A stretch of 46,805 bases of DNA from Bacillota bacterium (GTDB taxonomy: Bacteria > Bacillota > Clostridia > Peptostreptococcales > Acidaminobacteraceae). The stretch's first letter is position 1, and the number at the start of each line of letters is the position of its first letter. The DNA lies in contig JAGXHV010000086.1 of NCBI GenBank assembly GCA_024636005.1, forward strand, positions 1-46,805. The letters run 5' to 3'. The notes beneath the pieces were generated by a model. The model was not told the origin of the DNA. It did not search any database and saw nothing but the letters and a program-made list of their open reading frames with translations. A program made the translations under genes and the position numbers. Below, piece after piece: positions 1-46,805 of this stretch.

Positions 1-75
1 CATCACTCCAATTTTAGCGGTATAGGTTCTTCTCAAATCCTTAACTGAAATAACAGGATATGTATTTGACAACAT
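1..75 (-). CDS. ABC transporter ATP-binding protein, N-terminus only (runs off the window)
   Basis: Only the first 25 codons lie in the window. They begin at an ATG preceded by a GAGGTG ribosome site and read as a typical ABC ATPase first strand (residues 9-20, VISVKDLRRTYT). The Walker motifs are beyond the edge, so the family call rests on this short segment and on context. It follows an ArsR-type regulator on the same strand and has its own strong promoter with repeat elements just upstream. An efflux or ABC-2-type exporter controlled by the neighbouring regulator is the likely role, which is inference. Confidence 0.55.
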   Translation of the reverse strand, partial: MLSNTYPVISVKDLRRTYTAKIGVM

Positions 76-95
76 AGAGCACCTCACTTTTTATA

Positions 96-154
96 TTAGA
101 TATACATCTTATTAGATACACGTCTAATATAACTATTATTTCACTTTATGTCAA
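96..154 (-). promoter_or_regulatory. Promoter of the ABC exporter gene with two 14-bp direct repeats
   Basis: On the minus strand a perfect TTGACA (154-149) is followed by 17 bp and TATATT (131-126). Just downstream of the -10 lie two near-identical 14-bp units, TTAGATACACGTCT (112-125) and TTAGATATACATCT (96-109, top-strand reading), two mismatches apart and offset by 16 bp. They cover the transcription start and leader, where a repressor would block initiation. The adjacent ArsR-type regulator is the obvious candidate, but its own upstream palindrome is a different sequence. Confidence 0.7.
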
Positions 155-177
155 TAGTACAAAAGTAAATTTAACAA

Positions 178-204
178 TAAAAAAACTCTCCAGATTGGAG
201 AGTT
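178..204 (-). terminator. Intrinsic terminator after the ArsR-type regulator
   Basis: An 8-bp stem (AACTCTCC/GGAGAGTT, 184-191 with 197-204) with a 5-nt loop is followed on the minus strand by a run of T. It touches the stop codon of the regulator at 204-206 and separates it from the ABC gene. Confidence 0.8.
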
Positions 205-1205
205 TATTTTTCTTTGACGTACCTTGTGACATCGTCGAGTTTTCGACTTAAAAGTGTATAGTTCGTACTGAAATATTTGATTTGTTTAACCTTTTCAACG
301 TTCACCAAACCCTGTTGATTTAGAGCGTCTAGGTGATGTGAAACCGTTGGGGTTGTAAGGTTCAGAGCGTCTGAGATTTCTTTCCCATACATCGGATGCA
401 TGTAAAGCATCCTAAGTATTTTTAGCCGTGTGGCATCCGAGATGCTCTTAAGTGGGTCAAGAATGCTATCCAAATGTTCTTCAGGATTTCTCTTCACCTT
501 TTGAAGACCTTGTATATAAATCATGGTCTGATCGTCCATCAATCTCATGGAAAATGGACTGACATAATATACTGGTATAAACTCATAGTTCACATAATCC
601 GCAATATTCCAAAATGGTTTTCCCATCAATTCTTGTGCAAACGACAATGGATGTCTATCTGTTGTCCCCTCTGAAAAGGTCTTAAGAAGTTCATCGTATG
701 AAGCTGCTTGAACAAGCTCATCAAACTTTTTATTGAATGCTTCGTGCCCATCAAGAACATGTAAAACCTCACAGAACAAATCCATTACTTTAGGGAACGA
801 GGAGATCAGTTCAACAAGACTATCATCGAACCCCCACTGTTTAGCATATATTTCCACTTCTGCATTTGAAGATAAAAATCTGCTTGCATCAAGTTCATCA
901 ATCTCATGTTCAAGAAAAAAAACCAATTGTCTCTCTGAGGAACAACTTCTAATATCACGTATTAAACCATCAATGTGATCCCTCTCCATTGAAACCAAAG
1001 CAAACTCCAACCAAGTAAAACGCTTATTGGGTAGTTTTTTAAGCAGCTCAAAAAAAGAGATGTAATTTGACTTTAAGTCATCGTATTCACTAAATTCATG
1101 TATTGCTTCATGATGAGAAGTATGACCTAGAGCACACAACAAAGATAGAGCTTCAATCACACGACTGTATTGAATTTTGAGCTGATGCTTGAAACTTACC
1201 TTCAT
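204..1205 (-). CDS. ArsR-type winged-helix regulator with a large N-terminal domain
   Basis: This 333-residue protein has a C-terminal winged helix of ArsR/HTH_20 type (about residues 250-333). It shows the DATRLKILRML helix and a recognition region TTPTVSHHLDALNQQGL. The first 240 residues form a long helical domain, as in ArsR-like regulators with a DUF5937-type N-terminus; that comparison is from memory. The start chosen is the ATG at 1203-1205, which has GGAGG seven bases upstream, rather than an extended frame to 1370 without a ribosome site. The 16-bp palindrome between 1218 and 1233 just ahead suggests autoregulation. It probably controls the ABC exporter that follows. The last full gene pair of the window (an MFS exporter with a similar regulator) has the same logic. 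No metal-binding Cys pattern is evident, so the ligand is unknown. Confidence 0.75.
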   Translation of the reverse strand: MKVSFKHQLKIQYSRVIEALSLLCALGHTSHHEAIHEFSEYDDLKSNYISFFELLKKLPNKRFTWLEFALVSMERDHIDGLIRDIRSCSSERQLVFFLEHEIDELDASRFLSSNAEVEIYAKQWGFDDSLVELISSFPKVMDLFCEVLHVLDGHEAFNKKFDELVQAASYDELLKTFSEGTTDRHPLSFAQELMGKPFWNIADYVNYEFIPVYYVSPFSMRLMDDQTMIYIQGLQKVKRNPEEHLDSILDPLKSISDATRLKILRMLYMHPMYGKEISDALNLTTPTVSHHLDALNQQGLVNVEKVKQIKYFSTNYTLLSRKLDDVTRYVKEK

Positions 1206-1217
1206 ATTAACCTCCAG

Positions 1218-1233
1218 TATGAGATATCTCATA
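1218..1233. promoter_or_regulatory. Perfect 16-bp palindrome ahead of the ArsR-type gene (candidate operator)
   Basis: TATGAGATATCTCATA is a perfect inverted repeat ending 12 bases before the start codon of the regulator and just upstream of its ribosome site. A dimeric winged-helix protein would bind such a site, so autoregulation is the simplest reading. No strong promoter hexamers could be assigned with confidence nearby. Confidence 0.6.
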
Positions 1234-1349
1234 TATAGTTTATCACAAATTGCATATACTGATGTTGGAAATATTTGAGGAGGCACCATCATCAGTTTTA
1301 TTCTACTCTCATTTTCCATGAGTAAAGTGAGAAAATGGAGGGAACTTTC

Positions 1350-1381
1350 AAAAAAATAAAAAGACGCCAAATGTTGACGTC
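1350..1381 (-). terminator. Terminator of the sugar-acid operon
   Basis: A 6-bp stem (GACGTC pairing with GGCGTC through one G-U pair, 1363-1381) with a 7-nt loop is followed on the minus strand by a run of about 13 bases that is nearly all T (1350-1362). It lies just beyond the aldolase stop codon and ends the operon before the ArsR-type gene. Confidence 0.85.
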
Positions 1382-1391
1382 ACTTAATTAA

Positions 1392-2150
1392 CTAATCATT
1401 AAATTGATCTACAACTTCTTTAAATTTATCATAAATCATACCCATATCCACTGAATAGGAAATGTACTTCACACCATGTGCTCTCCATTTTTTAGCAGCA
1501 ATATCATTATCCACAAAAGTACCTACAGATTTTCCTTTTTTTAGAGCTTTGTTTACAACGGATTTCATCAATTCTTCAACATGTGGATGATCAACTTGTC
1601 CAGAAAGCCCAACGGATTGGGATAAATCGTAGGGTCCAATAAAAACAACATCAATTTCTTCAACTTCTAAAATATCATCTATGTTCTCCACACCTTCTAT
1701 TCCTTCGATGTGTATAATGATCATGGTCTTATCATTTGCTGATTCAAAGTAACTGTTTCTCTCTTTGCTACTATAATCAGCCGCTCGAACAAATCTGCAA
1801 ACACCTCTTTCACCGATTGGTGAAAACTTTGAAGCTTTTACTACTGCCTCTGCATCAGCTCTACAGCTTATTTGAGGAACTTGAACACCTGCAGCACCAA
1901 TATCAAGTGCTCTTGATATTAATGAAGGGTTATTTTCAGAAACCCTAACGATCGCAGTCAAACCTCTAGATTCAGCAGCCCGTATCAGGTTCTGAGCTGT
2001 AAGCATATCGAGTGGTCCATGTTCACAATCAATAATAACAAAATCAAAGCCAGACAAAGCAATCAATTCAATTATTGCTGGATCGGGTGATTTAACGAAT
2101 GGTCCTATAACAGCATTATCCTTGTTCATCTTTGACATAATTGTTTCCAT
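1392..2150 (-). CDS. HpcH/HpaI-type class II pyruvate aldolase
   Basis: The 252-residue protein belongs to the HpcH/HpaI aldolase family. These are metal-dependent enzymes that split 2-keto-3-deoxy acids into pyruvate and an aldehyde. Visible landmarks are DCEHG (E43, H44), R69, E149 in HIEGIEG and D175 in FIGPYDLS, matching the His, Arg and the Glu/Asp metal ligands of E. coli HpaI. The family's usual Gln two residues before the metal Glu is His147 here, which is unusual. The start has GAGGAG eight bases upstream. It is the last gene of the operon after dgoD, so the expected substrate is the 2-keto-3-deoxy sugar acid made by the dehydratases. No sugar-acid kinase is encoded nearby, which fits cleavage of the unphosphorylated acid. 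Exact substrate is inferred. Confidence 0.85.
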   Translation of the reverse strand: METIMSKMNKDNAVIGPFVKSPDPAIIELIALSGFDFVIIDCEHGPLDMLTAQNLIRAAESRGLTAIVRVSENNPSLISRALDIGAAGVQVPQISCRADAEAVVKASKFSPIGERGVCRFVRAADYSSKERNSYFESANDKTMIIIHIEGIEGVENIDDILEVEEIDVVFIGPYDLSQSVGLSGQVDHPHVEELMKSVVNKALKKGKSVGTFVDNDIAAKKWRAHGVKYISYSVDMGMIYDKFKEVVDQFND

Positions 2151-2171
2151 AAGCGTTCTCCTCTGTTATCG

Positions 2172-3320
2172 TTACCATTCAGCAACACTACCGTCTTCGT
2201 GTCTCCAAATGGGATTCTTCCAATTATGACTTTCTTTGCTGGCTTGAATGACTCTTTCCTCATTTATTTCTATACCGAGTCCTGATCCCTTGGGAATATC
2301 CACAAACCCATTCTCATATTTAAAGACTTCCGGGTCCACTAAATAATCTAAAATATCATTTCCTTTATTGTAATGAATCCCTAGACTTTGCTCTTGAATA
2401 AAAGCATTGTGGCTAACTGCATCCAATTGAAGACATGCAGCAAGAGCAATCGGTCCTAAAGGACAATGTGGGGCAATTGCCACATCATAAGCTTCAGCCA
2501 TCGTTGCGATCTTACGACACTCTGTTATTCCACCCGCATGTGATAGGTCCGGTTGCAAAATATCTACATAACCACCAGATAATATATTCTTAAAATCCCA
2601 TCTGCTGTATAATCTTTCACCAATTGCGATTGGGGTAGCAGTATAATTAGCAATTTCCTTTAAAGCTTCTAAATTTTCTGAAAGCACCGGTTCTTCAATA
2701 AACATTAATCTATAAGGATCAATTGCCTTTGCGAGCACTTTTGCCATAGGCTTGTGAACTCTTCCATGGAAATCAATTCCAATCCCAAAGTTATTGCCAA
2801 CTGCTCTTCTAATAGCCTCTAGACGCTCAACAACAGCATCAACTTTTTCATAGGAATCAATATATTGCAATTCTTCAGTCGCATTCATTTTAATGGCTGA
2901 AAATCCTTGTGCTTTTTTCTCTAAAACTGCTTTTGCAACATCATCCGGTCTGTCTCCACCGATCCATGAGTAAACTTTAATTTTATTTCGAACAGCGCCT
3001 CCAAGGAGTTCATGCACCGGTGCATTGTGGTATTTACCCTTGATATCCCACAGAGCTTGATCAATTCCAGATATTGCACTCATCAGAATTGGCCCCCCTC
3101 TGTAAAAACCGCCTCTATAAAGAACTTGCCAATGATCTTCAATGTGTAGGGGGTCTTTTCCAATCAAATATTGCATTAATTCTTCAACTGCAGTCTTTAC
3201 CGTATGAGCTCTACCTTCTATAACAGGTTCTCCCCATCCGAAAATGCCCTCATCTGTTTCAATCTTCAGAAATAGCCATCGAGGAGGTACCTGATAGAGT
3301 TTAAAATTTGTGATTTTCAA
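2172..3320 (-). CDS. dgoD: D-galactonate dehydratase (enolase superfamily)
   Basis: It dehydrates D-galactonate to 2-dehydro-3-deoxy-D-galactonate. The protein aligns by eye along its whole length with E. coli DgoD, including [10 protein letters not shown] near the N-terminus, [12 protein letters not shown], the DFHGR metal and catalytic segment, [25 protein letters not shown] with the second catalytic His, and the final [11 protein letters not shown]. The start chosen is TTG at 3318-3320: GGAGG lies seven bases before it and the resulting 382 residues equal the E. coli length. An in-frame ATG at 3350 lies inside the preceding gene. The ribosome site begins right after the stop codon of the upstream dehydratase, so the two are tightly coupled. 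This is the best substrate clue in the cluster. Confidence 0.93.
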
Positions 3321-3333
3321 GTCTAAACCTCCA

Positions 3334-5052
3334 TTATTCCATGTATGCACCTTTGATTGGTGACACTGCGAGTTTGCAATATATACTTAAAATGCCTTTT
3401 TTTACTTTTGTTATTGGATTGACCCAGTTCTCTTTTCTAATGTTCAAAATTTCAGTGATTTCTTGAGGTGACTTTTCCACACCTGCAACACCAATGATAT
3501 CAATTGTACGATTCGGGATATCAATTCTAATCAAATCATCTTTTTCGACCAGAGCAATCGGACCACCCGATACGGCTTCTGGAGATACATGCCCTATAGC
3601 TGGACCTCTGGTTGCGCCGGAATAACGACCATCTGTAATCAAAGCCACAGATGATACAAGTTCAGGATTGGACGCGATTGCCTCAGTAGTATAAAACATC
3701 TCTGGCATTCCTGATCCTTTTGGCCCTTCATATCTAATAAATACCGCATGACCTGGCTTAACAGTCCCATTCATCACTGCTTCCAATGCTTCTTCTTCAG
3801 AATTAAATGGCAATGCACTTAAAGTGACTGTCATCATTTCATTAGCTACTGCAGAATGCTTAATAACGGATCCTTCTGGAGCGAGATTCCCTTTAAGTAT
3901 TGCAATAGCTCCTTCTTTATGAATTGGCTTATGATACTGGTATATGACATCAGACCGTTTCATATTGTACTTTTCCATCATGATCTCGGATTTTTCAAAG
4001 TAACCATTCGCTCTTAAATCAGCCAAATTCTCACCAAGCGTCTTTCCAGTTACAGTCATCACATCCAAATGCAAATGCTCTTTGATCTCTTCCATGACTG
4101 CTGGAACACCTCCTGCATACCAAAAATATTCCGCAGGGTATTTTCCACTCGGTCTAACGTTTGCCAGATAAGGTATGCGTCTATGAATTTCATCAAATAA
4201 ATCAGGAGTGATTTCAATGTCTACTTCATGTGCGATCGCAGGTATATGAAGCAATGCATTGGTAGATCCTGCAATTGCAGCATGTACCATGATTGCATTC
4301 TCAAATGCTTCGTAAGTTAAAATATCCGAAGAAGTAATATTTTGTTTTACAAGTTCTAAAAGTTGTTCACCTGCATCTGCAGAAATATCGAGAATTTCTT
4401 CAAAAGTCGCAGGGATTAAAGCCGTTCCAGGAAGTGCTAATCCCAAGGCCTCAGCCATAACTTGCATCGTTGCTGCTGTACCCATAAATGCACAGGCTCC
4501 ACAAGTAGGACAAGCATTATGTTGTTTTTCTTTAAACTCCGTTTCAGTGATTTCTCCACGCCCTAACAAAGCACTATAAGTACCTATTTGTTCAAGTGTA
4601 AGAAGATCTGGACCCGCTTTCATGACCCCCCCTGTTACTATTATTGAAGGCATATTCAATCTGGCTATGGCTTTTAGGTGAGCTGGGACACCTTTGTCAC
4701 AACTGCAAATATATAATCCGCCATCAAAAGGAGTAGCAGTAGCTTGTATTTCAATCATATTTGCTATCATTTCTCGAGAAAGCAGGGAATAATTCATCCC
4801 ATCATGTCCCTGTGCAATCCCATCACAAATATCTGTAGTAGTGTATTTTGCAGGTTTAGCACCCAAAGATAAAATTCTTTCCTCAGCAGATTTGACAAGT
4901 TTATCTAAATGTACACTTCCAGGATGACTGTCTCCCCAAGTGCTTTGTAAAAATATTTGAGTTTTTCCCAAATCGGAAACAGTCCAACCCATTCCCATTT
5001 TCAATGCATCCATTTCAACTGCTACTGAACGCATTTTTTGACTTTTTAACAT
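3334..5052 (-). CDS. IlvD/Edd-family Fe-S dehydratase, probably for a sugar acid
   Basis: The 572-residue protein belongs to the dihydroxy-acid / phosphogluconate / sugar-acid dehydratase family. Conserved segments include [73 protein letters not shown] and [22 protein letters not shown]. The cysteines in the first three fit an iron-sulfur cluster and its surroundings. The N-terminal [14 protein letters not shown] differs from ordinary IlvD. Among known groups it recalls sugar-acid members such as the YjhG/YagF branch, but I cannot place it firmly. The start at 5052 has GGAGG five bases ahead; in-frame codons at 5064 and 5067 overlap that site. It sits between the TRAP permease and dgoD, so a hexonate or pentonate is the expected substrate rather than branched-chain amino-acid synthesis. 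Confidence 0.8.
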
Positions 5053-5077
5053 TGGATCCTCCATCAATTTATTTTCA

Positions 5078-6355
5078 TTATCTCAACATATTTGGAATCC
5101 AAAGCACCAATTGTGGGAACAAGACAATGAGTATCAACACTGCAACTTGAGTTGCCAAAAATGGCAGCATTGCTTTAGTTATCCGTTCAAGTGATATCTT
5201 TGCGATTCCACATGAAATATATAAAATGGTACCAACTGGCGGCGTCACCAACCCAATTCCAAGATTAATGACCATCATTACACCAAAAAATACTGGATCT
5301 ATTCCAACTGCAAGAGCTACTGGTAGTAAAACTGGACCAAGTATTAGAAGAGCTGGAGTAAGATCCATTACACTTCCCACAAGCAATAAGAAAAAATTAA
5401 CAATTAATAATACGATTAAAGGATTATCTGAAATGGATAGAATCGTAGTCGCTATGGATTGTGGTATTCTAACAACCGTCAATAACCATGCTACAACCAT
5501 AGCTGTACCCGCAACAAGCATAACGATTCCAGTGGTTTTTGCTGTATCAATCAATATTTTAGGCAAGTCGGTCATTTTTAATTCTTTATAAACAAATAAC
5601 GAAACAACTAATGCATATACGACTGCTATTACAGCCGCCTCAGTAGGCGTGAAATAACCTGATATAATACCTCCGATAATGATCACCGGTAATAAGATCG
5701 CCCAAAACGATTCCATCAATGATTTAAAAACTCTTCTTATTGAAAAATTTTCTCCTCTTGGGTAGTTTCTCTTTTTGGATATCGCATATGTTAAGAACAA
5801 TAATGAAAATCCGATTAAGATTCCAGGGATTATTCCCCCTAAAAACATTCTAACAACCGAAACCCCACTGATAAGACCAAATAAAATCATAGGAATACTT
5901 GGTGGTATAACGATTCCCATTGTTGATGAAGATGCAGTTACAGCAGCTGCAAAATCAGCATCGTAACCCTCATCAGTCATTGCAGGGATAAGCAGTCCAC
6001 CTATTGCGGCGGTGTCTGCAACAGACGATCCGGATATACCCCCAAAAAACATACTGGCTACAATATTTACAAGTCCAAGTCCACCCGTTATATGACCCAC
6101 CAATGAATTGGACAGTTGAATAATACGCTTAGCTATTCCACCTGTATTCATAATTTCTCCAGCGAGCATAAAAAAAGGTACCGCCAATAGTGGGAAACTA
6201 TCGATACCACCAACCATCTTTTGTACCAAGATATCAAATCCAAATCCTTGGAGTGCCATCATGACTAGAGCGGCTAATCCTAAGCAAAATGCTACTGGTA
6301 CTCCAATCAATAGAAAACCAAATAGTGCGGATATAAATATTAATAGCATTTCCAT
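5078..6355 (-). CDS. dctM: TRAP transporter large permease (DctM family)
   Basis: The 425-residue protein has about 12 hydrophobic segments and the length normal for TRAP large subunits. Family signatures include FPLLAVPFFMLAGEIMN (about residue 53), GGISGSSVADTAAIG (about 105), the segment around ASSSTMGIVIPPSIPMI (about 142) and GLVTPPVGTILY near the C-terminus. It carries out sodium-driven uptake of organic or sugar acids together with the DctP and DctQ partners. Its ATG overlaps the DctQ stop codon (TAATG), so the two are translationally coupled. It is followed 26 bases later by the sugar-acid dehydratase gene, which supports a sugar acid as cargo. Confidence 0.93.
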   Translation of the reverse strand: MEMLLIFISALFGFLLIGVPVAFCLGLAALVMMALQGFGFDILVQKMVGGIDSFPLLAVPFFMLAGEIMNTGGIAKRIIQLSNSLVGHITGGLGLVNIVASMFFGGISGSSVADTAAIGGLLIPAMTDEGYDADFAAAVTASSSTMGIVIPPSIPMILFGLISGVSVVRMFLGGIIPGILIGFSLLFLTYAISKKRNYPRGENFSIRRVFKSLMESFWAILLPVIIIGGIISGYFTPTEAAVIAVVYALVVSLFVYKELKMTDLPKILIDTAKTTGIVMLVAGTAMVVAWLLTVVRIPQSIATTILSISDNPLIVLLIVNFFLLLVGSVMDLTPALLILGPVLLPVALAVGIDPVFFGVMMVINLGIGLVTPPVGTILYISCGIAKISLERITKAMLPFLATQVAVLILIVLFPQLVLWIPNMLR

Positions 6356-6894
6356 TATGCATTCCCCCCTTGCTTGGTTTGTTTATGTTGATCGTATAAT
6401 TTCATGGTACATTTGATTAAATGTTCCAAAGCTATCAGAATCATTATATATCCAGCCACCAACACAGGAAGATATTTTATAGATGAAGGCAACCCTAAAG
6501 CAGGAGTTCGTGCTGTTTTAACAACATTGACTATGCTGTGTCCTCCTATGATCATCGCCCTATTGACAACAATCACCAATGTCCAAGAAATCATTTCAAA
6601 TATCGTTTGTACTCTTGGCTTCATTCGATCAGTCAATATATTTAAGCCTAAATGTTCCTCATAATACAGCCCAAGTATCGCACCTGAGAAAACCAACCAA
6701 ATAAAAAGTATTCTACTGGACTCTTCAGCCCATGCAATAGATGAATTTATAAGATTTCTGCTTAACACCGCATAAAAAACTATGCAAACCATTACTGCCA
6801 AATTTCCTGCCATAGCAAATTTGACAAGAACAACCAACCATTTATTGATTATCCCAATACCCTTTGGTATGAGTGATAATTTTTCCACCACCAT
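6355..6894 (-). CDS. dctQ: TRAP transporter small permease (DctQ family)
   Basis: The 179-residue protein has four hydrophobic segments and the conserved NSSIAWAEESSRILFIWLVF motif of DctQ near residues 52-71. It joins the large permease to form the membrane part of a TRAP importer. The ATG at 6894 has GAGG four bases upstream, but GGAGG is only one base away, so GTG at 6888 with seven-base spacing is an equally good start. It lies after an inter-gene hairpin that follows the binding-protein gene and ends in a one-base overlap with the large permease. Confidence 0.88.
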   Translation of the reverse strand: MVVEKLSLIPKGIGIINKWLVVLVKFAMAGNLAVMVCIVFYAVLSRNLINSSIAWAEESSRILFIWLVFSGAILGLYYEEHLGLNILTDRMKPRVQTIFEMISWTLVIVVNRAMIIGGHSIVNVVKTARTPALGLPSSIKYLPVLVAGYIMILIALEHLIKCTMKLYDQHKQTKQGGNA

Positions 6895-6914
6895 GCCTCC
6901 TCAATGTTTAGAGT

Positions 6915-6945
6915 AAAAAAGGAGTTTATAGATAAACTCCTTTTT
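6915..6945 (-). terminator. Hairpin with T-tract between dctP and dctQ (partial terminator)
   Basis: An 8-bp perfect stem (GGAGTTTA/TAAACTCC, 6921-6928 with 6933-6940) with a 4-nt loop is flanked by A and T runs on both sides. It lies inside the operon, right after the dctP stop codon, with no new promoter recognised behind it. It would let most transcripts end after the binding protein and some continue into the permeases, a common way to make excess binding protein. Confidence 0.75.
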
Positions 6946-6966
6946 AATGATTATAGTCAATTTTAA

Positions 6967-8031
6967 TTATTTTGACGCTTCTGTTAATTTTTCAATTTCT
7001 TCGAGGACTTTTTCAACATATTCTGCGCCAATTTCGTCCTTGAATTTTTCAATTGTTGGTTTAGTTGCATCTTGGAACAACTTTAGTTCATCCATTGTTA
7101 ACTCAGAAACCGTCATTCCTTTTTCTCTTAATCCGCCAACCAATTCAGCTGTATATTCTCTATTGATTCTTCTTTCTTCATCTCTTGCAACAATCGCACC
7201 TTCTTGAACGATTTCTTGAAGATCAGCTGGCAAACCATCCCAGAATATTTTACTCATCAACAATACAAATGGGCTATAAACGTGACCAGTCAAAGAAGTG
7301 TACTTCTGAACTTCTGGATAATTTTGAAGATATATGGTCGGTACAGGGTTTTCTTGACCATCAACTACACCTTGTTGCATGGCTGTAAACAGCTCTCCAA
7401 AAGGCATTGGCGTTGGATTTGCTCCAAGTGCTCTAAAAAAGTCCAAGTGAACCTGATTTTCCATTGTTCTGATTTTGAGACCTTCCATGTCAGCTGGCGT
7501 TCTTACCTCTCTAACATTATTGGTTAAATGACGATAGCCATTTTCCCAGTATGCCAATCCAATAAGTCCGTGCTCAGCCAATCCATCTAATAATTCTTGA
7601 CCCAATTCGCCATCCAATAAATCTGAAGCGATTTCTTCTGTTGGGAATAAGAAAGGTAAATCGAAAATCATAAATCTCTTGTCAATAGAAGAGACAGGTG
7701 CTGAAGATGGAGCAGTAATTTCTTGACTTCCAAGCTGTAATGATTCCATCATTTGAATGTCATCACCCAATTGGCTACTGTGGAATAATTGCATTTCAAT
7801 TCTTCCGTTACTTTCTCTTTCAACGTACTCTTTCATGACTTCCAATCCCTTATATTGTGGATGTTGATCATTTAACCCAATACCCGCTCTGATGACAAAA
7901 GTCTCTTCAGATGATGCTGTTGTATCTGCAGGACTTTCATTGCTTGATACATTTGCAGGTGCACTGCTACACCCTACCATTAACATCGCACTAATTAAAA
8001 TTAGTGCAACTACTTTCTTGATGTTTCCCAT
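6967..8031 (-). CDS. dctP: TRAP transporter solute-binding lipoprotein (DctP family)
   Basis: The 354-residue protein starts with a lipoprotein signal (hydrophobic residues 7-19 and lipobox VGC with Cys21), followed by a Ser/Thr/Ala linker. The mature part has the DctP pattern, including NDQHPQYKGLEVMKEYV, the LKIRTMENQVHLDFFRALGA segment with its conserved substrate-carboxylate Arg, and PMPFGELFTAMQQGVVDGQENP. It would catch the acid substrate outside the membrane and deliver it to DctQM. GGGGG nine bases before the ATG is the ribosome site. A short hairpin (8065-8080) lies between it and the dehydrogenase gene upstream. Substrate is inferred from the adjacent galactonate dehydratase. Confidence 0.93.
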   Translation of the reverse strand: MGNIKKVVALILISAMLMVGCSSAPANVSSNESPADTTASSEETFVIRAGIGLNDQHPQYKGLEVMKEYVERESNGRIEMQLFHSSQLGDDIQMMESLQLGSQEITAPSSAPVSSIDKRFMIFDLPFLFPTEEIASDLLDGELGQELLDGLAEHGLIGLAYWENGYRHLTNNVREVRTPADMEGLKIRTMENQVHLDFFRALGANPTPMPFGELFTAMQQGVVDGQENPVPTIYLQNYPEVQKYTSLTGHVYSPFVLLMSKIFWDGLPADLQEIVQEGAIVARDEERRINREYTAELVGGLREKGMTVSELTMDELKLFQDATKPTIEKFKDEIGAEYVEKVLEEIEKLTEASK

Positions 8032-8064
8032 TGATGTGGTCCCCCTTATTAGTTTTTATAATAG

Positions 8065-8080
8065 CTTTGATCGCTCAAAG
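8065..8080 (-). other. Small hairpin between the dehydrogenase gene and dctP
   Basis: CTTTGA and TCAAAG form a 6-bp stem with a 4-nt loop just after the dehydrogenase stop codon. The bases that follow on the minus strand are not a clean T-run, so an RNA processing or stability element is as likely as termination. Confidence 0.35.
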
Positions 8081-8083
8081 TTA

Positions 8084-9166
8084 CTAACTCGTCTTCAATA
8101 CCTCAAGCCTTTGCATTGCATCAAATATCATATCTTCTGTAACTCGATATGGTGTTTTTAGCATATCTGGTGCATTTGCCGCTTTTTCGAGTACATTTTT
8201 TAAGTAGTCCCTATCATTTTTCACTTCTAAATCAACAAGTGATGTAGGAAGATCAATAGTTTTATAAAATTCAATCAACTGTGAGAGATCGTTTAGATTA
8301 CCGTCTATTGAAAGAAGTATTAATATGCCATAAGCCACCACTTCGCCATGTAAGTGCCTTTTTTCAATTTCTTCCAAAAGTGTAAATCCATAAAACATGC
8401 CATGAGCTATGGAACCATTATTTTCTTGACCAATCAACATGCTAACCAAACCAGTAGTGATTATATTGTTTAGAATTATTTGTTCAACTTCATATGAAGG
8501 AATTTTATTATCACTGTCTTCCAAAGCTTTTCGACCATATTGGATCAATGGATTTTTACATAAGATACTTAGAGACTTGGCCATGGATGCACTGTGTGAA
8601 AGTATTTTATCTCTACTGGCCAACTCAACCTCATAATACTTAGCAAGTGTATCGCCTATCCCTGCCCACAGATAACGTGTTGGGGCATCTGCTATTACTG
8701 CAGTATCCATTACAATGTGAACTGGAGGAGAATTCAAATCAAGTAGTGAATCAAAATCTCCATTTTCATTATAGATAATTGAAAGAGGTGTTGTCGCAGC
8801 ACATGTAGCTGCAATGGTTGGTACAGTTATGATTGGAACTTCAGTAAAATGAGCAGCAGCTTTGGCTGTGTCCAGTGCTTTTCCACCACCAACTCCGATA
8901 ATCATATCAATCCCGTTTTTTTTCACAACATCCACAATTTTTTGAATATTATTGCTATTGCATTCGCCTCCATACCACATGAAATCCAAACAACTGATTT
9001 CATGATCATGGAAAACCTTTTCGAGATCATTTTCTACTTTTTCCAAAGCCGTTTTGCCGCCCACCACCAGAATATAATTCCCAATCTTCTTAACTTCAGA
9101 GCCTATTCTTTTTAGTGCATCAGAGCCAATAGTATAATTAGGAAAAATAACTTGGTTCAAAACCAT
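8084..9166 (-). CDS. GldA-like iron-containing alcohol (polyol) dehydrogenase
   Basis: The 360-residue protein is of the glycerol-dehydrogenase-like branch of metal-dependent alcohol dehydrogenases. The N-terminal half holds the NAD-binding GVGGGKALDTAKA motif (about residues 90-102) and VPTIAATCAATTPLS. The C-terminal half holds the metal ligands, an Asp in AGIGDTLAKYYE, a His in IAHGMFYGF and a His in RHLHGEVVAYG. The start at 9166 has GGAGG five bases upstream; an in-frame ATG at 9178 is part of that site. It follows the GntR regulator by 15 bases in one operon. It could reduce the aldehyde released by the aldolase, or oxidise a sugar alcohol or acid feeding the dehydratases. The real substrate cannot be told. 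Confidence 0.82.
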   Translation of the reverse strand: MVLNQVIFPNYTIGSDALKRIGSEVKKIGNYILVVGGKTALEKVENDLEKVFHDHEISCLDFMWYGGECNSNNIQKIVDVVKKNGIDMIIGVGGGKALDTAKAAAHFTEVPIITVPTIAATCAATTPLSIIYNENGDFDSLLDLNSPPVHIVMDTAVIADAPTRYLWAGIGDTLAKYYEVELASRDKILSHSASMAKSLSILCKNPLIQYGRKALEDSDNKIPSYEVEQIILNNIITTGLVSMLIGQENNGSIAHGMFYGFTLLEEIEKRHLHGEVVAYGILILLSIDGNLNDLSQLIEFYKTIDLPTSLVDLEVKNDRDYLKNVLEKAANAPDMLKTPYRVTEDMIFDAMQRLEVLKTS

Positions 9167-9181
9167 AAAAACCTCCATGTT

Positions 9182-9883
9182 TCATTTTCTTTCAATATCT
9201 TCTTCTTTAATTTTTATGATATCTTCTCTAGTTCTACTGACATGTCTCGTCATGAACAATCTTGCCAATTCAACGTCTCTGTTCTTTATTGCTTCAAGAA
9301 TTTTTTTGTGCTCTTCCAAACCTTTTGATGGTCCAAGATATCTATTCAATTCCTTTTGTTGGTGTTTCCAGATATCTGTCAATATACTGTTGACTTTTAT
9401 AACCAGTGAATTTTTAGTGCCTTTCGCAATCTCAATATGAAATTGATGATCGGCATTTGCAAATTCTTCAGAATTGTCACTGTTCTCAAACATTATCTTA
9501 TAGCAGTTTTCTAAAGCTATAATAGTTTCATCATCGCAACGCTCTGCACAAAGTGCTGCGCTATTGCCTTCGATGAGTACTCTAAATTCAACAACATCAA
9601 TTAAGTTGTCCTTATTAAGCATCATCATTGGTATTAATCCATTAATGTACATCGAAGGTGATAATTCATTGACAAATGTGCCTTCCCCTTGACGCTTGGT
9701 AAGGATGCTGAGAGCTACCATTTTCTCAATTGCTTCCCTAACAGACATTCGACTTACACCCAATTCAGTTGACAACTGATTCTCAGATGTAATTTTCATA
9801 CCTGCAACCCATTCTTGGTTGATTATTTTCTCTTCTATCGCCTGATAGACAATTTCACTTGTGTTCCGTTTCTTTTTTTCCAT
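9182..9883 (-). CDS. GntR-family regulator, FadR/FCD subfamily
   Basis: The 233-residue protein has an N-terminal winged helix (about residues 10-75, with the SENQLSTELGVSRMSVREAIEKM recognition region) and a C-terminal FCD ligand domain. FCD metal-ligand residues are visible as the Asp and His in NADHQFHIEIA and later His residues in EEHKKI and TRHVS. The start at 9883 is preceded by GGGAG ten bases away; an in-frame codon at 9904 and an ATG at 9892 lie at or inside that site. Upstream are three TTGTCnGACAA sites, which fit the known FadR-type consensus TnGTnnnACnA. It is therefore the likely local repressor, relieved by a sugar-acid intermediate. Confidence 0.9.
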   Translation of the reverse strand: MEKKKRNTSEIVYQAIEEKIINQEWVAGMKITSENQLSTELGVSRMSVREAIEKMVALSILTKRQGEGTFVNELSPSMYINGLIPMMMLNKDNLIDVVEFRVLIEGNSAALCAERCDDETIIALENCYKIMFENSDNSEEFANADHQFHIEIAKGTKNSLVIKVNSILTDIWKHQQKELNRYLGPSKGLEEHKKILEAIKNRDVELARLFMTRHVSRTREDIIKIKEEDIERK

Positions 9884-9924
9884 TGTTATCATTCTCCCAG
9901 TCATAATAGTGGTTTCATGTTTCT

Positions 9925-9971
9925 ATTATGCTTATAATAACGTTTTATTGTCAATGACTTGTCTGACAATT
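9925..9971 (-). promoter_or_regulatory. Proximal GntR promoter with operator site 1
   Basis: TTGACA (9954-9949) and CATAAT (9930-9925) are 18 bp apart on the minus strand. Directly upstream of the -35 lies ACTTGTCTGACAATT (9957-9971), a FadR-type half-perfect palindrome. Binding there would touch the -35 edge. Confidence 0.65.
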
Positions 9972-10007
9972 ACTTGTTTAATTTTAGTAATATAATAAAT
10001 ATTGGAC

Positions 10008-10022
10008 ACTTGTCCGACAAGT
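10008..10022. promoter_or_regulatory. GntR operator site 2, perfect palindrome
   Basis: ACTTGTCCGACAAGT is a perfect 15-bp palindrome around a central C and the strongest of the three sites. Its left part on the minus strand (TTGTCG) sits 17 bp from a TATTAT, so it may also overlie the -35 of a weaker promoter (10020-9992). Its centre is 51 bp from that of site 1 and 129 bp from that of site 3. Confidence 0.75.
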
Positions 10023-10136
10023 TGTGTGCGAGTATATATGTTTCATATGCGTTTAAGCACCGAATTTACATCTAAAAACAACTAAATTGCCGTTATTCTG
10101 ATTATTGTTTACAAAACATTAACATTCATATTAATC

Positions 10137-10192
10137 AGTCGTCCGACAAGTGACTACATCTTGATTATAAAGATTGATTTTAATCATGTCAA
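10137..10192 (-). promoter_or_regulatory. Consensus promoter of the sugar-acid operon with operator site 3
   Basis: The minus strand carries a perfect TTGACA (10192-10187), 17 bp and a perfect TATAAT (10169-10164). The operator AGTCGTCCGACAAGT (10137-10151) starts about a dozen bases beyond the -10, over the transcription start, the standard place for repression. Transcripts would have a leader of about 270 bases that crosses operators 2 and 1. The rest of the gene-free stretch from 9884 to 10246 shows no open frame worth reporting. Confidence 0.8.
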
Positions 10193-10246
10193 CTCTAAAT
10201 TGCTTAGTTTTTTGTACATTTTTGTTTTTTTGTCCCGCCTCCTCGA

Positions 10247-11920
10247 TTAATCTCTTGATTTGATTATTGCACCTTCAGATGCGGACAATACATTTTGACG
10301 ATAATTATACAAACACCCAGTCGCCCGCCTCTTAATTTTCTCGCAACCAATGATTTTCCTTGCATCAAAATCAACACTTGGCGCTTCAATCACTCCATTT
10401 AAGACATCCACAATGATTTCATCACCATTCTCAAGATATCGGATTGGGCCGTCATCATATGCTTCTGGACAAATATGGCCAACAAAGCAACCATTGTTTG
10501 AACCAGAGAATCTACCATCGGTAATAACACATACATCTTTACCAAGATCCATGCCCACTAAAAGCTTCATCGCCTTATACATTTCCGGCATTCCCGGTCC
10601 TCCTTTAGGACCTTCATTTCTAATCACAACAACTTGCCCACTTTTAACCAGAAGATTTCTAATGCCTTCCAAAGCGTCTTCTTCACTTTCAAAAACGACT
10701 GCACTTCCCTTAAAAAACAATGCTTCATCTGGAATTGCTGAGGGTTTAGTCACCGAACCATCAGGTGCAATGTTTCCTTTAAGCACTGCTATTCCAGGTC
10801 TAGTATGAACTGGATTATTCAATTTTCTTATTATGTTTTCATCCTTCATCTCAATAGTCGATAGATTATCTTTTATAGTTCTCTTCGTACAAGTCAACAC
10901 ATCCATATTCAAAACAGATTCCAAAGATGACATTACCACAGGTACTCCACCGGATTCATAAAAGTCAAGCAATGTGAATTCTCCTGCTGGAATCAAAGGA
11001 ACCAAATGAGGGATACCTTTGCTTGTCTCATCAATATCAGACAAACTCAAGTCCACTTCAGCTTCGTAAGCAATTGCTAAAAGATGTAGTACCGCATTTG
11101 TTGATCCTCCTATAGCTGAATTGACTCTAATCGCATTGAATAGCGACTCTTTGTTGATGATATCTCTAGCGCTAATTCCATGATCGATCAACCCCATGAC
11201 TGCTTTACCGGTTTCATAAGCCATTGCCATTCTTTTGCTGTATACAGCTGGAATTGCAGCACTACCAGGCAAGGACATTCCCATGGCTTCAGATAGACAG
11301 GCCATAGTATTTGCAGTTCCAAGCATTGCGCATGAGCCTATAGTAGGAACCGCATTATTTTCAATCCAATCAAATTCCTTTTCACTAATCAATCCTGATT
11401 TTAGTGCTCCTTCGGATTGTTGAATGATTGAGTGATCAATATATTCTCCACCATATGGATTGTTTTTCATTCGTCCTGGTAAAGTTGGTCCTCCGTTGAT
11501 CAATATCGAGGGAATATTGATGCGTGCGGCTCCCATCAACATCCCAGGAATAATTTTATCGCAAGATCCAACCAACACAATTCCATCCAATCGATGCGCT
11601 TCCACCATAGCTTCAACGTCATTGGCAATCATTTCTCTTGTTGGAAGTACGTATTTCATGCCAACATGGCCCATAGCGATTCCGTCACAAGCGCCAATTG
11701 TGCCAAACTCAACAGCCATACCACCACTAGCGACAATCCCCTCTTTTACTCGTTCTGAAACCACTCTTAAATTTACATGACCCGGGCATATTGAGTTGAA
11801 AGCATTTACAATGCCTACTATTGGCTTTGATATTTCATCATCGGTGAATCCACTCGATTTGAACAACGCCCTCACATTTGCCCATTCAGGTCCATTCAAA
11901 ATTTCCTTACTTCTCTTCAT
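10247..11920 (-). CDS. IlvD/Edd-family Fe-S dehydratase (second copy)
   Basis: The 557-residue protein has the full family pattern: SICPGHVNL near residue 40, IGACDGIAMGHVGM, GSCDKIIPGMLMGAAR, TIGSCAMLGTANTM, AIGGSTNAVLHLL, LKGNIAPDGSVTKPSA, GPKGGPGMPEMYKAM and ITDGRFSGSNNGCFVGHICPEA. It is closer to ordinary dihydroxy-acid dehydratase in length and motifs than the copy at 3334, but carries extra cysteines at the first two motifs. The start at 11920 has AAGGGG six bases ahead; an extended frame to 11980 would begin upstream of the promoter -10, so it is excluded. Its position next to the GntR gene argues for a sugar-acid role, but a biosynthetic ilvD role cannot be ruled out since no other ilv genes are in the window. 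Confidence 0.82.
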   Translation of the reverse strand: MKRSKEILNGPEWANVRALFKSSGFTDDEISKPIVGIVNAFNSICPGHVNLRVVSERVKEGIVASGGMAVEFGTIGACDGIAMGHVGMKYVLPTREMIANDVEAMVEAHRLDGIVLVGSCDKIIPGMLMGAARINIPSILINGGPTLPGRMKNNPYGGEYIDHSIIQQSEGALKSGLISEKEFDWIENNAVPTIGSCAMLGTANTMACLSEAMGMSLPGSAAIPAVYSKRMAMAYETGKAVMGLIDHGISARDIINKESLFNAIRVNSAIGGSTNAVLHLLAIAYEAEVDLSLSDIDETSKGIPHLVPLIPAGEFTLLDFYESGGVPVVMSSLESVLNMDVLTCTKRTIKDNLSTIEMKDENIIRKLNNPVHTRPGIAVLKGNIAPDGSVTKPSAIPDEALFFKGSAVVFESEEDALEGIRNLLVKSGQVVVIRNEGPKGGPGMPEMYKAMKLLVGMDLGKDVCVITDGRFSGSNNGCFVGHICPEAYDDGPIRYLENGDEIIVDVLNGVIEAPSVDFDARKIIGCEKIKRRATGCLYNYRQNVLSASEGAIIKSRD

Positions 11921-11964
11921 AGTTTTCCCCTTCGTTTTCATCTGTAATTTAAGATCATGTTGCA

Positions 11965-11994
11965 ATGATAACTTAATCATTTCAAAACTGTCAA
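11965..11994 (-). promoter_or_regulatory. Promoter of the second IlvD/Edd-type gene
   Basis: TTGACA (11994-11989), 18 bp, TATCAT (11970-11965) on the minus strand, giving a leader of about 38 bases. No TTGTCnGACAA operator is seen here, so this gene may be controlled apart from the rest of the cluster. Confidence 0.7.
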
Positions 11995-12026
11995 TTATAT
12001 CTTTATATCTTGGAATTGATTACACA

Positions 12027-12059
12027 AAAATAGACACCTCCAATTTCGGTGTCTATTTT
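12027..12059. terminator. Bidirectional-looking terminator after the alpha/beta hydrolase gene
   Basis: A perfect 12-bp stem (AAAATAGACACC/GGTGTCTATTTT) with a 9-nt loop lies just beyond the hydrolase stop codon and separates it from the sugar-acid cluster. Confidence 0.85.
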
Positions 12060-12064
12060 GTAGT

Positions 12065-13051
12065 CTACATCTCAGATAAAAACTCATTCGTATACTTTTT
12101 AATCGTATCCGATTGTGTCTGATAGATCCTATGTGATCCTTCGATTATTTTATAAGACGCGTTTTTTCCCAATCGATTCAAGTGTGCTGTTTGATATCCC
12201 ATGCCATCGTCCTTGTTTTTCTTTCCCATGGCTTTAAGAGTATTTGATGCAATCAGTTTAAGAACCGGGACCGTTTCAGGGAATTTCAAATTCATGACTT
12301 CTTCAATATTGTCACCAAACAGCATGGCTTGATTTATAACTGTATCATTGCCTCCAAAATAAGTGAATAATAAATAGTCAGCTTGTTCTTTTTCAGTGTA
12401 ACCATTTTCAATCAATTTGGTCTCAGGAACCAACTTAGATACCAAACGAGAAAAACCAGTGGCTTGCTGTACCTTCCCAAGAGAATAAACAAAACTAGGG
12501 ACTTTGACGGATTCTAGTTCTGCGCTAGAAGTAGTATCAAGCATGATTATCGCTTCAACTTCTTCTGGATATTGAGTAGCATAATACTCAGCATAAATAC
12601 CAGAAGCAGAATGTGGCATCAAAACATATGGTGGATTCAATCCCGATTTTTTTAGAGCTTCTCTCAGTTCACTTATGTAATTCTCATTGGTTCTCGCTTG
12701 ATCCGATACATCGCTGAATCCAATACCAAAGTACTCCACTGCCACCACTTTATAATCACTTTTCAGTGTTCTCATCAGTGGTCCAAAATCAGCAGTTGGA
12801 AGTGCAATTCCAAGTCCAGGCATTAGTACAATTGTTTTTTCTCCAGCGCCTTCTTTGTAGACATGCATTTTTTTACCATCTACTTCAACCATCTCTCCAT
12901 AAGGTTTCAATTGATCCAACTCTTTCGTTCCTCTGATTTGTGTTACTGCAAATCCAGCAATGTTCAACGCTACAACAACCCCAAATAACACCAATAGAAT
13001 CGACATAATTTTTCTCCCTTTAGATTTAGCTTTAGATTTTTTAGTTCTCAT
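12065..13051 (-). CDS. Membrane-anchored alpha/beta hydrolase
   Basis: The 328-residue protein has a Lys-rich N-terminus, one membrane segment (about residues 16-35) and an alpha/beta-hydrolase domain outside. Visible parts are the oxyanion region VLMPGLG, the elbow MPHSASGIYAEYY with the probable catalytic Ser, the segment around VPVLKLIAS before the acid, and a late His in EGSHRIYQTQS. The elbow is PHSAS rather than the usual GxSxG, an oddity that keeps the Ser. GGAGAG six bases before the ATG overlaps the stop of the regulator gene ahead, so the two form one operon. Substrate is unknown; esterase or lipase-like activity at the cell surface is a reasonable guess. Confidence 0.8.
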   Translation of the reverse strand: MRTKKSKAKSKGRKIMSILLVLFGVVVALNIAGFAVTQIRGTKELDQLKPYGEMVEVDGKKMHVYKEGAGEKTIVLMPGLGIALPTADFGPLMRTLKSDYKVVAVEYFGIGFSDVSDQARTNENYISELREALKKSGLNPPYVLMPHSASGIYAEYYATQYPEEVEAIIMLDTTSSAELESVKVPSFVYSLGKVQQATGFSRLVSKLVPETKLIENGYTEKEQADYLLFTYFGGNDTVINQAMLFGDNIEEVMNLKFPETVPVLKLIASNTLKAMGKKNKDDGMGYQTAHLNRLGKNASYKIIEGSHRIYQTQSDTIKKYTNEFLSEM

Positions 13052-13054
13052 TCT

Positions 13055-13582
13055 TTACTCTCCTTCATTGTTTACCGGTGATGATATAATCGAAATGCTT
13101 CTTTGCTTTCGACTCCCATCTTGGACATTGTTTAAATGCTTTCCAAATACTTGATTCAATTCACTTATAAACGCTTTAAATTCTTCATCGCTCATCAGCA
13201 AACTCAAGTTACTTAGAAAAACAGACTCCATTTCTGACGAGGGTTTATTCTTGTTTTTCTCAAAGTACCTGTCAAAATCCGCATAGATTTTCATTAAAAA
13301 TCCGTATGCGTTTCGTGTTACATTTTCGACAGTATTTTCCTTGCTGAATGTCTCAATATTCAGTGCGTAAGTCTTCTCTAGTGAGCCTCTGATTTTTTTT
13401 TCAGATACTACCGTGAGTAGATTGCTCTTCACAAGTATATTGATGTGTCTATATAGTGTTGTTCTTGGTACATCTGAAATAAGCTCAGATAAAATACCTG
13501 CTGTCGCTTCTTTATGTATTGATAGATACTGTATAATTCGACTTCTAATTGGATTCATCAATACTTGATTCAAATCTTTCAT
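13055..13582 (-). CDS. Winged-helix transcription regulator (ArsR-like) of the hydrolase operon
   Basis: The 175-residue protein begins with a winged helix (residues 1-75; NPIRSRIIQYLS helix, recognition region around DVPRTTLYRHINILVKSNLL) and continues with a helical effector part of about 100 residues. It resembles ArsR/HTH_20-type regulators that carry a C-terminal dimer or ligand domain. GGAGG four bases before the ATG marks the start. A 34-bp inverted repeat covers its own promoter, which points to autoregulation, and the hydrolase gene is the co-transcribed target. The inducing signal cannot be seen. Confidence 0.78.
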   Translation of the reverse strand: MKDLNQVLMNPIRSRIIQYLSIHKEATAGILSELISDVPRTTLYRHINILVKSNLLTVVSEKKIRGSLEKTYALNIETFSKENTVENVTRNAYGFLMKIYADFDRYFEKNKNKPSSEMESVFLSNLSLLMSDEEFKAFISELNQVFGKHLNNVQDGSRKQRSISIISSPVNNEGE

Positions 13583-13603
13583 TGGTCCTCCTTTTTGCCA
13601 TTA

Positions 13604-13647
13604 GTTCCATTTGTGGATATAATACCACTTATGGAACAAGTCGTCAA
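13604..13647 (-). promoter_or_regulatory. Promoter with a 34-bp inverted repeat (candidate operator)
   Basis: TTGACG (13647-13642), 17 bp, TATTAT (13624-13619) on the minus strand. An inverted repeat with 13-bp arms (13604-13616 and 13625-13637; outer GTTCCAT/ATGGAAC, inner GTGG/CCAC, two mismatches) wraps the spacer and the -10. A dimer or pair of dimers binding here would block polymerase. Confidence 0.78.
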
Positions 13648-13717
13648 TACTTTAAATAATTAAGATTTCATAATAATTCAACTTGTGATAAAATACTCTT
13701 GGACCGGAGGTGGCTAC

Positions 13718-14011
13718 ATGGGTTCATTTATGAGCAGACCTTTTATAGGCATTCTCATGATCGCCACTGGAAATGGTATGAGGACAGTTGCAGCACGTGG
13801 TGTTGCGGGCTCAGGGATTGTTCTTGATCCAAAGAAGGCAAGAGAAGATTTGAGTCCTTGGACTTCTATGGCCGGGGGGATGATCAAAGATGCGATGGAC
13901 GAAACCGAGATACATACAAAAAAAGAAATCGTTAAGATCAGATGCAGGAACTGCACTGAACTGAACGATGAATTTGCGAAGTTCTGTAATAATTGTGGTG
14001 AAAAATTATAA
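13718..14011 (+). CDS. Small C-terminal zinc-ribbon protein, function unknown
   Basis: The 97-residue protein ends in a zinc ribbon, CRNC about residue 76 and CNNC about residue 91. The N-terminal part is moderately hydrophobic and glycine-rich (residues 1-32) and the middle is acidic and helical. GGAGG seven bases before the ATG at 13718 fixes the start; the reading frame open further upstream has no such site. It stands alone between two unrelated minus-strand genes with a terminator behind it. Similar ribbons occur in many small proteins of unrelated roles, so no function is proposed. Confidence 0.7.
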   Translation: MGSFMSRPFIGILMIATGNGMRTVAARGVAGSGIVLDPKKAREDLSPWTSMAGGMIKDAMDETEIHTKKEIVKIRCRNCTELNDEFAKFCNNCGEKL

Positions 14012-14016
14012 AATAA

Positions 14017-14040
14017 AAAAATCCGATATTTCGGATTTTT
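14017..14040. terminator. Bidirectional terminator between the zinc-ribbon and GNAT genes
   Basis: A 10-bp perfect stem (AAAAATCCGA/TCGGATTTTT) with a TATT loop, A-rich on one side and T-rich on the other, serves both converging genes. Confidence 0.88.
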
Positions 14041-14534
14041 TATTTTTCATGCATTGAAAACGAATACACTATATAGTTTTTTGTCATGTTATCATAGCGA
14101 CCACTTTCCATAAAACCAAAAGACTCGAAGAAACGCTGTCCTTCCTTGTTCATGACAGAACACAACAATCGAATTCCATCAGCAGGACCAAATGGCTGGG
14201 AACGAATGTACATCATAATTTTTTCAAAAACTTGACGACCAAACCCCTTCTTTTGAAATCTGGAATCTATCATAAAAGCATCTATCATATAGACGGAATG
14301 ATCAAAATAATAGGGTTTCGCATTCTGCGGTACCAAGACTATTTTTGTGAACCCAATTGCACGGTTGTCATTATAGATTCCAAAAACAACATCCGGATAA
14401 TTCATTCTTAGATTTACATAAGCCTGGGCGATAAACACTGCATTAGGTAAAATATAATCTTCTTGTGACTTTTCAACTTTCAAATCTAATATTTCTCCTA
14501 AATTGCTCCAATCAATTTCTCTTAATTCAATCAT
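14040..14534 (-). CDS. GNAT-family N-acetyltransferase
   Basis: The 164-residue protein has the GNAT layout, with MIDAFMIDSRFQKKGFGRQVFEKIM as strand 4 and the acetyl-CoA-binding Q/R-x-x-G-x-G/A loop (QKKGFG), then a C-terminal GQRFFESFGFMESGRYDN segment typical of the last strands. AGGAG lies nine bases before the ATG. It would move an acetyl group from acetyl-CoA to an amine; it recalls SpeG or BltD-like polyamine acetyltransferases, but the acceptor is not predictable from this reading. Next gene upstream is the HExxH membrane protein, 13 bases away and probably co-transcribed. Confidence 0.85.
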   Translation of the reverse strand: MIELREIDWSNLGEILDLKVEKSQEDYILPNAVFIAQAYVNLRMNYPDVVFGIYNDNRAIGFTKIVLVPQNAKPYYFDHSVYMIDAFMIDSRFQKKGFGRQVFEKIMMYIRSQPFGPADGIRLLCSVMNKEGQRFFESFGFMESGRYDNMTKNYIVYSFSMHEK

Positions 14535-14546
14535 ATCAAATAGCTC

Positions 14547-14990
14547 CTAAATTTTACTGCTCTTATCTCTAAGCGAAGGCTTTCCTGTTGCCACCTCGCC
14601 TAACCTGTCTGCCCATTTTTCTGTCCAGTAGTGGGAATAAGACAAACCTCTTACTTCTCTCATTTTTTTGTATCGTCCATGTCTCGCCCAAATAAACGAT
14701 GGAATTCCAACAAGTGGAATGTAAAGTGGACCTAAAAACAATGACTGAAAAGTATGGCCATATTCATGGACAATCAATCTATCACCAGTTTTACCAGCCT
14801 GAATGGGTGAGAAAATAAACAATCCAAGTGACAATCCGGATGAAAATTTCCATTTTGTAAGAATGCTACCATGATAAAAACTATGAAAATCTTTTGCATG
14901 CCTCAAAAAGATGATGAATCCCAGCACACTTTGTATGAATCCCCATGTAAGCTGAAGAATAATATACATTGAATACCATAATATGATCAT
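14547..14990 (-). CDS. Small membrane protein with an HExxH zinc-protease-like motif
   Basis: The 147-residue protein starts with a hydrophobic stretch (about residues 2-27), has a second weaker one, then HEYGH (about residue 83), which fits the HExxH zinc site. A hydrophobic helix rich in Gly/Pro follows (LGPLYIPLVGIPSFIWA), then YWTEKWADRLGE, whose Glu could be a third ligand. I do not recognise a named family. The start at 14990 has GGAG seven bases upstream; an in-frame upstream codon lacks one. A membrane-bound metallopeptidase is possible, but small size and missing flanking elements make this only a hint. Confidence 0.6.
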   Translation of the reverse strand: MIILWYSMYIILQLTWGFIQSVLGFIIFLRHAKDFHSFYHGSILTKWKFSSGLSLGLFIFSPIQAGKTGDRLIVHEYGHTFQSLFLGPLYIPLVGIPSFIWARHGRYKKMREVRGLSYSHYWTEKWADRLGEVATGKPSLRDKSSKI

Positions 14991-15026
14991 GGCCTTACTC
15001 CTTTTATAACAATTATAACACACTCT

Positions 15027-15068
15027 AAAAAAGTCTTTGGAGCATTTGATTGCTTCAAAGACTTTTTT
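15027..15068 (-). terminator. Terminator after the Cys-rich mini-protein gene
   Basis: Long arms AAAAAAGTCTTTG and CAAAGACTTTTTT with an inner pairing (AGCA/TGCT) make a strong hairpin followed by T residues on the minus strand, four bases beyond the stop codon. Confidence 0.88.
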
Positions 15069-15071
15069 CAG

Positions 15072-15266
15072 TTACTTACTTGATACAATTGTGATAAATT
15101 GTGACTCATCATCACAAACAACCAATTGTCCATCAATCAGACCATAAACCTTTTCTGGATGCTCTTCACAATGTTCAATACAACCGATTTCAATGTCATC
15201 AGACGATATTACCTTCTGAAGGTTTTCAATTTGAATATTTGAGCAGTGTTTACATACTTTGACCAT
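15072..15266 (-). CDS. Cys-rich mini-protein, DUF1450-like
   Basis: The 64-residue protein has four cysteines in two pairs plus a late one: CKHC (residues 5-8), GCIEHC (about 29-34) and a single Cys near 50 (VVCDDE). The layout and the GxCxxxC-then-DGQLVVCDDE ending recall the YuzB/DUF1450 thioredoxin-like family, a comparison from memory. The start at 15266 has GGAGG five bases away; the GTG at 15278 overlaps that site. It is monocistronic, between a CsoR-like operator-promoter and a strong terminator. A role in thiol, persulfide or metal handling fits the cysteines and the operator type, but this is inference. Confidence 0.7.
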   Translation of the reverse strand: MVKVCKHCSNIQIENLQKVISSDDIEIGCIEHCEEHPEKVYGLIDGQLVVCDDESQFITIVSSK

Positions 15267-15317
15267 TTGATCCTCCACTTTCGATTATTTTTGAAATAAT
15301 CATTTATTCACCACTAC

Positions 15318-15346
15318 AATATACCCCGAGGGGGTATAATTGTCAA
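15318..15346 (-). promoter_or_regulatory. Promoter overlapped by a CsoR/CstR-like operator
   Basis: TTGACA (15346-15341), 17 bp, TATATT (15323-15318) on the minus strand. The spacer and -10 are filled by TATACCCC-GAG-GGGGTATA (15320-15338), an 8+3+8 palindrome. G/C tracts flanked by TATA in this arrangement are the known site type of CsoR-family repressors (copper sensor CsoR or persulfide sensor CstR). No csoR gene is in the window. Confidence 0.78.
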
Positions 15347-15399
15347 GAGAAAAACTTTAGAATATAATACGTTTTAACTTATTAATTGTCTTAAAAGTA

Positions 15400-15456
15400 T
15401 TGACATCAATATATACATAATGTATTATGTTTTAAGAATTACATAATACATTATAT
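15400..15456 (+). promoter_or_regulatory. Promoter with two MarR-type operators
   Basis: TTGACA (15400-15405), 17 bp, TATTAT (15423-15428). Site 1, ACATAATGTATTATGT (15415-15430), is a perfect 16-bp palindrome over the -10. Site 2, ACATAATACATTATAT (15441-15456), has one mismatch and lies downstream with centres 26 bp apart. The MarR gene of this operon is the likely binder. Confidence 0.82.
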
Positions 15457-15471
15457 AAATAGGAGGTTAAA

Positions 15472-15867
15472 ATGAAAACAATAGCCAAACTGCTGACTCT
15501 TGTAATTTTGGTAATCGTATTGTTAGGTTTCGGTGGTATGACCTATTTGTCAAATGGTCTTAAAGATGGGAAATCGATTACTGTGAACACAGTGGATTTA
15601 AGCTCACTCAATGATGGAGAATACTTAGGTACATATGAAAACAAGAGATGGGACAATCAAGTAAAGATTCAAATCGAATCTGGAACCATTACAGACATTG
15701 AAGTCGTAGATACCGTCATGTTTGAAAAACCTGAAGTAACTGAAGCGCTCATCAATCAAGTTCTAGACAAACAATCACTGGTAATCGATGGTGTCACAGG
15801 ATCAACAGTATCTGTAAATGCCTATTTAAAAGCAATAGAAGATGCACTCATGAAAGCGAGGCAATAA
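15472..15867 (+). CDS. FMN-binding domain protein, membrane-anchored
   Basis: The 131-residue protein has one N-terminal membrane segment (residues 4-27) and an FMN-binding domain outside, from about residue 45. The DGVTGSTVS motif (about residues 105-113) is of the type where FMN is attached to a Thr or Ser by a flavin transferase in Rnf, Nqr and extracytosolic flavoprotein systems. GGAGG ahead of the ATG fixes the start. It is followed, without a gap, by a MarR regulator and a flavodoxin gene. An extracellular or surface electron-transfer carrier is the likely role; no flavin transferase gene is in the window. Confidence 0.85.
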   Translation: MKTIAKLLTLVILVIVLLGFGGMTYLSNGLKDGKSITVNTVDLSSLNDGEYLGTYENKRWDNQVKIQIESGTITDIEVVDTVMFEKPEVTEALINQVLDKQSLVIDGVTGSTVSVNAYLKAIEDALMKARQ

Positions 15868-16326
15868 TTGACTGATCAAGATATCCACGCAATGAAAGAG
15901 ATTTTCGGCAATCTATTTTACATGACCAACAAACTACAAACAATGGTTGATAAGGAATTTGAGCCCTATGGTTTTACTGCAAAACAATGGTTTTTGATGG
16001 TTGTAATCACAAGGTTCTTTGACACTCCTCCGAAACTTGCAGATTTGACCGAGTATATGGGGAGCTCATACCAAAACATAAAACAATTGGCTTTAAAGCT
16101 TGAAAACAAAGGATTCGTTGAAATACAAAAAGACCCAAATGACAAGCGAGTCCTTAGAATTGCACTTACAGAAAAATGTGCGGCATTTTGGGCCGATCAT
16201 CAAAACGAAGATTTGAAATTTATGAGCACTTTGTTTGAATCCTATTCATCTGAAGAGCTTCAAAACTTTTATACTTACATGGAAATGTTATCCGCATCAG
16301 TAAAAAGAATGGAGGAAAAATTATGA
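15868..16326 (+). CDS. MarR-family regulator of the flavoprotein operon
   Basis: The 152-residue protein has the MarR helix bundle with a winged helix in the middle (DLTEYMGSSYQNIKQLALKLENKGFVEIQKDPNDKRVLRIALTEK, quoted here only as a region, residues about 61-105; key features are the wing DPNDKR and the recognition helix around SSYQNIKQL). Confidence 0.2.
   Translation: MTDQDIHAMKEIFGNLFYMTNKLQTMVDKEFEPYGFTAKQWFLMVVITRFFDTPPKLADLTEYMGSSYQNIKQLALKLENKGFVEIQKDPNDKRVLRIALTEKCAAFWADHQNEDLKFMSTLFESYSSEELQNFYTYMEMLSASVKRMEEKL
15868..16326 (+). CDS. MarR-family transcription regulator
   Basis: The 152-residue protein has the MarR helix bundle with a central winged helix. The recognition helix is around SSYQNIKQLALKLE (about residues 69-82) and the wing carries the family's DPNDKR turn (about 91-96). 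The start is TTG, right after the FMN-protein stop codon, with GAGG six bases upstream; later ATG codons would cut into the first helix. It overlaps the next gene by four bases (ATGA), so all three genes form one translationally coupled operon. The two ACATAAT/ATTATGT palindromes at the operon promoter are its likely autoregulatory sites. MarR proteins of this type often answer oxidants or small phenolics; the signal here is unknown. Confidence 0.88.
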   Translation: MTDQDIHAMKEIFGNLFYMTNKLQTMVDKEFEPYGFTAKQWFLMVVITRFFDTPPKLADLTEYMGSSYQNIKQLALKLENKGFVEIQKDPNDKRVLRIALTEKCAAFWADHQNEDLKFMSTLFESYSSEELQNFYTYMEMLSASVKRMEEKL

Positions 16327-16805
16327 AAACAATAATAGTCTATAGCACCAAATATGATTTTACTAAAGAACGGGTTCTTGAAATTGCAACCGCACTACAG
16401 AGCGATGTCAAATTAGTCAATATCAATGAAGAAAAATCCCCAAGTTTGGAGGCTTTCGATGCTGTTATTCTAGGCGGTTCAGTCTTCATGGGACAGATTA
16501 ACAAAACACTCAAAGCTTTTTGTTCAGATAACGAAGCCACACTGAGCTCAAAGAAACTGGGCCTCTTTTTAAGCTGCGGTCTCCCAGACAGCATAGGTAC
16601 TCATTTTGCCAATGCTTTTCCGCAGAGCTTGTTGGATCAAGCCTTAGTTAAAGTCAATCTTGGTGGAGAGTTAAGACTGGGTCAAATGAGTTTCGGCGAT
16701 AAGATGATCACAAAAATGATGATCAAAGCAAACGAAAAAGAAGGCGGCAAATTGCCAACCGCCATTCCAAGTGCAATAGATGAATTGATAAAAACATTCG
16801 CTTAA
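16323..16805 (+). CDS. Flavodoxin-domain protein
   Basis: The 160-residue protein has a flavodoxin fold: a phosphate loop region at the N-terminus (IVYSTKYDFTKE, degenerate against the usual T-x-T-G-N/K-T), VILGGSVFMGQINKTLKAF at about residue 48 and a LGLFLSCG strand at about 79. This pattern is close to the Flavodoxin_5/HemG-like group, which carries FMN and passes electrons or oxidises protoporphyrinogen. No heme genes are near. Its ATG overlaps the MarR stop. With the membrane FMN protein it suggests a small flavin-based redox unit under MarR control. Confidence 0.85.
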   Translation: MKTIIVYSTKYDFTKERVLEIATALQSDVKLVNINEEKSPSLEAFDAVILGGSVFMGQINKTLKAFCSDNEATLSSKKLGLFLSCGLPDSIGTHFANAFPQSLLDQALVKVNLGGELRLGQMSFGDKMITKMMIKANEKEGGKLPTAIPSAIDELIKTFA

Positions 16806-16822
16806 TTTGTACTCACGCTTGA

Positions 16823-17653
16823 TCAATTGCTTTTTAGCGTTACAATGACTACTTCAGGTCTATTGAAAAATCGAACAGGAATGATGCTATTTCCCAGACC
16901 TCTACTGACTACCATTGTCGACAGGTCTTCCTTATAAGAACCACTGGTATACTTTGGCATGAATCCTTGGTCCGGTGCAATCAACCCTCCGATTCGTGGG
17001 AGTCTGAACTGTCCACCATGTGCGTGCCCCGCGAAAATCAAATCAATCTTATTATCCACATAAAGATCGAGTAGTTCTGGTCTGTGTGATAGAAGAATTT
17101 GGTATACGGATTCATCTGACAACTCAACGAGATGCTGCTCTAAATTCGAATATTTGGTGCCTTCAAGGTATGTAGACGTGAAAAAGTCGGGATCAGACAA
17201 TCCCAATAGTCCAATAATCTCTCCATTACTTTCAAGTTCAACCTTTGCATCATCAAGAATTACCACCCCTGCTGCTGTAAGCCTTCTTGAAATTTCTATA
17301 TACTCTCCTGACCAAGCCTCGTGATTCCCAGACACAAAGTATACTGGAGCAATCCGCACGGCTCCATCAATAAACAGCATTGCATCATCGAGATTGTACT
17401 TCCTTCTGTCCACCAAGTCACCTGTGATTACAATAATGTCTGGAGAAGCTTCTATGACACTCTTTAACAGAGAACTCTGATTACTTCGAAACACCTTGTT
17501 GTGTAGATCCGAGATCTGAACAATAGTGAACTCATCAAAAGCATCAGGAATTTTACTGTTCGTCATATCTATTTGTGTTGTGGTAATGCTATTGTTTTGC
17601 CATATAAAAAACACGATCAAAACGATCAAAACCAATATAATCCTAATCTTCAT
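16823..17653 (-). CDS. Membrane-anchored metallophosphoesterase (YkuE-like)
   Basis: The 276-residue protein has one N-terminal membrane segment (residues 4-21) and a calcineurin-type metallophosphoesterase domain. All metal motifs are visible: QISDLHN (about residue 50), ITGDLVDRR (about 80), VSGNHEAW (about 112), LSHRPE (about 195) and FAGHAHGGQFRLP (about 215). It hydrolyses phosphate esters outside the membrane; relatives act on UDP-diacylglucosamine or other substrates, so the target is open. The start at 17653 lies one base beyond the stop of the upstream membrane-protein gene with GAGG inside that gene's end, so the two form an operon. Confidence 0.9.
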   Translation of the reverse strand: MKIRIILVLIVLIVFFIWQNNSITTTQIDMTNSKIPDAFDEFTIVQISDLHNKVFRSNQSSLLKSVIEASPDIIVITGDLVDRRKYNLDDAMLFIDGAVRIAPVYFVSGNHEAWSGEYIEISRRLTAAGVVILDDAKVELESNGEIIGLLGLSDPDFFTSTYLEGTKYSNLEQHLVELSDESVYQILLSHRPELLDLYVDNKIDLIFAGHAHGGQFRLPRIGGLIAPDQGFMPKYTSGSYKEDLSTMVVSRGLGNSIIPVRFFNRPEVVIVTLKSN

Positions 17654-17654
17654 A

Positions 17655-18125
17655 TCACACCTCACAATTCTGTAGATTCAATTGTTGAGACTTAATCCTA
17701 AAACCAAGAATAAAGGTACTAAGCATCATTAGAAACGCTGGAATGATGAAGTGCTCTATTCTAAAGGGGGATATGAAGAAAAATACATTTCTTATAATTG
17801 AACTTACTGGTGTGATCATCGGTAAAAAGTACATTTGGGGTAAAAGTCCCAACAATCCTTGTGTGAATCTTTCCAGTAAAAGCAGTTGACCAATGATCAA
17901 AGTAGCACATAAAATAGTGATACTATGTGAGTAAAGTAGCGTTTCCCTCATTGAAAGCGTAAAGTTTGCTGATATGTAACCCATAAAAAACCAAAATATG
18001 TAGAAAACTATTCCAATAAGAAAAAGAGGAAAACCAAACCAGTTGAATTTCATCATTAAGTGATCCGTCAAAAAACCTAGCGGAATAGGAATAATTGAAA
18101 GTGCGATGAGTCCTAATCTTTTCAT
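17655..18125 (-). CDS. Integral membrane protein, unknown function
   Basis: The 156-residue protein has four predicted membrane segments (about residues 5-20, 32-52, 68-85, 123-143) with a short loop containing PQMYFLP. I recognise no family. AAGGGG precedes the ATG. It is co-transcribed with, and directly ahead of, the metallophosphoesterase gene, so it may assist or localise that enzyme; this is guilt by neighbourhood only. Confidence 0.65.
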   Translation of the reverse strand: MKRLGLIALSIIPIPLGFLTDHLMMKFNWFGFPLFLIGIVFYIFWFFMGYISANFTLSMRETLLYSHSITILCATLIIGQLLLLERFTQGLLGLLPQMYFLPMITPVSSIIRNVFFFISPFRIEHFIIPAFLMMLSTFILGFRIKSQQLNLQNCEV

Positions 18126-18157
18126 GTGTTACCCCTTTCTCAAATTATATTTAATCC

Positions 18158-18184
18158 ATTATATCACGTTATAGAGTCAACTCT
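18158..18184 (-). promoter_or_regulatory. Extended -10 promoter of the membrane protein/phosphoesterase operon
   Basis: TGATATAAT (18166-18158 on the minus strand) is an extended -10 with a TG step; no good -35 is seen at the usual distance. A short inverted repeat AGAGT-CA-ACTCT (18173-18184) lies in the spacer. Confidence 0.5.
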
Positions 18185-18270
18185 CATATTTGCTTCACTA
18201 CATAATTATGATAAAATAAAATATAACTTAAAAAGACACTAATCATCAAAGCGATGAATGAGAGGTATTT

Positions 18271-18666
18271 ATGATCGATACTACCAAAATCAATTTTATA
18301 GTATATGTGGAAGACCAAAACAAATCAAAAGATTTATATACTGCACTTTTTGATAAAGCTCCAACACTTGATGTGGATGGGATGACCGAGATCCAGCTCA
18401 ACGATACCACATTTATCGGACTACTCCCTGGAAATGGTATAGTGGAGATATTGGAAGGCAACATTGACAACCCAAATCAAAACACAGCTTATCCCAGGTG
18501 TGAAATTTACCTTTATGTGGATTCACCTGAGACTTACTATGAGAAAGCTCTTGAACTCGGTGCAAGGGGCATCAGTGAGGCGAAGCAAAGGACTTGGGGA
18601 GATTACACTTCTTATGTTTCTGATTTTGATGGCAATATCATAGCATTTGCAAAAGCACGACCTTAA
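18271..18666 (+). CDS. VOC-family (glyoxalase/bleomycin-resistance fold) protein
   Basis: The 131-residue protein has two halves of the vicinal-oxygen-chelate fold. The first half starts NFIVYVEDQNKSKDLYTALFDKAP, and the second has EIYLYVDSPETYYEKALELGA with an ending WGDYTSYVSDFDGNIIAFAKA typical of the family. Metal ligands are not fully clear: an E in EIYLYV and the D/E positions near the end could serve. Roles in the family range from glyoxalase to antibiotic binding, so none is assigned. GAGAGG precedes the ATG. It is monocistronic with its own terminator. Confidence 0.85.
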   Translation: MIDTTKINFIVYVEDQNKSKDLYTALFDKAPTLDVDGMTEIQLNDTTFIGLLPGNGIVEILEGNIDNPNQNTAYPRCEIYLYVDSPETYYEKALELGARGISEAKQRTWGDYTSYVSDFDGNIIAFAKARP

Positions 18667-18686
18667 TAATAGGTTGTGTTTTTTTT
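18656..18686 (+). terminator. Terminator of the VOC gene, overlapping its end
   Basis: CACGACCT (18656-18663) pairs with AGGTTGTG (18671-18678, one G-U), with a 7-nt loop and eight T afterwards. The stop codon lies within the hairpin. Confidence 0.8.
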
Positions 18687-18771
18687 ACGTTCCAAACATT
18701 TTGATAAAGATGCTATCCTCCTAGCCTAGAATGATGAGCAAGTTTATTATCTAAATTATAATGTGTTTTCG

Positions 18772-18797
18772 TATCAAACGCATCTATTTGATATAAT
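18772..18797 (+). promoter_or_regulatory. Extended -10 promoter with an inverted repeat, ahead of the serine hydrolase
   Basis: TGATATAAT (18789-18797) is an extended -10 element; there is no good -35. TATCAAA (18772-18778) and TTTGATA (18787-18793) form a 7-bp inverted repeat with 8 bp between, overlapping the -10, a possible operator. Confidence 0.55.
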
Positions 18798-18831
18798 AAT
18801 AAAAACAAAACGTAAAGTGAGGAGGACTAAT

Positions 18832-19734
18832 ATGGGTTTGTTATCGGACTTCAGAATATCTGTACTAGAAAAAAATCTGGGTGTATATGGCGTTCACGTC
18901 TATCAAAACGGGAAAACGATTGCAGAACATCGCTTTAGAAGCAATGATCGAGAAAATCTCTATTCAGCATCAAAAACATTTGCCTCTGTGGGAATCGGAA
19001 TCGCCGAAAGCGAACAGCTTTTTCAACTATCCGATTATGTGCTTGATTTCTTCCCAGAGTACAAAAATATAGCTTTTCCAGGATCAGAGAAAATTACTAT
19101 TTTGAATTTGTTGCAAATGTCATCCGGACACTTGCACGAGCATTTGGAAAAATATAATAGTATGGACCGTGCTGAACTCTTCTTTTTGACTGAACTAGAA
19201 GCCAATCCCGGATCTACATTCTGTTATGAGAATCTTTGTACCTACATGCTTGGACGTATTGTAGAAAAAGTTAGTGGAAAAACTATGTTGGAGTATTTGA
19301 AACCTCGCCTCTTCGACAAACTGGATATTGTCAATCCAATGTGGCATACCTGCCAAAATGGCCATACTACATGTTCCAGTGGTTTGTATCTGAACACAGA
19401 AGAATTTTCACGTATTGGGATTACTTTATTACAAGATGGCGTTTATAAAAATCAACAGATAGTATCCGCTGAATATGTGCATCGAATGCATACAGACTTG
19501 GTCAATACATTATCAAAAAACGATCCTGAAACACAAGGTGGATACGGCTATCAAGTTTGGAAATGCACACCACCAAATACCTATCGAGCTGATGGCATGT
19601 ATGGGCAACTTTGTGTGGTTTTAAAAGAATATAATGCGGTCGTTACAGTAACTGCTCACAATGAAATAGAGCACAAAGATATTTTGCGCTCTATTTGGAG
19701 TGATCTTCTTCCGAATCTATCAATCAAGCTTTAA
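18832..19734 (+). CDS. Serine hydrolase of the beta-lactamase/class C fold
   Basis: The 300-residue protein has the SxxK motif in YSASKTFASVG (Ser about residue 45) and the Tyr motif YEN (about 133), the two catalytic hallmarks of class C beta-lactamase-like and DD-peptidase/esterase enzymes. A late YGQLCVV region stands where the third KTG/HxG box would be, but the motif is weak. It lacks a signal peptide from the chosen start, so it is probably cytoplasmic and more likely an esterase than a secreted lactamase. The start at 18832 has GGAGG six bases ahead; the open frame upstream lacks one. Its 3' end overlaps the convergent copper ATPase gene by 15 bases. Confidence 0.85.
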   Translation: MGLLSDFRISVLEKNLGVYGVHVYQNGKTIAEHRFRSNDRENLYSASKTFASVGIGIAESEQLFQLSDYVLDFFPEYKNIAFPGSEKITILNLLQMSSGHLHEHLEKYNSMDRAELFFLTELEANPGSTFCYENLCTYMLGRIVEKVSGKTMLEYLKPRLFDKLDIVNPMWHTCQNGHTTCSSGLYLNTEEFSRIGITLLQDGVYKNQQIVSAEYVHRMHTDLVNTLSKNDPETQGGYGYQVWKCTPPNTYRADGMYGQLCVVLKEYNAVVTVTAHNEIEHKDILRSIWSDLLPNLSIKL

Positions 19735-21723
19735 TAATTTAGCGTTAATGGATACAATAACAGTACTTAATGACATTAAGACCGCTCCGAGTGCAGGACT
19801 TATTAGGATGCCTTGATTATAGAGCACCCCTGCAGCAAGCGGAAGCGCAATGGCGTTGTATCCAGTAGCCCAGATTAGATTTTGTATCATTTTTTTATAA
19901 GTCACTTTTGATAGTTTAATGATATTAACTACATCAAGTGGGTTACTTTTCACCAGTATGATATCTGCCGTTTCAATAGCAACATCTGTTCCTGCGCCAA
20001 TAGCAATGCCAAGATCAGCCTTTGCGAGCGCAGGAGCATCATTGACTCCATCACCTGTCATTGCGACTTTTTTGCCCGATTTACGAAGTTCCTCAATTTT
20101 TTCAGATTTTTCTTGAGGTAATATTTCGGCAAATATTGTATCTATGTTCAATTTTTTACCTACGTAAGATGCTACTTTTTGATTGTCACCCGTAATCATA
20201 ATGGACTCTATCCCCATATTCTTAAGGATTTCAATGGCTTCTTTTGCTGATTCCCTAATGATATCCGATAGAGCTATATAACCGATTAGTGCTCCCTCTA
20301 CAAGGACAAATACAACAGTCTTACCCTGTTCGGCTAGTTTTTCATAGTATTCTTCATCGAAATCGATATTTTCACTCTTGATATATCCGGGGCTTACAAC
20401 CATTATCTTTTTGCCCTCTATAGACGCTTCCAATCCTTTTCCAGGTAAGCTTTGATAATCATGTACGTCTTTTAACTCAAGCTTTCTATTTTCACCTTCC
20501 TTAACAATTCCTTTTGCAATGGGATGTTCAGAATTTGCTTCCACAGAATATGCGATAGATAACAATTCATCTTCTGAGTAATCTACTGTCTTCACATCTG
20601 TCACACCAAATTCTCCTTCAGTCAATGTTCCTGTTTTATCAAACACTACTGCATTCAGATTTCTGGCATTTTCAAAAGCTTTTCGATCTCTGATCAATAA
20701 TCCTCTTTTTGCACCAATACTGGTTGAAACAGATGTAACCAGTGGTATAGCAAGACCAAGTGCATGTGGACACGAAATAATTATTACTGTCACGGCTCTT
20801 TCTACTGCAAATGCTAAATCCTTACCAAGAAGCAGCCATACCACAAATGTGATTGTACCTGCTGATGCAGCAATATAAAACAGCCACTTAGCGGCAGTGT
20901 CAGCAAGTCTTTGAGTCTGAGATTTGGATTCTTGCGCTTCTTTAACCAATCTTACAACTTGAGATAGAAAAGTGTCATCACCCACCTTACTGACCTTGAA
21001 TTTTAAAGCACCTTCACCATTTATGGAGCCTCCAACAACTTCATCGTCTTTCGACTTGAAAACTGGGACGGACTCACCTGTAATCATAGATTCATTAACT
21101 TCAGATTCACCATCATACACGATACCATCAATTGGAATCTTTTCACCAGGTTTAACTAAAATTTTATCTTCTTCTTTTAATTCGTCTACAGGCACATCCG
21201 TGCTTGACCCATCTTCTTTTATAAGATGTGCTTCGTCAGGCATCAATTCAAGCAATTCGTCAAGAGCTCTTGAAGCACCCATAATTGACTTCATTTCAAT
21301 CCAGTGCCCTAGTAACATGATCACAATCAGAGTTGCCAGTTCCCAGAAGAAACCGCTTCCGATATCTAAGAAAATTGCAAAAGAACTATAAATGTACGCA
21401 ACTGAAATTGCAAAAGCTATCAGTGTCATCATTCCCGGTTCCTTTTCCTTGAGTTCATCTACTGACCCCTTTAGGAAAGGTTTACCACCATAAATCAATA
21501 GGACTGTGGATAGTGCTAATAACAAATACGAATCTCCAGTAAAACTCCAATCCAATCCAATAAAACTTTGTATCATTGGTGACAATATCAAAATTGGAAC
21601 CATTAAAATCAATGAGATAAAAAATCTCCTCTTGAAATCTTCAACCATCATAGCGTGATGATCATGATGTTCGTGTTTTTCGTGTTTTTCGTGTTTTTCG
21701 TGTTGTTCGTGTTGTTCATTCAT
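19720..21723 (-). CDS. copB: Copper-exporting P-type ATPase, CopB class (P1B-3)
   Basis: The 667-residue protein exports copper with ATP. A His-rich tail (HEQ and HEK repeats, then HEHHDHH) leads into eight membrane segments. The transmembrane metal site is CPH (SCPHALGLAIP), the mark of CopB rather than CPC copper ATPases. Other motifs are TGES (MITGESVPV), DKTGT phosphorylation site (FDKTGTLTEG), the HP pair (NSEHPIAKG) and GDGVNDAPAL. There is no N-terminal HMA domain. The start at 21723 follows GAGGAG by eight bases; a GTG at 21732 overlaps that site. Its leader carries a small GAAG-loop hairpin. No copY or csoR gene is adjacent. The end overlaps the convergent hydrolase gene. Confidence 0.94.
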   Translation of the reverse strand: MNEQHEQHEKHEKHEKHEHHDHHAMMVEDFKRRFFISLILMVPILILSPMIQSFIGLDWSFTGDSYLLLALSTVLLIYGGKPFLKGSVDELKEKEPGMMTLIAFAISVAYIYSSFAIFLDIGSGFFWELATLIVIMLLGHWIEMKSIMGASRALDELLELMPDEAHLIKEDGSSTDVPVDELKEEDKILVKPGEKIPIDGIVYDGESEVNESMITGESVPVFKSKDDEVVGGSINGEGALKFKVSKVGDDTFLSQVVRLVKEAQESKSQTQRLADTAAKWLFYIAASAGTITFVVWLLLGKDLAFAVERAVTVIIISCPHALGLAIPLVTSVSTSIGAKRGLLIRDRKAFENARNLNAVVFDKTGTLTEGEFGVTDVKTVDYSEDELLSIAYSVEANSEHPIAKGIVKEGENRKLELKDVHDYQSLPGKGLEASIEGKKIMVVSPGYIKSENIDFDEEYYEKLAEQGKTVVFVLVEGALIGYIALSDIIRESAKEAIEILKNMGIESIMITGDNQKVASYVGKKLNIDTIFAEILPQEKSEKIEELRKSGKKVAMTGDGVNDAPALAKADLGIAIGAGTDVAIETADIILVKSNPLDVVNIIKLSKVTYKKMIQNLIWATGYNAIALPLAAGVLYNQGILISPALGAVLMSLSTVIVSINAKLLKLD
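21671..21715 (-). repeat. Five 9-bp tandem repeats encoding HEK/HEQ units in copB
   Basis: Three identical copies of TCGTGTTTT and two of TCGTGTTGT follow one another on the top strand, each coding one His-Glu-Lys or His-Glu-Gln unit of the metal-binding tail. Near-identity at DNA level suggests recent copy-number change. Confidence 0.85.
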
Positions 21724-21743
21724 ATTATTCACTCCTCTATTAA

Positions 21744-21757
21744 AGTCCCTTCGGACT
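21744..21757 (-). other. Short leader hairpin ahead of copB
   Basis: AGTCC/GGACT, 5 bp, with a GAAG loop on the transcript, about 20 bases before the start codon. An extended -10 (TGATATGAT) lies further upstream. Its effect on translation is unknown. Confidence 0.4.
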
Positions 21758-21821
21758 GCACGTTCATAATGTATTTACCCTCAATGCTATCATATCAAAC
21801 TGTTCGATAATTTATGAAATC

Positions 21822-21847
21822 AAAAAAACGCCACCGAATTCGGTGGC
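21822..21847 (-). terminator. Terminator of the DUF2975/XRE operon
   Basis: GCCACCGAATTCGGTGGC (21830-21847) is a perfect palindrome followed on the minus strand by a T run (21828-21822). Confidence 0.9.
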
Positions 21848-21857
21848 ATTCTCGTAT

Positions 21858-21929
21858 TTATTTTTCAGTTCTCTCATATTTGAGTTGGACCAGACCGGAA
21901 TCAATATAAATACCTTTTCCCTTTTCTAC
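21858..21929 (-). other. Short reading frame with an orphan ribosome site
   Basis: Behind the XRE gene a full GAGGAGG (21937-21943) is followed by a 23-codon frame ending with TAA at 21858, but the codon at the right distance is GTA, not a start. It may be a decayed mini-gene or chance. No homology recognised. Confidence 0.2.
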
Positions 21930-21948
21930 CTTGATTCCTCCTCAATAG

Positions 21949-22182
21949 TCATAAGATGTTTTCAATGATTTCATTTTCATCTTCAACATATTCTAAAATA
22001 TCACCTGGTTGGCACTTTAAATACTTACAGATTTCGTTTAGCGTCGAAAACCGAATTGCTTTGACTTTTCCAGTTTTTATATTAGACAAATTGACATTCG
22101 AAATGCCTATCTCCTCACTTAGTAGATTCAAAGTTACTTTTCTGTCAGCCATGACCCGATCTAATCTTAAAATAATTGCCAT
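21949..22182 (-). CDS. Small XRE/Cro-type regulator (YozG-like)
   Basis: The 77-residue protein is one Cro/C1-type helix-turn-helix: RKVTLNLLSEEIGISNVNLSNIKTG (residues about 14-38, positions given instead of a longer quote), then RFSTLNEICKYLKCQPGDILEY, the ending typical of YozG-like mini-regulators. The start at 22182 has GGAGAG four bases ahead; longer frames lie inside the neighbouring gene. It is 10 bases behind a DUF2975 membrane protein gene, a pairing seen widely in Bacillota. The 12-bp inverted repeats ahead of the operon are its candidate sites. Confidence 0.85.
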   Translation of the reverse strand: MAIILRLDRVMADRKVTLNLLSEEIGISNVNLSNIKTGKVKAIRFSTLNEICKYLKCQPGDILEYVEDENEIIENIL

Positions 22183-22192
22183 ATTCTCTCCT

Positions 22193-22816
22193 TTATAAAA
22201 GTTCATCAACTTCCGTTTGAAGTGTAGAACCGTATTCAAGAATTTCTGACACAAAGTGCAAGATAAATCCAATTAGAATCAAATAAAAATTTATTGGATT
22301 ATTAATACGAACAATGCCTGTGACAAAAAAAGTGATTAACAAACTAAATATAACTGTACCAGTAAGACCATAAAAAAATAGAATTTTAGCCATACTTTTT
22401 ATTCTTGAAAATAATTCTGGGACAAATGGGGTTCGAGTACTGGAGAGGTCCTTAAATATCAAAAAAGCGAACCATAGTACAATCATTAACGGTATACGGT
22501 ACAACACACCAATTACTGTAATTCGAGATACTGCATGAGATGTATCCACAATGAATTGGTCTGTTGGTTCCATAATATTTGCTGTGATCTGAACATATGG
22601 ACCGGGTTCAGAGCTATCAATTCGAGTCGCCAACTCGTTACCAAGAGAATCTGTAACAAAAGAAACTTCATACGTATTATCATTAGAAAATGGGGTGATT
22701 CTCCTTATTGCTGTGATTAGTCCATATGTATTGAACGCTATGACTCCAATTAATATAACAAGAAAGATATTTTTAAGTATTGTTGCACGTTTTGAAAAAA
22801 ATGAAGGTCCCATCAT
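22193..22816 (-). CDS. DUF2975 family membrane protein
   Basis: The 207-residue protein has four membrane segments (about residues 12-32, 95-115, 135-157, 168-188) and an outside loop with the family's mixed polar stretch between segments 1 and 2. DUF2975 proteins of unknown role are usually encoded beside a small XRE regulator, as here. GGAGA precedes the two adjacent ATG codons, either of which may be used. The promoter ahead carries paired inverted repeats. Confidence 0.8.
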   Translation of the reverse strand: MMGPSFFSKRATILKNIFLVILIGVIAFNTYGLITAIRRITPFSNDNTYEVSFVTDSLGNELATRIDSSEPGPYVQITANIMEPTDQFIVDTSHAVSRITVIGVLYRIPLMIVLWFAFLIFKDLSSTRTPFVPELFSRIKSMAKILFFYGLTGTVIFSLLITFFVTGIVRINNPINFYLILIGFILHFVSEILEYGSTLQTEVDELL

Positions 22817-22845
22817 GAGTGTTATCTCCTTTTACTATTTTTCAT

Positions 22846-22942
22846 AGTATATCATAAAATCAAATTAATCGTCAATATAATTTAACGTTTATCATTAAAT
22901 AAACAACCATATTCATTAAATATTATACTTTAAACGTTAAAT
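22846..22942 (-). promoter_or_regulatory. Promoter of the DUF2975/XRE pair with two 12-bp inverted copies upstream
   Basis: TTGACG (22875-22870), 18 bp, TATACT (22851-22846) on the minus strand. ATTTAACGTTTA (22880-22891) and its exact complement copy TAAACGTTAAAT (22931-22942) lie upstream, centres 51 bp apart, about five helix turns. Their place upstream of the -35 suggests activator or looping sites. For the divergent gene a TATAAT at 22992-22997 with a weak -35 is the likely -10. Confidence 0.65.
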
Positions 22943-23064
22943 TTCAAATTGCCCTATTCTGATTTTTATTCTGACTTTTTTGAATGCGTTATATAATTTA
23001 AGTCTCTATTAAGAATTTTTTAATACTGCAGTGGTATGCTTAAAGTATAAGAGGAGGATTTACA

Positions 23065-24651
23065 ATGAAAAAAATTGTGGCAATAAGTTTTATATTGAGT
23101 TTAATTATACTTGGTGCACTTTGGTACATAGTACTCCCCATCATTTCCATCAATTTCATTCACTTGTCCATAATCGCCATGGCAATTACAATCACATTAT
23201 TTGCGGGTTCCTTTGCATTTATCAAAGATGGTGAAAAATTTGGAAAACTTCAAAAATCAACACTTGTGTTACTAGGTATTACAGTTATTTATTTCCTTGT
23301 CAGCCTGGTTGGATCTGCATCATTCTTTCACTGGGAAAACAAACAGACTCAACTCAATCTAACAGAAATTGCAGAATTTGATACGTCAGTGCCCAATGTG
23401 GACATGGCAAATCTGATTATACTAGATGAGAATGACGCCAGAAAAACATCTGAAAAATTGATTACTGAAAAAAATCCAAGTTTAGGCAGCCAGTTCCAAA
23501 TTGGTAGAGGGACTCTAAGTGTTGTAAGCGACAAACCGTTTTGGGTATTCCCATTAGAACACCGAGGTCTCTTTAAATGGTTGAGAAATAGTGGAGAAAT
23601 ACCGGGTTACATCTTCGTGAGTGCAACTGATTTCAATACTTCAAAATTTGTTGACTATACTTTTGCAGTTTCCCTTACTGGATACTTTTCAGATGATTTA
23701 AAAAGAAGCATTTACTTGAAGTATCCAAGTATTGGTCAAACTGATTTCTCTTTTGAAATTGATGACAATGAAAAAGGATATTGGGTCGTCACTGCATATA
23801 CTCATGAAAATTGGCTGTCAACGACTAAGGTTATGGGCACTATAATCGTGGATCCAGTGGATAAATCTATGGAATTCTATGATGTTGGCGAACAACCAGA
23901 TTGGGTGGATCGAGTATTCCCTGTTGACGTGTTTCTAGCTCAAATTGATTGGTATGGCAAATACATCAATGGTTGGTGGAATCCTTCAGATGAAGGCAAA
24001 CTCTCTGACACTGATGGTATGGGATATGTTTTCAAAGAAAACACACTTTATTTTTATACTGGTCTTACCAGTGTAGGAAAAGACGCCGCAACAACAGGCT
24101 TTGTCATCTACAATCCAAAAAATGGAACAGCTGAATACAACCGACTTTCAGGTTCGATTGAAACAAAAGCTATTGGATTGATGGAAGAACTCGTTCAAAA
24201 CGCTGGTTACACTGCAACATTCCCCTATTTGATCAATATCAATGGTGAAGCCACTTATTTTTCAACACTCAAAGGTAACAGCGGAAACGTTGTCGGTTAT
24301 TCGTTTGCTTCAGTTCAAAACTACAAAGCTGTCGCATGGGCCAAAACACTAAGAGAAGCTCAAACAGAGTATAATCGCGTACTGATCAGGGAAGGTGGCA
24401 ACAACGCCCTCACCTCACAGACTTCCGATCTTAAGAAAACAGAAGGATCGATTTCCAGAATCGGCGCATTAACCGATGGATACTATGTTATAAAAATCAT
24501 GAATGTAGAAACATTATATGTAGTCAATTCTGAACAATTCCCAATTGTTTCACTAAGTCAAGTTGGCGACAATGTAATCATTTCATATTTGGAGGACCCA
24601 GAAGCTGAGAAAATCGATGCTATAGAGTTTGTTAATACGAGTATTAAGTGA
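23065..24651 (+). CDS. Large membrane-bound protein of unknown function
   Basis: The 528-residue protein starts with three membrane segments (about residues 4-24, 32-52, 69-90), then a soluble domain of about 430 residues outside. That domain is rich in aromatic residues and includes a VSATD strand, FSFEIDDNEKGYWVVTAYTH near 230, DWVDRVFPVDV and GKYINGWWNP near 285-315, and YFSTLKGNSGNVVGYSFASVQNY near 405-420. I recall similar uncharacterised Firmicutes proteins but know no function. GGAGG lies nearby ahead of the ATG. It is monocistronic, divergent from the DUF2975 operon, and ends at a strong hairpin. A surface scaffold or ligand-binding role would be a guess. Confidence 0.7.
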   Translation: MKKIVAISFILSLIILGALWYIVLPIISINFIHLSIIAMAITITLFAGSFAFIKDGEKFGKLQKSTLVLLGITVIYFLVSLVGSASFFHWENKQTQLNLTEIAEFDTSVPNVDMANLIILDENDARKTSEKLITEKNPSLGSQFQIGRGTLSVVSDKPFWVFPLEHRGLFKWLRNSGEIPGYIFVSATDFNTSKFVDYTFAVSLTGYFSDDLKRSIYLKYPSIGQTDFSFEIDDNEKGYWVVTAYTHENWLSTTKVMGTIIVDPVDKSMEFYDVGEQPDWVDRVFPVDVFLAQIDWYGKYINGWWNPSDEGKLSDTDGMGYVFKENTLYFYTGLTSVGKDAATTGFVIYNPKNGTAEYNRLSGSIETKAIGLMEELVQNAGYTATFPYLININGEATYFSTLKGNSGNVVGYSFASVQNYKAVAWAKTLREAQTEYNRVLIREGGNNALTSQTSDLKKTEGSISRIGALTDGYYVIKIMNVETLYVVNSEQFPIVSLSQVGDNVIISYLEDPEAEKIDAIEFVNTSIK

Positions 24652-24664
24652 GTACGAAGCACTT

Positions 24665-24695
24665 AAAAACCACGACAGTAGTTGTCGTGGTTTTT
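24665..24695. terminator. Terminator after the large membrane protein gene
   Basis: A perfect 13-bp stem (AAAAACCACGACA/TGTCGTGGTTTTT) with a 5-nt loop. It can act in both directions, so it also closes the convergent rhomboid gene. Its CCACGAC core recurs at 25411-25435. Confidence 0.9.
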
Positions 24696-24742
24696 CTATG
24701 CATTATGATGATCATCTCCTTCGTAGATTACGAGTTCAGCTG

Positions 24743-25327
24743 TCATACCATCTCTCCTTGATCACTCTTTTTAAGCAAATATCCAATAATGAGTCCCATA
24801 GATATTCCCGCAAGATGTGCAGCGGATGAATCAGAAAGTTGAGATCCAATAAAAATTGTGAAAATATTGAATACGATCAATGACATTAACCAAAATTTTG
24901 CTTTAGATTTTAAGATCAATTGATTCGGACGCAAAATCGCATAAGCAGCAACGATTCCAAATACTGAAGCAGATGCCCCTGCCATCAATGTTGTGTTACC
25001 GATGAGATTTGAGATAGGTACAATTACAAAACTACCACTTAAACCAGCTAAGAAATAAATCGCAAATATTATTCTTTTATTTGTTATCTTTTCGAGTTTT
25101 GATCCGAAAACTAAAAATAAGAGCATGTTCAACAAAATATGTATATGGATTTCATGAGAAAAAAATACAGTTATTAAGGTCCATGGTCTCTGAATTATCA
25201 CATTCACATCTGTACTTAACAACATATTTTCTGCTAGATTGGGGATCAAAATAATCAGCAAATATATGATAATATTGATTGCCACCAGTCCAATAGTGCC
25301 TATTCCAAAACGTTTTAATACTTTCAT
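24743..25327 (-). CDS. Rhomboid-family intramembrane serine protease
   Basis: The 194-residue protein has six membrane segments. The catalytic pair is seen as the Ser in GASASVFGI (segment 4, about residue 115) and the His in SAAHLAGISMG (segment 6, about residue 170). Early HxxxN-like signature SHEIHIHILLNML is also present, with the conserved Asn. It cleaves proteins within the membrane. GAGG precedes the ATG at 25327. It stands alone between two terminators that share a stem, and has no obvious partner gene. Confidence 0.93.
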   Translation of the reverse strand: MKVLKRFGIGTIGLVAINIIIYLLIILIPNLAENMLLSTDVNVIIQRPWTLITVFFSHEIHIHILLNMLLFLVFGSKLEKITNKRIIFAIYFLAGLSGSFVIVPISNLIGNTTLMAGASASVFGIVAAYAILRPNQLILKSKAKFWLMSLIVFNIFTIFIGSQLSDSSAAHLAGISMGLIIGYLLKKSDQGEMV

Positions 25328-25405
25328 TTTACTTTCCTCTTTTCAATTTATTCTTTCTCCAGAATATCATCTGATCATTAAGAAATTATTAATGAAGACT
25401 TAAAT

Positions 25406-25435
25406 AAAAAACCACGACAGTCAAACCGTCGTGGT
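25406..25435 (-). terminator. Terminator after xylB
   Basis: ACCACGAC/GTCGTGGT, 8 bp, with a 9-nt loop, followed on the minus strand by T residues. It closes the xylose operon. Confidence 0.85.
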
Positions 25436-25452
25436 CTAATTCTTGAAATTTA

Positions 25453-26910
25453 CTATGCAAAATAAGGTTCCAAATATCGGTACAAACTTTGATATTTTTT
25501 GTGTTTGTCGAGATAGATGGCTACATTATAAGAATCTGGCTTAGTAGCATCAACAGTCTGAATCATTACTTTTGTGGCTTCATAGACGTTTTCATAGATG
25601 CCTTCACCTACAGCAGCAAGTATAGCAGCCCCAAGTGCACCACCTTGATTGGTGTTGATGCCCACAATTTCATGTCCGAAAACATCAGCAATGATTTGAC
25701 GCCATTTTTGGCTTTTTGCACCACCGCCAATAACCCTTATTTCGTTCACAGGAACACCCATATCTTTGAGGATGTCCAGTGAATCTTTAAGTCCAAAAGC
25801 TACTCCTTCGAGTACCGCTTTTGTCATATCTCCTCGACCACTGTTCATATCCATTCCGATAAAAGTGCCTCTGGCATTTGGATTGGCATATGGAGTTCTT
25901 TCTCCCATCAAATATGGAAGAAAGATCACATCTGAGATTTGATTGTCCACCTCAATTAGCAAATTGTCTATGGACTCCTTGGATACTTCATCTGACCACC
26001 ATTTAAGACTGCTTGCAGCCGACAACATGACCCCCATGGAATGATACTTGCCACTCGCATGGCAAAATGCATGAAGCCTATTTTCAGAATCCATCCTATA
26101 ATCATCATGAGCCGCAAAGACCACACCGGATGTGCCTAAGGTCACTGAAACTACGCCTTCACCGACTGTTCCTGTACCTATTGCACCAGCCGCCTGGTCA
26201 CCAGCACCAGCCACTATGATAACGTCTTGTGAAAGTCCTAAAATCGCTTTGATCTCATCTGAAAGATTCCCTGTTACCGCAAAGGATTCATGCAGTTTAG
26301 GCAATTGTTTTTCAGTGATTCCGATAAATTCAAGCATAGGTTTAGAGTAGCATTTATTTTGAACGTCAAGTAGCAACATACCTGATGCATCGGAATAATC
26401 TGTGGCATAAATCCCAGACAATTTGTAGTTAATGAAATCTTTTGGGAGTAGGTACATGTCCACCTTTTGAAAGATCTCAGGATGATGCTTTTTAAGCCAA
26501 AGTATTTTCGGAGCGGTGAATCCGGTGAGGGCTTTGTTCCCTACCAGTTCACCAAGTTTCTTCATCCCAAAATGCTTTGTGATATCAATGCATTCATCTG
26601 AGGTTCTTTGATCACACCATAAGATGGCTGGAGTAAGAACTTCACCCCGGTCATCCAATGCGACCATACCATGCATCTGCCCACTGAATCCAATCCCTCT
26701 AATATCATCTTTGATATTTTTATTTGCATCAATCAGTTTCTTCAGTGCAGTAAGTGTCCCCTGCCACCAATCTTCTGGATTTTGTTCCGCCCAATTGGTG
26801 TGGGGATAATACACGGGGTATTCTTCAGTAGCTTCATCGATTATTTTACCAGTCCCCGTGATCAGCAGGACCTTGATAGAAGAAGTACCAAGATCTATTC
26901 CAATATACAT
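25453..26910 (-). CDS. xylB: Xylulokinase
   Basis: The 485-residue FGGY kinase phosphorylates D-xylulose to xylulose 5-phosphate for the pentose phosphate pathway. It starts with the ATP-site strand GIDLGTSSIKVLL, has the sugar-site segment GFSGQMHGMVALD (about residues 73-85), LWCDQRT, and the C-terminal RVIGGGAKSQKWRQIIADVF with the second phosphate loop. Length is normal for XylB. The ATG lies two bases after the xylA stop, with CAGGAG inside the end of xylA, so translation is coupled. Confidence 0.96.
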   Translation of the reverse strand: MYIGIDLGTSSIKVLLITGTGKIIDEATEEYPVYYPHTNWAEQNPEDWWQGTLTALKKLIDANKNIKDDIRGIGFSGQMHGMVALDDRGEVLTPAILWCDQRTSDECIDITKHFGMKKLGELVGNKALTGFTAPKILWLKKHHPEIFQKVDMYLLPKDFINYKLSGIYATDYSDASGMLLLDVQNKCYSKPMLEFIGITEKQLPKLHESFAVTGNLSDEIKAILGLSQDVIIVAGAGDQAAGAIGTGTVGEGVVSVTLGTSGVVFAAHDDYRMDSENRLHAFCHASGKYHSMGVMLSAASSLKWWSDEVSKESIDNLLIEVDNQISDVIFLPYLMGERTPYANPNARGTFIGMDMNSGRGDMTKAVLEGVAFGLKDSLDILKDMGVPVNEIRVIGGGAKSQKWRQIIADVFGHEIVGINTNQGGALGAAILAAVGEGIYENVYEATKVMIQTVDATKPDSYNVAIYLDKHKKYQSLYRYLEPYFA

Positions 26911-26912
26911 AG

Positions 26913-28226
26913 TCAGCTCCTGTAAATGTATTGATTGAGCATGTTTTCTAGAAGTTCCTGGCGACCTGATGTGTTTTTGATTTCACCCAGTTCAAGTGCA
27001 TATTCTGCTAGTTCTTCGAAGCCCACTTCACCACTCACAATTTTCTCGCCAATTCCACTTTCATAACTTGCATATCTTTCACTCATCAACTTGTCGAATT
27101 CACCATCTGTTATGATTTGATCCGCAATCAATAAACCTTTGGCAAAAGTGTCCATTCCAGCGATATAAGCATAGAACAGGTCATCCATTTCAAATGATCC
27201 TCTTCTTACTTTGGCATCAAAGTTGAGTCCACCCGGTGCGAGGCCGCCATTTCTGATGACTTCGATCATTGCAAGTACTGCATCATAAATGTTTGTTGGG
27301 AACTGATCTGTATCCCATCCAAGAAGCAAATCGCCTTGGTTGGCATCGATAGAGCCCAGCATACCGTTTATTCTGGCCATATTGAGTTCGTGCTCAAAAG
27401 TATGCATTGCGAGTGTCGCATGGTTGGCTTCAATATTCAATTTGTAATGATCCTGAAGATTATATTTTCTTAAGAACCCAATAACTGTAGAGGTATCAAA
27501 ATCGTATTGATGCTTGGTTGGCTCTTTTGGTTTTGGTTCAATGAGAAGTTGTCCAGTGAATCCGATTTTTTCTTTGTAGTCCACAGCCATCTGCAGGAAG
27601 CGTCCCAGATTGTCCAGTTCAAGTTCGGTGTTGGTGTTGAGTAATGTCTCGTAGCCTTCACGGCCTCCCCAGAACACGTAGTTTTCTCCGCCTAATTTTT
27701 TCGTGACTTCCATAGCTTTTTTAACTTGTGCAGCTGCATATGCGAAGACATCGGCGTTTGGAGAAGTGGATGCACCATGTACAAATCTTTTGTGAGTGAA
27801 TGCATTGGTGGTTCCCCAGAGACATTTGATTCCTGTCTTTTCCATCAATCCTTCAATATAAGAAACCATCTCATCGAGGTTCTCGTTCTTTTCTTTTAAG
27901 CTATCGCCTTCTGGTGCAATATCGAGATCATGAAAACAGAAATATTCAACGCCTAGTTTTTTCATAAGTTCAAAACCGATATCAGCGCGCAGCTTTGATT
28001 TTTCAAGTCCAGATAATTCATTCCAAGGTCTTTCCATAGTACCGGTTCCAAATGGATCTGAGCCTTCTCCAGTCAGTGTGTGCCAGTAACTCATAGCAAA
28101 TCTAAGATGTTCTTTCATAGGTTTTCCTGACACGATTCTCTCTGGATCATAGTATTTAAACGCCAAAGGGTTATTAGAAGACTCCCCTTCAAATTTGATT
28201 TTTCCAATGTTTTTGAAATATTCCAT
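26913..28226 (-). CDS. xylA: Xylose isomerase (class II)
   Basis: The 437-residue protein converts D-xylose to D-xylulose. Conserved elements are [13 protein letters not shown] (catalytic His about residue 102), [38 protein letters not shown] with the metal-binding Glu, [14 protein letters not shown], and [18 protein letters not shown] with the metal Asp residues. The N-terminal extension and length place it in class II. GGAGG precedes the ATG. It follows the ABC permease genes and precedes xylB, forming the end of a xylose or xylo-oligosaccharide uptake operon. Confidence 0.97.
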
Positions 28227-28250
28227 AATGTCCTCCTCAATAATTAAGCT

Positions 28251-29099
28251 TTATCCTTTGACACCACCAAGCGCCACACCCTCTATAATGTATTTTGAGA
28301 GTAGGAAATAAGCGACGAAAAGCGGTAGAACTGTCAGGGCAAGGCCCAAGTATACCGCACCATATTCAGTTTTATAAATGTCTCCCCGGAGCAAACTCAC
28401 CATGATTGGCATGGTATACTTGTCACTGTCGGTGAGGAGCACAAGTGGCAGGAACAGGCTGTTCCAGCTTGATACAAATGTGAAAATCGCTTGTGTTGCC
28501 ATTGCTGGCTTCATAATTGGTAAAACTATTTTATTGAATGTGTAAAATTCGCTGGCCCCATCGATACGGGATGCTTCAACCAGTTCAAGCGGCAATGAGA
28601 CAATCATGAACTGTCTCATGAAAAACACAGCTGCCGGTACCGCTATTGCTGGTAATATAAGTGCCATGAAATTATTGGTCATTCCAATTTTGTACATGAA
28701 TTGATAAAATCCAATGACCGATACCTGTGCCGGGATCATCATGACAGCGAGAATGAATGTAAAGAAAGGTTTTCTCAATTTCCAGTTGTATGCCACCAAA
28801 GCATAAGCTGTGAGTGCGGAAAAATAAATGGTAAACAAAGTGGATGCAGTCGATACGATTATTGAGTTGGTCAATCCCTTTATTGGATCGAATGTTTTTC
28901 CAAGTAGAATTTTGATATTGCTCATCAGATGCGTGGAAGGAATCAACGAAATTGCATCTTGCTGAATCTGAAATGTATCACGGGTCGCGTTAACGAACAT
29001 GATCCAGAATGGTAAAACACTTAATATTGCCAGCAAAAGACAGACTGTATAGGCAACGACTCTGAAAAGTATTCCTCGATTCTTTCTTGTCTTTGACAT
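28251..29099 (-). CDS. ABC sugar importer permease (MalG type)
   Basis: The 282-residue protein has six membrane segments and the EAA loop ELVEASRIDGASEFYTFNKIVLP (centre about residue 195), where the ATPase docks. This is the MalG-type permease of CUT1 importers. The start lies right behind the MalF-type gene, its ribosome site AGGAGG inside that gene's end. The operon lacks its own ATPase; the UgpC-type ATPase at 39575 may serve. Expected cargo is xylose oligomers given the neighbouring xylosidase, xylA and xylB. Confidence 0.92.
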   Translation of the reverse strand: MSKTRKNRGILFRVVAYTVCLLLAILSVLPFWIMFVNATRDTFQIQQDAISLIPSTHLMSNIKILLGKTFDPIKGLTNSIIVSTASTLFTIYFSALTAYALVAYNWKLRKPFFTFILAVMMIPAQVSVIGFYQFMYKIGMTNNFMALILPAIAVPAAVFFMRQFMIVSLPLELVEASRIDGASEFYTFNKIVLPIMKPAMATQAIFTFVSSWNSLFLPLVLLTDSDKYTMPIMVSLLRGDIYKTEYGAVYLGLALTVLPLFVAYFLLSKYIIEGVALGGVKG

Positions 29100-29100
29100 A

Positions 29101-30078
29101 TTATATGGCCTCCTGACTTTTTGCTAGCTTTGCACGTTCTTTTTTCAGTAGTTTAGCTTCTTTTTGAATTTGTATTTCACCCTTGTCTCGCATGAGGAAG
29201 AACATGAGTGCTGAAAATACAGCGATGATTAAAAACATGATCATGCTGGCCGCTGCTGCCCTATTATATAAGTAGCTACCACTGAATGCCTGATTGTAAA
29301 TAAACACACTGGTTGTAAGCGTTGAATTGTCCGGTCCACCTTGCATGAAAAGCTTAGGTATATCAAACATATTCAAGCCACCTATCATACTAGTAATCAA
29401 GACATACAGTAAAATTGTTTTCAAATTCGGAAGTGTTATATAGAAAAATGCTTGAATACCTGTAGCCCCGTCAATTTCACCGGCTTCATATATTTCAGGA
29501 TTGATTCCAAGAACACCGGATGTGAGAATAATCATAGTGTAACCATACCACATCCAAAATTGTATAAATGAAACAATGCCTCTGGCATAATTCTTATTGA
29601 CTAAAAAGAACACTGGCTCATCAATAATCCCTAGTTTCATGAGCAAACTGTTGACTGGGCTTACCGGATAACCAAATAATGAATAGAAAAGAATTGCTAT
29701 ACTTGCAGCTGTAATGATATTAGGCAAATAAAAGAGTACTTTGAACAAACCTTTACCCCTGAGTTTGTTTCGTCTGGATGTGAACCAGGCGGTCAGCACC
29801 AAGGCCAAAAGGATTTGAGGTATAAAGTTAACGATCCAAATAATAAATGTGTTGACTAACGATTGTCTGAACGAACCATTGTTGAGTACAGAAATAAAAT
29901 TGTCAAATGGGTTATCGAGAAAACTCCACGATGTTGCCGCTAGCCCCTTATAGTCTGTAAATCCGAGAATTGCTGTATAAATCGTTGGATACAGCGAAAA
30001 AATCAAAAATGCAAGGATAAAAGGTAAGCTAAAAATGTATCCGTATTTTGCATAACTCACGTTTTTTCGACGTTTCAA
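29101..30078 (-). CDS. ABC sugar importer permease (MalF type)
   Basis: The 325-residue protein has six membrane segments and an EAA loop (EIYEAGEIDGATGIQAFFYITLP, around residue 215). It pairs with the MalG-type permease. The start chosen is TTG at 30076-30078, ten bases after GGAGG; an in-frame ATG at 30147 lies before the ribosome site and overlaps a stable hairpin, so it is unlikely. A hairpin with 13-bp arms stands between it and the binding-protein gene. Confidence 0.88.
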   Translation of the reverse strand: MKRRKNVSYAKYGYIFSLPFILAFLIFSLYPTIYTAILGFTDYKGLAATSWSFLDNPFDNFISVLNNGSFRQSLVNTFIIWIVNFIPQILLALVLTAWFTSRRNKLRGKGLFKVLFYLPNIITAASIAILFYSLFGYPVSPVNSLLMKLGIIDEPVFFLVNKNYARGIVSFIQFWMWYGYTMIILTSGVLGINPEIYEAGEIDGATGIQAFFYITLPNLKTILLYVLITSMIGGLNMFDIPKLFMQGGPDNSTLTTSVFIYNQAFSGSYLYNRAAAASMIMFLIIAVFSALMFFLMRDKGEIQIQKEAKLLKKERAKLAKSQEAI

Positions 30079-30101
30079 CTTCCACTCACCTCCATAAAGA
30101 T

Positions 30102-30144
30102 AATTGGGATAGGAAAGAGAATTATTATCTATCCTATCCCAATT
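30102..30144 (-). other. 13-bp-arm hairpin between binding-protein and permease genes
   Basis: AATTGGGATAGGA (30102-30114) and TCCTATCCCAATT (30132-30144) are perfect complements with a 17-nt loop, and no T-run follows. It would protect the upstream binding-protein message from 3' decay, making more binding protein than permease, and it lies just ahead of the permease ribosome site. Confidence 0.7.
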
Positions 30145-30156
30145 CACCCGTTTCTT

Positions 30157-31539
30157 TTATTCTACAATTATATCCAAATTGTCTGCAACCATCTGTTTGA
30201 AATCTTTGAGTGCATCTTCACGAGATTTTGAGCCAGATGTGTATGCTCTTACTTGATCACGCCAGTACATATTGATTGTCTCATCATATTGTGTCAAGTT
30301 CTTGCCATTTGCAAATTGGTTGGCTGGAATAAAGACGTCAAACATGTCTTGTCCACCGAGGAAATCAAGTTCTCCGTTGGAGATGCTCATGACTTTACCG
30401 GAAGCGACTGTATCTTTTATGCCACCTTCACCATTAATAGTTCCGTTTGCCCACATATATTGGAGTCCTTGCTCGGATGTATCCAGTGTGATCCATTCGA
30501 TAATTTCTCCAACAGCTTCTTTTTTCTCTGAAGAAGCAGAGCCAAATACCCATGTGCCGCCCCAGAAGAATCCAACTGGTGGTTCTGTTACTGCCCAGTC
30601 TCCTGCAGTTTCGCCACTGTTTCCAGCCATAACGTAGTTGATTAACCATGCTGGTCCAAAGAATCCAAATGTTTTCTTTGCTCCTGCATCTTTCATATCA
30701 GCAAACCAAGCATCTTGCCAGTCTTGTGTGTCATTGTGATAATCATTGTCTTTAAGTTGTTTTGATAAATCAAGAAATGCTTCTCTCTCAGGGTCTATTA
30801 CAAGTTTGCCATCAACAACCCAAGGCTGTTTTGAACTATTTTCCACTGGGTGCCAAAGGTCTCCGTCACCTGAGATGATTCCGTATCCTTTTGCTTTCAA
30901 ATCAGCTGCTGCATCAAAGAACTTGTCCCAACCTGGACCGACAATTTTGCCAACTTCAGCTGGATCTTCTGTTCCCCAAACGTCTTTTGCAATTGATCTG
31001 CGGTAAATGAAAGCACCTCCAGTTGCCTGATAACCAAGTGCAACCACATCGCCGTTACCGTTTGTGCCAATATCTACAGTGTATTGTGCGATATCCGCAT
31101 CTTTGATCTTGTTGTCTACATCGATTCCAAGATCTTTGTATGATGCTGCAAATTGTGATCCGTCACCTTGTGAATACTTGAGAACGAAAGCAGCTTCTGC
31201 TGTGAAAATATCTGGCGCACCGGCTCCGCCACCTGAAAGTGCTTGGTCTAGAGCGGGTTGGTAAGCACCATCGGTTGTTGCGATAACTGTTGTTTTGATT
31301 TCATACTTTTCAGCGAAATCAGGATTGAACTCCAAGTACTTAGCAATCATACCTGGAACTTCCTCAGTAAACGACCATACATTAAGAACCGTCTTTTCTG
31401 TTGAACCCGATGGTGCCTCAGCTGGAGTCTCGCTTCCCGCAGTCGGTTCAACAGGTGCTGGAGTCGTGCTGTCAGACGCGCATGCGGTCAAACCAAATAT
31501 CATCAACACAACCAATAGTAAACTCAAAATTCTTCTCAT
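30157..31539 (-). CDS. ABC sugar-binding lipoprotein (family 1)
   Basis: The 460-residue protein has a lipoprotein signal (hydrophobic core residues 4-17, lipobox LTAC with Cys20) and a Thr/Pro/Ala linker to about residue 45. The mature part is a large extracellular solute-binding protein of CUT1 type, with aromatic stretches (GYQATGGAFIYRRSIAKDVWG, residues about 170-190) suited to stacking on sugar rings. It captures oligosaccharide for the MalF/MalG-type permeases. GGGGG precedes the ATG. An extended -10 (TGCTATCAT) upstream suggests its own promoter, separate from the GH3 gene. Exact sugar is inferred from the neighbours. Confidence 0.93.
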   Translation of the reverse strand: MRRILSLLLVVLMIFGLTACASDSTTPAPVEPTAGSETPAEAPSGSTEKTVLNVWSFTEEVPGMIAKYLEFNPDFAEKYEIKTTVIATTDGAYQPALDQALSGGGAGAPDIFTAEAAFVLKYSQGDGSQFAASYKDLGIDVDNKIKDADIAQYTVDIGTNGNGDVVALGYQATGGAFIYRRSIAKDVWGTEDPAEVGKIVGPGWDKFFDAAADLKAKGYGIISGDGDLWHPVENSSKQPWVVDGKLVIDPEREAFLDLSKQLKDNDYHNDTQDWQDAWFADMKDAGAKKTFGFFGPAWLINYVMAGNSGETAGDWAVTEPPVGFFWGGTWVFGSASSEKKEAVGEIIEWITLDTSEQGLQYMWANGTINGEGGIKDTVASGKVMSISNGELDFLGGQDMFDVFIPANQFANGKNLTQYDETINMYWRDQVRAYTSGSKSREDALKDFKQMVADNLDIIVE

Positions 31540-31601
31540 TGTCTTCCCCCTAATCTTTTAATCATGGTTTATGTAAACTTATGATAGCACAAGTTTGCAT
31601 A

Positions 31602-33692
31602 CTATAAAATAATTGACAAAGCTGAACTTTTGCTGCCTGTTAATTTGAAACTGATGGCATCCGGTTGACTGATGCCCGCATACAAAATAAATTTACTGCT
31701 ATTCACAAATCTGTTGCCGGAATCATCCACAACAGTAAATGCCTCTTCTGAAAGTATCACGGAGACTTCAATTTTTTCTCCTTTTTTTACATGCACTCTT
31801 TTGAAACCACATAGTTTATGATTATTAACCGCCCATTTTGACTCTTCATCACGAATATAAAACTGGACGACTTCATCGGTATCAAATTCTCCCACATTTT
31901 CAACTTTTACAGTTGCTTTATTGAGTTTGGTGTCATATTTAAGATCACCACATTTGACTTTAGAATATGTTAGTCCATATCCAAAAGGATAAAGCACATT
32001 GTTTTCAAGGAAACGATACGTCCTGTTTTCCATACTGTAAGATGTGAAGCTCGGCAACTGGTCTGCATCTTCATAAAATGTCACTGGCAGTTTCCCAGAC
32101 GGTGAAACATTCCCAAAGAGAAGATCAGCGAGCGCCTTTCCACCGAGTTGACCCGGATACCACGCTTGTATGATTGCTTTAGCAGCTTCACCCTTTGTAT
32201 TGATTGAACTGCCAGATGCAACAACAATAATTGTTGGTTTATTGATCATCAAGATATTTTCCACTAAAATCCGTTGACTCTCTGGAAGCAATAAATCCGT
32301 TTTGTCTCCGGCTGCAAAAGCGTTACCTGTATCGCCCTCTTCACCTTCAATAGTTGCATCTAGTCCGACACATAATACCACCACATCAGAATGTTTTGCT
32401 ACTGCTATCGCTTCAGCAAGTCCATCTCCGGGTTGTCCCAATGGCTGTAAAGAAGGTTTGAACAAATGTGCACCTTCAGAGTATAAAATTTTTCCCTTAT
32501 ACACTTCTTTGATCCCACTAAGGAATGTAGTGTACTCATCAGCGGTACCGTAATAGTTGCCTCTTAGTGCATCCAAACTGTCAGCATTGGGACCGATGAT
32601 CCCGATTGATCCAACTTGGTTGGCATCAAGAGGAAGAATTCCATCGTTCTTGAGTAGTACCATTGACTTTTGGGCACATTCAAGTGAAAACTGCTTATGC
32701 TCATTGTTACTTACAGATTCATATCCAAGTGAATCAAATTTGGTCGATTCATCAAACATTCCAAGTTTGATTCTAGTTTTCATAAGTCGTACCGCAGATT
32801 GTGTAATCTCATCTTCAGAGACTAAACCTTCATGAAATGCCGTAATCAAATGCTGATACGTATCACCGCAGTTCAAATCACACCTGTGTTTGAGTGCAAG
32901 CGCTGCAGATTCAGCAGCAGATTTTGTGATGTTATGTTTTGTATGGAAATCTCTAATCGCCCAGCAATCCGAAACAAAATGTCCTTCAAAATTCCATTCA
33001 TCGAGTTTGCCTGTCAAATAATCGCTTGCACATGCAGGTTCTCCATTAAGTCTATTGTATGCTCCCATAACGCTTTCAACATTGGCTTTCCTCACCAACG
33101 CTTCAAATGCAGGTAAATAGGTTTCATTCAAATCCTTATTGTTCACTTCTGCATTGAACTCATGTCTTATTCCTTCAGGACCACTGTGGCATGCAAAATG
33201 CTTGGCACATGCAGAGGTTTTCATGATTTCTTCATCACCTTGAAGTCCTTTTACAAAAGCGACTCCGAGTCTTGAAGTCAAATACGGACATTCACCATAA
33301 GTTTCTTGCCCCCTTCCCCAACGCGGATCTCTAAATATATTGATATTGGGAGACCACATTGTCAAACCTTTATAAATACCAAAATCTGCGTTTTTCTTAT
33401 TATGATTGTATTTGGCTCTGGCTTCTGTTGAGCAAATATCAGCCACCTTCTCAAGAAGTTCATCATCAAATGTGGCTGCCAGAGCAATCGCTTGAGGAAA
33501 CATTGTCGCCGTTCCAGCTCTCGCTACTCCGTGCAAAGCCTCGTTCCACCAATTGTAAGCTGGAATTCCGAGTCGCTCCACACCATATGCATCATACCTC
33601 AGTTGATTGATTTTTTCTTCAACAGTCATCTTGGAGACTAGATCTTCTGCTCTTTCTTGCACACTTAAACTTTCATCTCTGTATTTTTCCAT
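31602..33692 (-). CDS. GH3 beta-xylosidase/beta-glucosidase
   Basis: The 696-residue protein is a glycoside hydrolase family 3 enzyme. The first domain holds NWWNEALHGVARAG, TMWSPNINIFRDPRWGRGQETYGE, KHFACHSGPEG and the nucleophile Asp in HFVSDCWAIRDFH; the second domain has LLKNDGILPLD, GPNADSLDALRGNYYG and VVLCVGLDATIEGEEGD with a candidate acid/base Glu; an Fn3-like domain ends it. The SDCWAI context is typical of beta-xylosidases. There is no signal peptide, so it acts on imported oligomers. The start at 33692 is the first ATG after an AGGAG 14 bases away, a wide gap, so the start is less sure. Two LacI-type operators control its promoter. Confidence 0.92.
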   Translation of the reverse strand: MEKYRDESLSVQERAEDLVSKMTVEEKINQLRYDAYGVERLGIPAYNWWNEALHGVARAGTATMFPQAIALAATFDDELLEKVADICSTEARAKYNHNKKNADFGIYKGLTMWSPNINIFRDPRWGRGQETYGECPYLTSRLGVAFVKGLQGDEEIMKTSACAKHFACHSGPEGIRHEFNAEVNNKDLNETYLPAFEALVRKANVESVMGAYNRLNGEPACASDYLTGKLDEWNFEGHFVSDCWAIRDFHTKHNITKSAAESAALALKHRCDLNCGDTYQHLITAFHEGLVSEDEITQSAVRLMKTRIKLGMFDESTKFDSLGYESVSNNEHKQFSLECAQKSMVLLKNDGILPLDANQVGSIGIIGPNADSLDALRGNYYGTADEYTTFLSGIKEVYKGKILYSEGAHLFKPSLQPLGQPGDGLAEAIAVAKHSDVVVLCVGLDATIEGEEGDTGNAFAAGDKTDLLLPESQRILVENILMINKPTIIVVASGSSINTKGEAAKAIIQAWYPGQLGGKALADLLFGNVSPSGKLPVTFYEDADQLPSFTSYSMENRTYRFLENNVLYPFGYGLTYSKVKCGDLKYDTKLNKATVKVENVGEFDTDEVVQFYIRDEESKWAVNNHKLCGFKRVHVKKGEKIEVSVILSEEAFTVVDDSGNRFVNSSKFILYAGISQPDAISFKLTGSKSSALSIIL

Positions 33693-33732
33693 TCTATCAA
33701 CCAAGTCTCCTATTCCATATATTTTTTTATTC

Positions 33733-33744
33733 GAAACCGTTTTC
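33733..33744. promoter_or_regulatory. LacI-type operator in the GH3 leader
   Basis: GAAACCGTTTTC fits GAAAnCGnTTTC. It lies in the GH3 leader, 78 bp (centre to centre) downstream of the promoter-proximal copy, a distance that permits a DNA loop or roadblock. Confidence 0.8.
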
Positions 33745-33810
33745 GAAAACGTGTAAAAAAAAGAGTAATTTCTACAACGCGGCATCTAATAACAAACAAT
33801 TGTAAGTTTC

Positions 33811-33860
33811 GAAATCGCTTTCGATGTTTTTATTATACTAATTTCCCCTATCCAGGTCAA
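33811..33860 (-). promoter_or_regulatory. GH3 promoter with proximal LacI-type operator
   Basis: TTGACC (33860-33855), 17 bp, TATAAT (33837-33832) on the minus strand. GAAATCGCTTTC (33811-33822) lies about ten bases beyond the -10, over the start site, the usual place for repression. Confidence 0.85.
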
Positions 33861-33920
33861 TAATTTTTTTATGATTTGTTCATACTTTTTTCATATGAAC
33901 ACAACAAAGTCTTCCAAAAC

Positions 33921-33949
33921 TTGACTTTGCAATTGTTTCAAAGTATGAT
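33921..33949 (+). promoter_or_regulatory. Promoter of the aldose 1-epimerase gene
   Basis: TTGACT (33921-33926), 17 bp, TATGAT (33944-33949). It is divergent from the GH3 promoter, with 60 bp between the -35 boxes. Confidence 0.75.
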
Positions 33950-33994
33950 GACATTAATTAAAATCGAATAAAGATTCTATGACAAGGGGGCAAC

Positions 33995-34975
33995 ATGAGA
34001 GAAATAGAGCTAATAACACTCGAAAACGAAACCGGTTTCATAGTCCAAATTTTAACTTTAGGAGGCATCATCCATAAAATCATGGCAAAAGATAAGCATA
34101 ATTCCAGAAAAAACATTGTTTTAAATTATGATCATATTGATGATTACAAGAAAAACGATCTTTTCCTCGGATGTATTGTAGGACCCATTGCAGGACGAAC
34201 AGAAAATGGTTTGATCGAAACAGGGAATATATCGATGCAACTGGATACGAGTTGCCATCGGAACAGCCTTCATTCATGTTCAGACGGATTGCATCTCATC
34301 AACTGGAACATCAAGTCGCAAAGCACTTCCAAACTGGTCTTGTCGCATCAATCCAAAGCTTTCAATTGCATAATAGACTATGAAATTACTTATAGAGTCA
34401 CTGGAGAGACATTGTCCATCGATTACTATGCCAAAGCGTCTAGCCCAATATATCTTTCTTTGACCAATCATAGCTATTTCAATTTGACAGGAAATCCTGA
34501 GAATCAAATCGTCCACCAAAGGCTCAAACTGAACTGCACCCATTATGCGAAACTGGATGAAGACAATCTTCCCGTTGAGCTCGTTCCTATAGCAAATACC
34601 GCGTTGGACTTTGCTGATTTTAAAAGCATCAAACATGTTCTTGATGATTCAAGCGCTGACATTGCAATGACTTCAGGTATAGACCATCCTTTTAAGCGTG
34701 ATGCTTCAAACACTGTCGCGGAATTAATGGATTTGGACTCAGGAATTGTCATGAAGGTTAAGACTACTCAGCCTTATGTAGTTGTTTATACAGGAAATTT
34801 TCTAGCCTCGATAACCAGTCCATCTGGTAAGACTTTTGGAAAACATACCGGTATTTGTTTTGAAACTCAAGATCTCCCGAACGTTGCATTCAATAAATTG
34901 GATATCATCAAAACAGTAACCCCTGAAATTCCATATAAGCACTTCACTTCATTTGCCTTCTCCACATTGGGATAA
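33995..34975 (+). CDS. galM: Aldose 1-epimerase (mutarotase)
   Basis: The 326-residue protein interconverts alpha and beta anomers of aldoses, useful for xylose or glucose freed by the glycosidases. Family motifs are GPIAGRTENG (about residue 63), YLSLTNHSYFNLTG with the catalytic His (about residue 155), DHPF (about 230) and the acid Glu in ICFETQDLPNV (near residue 290). GGGGG precedes the ATG. A perfect LacI-type operator GAAACCGGTTTC lies within codons 12-15, so control by the neighbouring LacI protein by roadblock is plausible. It ends at a bidirectional terminator shared with lacI. Confidence 0.92.
   Translation: MREIELITLENETGFIVQILTLGGIIHKIMAKDKHNSRKNIVLNYDHIDDYKKNDLFLGCIVGPIAGRTENGLIETGNISMQLDTSCHRNSLHSCSDGLHLINWNIKSQSTSKLVLSHQSKAFNCIIDYEITYRVTGETLSIDYYAKASSPIYLSLTNHSYFNLTGNPENQIVHQRLKLNCTHYAKLDEDNLPVELVPIANTALDFADFKSIKHVLDDSSADIAMTSGIDHPFKRDASNTVAELMDLDSGIVMKVKTTQPYVVVYTGNFLASITSPSGKTFGKHTGICFETQDLPNVAFNKLDIIKTVTPEIPYKHFTSFAFSTLG
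34028..34039. promoter_or_regulatory. Perfect LacI-type operator inside the epimerase coding region
   Basis: GAAACCGGTTTC is a perfect 12-bp palindrome matching GAAAnCGnTTTC, lying 34-45 bases into the coding sequence and about 72 bases after the expected start of transcription. Confidence 0.75.
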
Positions 34976-34982
34976 ATGCACG

Positions 34983-35030
34983 AAAAAAACAGAGCCTGCT
35001 TAAATTAAAATAAGCCAGCTCTGTTTTTTT
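34983..35030. terminator. Bidirectional terminator between galM and the LacI gene
   Basis: Arms with seven A then CAGAGC (34983-34995) and GCTCTG then seven T (35018-35030) pair, with an inner GCTTA/TAAGC stem. It ends galM and can end the convergent LacI gene. Confidence 0.88.
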
Positions 35031-35079
35031 AAGTGTATACGCCTCTTTTTATAAATTCAAAAATTTTACTTTCGCTAAT

Positions 35080-35130
35080 AAGTTTTCCTATGGAAAACTT
35101 ACCTACGCGGACTTTTGCCTTGCAAAAGTC
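35080..35130 (-). other. Two hairpins at the 3' end of the LacI gene
   Basis: GACTTTTGC/GCAAAAGTC (35110-35130) lies in the last codons, and AAGTTTTCC/GGAAAACTT (35080-35100) overlaps the stop codon. Each has a perfect 9-bp stem with a 3-nt loop. Neither has a T-run, so they may guard the message end rather than terminate. Confidence 0.55.
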
Positions 35131-36133
35131 TAGGTGCCATACAAGTTCCACCAGGAATCAGTTCCACACCTACAGTTATTTTTGTATTGTCTTTGGACTT
35201 GGACTCCAACAACTGAATACACTTCAGAGAGGCTTCCTTGCCGAGTCTAGTGGTGTTTTGTCTGATGGTCGTCAATCTTGGAAAAATCATTTCTCCAATT
35301 TCGACTCCGTCAAACCCTCCGACCGATATCTCCTCTGGCACTTTGATTCCATTGTTCCTAAGTGCATTGATTCCCCATATCGCAGAGTAATCATCAGGAA
35401 ACAGAATTGCAGTTGGCAGTTGATCTCTCTTTAGGATTTCAGTCACCGCGTCAATATTCGCCTGTTTCTCACTATATCTGGATTTGACCAGCATATCCTC
35501 AGTAAATGGAATCTTGGCTTCTTCAAGTGCCTTTTTGAAACCTCGAATTCTCTCTTCAGTAACATAAACCTCGTGACCGTAAGCGTAAACAATATCTCTG
35601 TGACCAAGTGAAATCATATAATGGGTCAATTCATAAATACCTCTTACGTTATCAGACATGATGGCACTGACGTGCTCCGAGTCATAGTCGATCACCACTA
35701 CAGGAATATTGCTCTCCATCAATTGTTGAACCTGCTGATCCTCAAAATCTATACAAGCAATAACCACTCCATCGATATTTCGTCTATTGCAATGCTCCAG
35801 GTATGACATTTCAACGCCACCAAGGTTTTTTGAGATAAAGGTGATATCGTATCCTTTTTCCTCAGCTTGCTCTTTCACTGCCTGCAGAACCTGAGAGAAA
35901 TAGTAATGCGTCAGTCCGCTGTTACTTTTATCTTCAAACAATACGCCTATATTCCATGTTCTTTTTGTACTGAGCGCTCTCGCTTGAAGATTGGGGACGA
36001 ACCCCATCTCTTTTGCTTTTTTGAGGATTCTCTCTTTCGTATTTATGTTTACATCCGAATAATTGTTCAGTGCTTTTGAAACCGTTGCACTGGAACAACC
36101 ACACGCATTTGCAATATCATATATAGTAACCAT
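35099..36133 (-). CDS. LacI-family repressor of the xylan/glucan region
   Basis: The 344-residue protein has an N-terminal LacI helix-turn-helix (TIYDIANACGCSSATVSKAL, residues 3-22, followed by the hinge helix with LQARALS) and a periplasmic-binding-type sugar domain with NIGVLFEDKSN, VVVIDYDSEHV, GHRDIVYAYGHE and VGGFDGVEIGEMIFPRLTTIRQ. The start at 36133 is favoured because the open frame upstream includes the operator and promoter. The GAAAnCGnTTTC sites found at its own promoter, at GH3 and inside galM are the expected targets. A sugar from xylo- or gluco-oligomer breakdown is the probable inducer. The 3' end carries two hairpins. Confidence 0.93.
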   Translation of the reverse strand: MVTIYDIANACGCSSATVSKALNNYSDVNINTKERILKKAKEMGFVPNLQARALSTKRTWNIGVLFEDKSNSGLTHYYFSQVLQAVKEQAEEKGYDITFISKNLGGVEMSYLEHCNRRNIDGVVIACIDFEDQQVQQLMESNIPVVVIDYDSEHVSAIMSDNVRGIYELTHYMISLGHRDIVYAYGHEVYVTEERIRGFKKALEEAKIPFTEDMLVKSRYSEKQANIDAVTEILKRDQLPTAILFPDDYSAIWGINALRNNGIKVPEEISVGGFDGVEIGEMIFPRLTTIRQNTTRLGKEASLKCIQLLESKSKDNTKITVGVELIPGGTCMAPRLLQGKSPRR

Positions 36134-36176
36134 GATGACCTGCCTTCCCGAACTCTTACAATATTGAATGAAAGCC

Positions 36177-36227
36177 GAAACCGTTTTCGACATCACAATT
36201 ATAACACTTATTTATAAATTTAGTCAA
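36177..36227 (-). promoter_or_regulatory. LacI gene promoter with autoregulatory operator
   Basis: TTGACT (36227-36222), 18 bp, TATAAT (36203-36198) on the minus strand, overlapping the end of the kinase gene. GAAACCGTTTTC (36177-36188) lies right after it, over the start site. Confidence 0.85.
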
Positions 36228-37122
36228 TATTGGTCATGCTCATAAGATGATATACTGCGCCGATCATATTGGCATCGGACCCACAGGCACAAACAGAAAT
36301 AGATGGACGTGACATCAATCCCTTCAGTTGTGTGTAAAGCACATCCAAGGCTTCATTAATTCGGGTCACAAAATCTGGTCGGGCGCTGATTGCTCCACCC
36401 ACTAGAATAATGTCTGGATCAAAAGCATGTTGGATGTTGTGAACACCATAAGCAAACATTTTGAAGAAATCAGACACGCATGCAATTGCAATAGGATTAC
36501 CAGCATCAGAACGGGTAAATACTGCTTTTCCATCTAGAGATTTGTGATCCTCACCAGATCGTTTCGCGTAGTCGTCCACTAATGCCTTGGTCGATCCTTT
36601 AGTACTCCAGACGACTGGATTTCGGTCCTCGTCAAATCCCATGATGAACATACCAAACTCACCTGCAAAATTATCTTTTCCACCAACTATTTTTTGATCA
36701 ATCAATACGGAACCACCAATTCCAGTACCGCATACAACGAGTGCTACATTACCCACATCTTTTGCGTTTCCAATCCATACTTCCGCGAGTGCAGCACAAT
36801 TTCCATCATTTGCAGCCGCATATGGTAATGCATATTTTTCACCTAAAATTTTTGATGGATTGGTATCTTTGATATAAATCAAAGCCCCCTCACTTAGCGC
36901 TTCACCTGTGACCGCATCTGTGGCGCAAGGCTGACTGAGTGCAATCCCGTGAATCGTGGTTTCTTGCATAGCCCATTCAACAATTCCAGATAGGACATCG
37001 ATTAAATCTTCCAAACATCCCATAGGTGTGGGTATACTGGTTTTTTTGAGCACTTGACCGTTTGAATTTATTATACCGGCTTTAATTGCCGATCCGCCAA
37101 TATCCATAGCTACATAATTCAT
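36220..37122 (-). CDS. ROK-family sugar kinase
   Basis: The 300-residue protein has the ROK pattern: MDIGGSAIKAGII phosphate loop, AAANDGNCAALAEVWIG, VALVVCGTGIGGSVLIDQKIV and a C-terminal ILVGGAISARPDF. The usual zinc Cys cluster (CxCGxxGC) is missing, as in some beta-glucoside and glucose kinases of Bacillota. A glucokinase role (glucose from the adjacent GH1 enzyme) is likely, with beta-glucoside kinase as the alternative. AGGTGG precedes the ATG. It lies eight bases after the GH1 stop. Confidence 0.85.
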   Translation of the reverse strand: MNYVAMDIGGSAIKAGIINSNGQVLKKTSIPTPMGCLEDLIDVLSGIVEWAMQETTIHGIALSQPCATDAVTGEALSEGALIYIKDTNPSKILGEKYALPYAAANDGNCAALAEVWIGNAKDVGNVALVVCGTGIGGSVLIDQKIVGGKDNFAGEFGMFIMGFDEDRNPVVWSTKGSTKALVDDYAKRSGEDHKSLDGKAVFTRSDAGNPIAIACVSDFFKMFAYGVHNIQHAFDPDIILVGGAISARPDFVTRINEALDVLYTQLKGLMSRPSISVCACGSDANMIGAVYHLMSMTNID

Positions 37123-37130
37123 ATTTCCAC

Positions 37131-38546
37131 CTAAAGTGTCTTGCCATTTGAGGCAATCAGATTTTTATACCATTCAAAGGACTTTTTTCTTGTTCTGGTA
37201 AGAGCATCAGATTCAAAATCAATATGAACAAATCCATATCGCTTTTTATAGCCATTGAGCCAGCTTAACAAATCAGTGAAAGACCAAGTGCAGTATGCCA
37301 TCAAATCAACTCCATGATCTATGGCACGCTCACATGCAATGACATGTTTTCTCAAATAATCAATTCGATAATCATCTTCAATTCTTCCGTCAGCTGCTAC
37401 TGTATCATAGGCTCCAAGTCCATTTTCACTGATAATGATTGGCAAATCATAGCGTTCTTTAAGCAGTTCAAGTCCATATCTGAGTCCATCAGGATCTATT
37501 GCCCAATCCCAGTCTGTATACTCTAGATTTTCGTTTCGGACGTGCTTATAAAGACCTGGTACACCATTGTCAGATTGTGTTCCTTTTTTTCCAGATGTAT
37601 TCATGCCAGAGAACCCTACTCCATCGACCGGATTATGAGCAACGGTTGATGTTTGATAATAATTGATGCCTATGAAATCACACATCGACGCAGCACGTTT
37701 CATTTCATCATAATCAGCCTCTGTCACAACAGGCATCACTTGTTTCTCTGTATAATAGTCAACTGCCTCATTAGGATAATCTCCCTTGAAATAACTATCC
37801 AAATACCATAAAGGTCCAGTGGCATCAAACATTACTTTTGCTTCCAAATCTTCTTTTTTATCTGTAGCAGCGTAAGATGGTGAATATGCAATACTGGAAC
37901 CAATAAGACCATCTTGTCCCATTTCCTTATAAGTCAAAACGGTCCTTGCATGTGCTAAAACTGTATGATGGAACGTCTTCAAGAATAGCTTTTCATCTTG
38001 TAATCCAGGAGGATGTAGTTTGAGCATGTATCCTAGAGATGTGAAAATATTCGGCTCATTCATAACGATCCAATGCTTCACACGGTCTCCAAAATATTCA
38101 AAACAAATCTTTGAGTAATTCACGAAATCATCAATTATGGCTCTAGACTCCCAGCCTCCATATTGTTCTTGAAGTGACTGAGGCAAATCCCAGTGATACA
38201 GTGTGACCATTGGGACAATTCCATATGCTAGAAGTTCATCAATCAGATTATTGTAAAATTCTATTCCTTTTAAATTGATTTCACCTGTTCCCTGTGGCAG
38301 TATTCTGGTCCATGCTATGGAAAAGCGGTATGTTTGAAGCCCCATCTCTTTCATAAGGGCAATATCTTCTTTGTATCTGTTGTAATGATCGCAAGCGATG
38401 TCACCGTTTGTGCCTTCGAACGTTTTTCCAGGCAAATGTGCCCATATATCCCAAATGGATGCACCTTTTCCATCTGCATCATATGCACCTTCAATTTGGT
38501 ATGCCGCAGAAGCTGATCCCCAAAGAAAATCTTCTTTAAATGCCAT
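37131..38546 (-). CDS. GH1 beta-glucosidase
   Basis: The 471-residue protein is a glycoside hydrolase family 1 enzyme. It starts FLWGSASAAYQIEGA, carries the acid/base Glu in WIVMNEPNIF (about residue 168) and the nucleophile Glu in IIISENGLGAYD (about residue 375), with YRFSIAWTRILPQG between. Length is normal. No signal peptide, so it acts inside on imported cello- or gentio-oligomers. The start at 38546 has GGGGAGG eight bases ahead; longer frames run into the terminator upstream. Whether it prefers phosphorylated glucosides is not clear, but a nearby ROK kinase and no PTS genes favour plain glucosides. Confidence 0.92.
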   Translation of the reverse strand: MAFKEDFLWGSASAAYQIEGAYDADGKGASIWDIWAHLPGKTFEGTNGDIACDHYNRYKEDIALMKEMGLQTYRFSIAWTRILPQGTGEINLKGIEFYNNLIDELLAYGIVPMVTLYHWDLPQSLQEQYGGWESRAIIDDFVNYSKICFEYFGDRVKHWIVMNEPNIFTSLGYMLKLHPPGLQDEKLFLKTFHHTVLAHARTVLTYKEMGQDGLIGSSIAYSPSYAATDKKEDLEAKVMFDATGPLWYLDSYFKGDYPNEAVDYYTEKQVMPVVTEADYDEMKRAASMCDFIGINYYQTSTVAHNPVDGVGFSGMNTSGKKGTQSDNGVPGLYKHVRNENLEYTDWDWAIDPDGLRYGLELLKERYDLPIIISENGLGAYDTVAADGRIEDDYRIDYLRKHVIACERAIDHGVDLMAYCTWSFTDLLSWLNGYKKRYGFVHIDFESDALTRTRKKSFEWYKNLIASNGKTL

Positions 38547-38570
38547 GTTTTTTACCTCCCCTAATAAATA

Positions 38571-38591
38571 AAAAGTCCCCGAGGGACTTTT
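38571..38591 (-). terminator. Hairpin between the PucR/CdaR-type regulator and GH1 genes
   Basis: A perfect 9-bp stem (AAAAGTCCC/GGGACTTTT) with a 3-nt loop. It follows the regulator stop and precedes the GH1 ribosome site, so it probably lowers read-through between them. Confidence 0.75.
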
Positions 38592-38604
38592 CGACTGTGT
38601 ACTG

Positions 38605-39459
38605 TTATTTGATCTGATCTGCAAGATAGCCCAAATAGTAGTTGATGGCATCATTGAATTTTCGGATGTCATAACCAGTGATATTTTCGAGTTTATTGAG
38701 CCTGTAAATCAGTGTATTTCTATGAATAAACAGTTTGTTCGCCGTCTCAGTTATGTTTAAATTGTTTTCAAGAAAAATCATTGCCGTTTGTTCAAGCTCG
38801 GAATCACCCACGGGATTAGTGTTAAGCAACAGACCATTTGCTTTTCTGAGTTGACTCACAAACATGGGAAACAACATATCCTCATATTTTATGACTTGAG
38901 CTTTTTCTTTTATGCGTTTACCAAGTTCAGAAAGTTCAAGGGTATCTAAATAAGCCTTGTGCAGGCTTGAAGCTCGCGCAATCGAATTGCTTATGATGAT
39001 TCTGACACTGGTCAAAGCTTCTGACTCTAAAACACCTAAAAGTTCATATGGTGTGATTTCATCGGTCATGACAAAAACCACGCTTTCATTGCCGTTCATA
39101 TTTATGATGTGATCTTTATGGAACGAGGATTTTAGAATCTCAGCAACTTCCTCGCTACTGTCTCTATAGAGAATACGCCATAATTTCAAAGGATATTTTA
39201 AAGCTCTGTCATCATTTTTGTACCCATTTGGATCACAAAGGATGTCAAATTCGCTCTGTATGTATGAAATTGAAGAATTCTCTATAAGCTTTTCAATCAA
39301 GCTGATCTCAACTTGGCTAAGTGATCTATGAACCAGTATTTTCAAACGGTTTGATCCATTTATGATGGTTTGATCTTTTTTAGGCTTGAGTTGTTCGGAT
39401 TTGATCCATTCAACCTTGCATCCTAAAATTGTCTGAAGTTCCTGAAGCAAAGCATTCAT
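38605..39459 (-). CDS. PucR/CdaR-type regulator with C-terminal helix-turn-helix
   Basis: The 284-residue protein ends in an HTH_30-type domain (ETANKLFIHRNTLIYRLNKLENITGYDIRKF, positions about 243-275, given as a range). The long N-terminal part is of the kind found in CdaR and PucR proteins. The start at 39459 has GAGGTGG four bases ahead; an open frame upstream overlaps the ATPase gene and its terminator. It follows the UgpC-type ATPase gene, a pairing seen in several Clostridia (from memory), and may tune the shared ATPase or the GH1/ROK genes. Its signal is unknown. Confidence 0.8.
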   Translation of the reverse strand: MNALLQELQTILGCKVEWIKSEQLKPKKDQTIINGSNRLKILVHRSLSQVEISLIEKLIENSSISYIQSEFDILCDPNGYKNDDRALKYPLKLWRILYRDSSEEVAEILKSSFHKDHIINMNGNESVVFVMTDEITPYELLGVLESEALTSVRIIISNSIARASSLHKAYLDTLELSELGKRIKEKAQVIKYEDMLFPMFVSQLRKANGLLLNTNPVGDSELEQTAMIFLENNLNITETANKLFIHRNTLIYRLNKLENITGYDIRKFNDAINYYLGYLADQIK

Positions 39460-39519
39460 ACATCCACCTCTCCCATTAATTTCCCTCTTAAGGTACATTT
39501 CAATTCTAGCATATTTTTT

Positions 39520-39557
39520 AAAAAAGGGATATGGGACAGATGTGGAGGATCTGTCCC
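39520..39557 (-). terminator. Terminator after the UgpC-type ATPase gene
   Basis: A 9-bp stem (GGGACAGAT/ATCTGTCCC, 39533-39541 with 39549-39557) with a 7-nt loop, followed on the minus strand by CCC and a T-run. It lies between the ATPase gene and the regulator ribosome site. Confidence 0.8.
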
Positions 39558-39574
39558 AATATAGGATGTAAGAA

Positions 39575-40669
39575 TCAAAGGAGGATTGATAGCTCAGATT
39601 CTTTATCAAACAAGTGGATTTTTTCATTGTCAAATGCAATATTGATTTCCTGTCCGAATTTCAAATCGATGGATCCGTCTTCTTTTGCTATATATTGTTT
39701 GCCTCTGAAAGTGAAATAAATATTGGAGTCGCTCCCCAAAAGCTCTATAACTTCGACTTTGACTTTAAGTCCTGTGCCTTCACCTACAATTTTTATGTTT
39801 TCAGGTCTGACGCCAACAATGACATCTTTTCCAACATAATTTCCGGCTTTGACTTTTGATGCGCTCTCCGCACTGAGCTTAATTTCACTTCCTTCAATAA
39901 CCGCGACAATCTCGTTATCTTTTTCTGTAAGTCTTGCTGAAATAAAGTTCATCTGAGGCGCACCGATGAAACCAGCTACGAACAAATTCGCAGGTTTGTT
40001 GTATATGGTTTTAGGATCTGCAACCTGCTGAATGATGCCATCATTCATAACGCAAATTCTCGTTCCCATGGTCATCGCTTCAGTTTGGTCGTGAGTTACG
40101 TACACAAAAGTGGTTTGTAATTCACTATGCAATCTGATCAGTTCCGCACGCATTTGGATTCTAAGCTTCGCATCAAGGTTTGATAAAGGCTCATCCATCA
40201 AAAACACTTCAGGCTTTCTAACGATTGCTCTACCAAGTGCTACTCTCTGTCTTTGACCACCGGAAAGTTGTTTTGGTTTTCTAGTCAAAAGTTGTTCAAT
40301 ATCCAATATTTTTGCAGCTTTATTGATGCTTTCTTTTATTTCATCTTTTGGTGTTTTTTTCAATTTTAATCCGAATGCCATGTTATCATATACTGTCATA
40401 TGGGGATAAAGTGCATAGTTTTGAAACACCATTGCTATATTTCGATCTTTCGGTGCGATATCGTTGACCAATTCATCACCAATTTTAAGGTCACCATCAG
40501 TGATTTCCTCAAGTCCTGCAATCATACGAAGTGTTGTAGTCTTGCCACATCCAGAAGGTCCGACAAAAATCATGAATTCTTTGTCTGCAATTTCTAAATT
40601 TACATCTTTAACAGCCATGAATCCGTTTTCATATACCTTGTTAATATTTTTGAGTGTTAGGTTAGCCAT
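39575..40669 (-). CDS. ugpC: ABC sugar-importer ATPase (UgpC/MsmK type)
   Basis: The 364-residue protein has an ABC ATPase domain with Walker A GPSGCGKTT (about residue 37), signature LSGGQRQR, Walker B FLMDEPLSNLD and switch His in VTHDQTEAM. A C-terminal regulatory domain of the MalK/UgpC kind follows (from about residue 240), with GVRPENIKI. Proteins like this energise several CUT1 importers at once. It stands apart from the binding protein and permeases at 28251-31539, which lack an ATPase, so it is their likely motor. GGAGGGC precedes the ATG. The promoter region is palindromic. Confidence 0.95.
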   Translation of the reverse strand: MANLTLKNINKVYENGFMAVKDVNLEIADKEFMIFVGPSGCGKTTTLRMIAGLEEITDGDLKIGDELVNDIAPKDRNIAMVFQNYALYPHMTVYDNMAFGLKLKKTPKDEIKESINKAAKILDIEQLLTRKPKQLSGGQRQRVALGRAIVRKPEVFLMDEPLSNLDAKLRIQMRAELIRLHSELQTTFVYVTHDQTEAMTMGTRICVMNDGIIQQVADPKTIYNKPANLFVAGFIGAPQMNFISARLTEKDNEIVAVIEGSEIKLSAESASKVKAGNYVGKDVIVGVRPENIKIVGEGTGLKVKVEVIELLGSDSNIYFTFRGKQYIAKEDGSIDLKFGQEINIAFDNEKIHLFDKESELSILL

Positions 40670-40671
40670 AT

Positions 40672-40736
40672 GCCCTCCAAGAATTTTTACTTGCTTTCAT
40701 TATAGCCAACGATCATAAATTATGATATTGGAGGGC
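40672..40736 (-). promoter_or_regulatory. ugpC promoter with a palindrome and a ribosome-site mimic
   Basis: TATAAT (40704-40699 on the minus strand) lies 30 bp ahead of the start. ATCATAAATTATGAT (40712-40726) is a perfect 15-bp palindrome over the -35 region. GCCCTCCAA (40672-40680, which is the complement of the ribosome site) is mirrored by TTGGAGGGC (40728-40736). Confidence 0.6.
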
Positions 40737-41005
40737 TATACAAAATTTATTGGAGGATATTACATCAAGTGTATTTTTTCTTTACAATCACAATTTGGAC
40801 TTGTTAACATAATCCAAACGCAACATGCTTGTAATAGCTATTTGAAATCGATGTGATATCATTAGAATTGTACAAGAATGTAAGTTGCAGCGTTATGTAT
40901 CATTTTTCATTGAGATTGTTGGACTTCATTTAACTCTATAAAATTTATGATTTGACAATCCGAATGATTTGGGTTGCTTTTTTTTGTGGTTATGGAGGAA
41001 TAATA
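40737..41005 (+). other. Intergenic leader ahead of the PAS/GGDEF/EAL gene, with paired inverted segments
   Basis: The gene-free stretch from 40670 to 41005 holds the ugpC promoter and then this segment. ACGCAAC (40818-40824) and CTTGTA (40828-40833) find complements in TACAAG (40871-40876) and GTTGC (40884-40888), so a leader RNA could fold over about 75 bases. It does not show the conserved parts of a cyclic-di-GMP riboswitch. No clear sigma-A promoter could be placed. Confidence 0.35.
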
Positions 41006-44000
41006 ATGTCAGAATATATGGAAATACATCAAAAGCTATTAAACTCAGTGGGTAAAAACGGGAATCGGTCTGCTAGTGTAACTTGTGACGTTTTAGGGAA
41101 AATAGTGAGTATGAATACAGACTTCGCTGAATTGGTCGGTTTGTCAGCAGAAGAACTTGAATATCAATCTATATTTTGGTTTTTTCCAAAATGTGAGGGC
41201 AAGGAAATCAGAGATACATTGAAGTCGTTGGTGGCAAATTCCAGTATGACCAGAGAAATATCATTGACCATTGGTGATACTGTAAAAACTAAGGAAGTCA
41301 ATATTATTCCAATTTTACAGGATTCTGAAATAATAGGTTATTATTGGTTGTTTAAATTAATGAAAAACGAACAGAAACTGACACTTAAATTGAATTGGTC
41401 AAACAATCACCCGGTTTTAAATGATGGTTTTTTTAAAGTCGGGACATGGTTGTACGGATTTGATAAAAAAGAATTTTTTGCATCCAATGATACTTATAAT
41501 ATTTTTGGACGTTCTCATGAGGAATTTGACGGTAGCCCTGAAAATCTATTGAAATTCATAGATCCAAAAGACAGAAAAGCATTTGAACAAGGTCTTTTGA
41601 ATGCAAACGAGGGGATTCCTCTGAATCTCGATTTCAATATAATCACCAATAAAGGTCATAACAAACTCATTCATGCAAGGGCAGAGATGTTTTTCAATGA
41701 TGAGCAAAAACCAGATAAAATGATAGGAATTGTTCAAGATCTTACTTCGGAATCTCTGATTGAAAAGGAGATTCTTGACTTTCAAAATGTTCAGCGCCTG
41801 CTTAAAATGGGGAGTTGGGTAATAGATTACGCTACCAATAAAATTAGTTGGTCTCCGGTCACCTTTGAGATTTATGGATTATCACCTGAAGAAGGTGTAC
41901 CTGACATAAAAACTTTACTGACCAAGATCATACCAGAAGATCGTGATAAAGTCATTTCTGCGATAGATGGAGTTCCAAAAGAAAATCCATTTGAATTGGA
42001 GTTTGGTATTATTAGACCGAATAAAGAAGTGCATTATCTCAAGCACTTAGTAGAAGTAGATTATGATTGTAACAATCAAAGGATATCAATAAGAGGAAAT
42101 GTTCAAGATATTACTGAACAAAAAAACTTGGAACTTAAGTCGATTCAAAACAGTATAGAATTGAAACGTATACAAAACAAATATCAATTAATTGTCGAAA
42201 ATTCTCAAGATGTATTCGAAATAATTGATGGAGATGGATTAGTACAGTATATCAGCCCTGTCATTGAAAACATGTTGGGATATACGAGTAGTGAATTTAA
42301 AGGACACTATATTTGGGATTTTGTTGAGGGTGAAGAGAAGAATACTTTGAAAGAACTTTTTAAGTCTAGTTTGGAACAACCTAAAATTATATTGACTGGA
42401 AAAGTTCAGGCTAAGAAGAAATCAGGAGAGGTAATCTATCTGGAGGTTTCTATGAACAACCATATTAATGATCCAGATGTTAATGGTGTTGTTTTAAACT
42501 GGAAAGATATTACAATAAAAGTGAAACAAAAAAAACGGATTCATCAATTAGCCCACTATGATGATCTAACTGGACTCCCCAACAGAACCTATTTCAGAGA
42601 GAAAGTTACAGAACAGGTGCAAAAACATGGAGAATTGATAGAAAGATTTGCCCTTTTTATGATTGATCTTGAAGGCTTTAAAGGCTTTAATAATGTTCTT
42701 AGTTACGAGTTCGGAGATGAACTCATCAAAAAAATTGGTGAATCAATACAATCTTTTTTTAGTAATGATGATATATTCATAGCCAGATATTATGGTGATC
42801 AATTTGGACTGATCATAGACAATATCAAGGATATGGCCGAATGTCAGGAAATTGGAGATCGCTTGCTTGAACTATTCAAACAGCCCTTTATAATTGAACA
42901 ATACGAAATGTATGTCTCAGCAAACATTGGATTCAGTGTTTTTCCTGAAGATGGCACAAATTATGAACAGTTATTTAAAACAGCGAACATTGCGCTTCGC
43001 CGTTCCAAAGATTTAGGAGAGCGTGGCTATCAAGCCTATTCTCCACAAATTGATGTAAAGACGTTCAAGGAATTTTCATTGAGAAATGATCTAAGAAAAG
43101 CAATTGACAAAGATGAACTCTTGATTCATTATCAACCAATCTTGCATCTGAAAACCGGAAAAATTTTAGGTGTAGAAGCATTGATGCGGTGGGAGCACCC
43201 TAAGTGGGGACTCGTTCCGCCGTATGAATTCATACCTCTCGCTGAAAGCACAGGATTGATCATCCCTATGGGCAAATGGTTATTGGACAAGGTATGTCAA
43301 GACTATTTAAGTTGGTCAAAAAAAGATTACCCTAAGATAAAAATATCTGTGAACTATTCAGGTATTCAATTCTTCAAGGTGAATTTTGTGGATGACATAC
43401 TGGGTACAATTGAAAAATACGGATTAAATCCAAATTTCTTAATTCTTGAAATCACCGAATCCGTGTTGATAAAACACGGTAAAAAAACTGAAATGGATCT
43501 TGCCGAATTAAAAAGAAAGGGAGTACAAATAGCTATTGATGATTTTGGTACTGGGTACTCCTCTTTAGCATACTTGAATGCAATGAATGTGGATATTCTC
43601 AAAATTGATAGAGAATTTCTATTGAACGTGCCAGAAAACGAAAACAGTGAAAAAATTTTTAGAGCCATAATCAATTTGGCTAGAGATCTCAATATTAAAA
43701 TTGTAGCGGAAGGTATTTCAAACTGGAAACAGTTAAACTACTTGAAAGAGTTCAGTGGAATTGTAGGGCAGGGTTACATCTATAGCAAACCATTGCCGAT
43801 TGAAGCGATAGAATTGAAACTGGCTGTTGGCTTTATTGAGCCTGAAAAAAAAATTGATGAATCAAGACAATTTCATTTGGAACGTCGTAAACTATTTAGA
43901 GTGGATTTCAAGTTTTTTTTGGAAGCGGATATGACCATTATTGAAATAGGTGGTGTAAAATCTCAAGTGGGAAATACAAAAGCACTGATCAAGAATATCG

Positions 44001-44335
44001 GACCAGGAGGACTATGTTTTATCACAAATGTCAAATTACCTGTAAAGAAGGATCTCATCTTGGGATTTGTAACGGAACTCATGGGTATAAAAGTCAAATT
44101 ACACGGGACGCCGGTTTGGAGTGATGACCTAGAACAAGGGATACACATTTTTGGACTCGAGTTCACATTTGATGAAAATACGAGAATGGAGCTCACAAAA
44201 TTACTCAATAATGTTCAAATTCGAATTAAAAAGGATTATGGCTTTAGCGATGGCAGCTTTGTTACTGACTCATTTAAAAGATACTTCAGTTCAATAAATA
44301 CAGGAAATGGAAGACAAGATGAAGAGTCATTATAA
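41006..44335 (+). CDS. Multi-PAS protein with degenerate GGDEF, EAL and PilZ domains
   Basis: The 1109-residue soluble protein has about four PAS domains (roughly residues 10-110, 140-260, 265-380, 400-510), then GGDEF (about 515-680), EAL (about 690-945) and PilZ (about 960-1085). The GGDEF signature is YGDQF in place of GGDEF, so no cyclase activity is expected. The EAL domain keeps EALMRW, NYS, LEITES, DDFGTGYSS, KID and QGY, but the AEGVE motif reads AEGIS, losing the second Glu. PilZ keeps RRKLFRVDF and NIGPGGLCF. It probably binds, and may hydrolyse, cyclic-di-GMP in answer to signals sensed by PAS. The start at 41006 follows GGAGG by seven bases; upstream codons lack one. Confidence 0.93.
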   Translation: MSEYMEIHQKLLNSVGKNGNRSASVTCDVLGKIVSMNTDFAELVGLSAEELEYQSIFWFFPKCEGKEIRDTLKSLVANSSMTREISLTIGDTVKTKEVNIIPILQDSEIIGYYWLFKLMKNEQKLTLKLNWSNNHPVLNDGFFKVGTWLYGFDKKEFFASNDTYNIFGRSHEEFDGSPENLLKFIDPKDRKAFEQGLLNANEGIPLNLDFNIITNKGHNKLIHARAEMFFNDEQKPDKMIGIVQDLTSESLIEKEILDFQNVQRLLKMGSWVIDYATNKISWSPVTFEIYGLSPEEGVPDIKTLLTKIIPEDRDKVISAIDGVPKENPFELEFGIIRPNKEVHYLKHLVEVDYDCNNQRISIRGNVQDITEQKNLELKSIQNSIELKRIQNKYQLIVENSQDVFEIIDGDGLVQYISPVIENMLGYTSSEFKGHYIWDFVEGEEKNTLKELFKSSLEQPKIILTGKVQAKKKSGEVIYLEVSMNNHINDPDVNGVVLNWKDITIKVKQKKRIHQLAHYDDLTGLPNRTYFREKVTEQVQKHGELIERFALFMIDLEGFKGFNNVLSYEFGDELIKKIGESIQSFFSNDDIFIARYYGDQFGLIIDNIKDMAECQEIGDRLLELFKQPFIIEQYEMYVSANIGFSVFPEDGTNYEQLFKTANIALRRSKDLGERGYQAYSPQIDVKTFKEFSLRNDLRKAIDKDELLIHYQPILHLKTGKILGVEALMRWEHPKWGLVPPYEFIPLAESTGLIIPMGKWLLDKVCQDYLSWSKKDYPKIKISVNYSGIQFFKVNFVDDILGTIEKYGLNPNFLILEITESVLIKHGKKTEMDLAELKRKGVQIAIDDFGTGYSSLAYLNAMNVDILKIDREFLLNVPENENSEKIFRAIINLARDLNIKIVAEGISNWKQLNYLKEFSGIVGQGYIYSKPLPIEAIELKLAVGFIEPEKKIDESRQFHLERRKLFRVDFKFFLEADMTIIEIGGVKSQVGNTKALIKNIGPGGLCFITNVKLPVKKDLILGFVTELMGIKVKLHGTPVWSDDLEQGIHIFGLEFTFDENTRMELTKLLNNVQIRIKKDYGFSDGSFVTDSFKRYFSSINTGNGRQDEESL

Positions 44336-44415
44336 GATCTAGCACAGGTGTCATTCCTTTTCAATTTGAGCAATAAAATAATGGCAACAGTTGAAGCAAG
44401 CAAAGACATGCCATT

Positions 44416-44465
44416 TCATAAACAACGCCCCACACATCTCAAGATGTGTGGGGCGTTGTTTATGA
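44416..44465. terminator. Terminator with 24-bp perfect arms
   Basis: Arms 44416-44439 and 44442-44465 are exact complements with a 2-nt gap; the core is GC-rich (CGCCCCACACATCT). It ends one base before the stop codon of the convergent regulator gene. Long perfect arms without a T-run suggest a bidirectional terminator. Confidence 0.85.
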
Positions 44466-44466
44466 T

Positions 44467-45546
44467 TTATGATATTTTTTCTGTATTTTTCTTAAAATCC
44501 TTCAACATTTCATGATAAGCAGATTCCAAAAAAACAAAATTTATTTTATAGTTGTAATTGCCTTCCCGTTTATCAAGCAGAATCAATTTGCTGGATGTAA
44601 GGTGACCGATATGATACGAAATTGTTGCTTGAGAAACATTTAAAATCTCTGCAATTTCCTTAGCTGTTTCAACACCTTCGGCAATTAACCTAACAACTTC
44701 ATACCTTGTTTTATCTCCCAGATTCTTAAAAAGCATCACACGTTCTTTAAGTTCACTTTCTTTTGCGTTTTTAATGCTTAGCATAAGTTCCTCGATGTCT
44801 AGTCCCCACTTGACATACATGACACTGCTTCGCGTATTGAATTCCAATATATAATTGCTGATCATCGAAATCAAAATATTTCCACTAGGAAGTAGCTCTT
44901 TACTGAGCATTTGATTGCTCATTTCAAAAATTGCATCACCATCAGTTGCGGTCAGTTGTTCAACAATTTTTTTTCCCATTTCAATGACTTCTTTTTCTCG
45001 CACTTTATAAAACCCATCAAATATTGGCTGAATGGTTTCAATAAGCTGGATCCATTCCATCGTCATCTTTTTTGGTTGTCTTAATAATTTAGAAATTTGC
45101 CAACGTTCTTCATCACTTAACGCGATCTGTTCCAACAGTTTGAACTGAGCATCGGTATCAGTGTAAATCCCAGCTTCATCAACACTTTCGTGATCGTTGA
45201 CCAGTGTTGTCAGTTTTGCTATAAAACAGTTCAACAAATCCTTATTCTCAAGTTGACCAATGAATTCAAGATAATTGTGGGCAGTTTCATAACCAAAAGG
45301 TGCATGCACTTTAGAAAGTAAAGCCGGAAGACTTTGTTCATCAAAATAAAATCTTTTAATTTCTTTCTCATAAGGTTTCAACGCCTCTTCCATGGCTCTA
45401 TACTGCTTAAAAGACTCTTCAGGAATATATTCCAGGTAAGTGCTTGATTCAAGTTCATTTCTAAGAGCCTTGTCGAAAAAAATGCATTCAGGAAAAAGGA
45501 GCAAATCGACTATTCTGCTTTCATTGGGGAAAAATTCAAATCGCAT
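44467..45546 (-). CDS. ArsR-type regulator with a large N-terminal domain (second copy of this type)
   Basis: The 359-residue protein has a long helical N-terminal domain and a C-terminal ArsR-type winged helix (about residues 258-335; GDKTRYEVVRLIAEG, recognition region NVSQATISYHIGHLTSSKLI). This matches the design of the regulator at 204-1205, though sequence identity looks low. The start at 45546 has GAGGAGG five bases ahead and lies 37 bases inside the end of the MFS gene, so the two overlap and are co-transcribed. It probably controls that exporter. No ligand is visible. Confidence 0.85.
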   Translation of the reverse strand: MRFEFFPNESRIVDLLLFPECIFFDKALRNELESSTYLEYIPEESFKQYRAMEEALKPYEKEIKRFYFDEQSLPALLSKVHAPFGYETAHNYLEFIGQLENKDLLNCFIAKLTTLVNDHESVDEAGIYTDTDAQFKLLEQIALSDEERWQISKLLRQPKKMTMEWIQLIETIQPIFDGFYKVREKEVIEMGKKIVEQLTATDGDAIFEMSNQMLSKELLPSGNILISMISNYILEFNTRSSVMYVKWGLDIEELMLSIKNAKESELKERVMLFKNLGDKTRYEVVRLIAEGVETAKEIAEILNVSQATISYHIGHLTSSKLILLDKREGNYNYKINFVFLESAYHEMLKDFKKNTEKIS

Positions 45547-46796
45547 GGTTCCTCCTCTTCAACTTTCAAAAATGGTTTTCTAAAATAAAGTGTTGCTCCT
45601 AGTATTATAATACCGACAATCACAAATGTAAAACCCGCTGATAAAAGATCAATTCCAATACCGAACAAGATTTGTCCTATGGGGATAGTCGCTATCAAAC
45701 CAAGATCCATAACCGAACCTACACGCCCTAAGAATTCTTTCGGAACAATTGTCTGGAACATTGTTCCAAGTGCTATATTTACTATAGTAACAAACATACC
45801 TATCAAGAACAACATTGTTGTAATAAGTAAAATTGGAACGGTGTTTGTTTCAAATCTTTGAATAAAATAAGTGCTGGAGAACATCGATAGAATGAAGACA
45901 AAGATGCTGATTATAAAAAAAGTCATAATGACCAATCTACCTATTTCAATTTTCTTGGCCTGCTTTCCCAACAATATCGGAGACACCAACATAGCCCCAG
46001 CTAAAACGGCTGTCACCATGCCATATTGCAGTTCAGATGCACCTAAAACATTCACAATCAAAAAGATTACGCCCACATTCAACAAAGGGCTCAAAGAAAA
46101 ATTCAGGAAGATACCAAACGCGATGATGTTCAATAAAATCTTATGTTTTTTAAGGACCCCAACGCCTTCAACAAAATCTTTTTTGAAGTTGTGTAAATCA
46201 ACTTTTTCTGGTTCTATATTGGTTTTGGGGATATGAATGGTCATCTCAAGGAGTGCAGAAAGTAGAAAACTAATTGCATTAACAATCAATATAATTTGTA
46301 GCCCGAAAAAAGCGTATAGCGCAGATGCGAGCATAGGTGATATTATGTTTGCCATACTGGAAACCATAGATCTTACACTGTTGGCGTCAAAGAGTTTGTC
46401 TTTCTCTATAATGCTTGGAATTACTGCAACCATTGCACTCCCAAAAAATATTTCAACGATTTCAAGTACAAAGACTAGAATATATATACTCAAGAGACTC
46501 AATCCATTGTTTAAGTAAAAATAGATTGCATACCCTCCAATCAGAACGCCGTTTAACACATCAAGCCTGACAATCATCTTCTTTCGGTCAAACCAGTCTC
46601 CAAAAACACCTGCCACTGGTGACAGAAATATTCTTGGGAGTATAGAAATGGCCAACAATGATGCAAAGATCGTCGCTGAACCCGTTTTAGCAAGCACGTA
46701 AAGTGACAAAGCAAATTGTTGCATATTCGATCCTAAAATGGAAGTCACTTTACCAATCATTAAATTTCTAAAATTTTTGTTTTTTAAGATATCCAT
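45510..46796 (-). CDS. MFS exporter, MFS_3/macrolide-efflux type
   Basis: The 428-residue protein has about 12 membrane segments. The first is preceded by NFRNLMIGKVTSILGSNMQQFALSLYVL, and the loop 2-3 motif PVAGVFGDWFDRKKMI (about residues 55-70) is the classic MFS motif A. The MFS_3 group (EntS and macrolide-efflux proteins) fits best; substrate is unknown. The start at 46796 has a weak GGTGA just upstream, at the window edge, so the true start could lie further right. It overlaps the regulator gene behind it. Confidence 0.88.
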   Translation of the reverse strand: MDILKNKNFRNLMIGKVTSILGSNMQQFALSLYVLAKTGSATIFASLLAISILPRIFLSPVAGVFGDWFDRKKMIVRLDVLNGVLIGGYAIYFYLNNGLSLLSIYILVFVLEIVEIFFGSAMVAVIPSIIEKDKLFDANSVRSMVSSMANIISPMLASALYAFFGLQIILIVNAISFLLSALLEMTIHIPKTNIEPEKVDLHNFKKDFVEGVGVLKKHKILLNIIAFGIFLNFSLSPLLNVGVIFLIVNVLGASELQYGMVTAVLAGAMLVSPILLGKQAKKIEIGRLVIMTFFIISIFVFILSMFSSTYFIQRFETNTVPILLITTMLFLIGMFVTIVNIALGTMFQTIVPKEFLGRVGSVMDLGLIATIPIGQILFGIGIDLLSAGFTFVIVGIIILGATLYFRKPFLKVEEEEPCDLNFSPMKAE

Positions 46797-46805
46797 ATAA
46801 TCACC

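Follow-up and report, generated by a model that had tools for sequence, protein, structure and literature searches.

How does a cluster of sugar-acid catabolic genes that encodes dehydratases, an importer and an aldolase, and neither a sugar-acid kinase nor a phospho-aldolase, break down its 2-keto-3-deoxy acids? We addressed this question for a window of 46,805 nucleotides, which is the whole of contig C109 in a host genome (G000) of 2.54 Mb, 174 contigs and 77% completeness. The lack of a kinase and a phospho-aldolase in the cluster, which the original prediction had pointed out, was confirmed from the families of the open reading frames (ORFs).

Organization of the locus

The genes first listed for the cluster were all recovered, with their ORFs and families confirmed and all of them on the minus strand. 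From 9904 to 1392, the operon reads GntR–GldA-like–DctP–DctQ–DctM–IlvD2–DgoD–HpaI. It opens with a GntR/FCD regulator (9182-9904; PF00392 and PF07729), which, judging from its family, is probably a local repressor, and continues with a GldA-like iron-type alcohol dehydrogenase (8084-9178; PF00465) and a complete TRAP transporter, made of the solute-binding protein DctP (6967-8031; TIGR00787), the small permease subunit DctQ (6355-6894; PF04290) and the large permease subunit DctM (5078-6355; TIGR00786, 487 bits vs a cut-off of 268). These are followed by the IlvD/Edd-family aldonate dehydratase IlvD2 (3334-5067; PF00920/PF24877), the enolase-superfamily D-galactonate dehydratase DgoD (2172-3350; NCBIfam NF010624, 706 bits vs a cut-off of 311) and an HpaI-type class II pyruvate aldolase (1392-2150; PF03328, 123 bits). 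A kinase hidden in the cluster is ruled out, as all ORFs of at least 100 residues on the operon strand between 1392 and 11980 are accounted for; an FGGY kinase further along the window (25453-26910) was rejected as the missing enzyme, its neighbours being a xylose-isomerase-type protein and ABC permeases.

The best of 48 sigma-70-like promoter sites (10164-10192, minus strand; 12/12 consensus, spacer 17) lies in the gap between the regulator and IlvD1, a second IlvD/Edd-family dehydratase on the same strand (10247-11980 in its longest reading). Just downstream of it is an operator-like inverted repeat with one core mismatch (10137-10151), followed by a second repeat (10008-10022) and a third (9957-9971) that adjoins another promoter-like site (9954-9925). 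As the best promoter-like site and the repeats all fall between IlvD1 and GntR, IlvD1 is upstream of the promoter region and outside the operon, which is thus smaller than the cluster first described. At the other end, a terminator-like hairpin 3' of HpaI (1363-1381, minus strand) probably closes the operon and separates it from a downstream ArsR-like gene (204-1370), which was discarded as an operon member for this reason and because no match to it was noticed in the sister modules.

Such sites are not enriched in the window, with 48 promoter-like sites found vs 44.9 expected by chance and 8 terminator-like sites vs 6.5. With one mismatch allowed, the operator core is found three times, vs 2.5 in shuffled sequences (50 of 100 shuffles reach 3), a count that is unremarkable, and the only unusual point is that all three copies fall inside one 343-base gap; a looser form of the core, TTGTNNNACAA, is also found at 4340 and 44954. 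The 15-base form with up to 3 mismatches yields 7 rows vs 1.08 in shuffles, palindromes being counted on both strands, and 1 of 100 shuffles reaches 7.

Dehydratases, importer and dehydrogenase

DgoD provides the D-galactonate dehydratase of the De Ley-Doudoroff pathway and, by its family cut-off, a predicted dehydratase for an unphosphorylated aldonate; its best PDB sequence match is 3rr1, over 382 residues. For IlvD2 we propose a role as gluconate dehydratase, and its subfamily kin adjoin KdgK and Eda or GntP-like permeases. Neither IlvD2 (543.5 bits) nor, narrowly, IlvD1 (605.3 bits) reaches the dihydroxy-acid dehydratase cut-off (TIGR00110, 618 bits), and a third IlvD on contig C69 scores higher than both, so that we rejected either window copy as the housekeeping enzyme.

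It was initially thought that three dehydratases feed one aldolase. This is not supported for the operon, which has two; IlvD1 is upstream of the promoter-like site, and the 123 nt upstream of IlvD1 itself contain no operator-like site. A promoter-like -10 element at 11970-11965, near the IlvD1 start, suggests that the true start is slightly downstream of 11980, near the 11920 given originally. An adjacent, divergent IlvD1 homologue is found in three related genomes (G052, G100 and G136), and IlvD1 is possibly a separate unit that belongs to the regulon.

The solved chains nearest to DctP, both by sequence and by fold (model pLDDT 74.6), are 4p47 and 7bbr, the latter titled as a sugar acid binding protein. 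The GldA-like protein scores below the glycerol dehydrogenase cut-off (NF006941; 268 vs 336 bits), and its gene is retained where HpaI is missing, in five of the eight modules; in four of these five, Eda is present together with KdgK or DgoK. It is thus not simply the aldehyde reductase of the route, and the earlier idea that it reduces the released aldehyde loses ground, since beside these genes no free glyceraldehyde would form. We propose instead that it may be a hydroxy/keto-acid reductase, which probably acts upstream of the dehydratases.

Sister modules and exchange of the genes after the dehydratases

A search with the GldA-like protein identified 14 places in 13 of the 393 genomes of the order, and eight of them are modules of the type GntR-GldA-TRAP-IlvD2. 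What follows IlvD2 differs between them: DgoD-HpaI in three (the window, G080 and G088), DgoD-Eda-DgoK in two (G133 and G100, with the identities of Eda and DgoK confirmed), Eda-KdgK in two (G006 and G136) and no pathway gene in one (G052). In G044, the order is IlvD2-DgoD-DgoK-Eda. G080 and G088 belong to another family than the host and have the same operon with HpaI, and in all three HpaI modules HpaI is immediately 3' of DgoD. At four further GldA-like places (L249-L252), the neighbours suggest an amino- or hydroxy-acid role.

As the slot after DgoD is occupied by HpaI in some modules and by Eda and DgoK in others, HpaI appears to stand in for a kinase and a phospho-aldolase, and this comparative exchange argues most strongly for a route without a kinase. 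That HpaI takes their place, as had been anticipated, gains further support from the absence of both families in 4/4 examined genomes of the host genus and from the cleavage of an unphosphorylated acid by a characterised HpaI. The arrangement is rare, with HpaI beside DgoD at 0 of 80 loci from named genomes and at 0 of 22 from the class. A missing kinase at a DgoD locus alone means little, since 38 of the 80 and 10 of the 22 have no kinase or aldolase marker nearby; the 38 may include misses, as the DgoK, Eda and KdgK profiles were built on seeds from Bacillota and left almost all loci from Pseudomonadota without a match. The 80 loci gave 13 DgoK marks, 5 of them weak (63-85 bits).

The HpaI-type aldolase

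HpaI belongs to the HpcH/HpaI class II pyruvate aldolases, with the family profile matched and the metal and substrate residues present, and its model (pLDDT 89.5) superimposes on solved HpaI-class aldolases with Z-scores of 30.7-32.5 (ranks 1-24). Residues E43, H44, R69, E149 and D175 are invariant in 9/9 aligned sequences and correspond to Glu46, His47, Arg72, Glu151 and Asp177 of the Acinetobacter baumannii enzyme (AbHpaI), a matching derived from the aligned ranges to 7et8 and not from a residue-level alignment. The scores stay below the NCBIfam equivalog cut-offs for HpaI (169 vs 369 bits), GarL (165 vs 407) and RhmA (135 vs 441). AbHpaI is reported to split (4R)-2-keto-3-deoxygalactonate into pyruvate and D-glyceraldehyde, to act less well on the gluconate epimer and to favour condensation over cleavage about 40-fold (PMC8560999). 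From the slot exchange, the conserved residues and AbHpaI, we propose that the HpaI of the window would cleave unphosphorylated 2-keto-3-deoxygalactonate and, probably, 2-keto-3-deoxygluconate as well. In 18 neighbourhoods examined out of 37 HpaI matches, an IlvD2-like dehydratase lies no more than 2.5 kb from HpaI in each of the five that score best, and 0 of the 13 others show any IlvD.

Proposed pathway and alternatives

With a probability of about two in three, we favour the following pathway. Under the control of GntR, the TRAP transporter would bring in sugar acids, of which D-galactonate would be dehydrated by DgoD and an epimer (most likely D-gluconate) by IlvD2, both yielding 2-keto-3-deoxy acids. 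HpaI would then split these, unphosphorylated, into pyruvate and D-glyceraldehyde, replacing the kinase and phospho-aldolase found in the same slot of the sister operons; that no phosphate is needed is suggested by one aldolase gene occupying the place of the relatives' genes for a kinase and a phosphate-specific aldolase. General cell enzymes would then phosphorylate D-glyceraldehyde, either directly or along with its oxidation. Homologues of glycerate kinase (PF02595) and Dak1 kinase are encoded in G000, whereas G080 has a match to Dak1 only and G088 to neither, so that the three would not all handle glyceraldehyde in the same way.

The original prediction had named a co-induced dgoK/dgoA pair elsewhere in the genome as counter-evidence and called for a search for dgoK or kdgK homologues. 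A search of the 77% complete G000 found no such genes: no DgoK (PF05035; also 0 in three congeners, and present in 1 of 11 genomes, four of the host genus and seven others), no KDPG/KDPGal aldolase (PF01081) and no clear KdgK. PF01081 is equally missing from the three congeners, which are 96-98% complete, and is present in 0/4 examined genomes of the genus vs 7/7 others, which were chosen because they hold related modules. The three PfkB kinases of G000 score 47-110 bits to the KDG-kinase profile, whereas the KdgK-like genes at loci L037-L045 reach 369-475 bits; NCBIfam names one of them a ribokinase and another a 1-phosphofructokinase, both above their cut-offs, and the third, below every cut-off and so without a formal name, is nearest to fructokinase (178 bits vs 450) and reaches only 80 of 400 bits with the KDG/KDGal kinase model. 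At this degree of completeness, a kinase or aldolase could be absent from the assembly only, and with one PfkB unnamed and local markers missing at many DgoD loci, a phosphorylative pathway encoded elsewhere, with HpaI in a side role, gains some room. It also gains from G088, where GntR is preceded, at a distance of about 1-4 kb, by Eda and two KDG/KDGal-kinase-like genes, and from G080, where Eda is about 35 kb away, so that HpaI need not be the sole route there. Against the near-complete congeners, the PfkB assignments and the position of HpaI directly after DgoD, we nevertheless consider it unlikely.

Somewhat less likely still is that HpaI acts on a different acid, such as the 2-keto-3-deoxy product of a pentonate, deoxyhexonate or aldarate, releasing glycolaldehyde, lactaldehyde or tartronate semialdehyde; the source would be IlvD2, IlvD1 or DgoD working on a non-galactonate acid, e.g., D-fuconate or L-arabinonate. 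HpaI-class enzymes take many aldehydes (PMC7610986), the GarL score of HpaI almost equals its HpaI score, RhmA matches too, and DctP is close to a solute-binding protein whose structure entries include a complex with a ligand whose name begins D-f. However, the score of DgoD exceeds the cut-off for galactonate dehydratases by a wide margin, and DgoK, a kinase family of the galactonate pathway, is encoded in its sister modules. The top PDB sequence match of HpaI, 4tv5, is titled citrate synthase SbnG, but a biosynthetic role of this kind is highly improbable, as the identity in the structural alignment is only 35%, siderophore families were found in 0/10 of the proteins scanned between 204 and 11980, and the gene sits within a sugar-acid operon in three genomes.

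A wider version of the favoured pathway is tentative, and we would put it a little short of even odds: the operon would be portable, self-contained and non-phosphorylative throughout, with a single aldolase of the HpaI class in place of DgoK-DgoA as well as KdgK-Eda. It would allow galactonate and gluconate use in an anaerobe of a genus without a KDPG-type aldolase, and a dehydrogenase of new function would feed aldonates to its two dehydratases.

Relation to known systems

The Sulfolobus non-phosphorylative aldolase is a class I enzyme of the DHDPS family, whereas the aldolase of the window is of the metal-dependent HpaI class and is encoded in a bacterial operon with a TRAP importer. What the proposed route would share with this non-phosphorylative Entner-Doudoroff-type pathway is the funnelling of two epimeric acids to one aldolase that yields pyruvate and D-glyceraldehyde (PMC12076931). 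With the De Ley-Doudoroff D-galactonate pathway (DgoD, DgoK and DgoA), the operon has in common DgoD, a GntR/FCD-type regulator and a dedicated importer, but this importer is of the TRAP type, no DgoK or DgoA/Eda was found in operon or genome, and HpaI is present instead. Among the sister modules, those of G133, G100 and G044 unite DgoD, DgoK and Eda. The clostridial semi-phosphorylative gluconate route comprises gluconate dehydratase, KdgK and Eda and is predicted, for example, for Clostridium acetobutylicum CA_C3604 (PMC4179846); it resembles the operon in having an IlvD-type dehydratase beside a sugar-acid importer, with Eda and KdgK in several relatives, and differs in its KdgK and Eda, which the operon lacks. 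AbHpaI shares the family, the fold and the five named residues with the window enzyme, but is only about 28% identical to it in structural alignment and belongs to 4-hydroxyphenylacetate breakdown.

Among open PMC papers, we found none that describes a galactonate operon with an aldolase of the HpaI class. The sister operons, which share their gene order up to DgoD and differ in what follows, amount to a natural swap experiment in bacteria, with phosphorylative breakdown of sugar acids on one side and non-phosphorylative breakdown on the other. They also advise caution, as a genome without DgoK and Eda may still use galactonate. If the proposed pathway is true, the cleavage of 2-keto-3-deoxygalactonate by an HpaI-class enzyme, known from work in vitro, would gain a function in the living cell.

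Gene content and operon boundaries

All genes named in the original prediction are present where it had placed them, on the minus strand throughout: the dehydratase IlvD1 (11980-10247), first in order of transcription, is followed by the regulator GntR (9904-9182), the iron-type alcohol dehydrogenase GldA-like (9178-8084), the TRAP genes DctP (8031-6967), DctQ (6894-6355) and DctM (6355-5078), the second dehydratase IlvD2 (5067-3334), DgoD (3350-2172) and, last of the series, the aldolase HpaI (2150-1392). Among the enzyme assignments that of DgoD is the firmest, with 706 bits against a curated galactonate dehydratase cut-off of 311; by the respective cut-offs, IlvD1 and IlvD2 both score too low for dihydroxy-acid dehydratase and the GldA-like protein too low for glycerol dehydrogenase, and HpaI stays under the equivalog cut-offs of HpaI, GarL and RhmA alike. 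In characterised IlvD/Edd family members, three cysteines bind the iron-sulphur cluster; the first of these positions is a histidine in all 17 IlvD2-type dehydratases aligned (window 3334-5067 and 16 homologues), in which cysteines 81, 123, 186 and 192 are invariant. IlvD1 of the window has the first cluster cysteine, and an IlvD on another contig of the same genome has valine there. A different type of iron-sulphur cluster is thus conceivable for the IlvD2 type.

The operon most likely spans GntR to HpaI, because a promoter-like site and repeats precede GntR and a hairpin follows HpaI. The sole 12-of-12 promoter-like site in window 1-13000 (10192-10164) lies between IlvD1 and GntR, and 9954-9925 is one of three 11-of-12 sites; such sites total 48 against 44.9 by chance, and the weight lies in position and perfect match alone. 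An inverted repeat occurs in three copies (10137-10151, 10008-10022 and 9957-9971), to which the whole window adds a single further site of the 15-base form at up to 3 mismatches (13627-13641, with 3). With one mismatch allowed its core is not enriched (3 in the window, 2.5 in shuffles), and the notable feature is that all three copies fall within a single gap. In seven of eight related modules the looser core TTGTNNNACAA has a perfect match in the 400 nt preceding GntR (342 nt scanned in the window); the eighth, that of the compared genome G080, has a copy with a single mismatch. The background rate, computed from seven fetched loci with the sites themselves included, is 0.034 perfect sites per 400 nt; no site was found in the one GntR upstream region of a different cluster kind, in G056. 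The terminator-like hairpin (1381-1363) lies 3' of HpaI and is one of 8 such sites (6.5 by chance). IlvD1 sits upstream of the operon proper, and its own 123-nt upstream stretch contains no operator-like repeat. In G100 and G136 the IlvD1 homologue is divergent from GntR, with a repeat-bearing intergenic region common to both genes; in G052 no repeats were found in the stretch upstream of its IlvD1. IlvD1 is a possible member of the regulon.

Elsewhere, the window contains a second sugar island (25453-40669), with an FGGY kinase, a xylose-isomerase-like protein, ABC permeases, GH3 and GH1 proteins, an aldose epimerase, LacI, ROK and a MalK-type ATPase, and a 1127-residue protein (40952-44335) with several PAS domains, GGDEF and EAL.

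Exchange of the aldolase slot among sister modules

A search for IlvD2 in 99 genomes gave 17 places at ≥50% identity, including the window, and the other 16 were fetched; the GldA-like protein, searched against 393 genomes of the order, matched at 14 places belonging to 13 genomes, all of which places were fetched and scanned with marker profiles and most also inspected per ORF. The GntR-GldA-TRAP-IlvD2 module is found at 8 of these 14 places. IlvD2 is followed by DgoD-HpaI in the window, G080 and G088, by DgoD and the Eda-DgoK pair in G133 and G100 (G100 then also carries Eda-KdgK), by Eda-KdgK without DgoD in G006 and G136, and by an unrelated glycosyltransferase in G052; Pfam confirms Eda and DgoK of G133 and G100. 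With G044, where the order is IlvD2-DgoD-DgoK-Eda-IlvD1 and the TRAP genes are more distant, these layouts place either HpaI or a DgoK/Eda pair next to all six IlvD2-DgoD pairs of this kind. A further IlvD-DgoD locus, in a Clostridia MAG (L082), has Eda and a KdgK at the opposite side.

In the IlvD2 tree the three HpaI modules form a single clade (support 96/97) beside copies of KdgK/Eda modules. In the DgoD tree the window groups with a clade of G133, which has DgoK, and the pair G088 and G080 (97/94; inner fork 93/86). The IlvD2 of G133 falls in another branch, so the modules are mosaic; by these trees, the exchange took place between close relatives, and either direction is compatible with them.

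Upstream of the module, three relatives carry a region (L246 29-1078, L038 1287-3988 and L247 3785-6680) with a mannonate dehydratase, which passes the cut-off in the first two and was recognised by eye in the third; an oxidoreductase remotely resembling fructuronate reductase, below cut-off, accompanies it in L038 and L247. Hexuronate and aldonate breakdown therefore look linked in these relatives.

The GldA-like gene had been proposed as reductase of the released aldehyde. Since the five modules that lack HpaI retain it, the role common to the modules cannot be to reduce free glyceraldehyde. Four further GldA-like genes (L249, L250, L251 and L252), 53-57% identical to that of the window, all lie near a class I/II aminotransferase, with a Gate-type membrane protein in three places and a lactate-racemase-like gene in one, neighbours that hint at a role with hydroxy- or keto-acids.

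The aldolase and the proposed route

HpaI residues E43, H44, R69, E149 and D175 correspond by aligned ranges to Glu46, His47, Arg72, Glu151 and Asp177, which PMC8560999 names in the Acinetobacter baumannii enzyme AbHpaI, and are unchanged in all nine aligned sequences. According to the same paper, AbHpaI cleaves (4R)-2-keto-3-deoxygalactonate over the gluconate epimer to pyruvate and D-glyceraldehyde, with condensation preferred 40-fold (PMC8560999). The predicted model of HpaI (pLDDT 89.5) matches HpaI-class structures at ranks 1-24 (Z 30.7-32.5, rmsd 2.3-2.6, about 240-250 residues); the fold is in common, and function does not follow from it. Near R119, five of the nine sequences have an extra residue, missing from the four more distant ones, that probably sits in the loop touching the aldehyde part in AbHpaI.

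Among 18 of 37 HpaI matches whose neighbourhoods were scanned, some over short stretches, each of the five top-scoring has an IlvD2-like dehydratase no more than 2.5 kb away; no IlvD was found in the other 13. For G047 and G151, both among these five, no DgoD was found in the sequence fetched, suggesting that IlvD2 products, too, are substrates of HpaI. The HpaI homologue of G151 (56%; L163 6094-15902) is clustered with a GntP-like permease, the IlvD2-like dehydratase, an FAA hydrolase, an aminotransferase, and a glycyl-radical enzyme with its radical-SAM partner.

From its gene neighbours we infer that IlvD2 is a gluconate dehydratase: Eda and KdgK neighbour IlvD2-type genes in G006, G136, G056, G043 and G054, and GntP-like permeases, under the curated cut-off, adjoin related copies in G080 and G151. 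PMC4179846 predicts the same activity for a clostridial IlvD adjoining a gluconate symporter. In G080, a second cluster (L051 8283-12636) combines a GntR regulator with an IlvD2-like dehydratase that has a DHDPS-family aldolase on one side and a GntP-like permease on the other, and is possibly a second non-phosphorylative gluconate route. In the proposed route, sugar acids would be imported by TRAP, galactonate handled by DgoD and gluconate by IlvD2, and both keto-deoxy acids by HpaI; glyceraldehyde would then go either to a triokinase-like Dak or, by way of glycerate, to glycerate kinase. The host genome holds homologues of both glycerate kinase and Dak1, G080 of Dak1 only, and in G088 neither was found; the last step therefore differs between genomes.

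Kinases, known systems and origin

The lack of a keto-deoxy-sugar-acid kinase, already noted for the cluster, extends to the host genome as assembled (77% complete): DgoK (PF05035) is absent, and none of three PfkB proteins passes the KDG/KDGal kinase cut-off. By curated cut-off one is a ribokinase and one a 1-phosphofructokinase; the third is closest to fructokinase, under its cut-off, and reaches 80 of 400 bits to KDG/KDGal kinase. No PF01081 (Eda) aldolase matches in the same 77%. Two genomes count against a kinase-free reading: in G088, Eda and two genes resembling KDG/KDGal kinases, each of the two kinases below curated cut-offs, lie 1-4 kb upstream of GntR, and in G080 Eda is ~35 kb from the module.

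The HpaI version is rare, with three genomes to date. Among the best 80 of at least 571 DgoD loci in named genomes, none has HpaI nearby, 40 have Eda, 13 DgoK (five weak) and 23 KdgK, and 38 have none of these markers; across 391 genomes of the class, 22 DgoD loci in 20 other genomes gave no HpaI, 12 Eda and 10 without marker. We found no report of the HpaI-type arrangement in open PMC literature. In its proposed working the kinase-free operon resembles the non-phosphorylative Entner-Doudoroff route of archaea, with an aldolase of another class. It is built on a bacterial operon of a type similar to De Ley-Doudoroff, yet lies outside that pathway as defined, because searches for two of the enzymes that define it found neither.

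PF01081 is absent from all four examined genomes of the host genus, three of them 96-98% complete, and was found in all seven other genomes, a sample picked for carrying related modules. The operon was not seen in the three congeners: neither HpaI (at 1e-40) nor the GldA-like protein (at 1e-80) had a match in any of them, and IlvD2 matched at 42% identity in two of them but had no match at 1e-60 in the other. The operon therefore looks to have been acquired, by a lineage without a KDPG-type aldolase.
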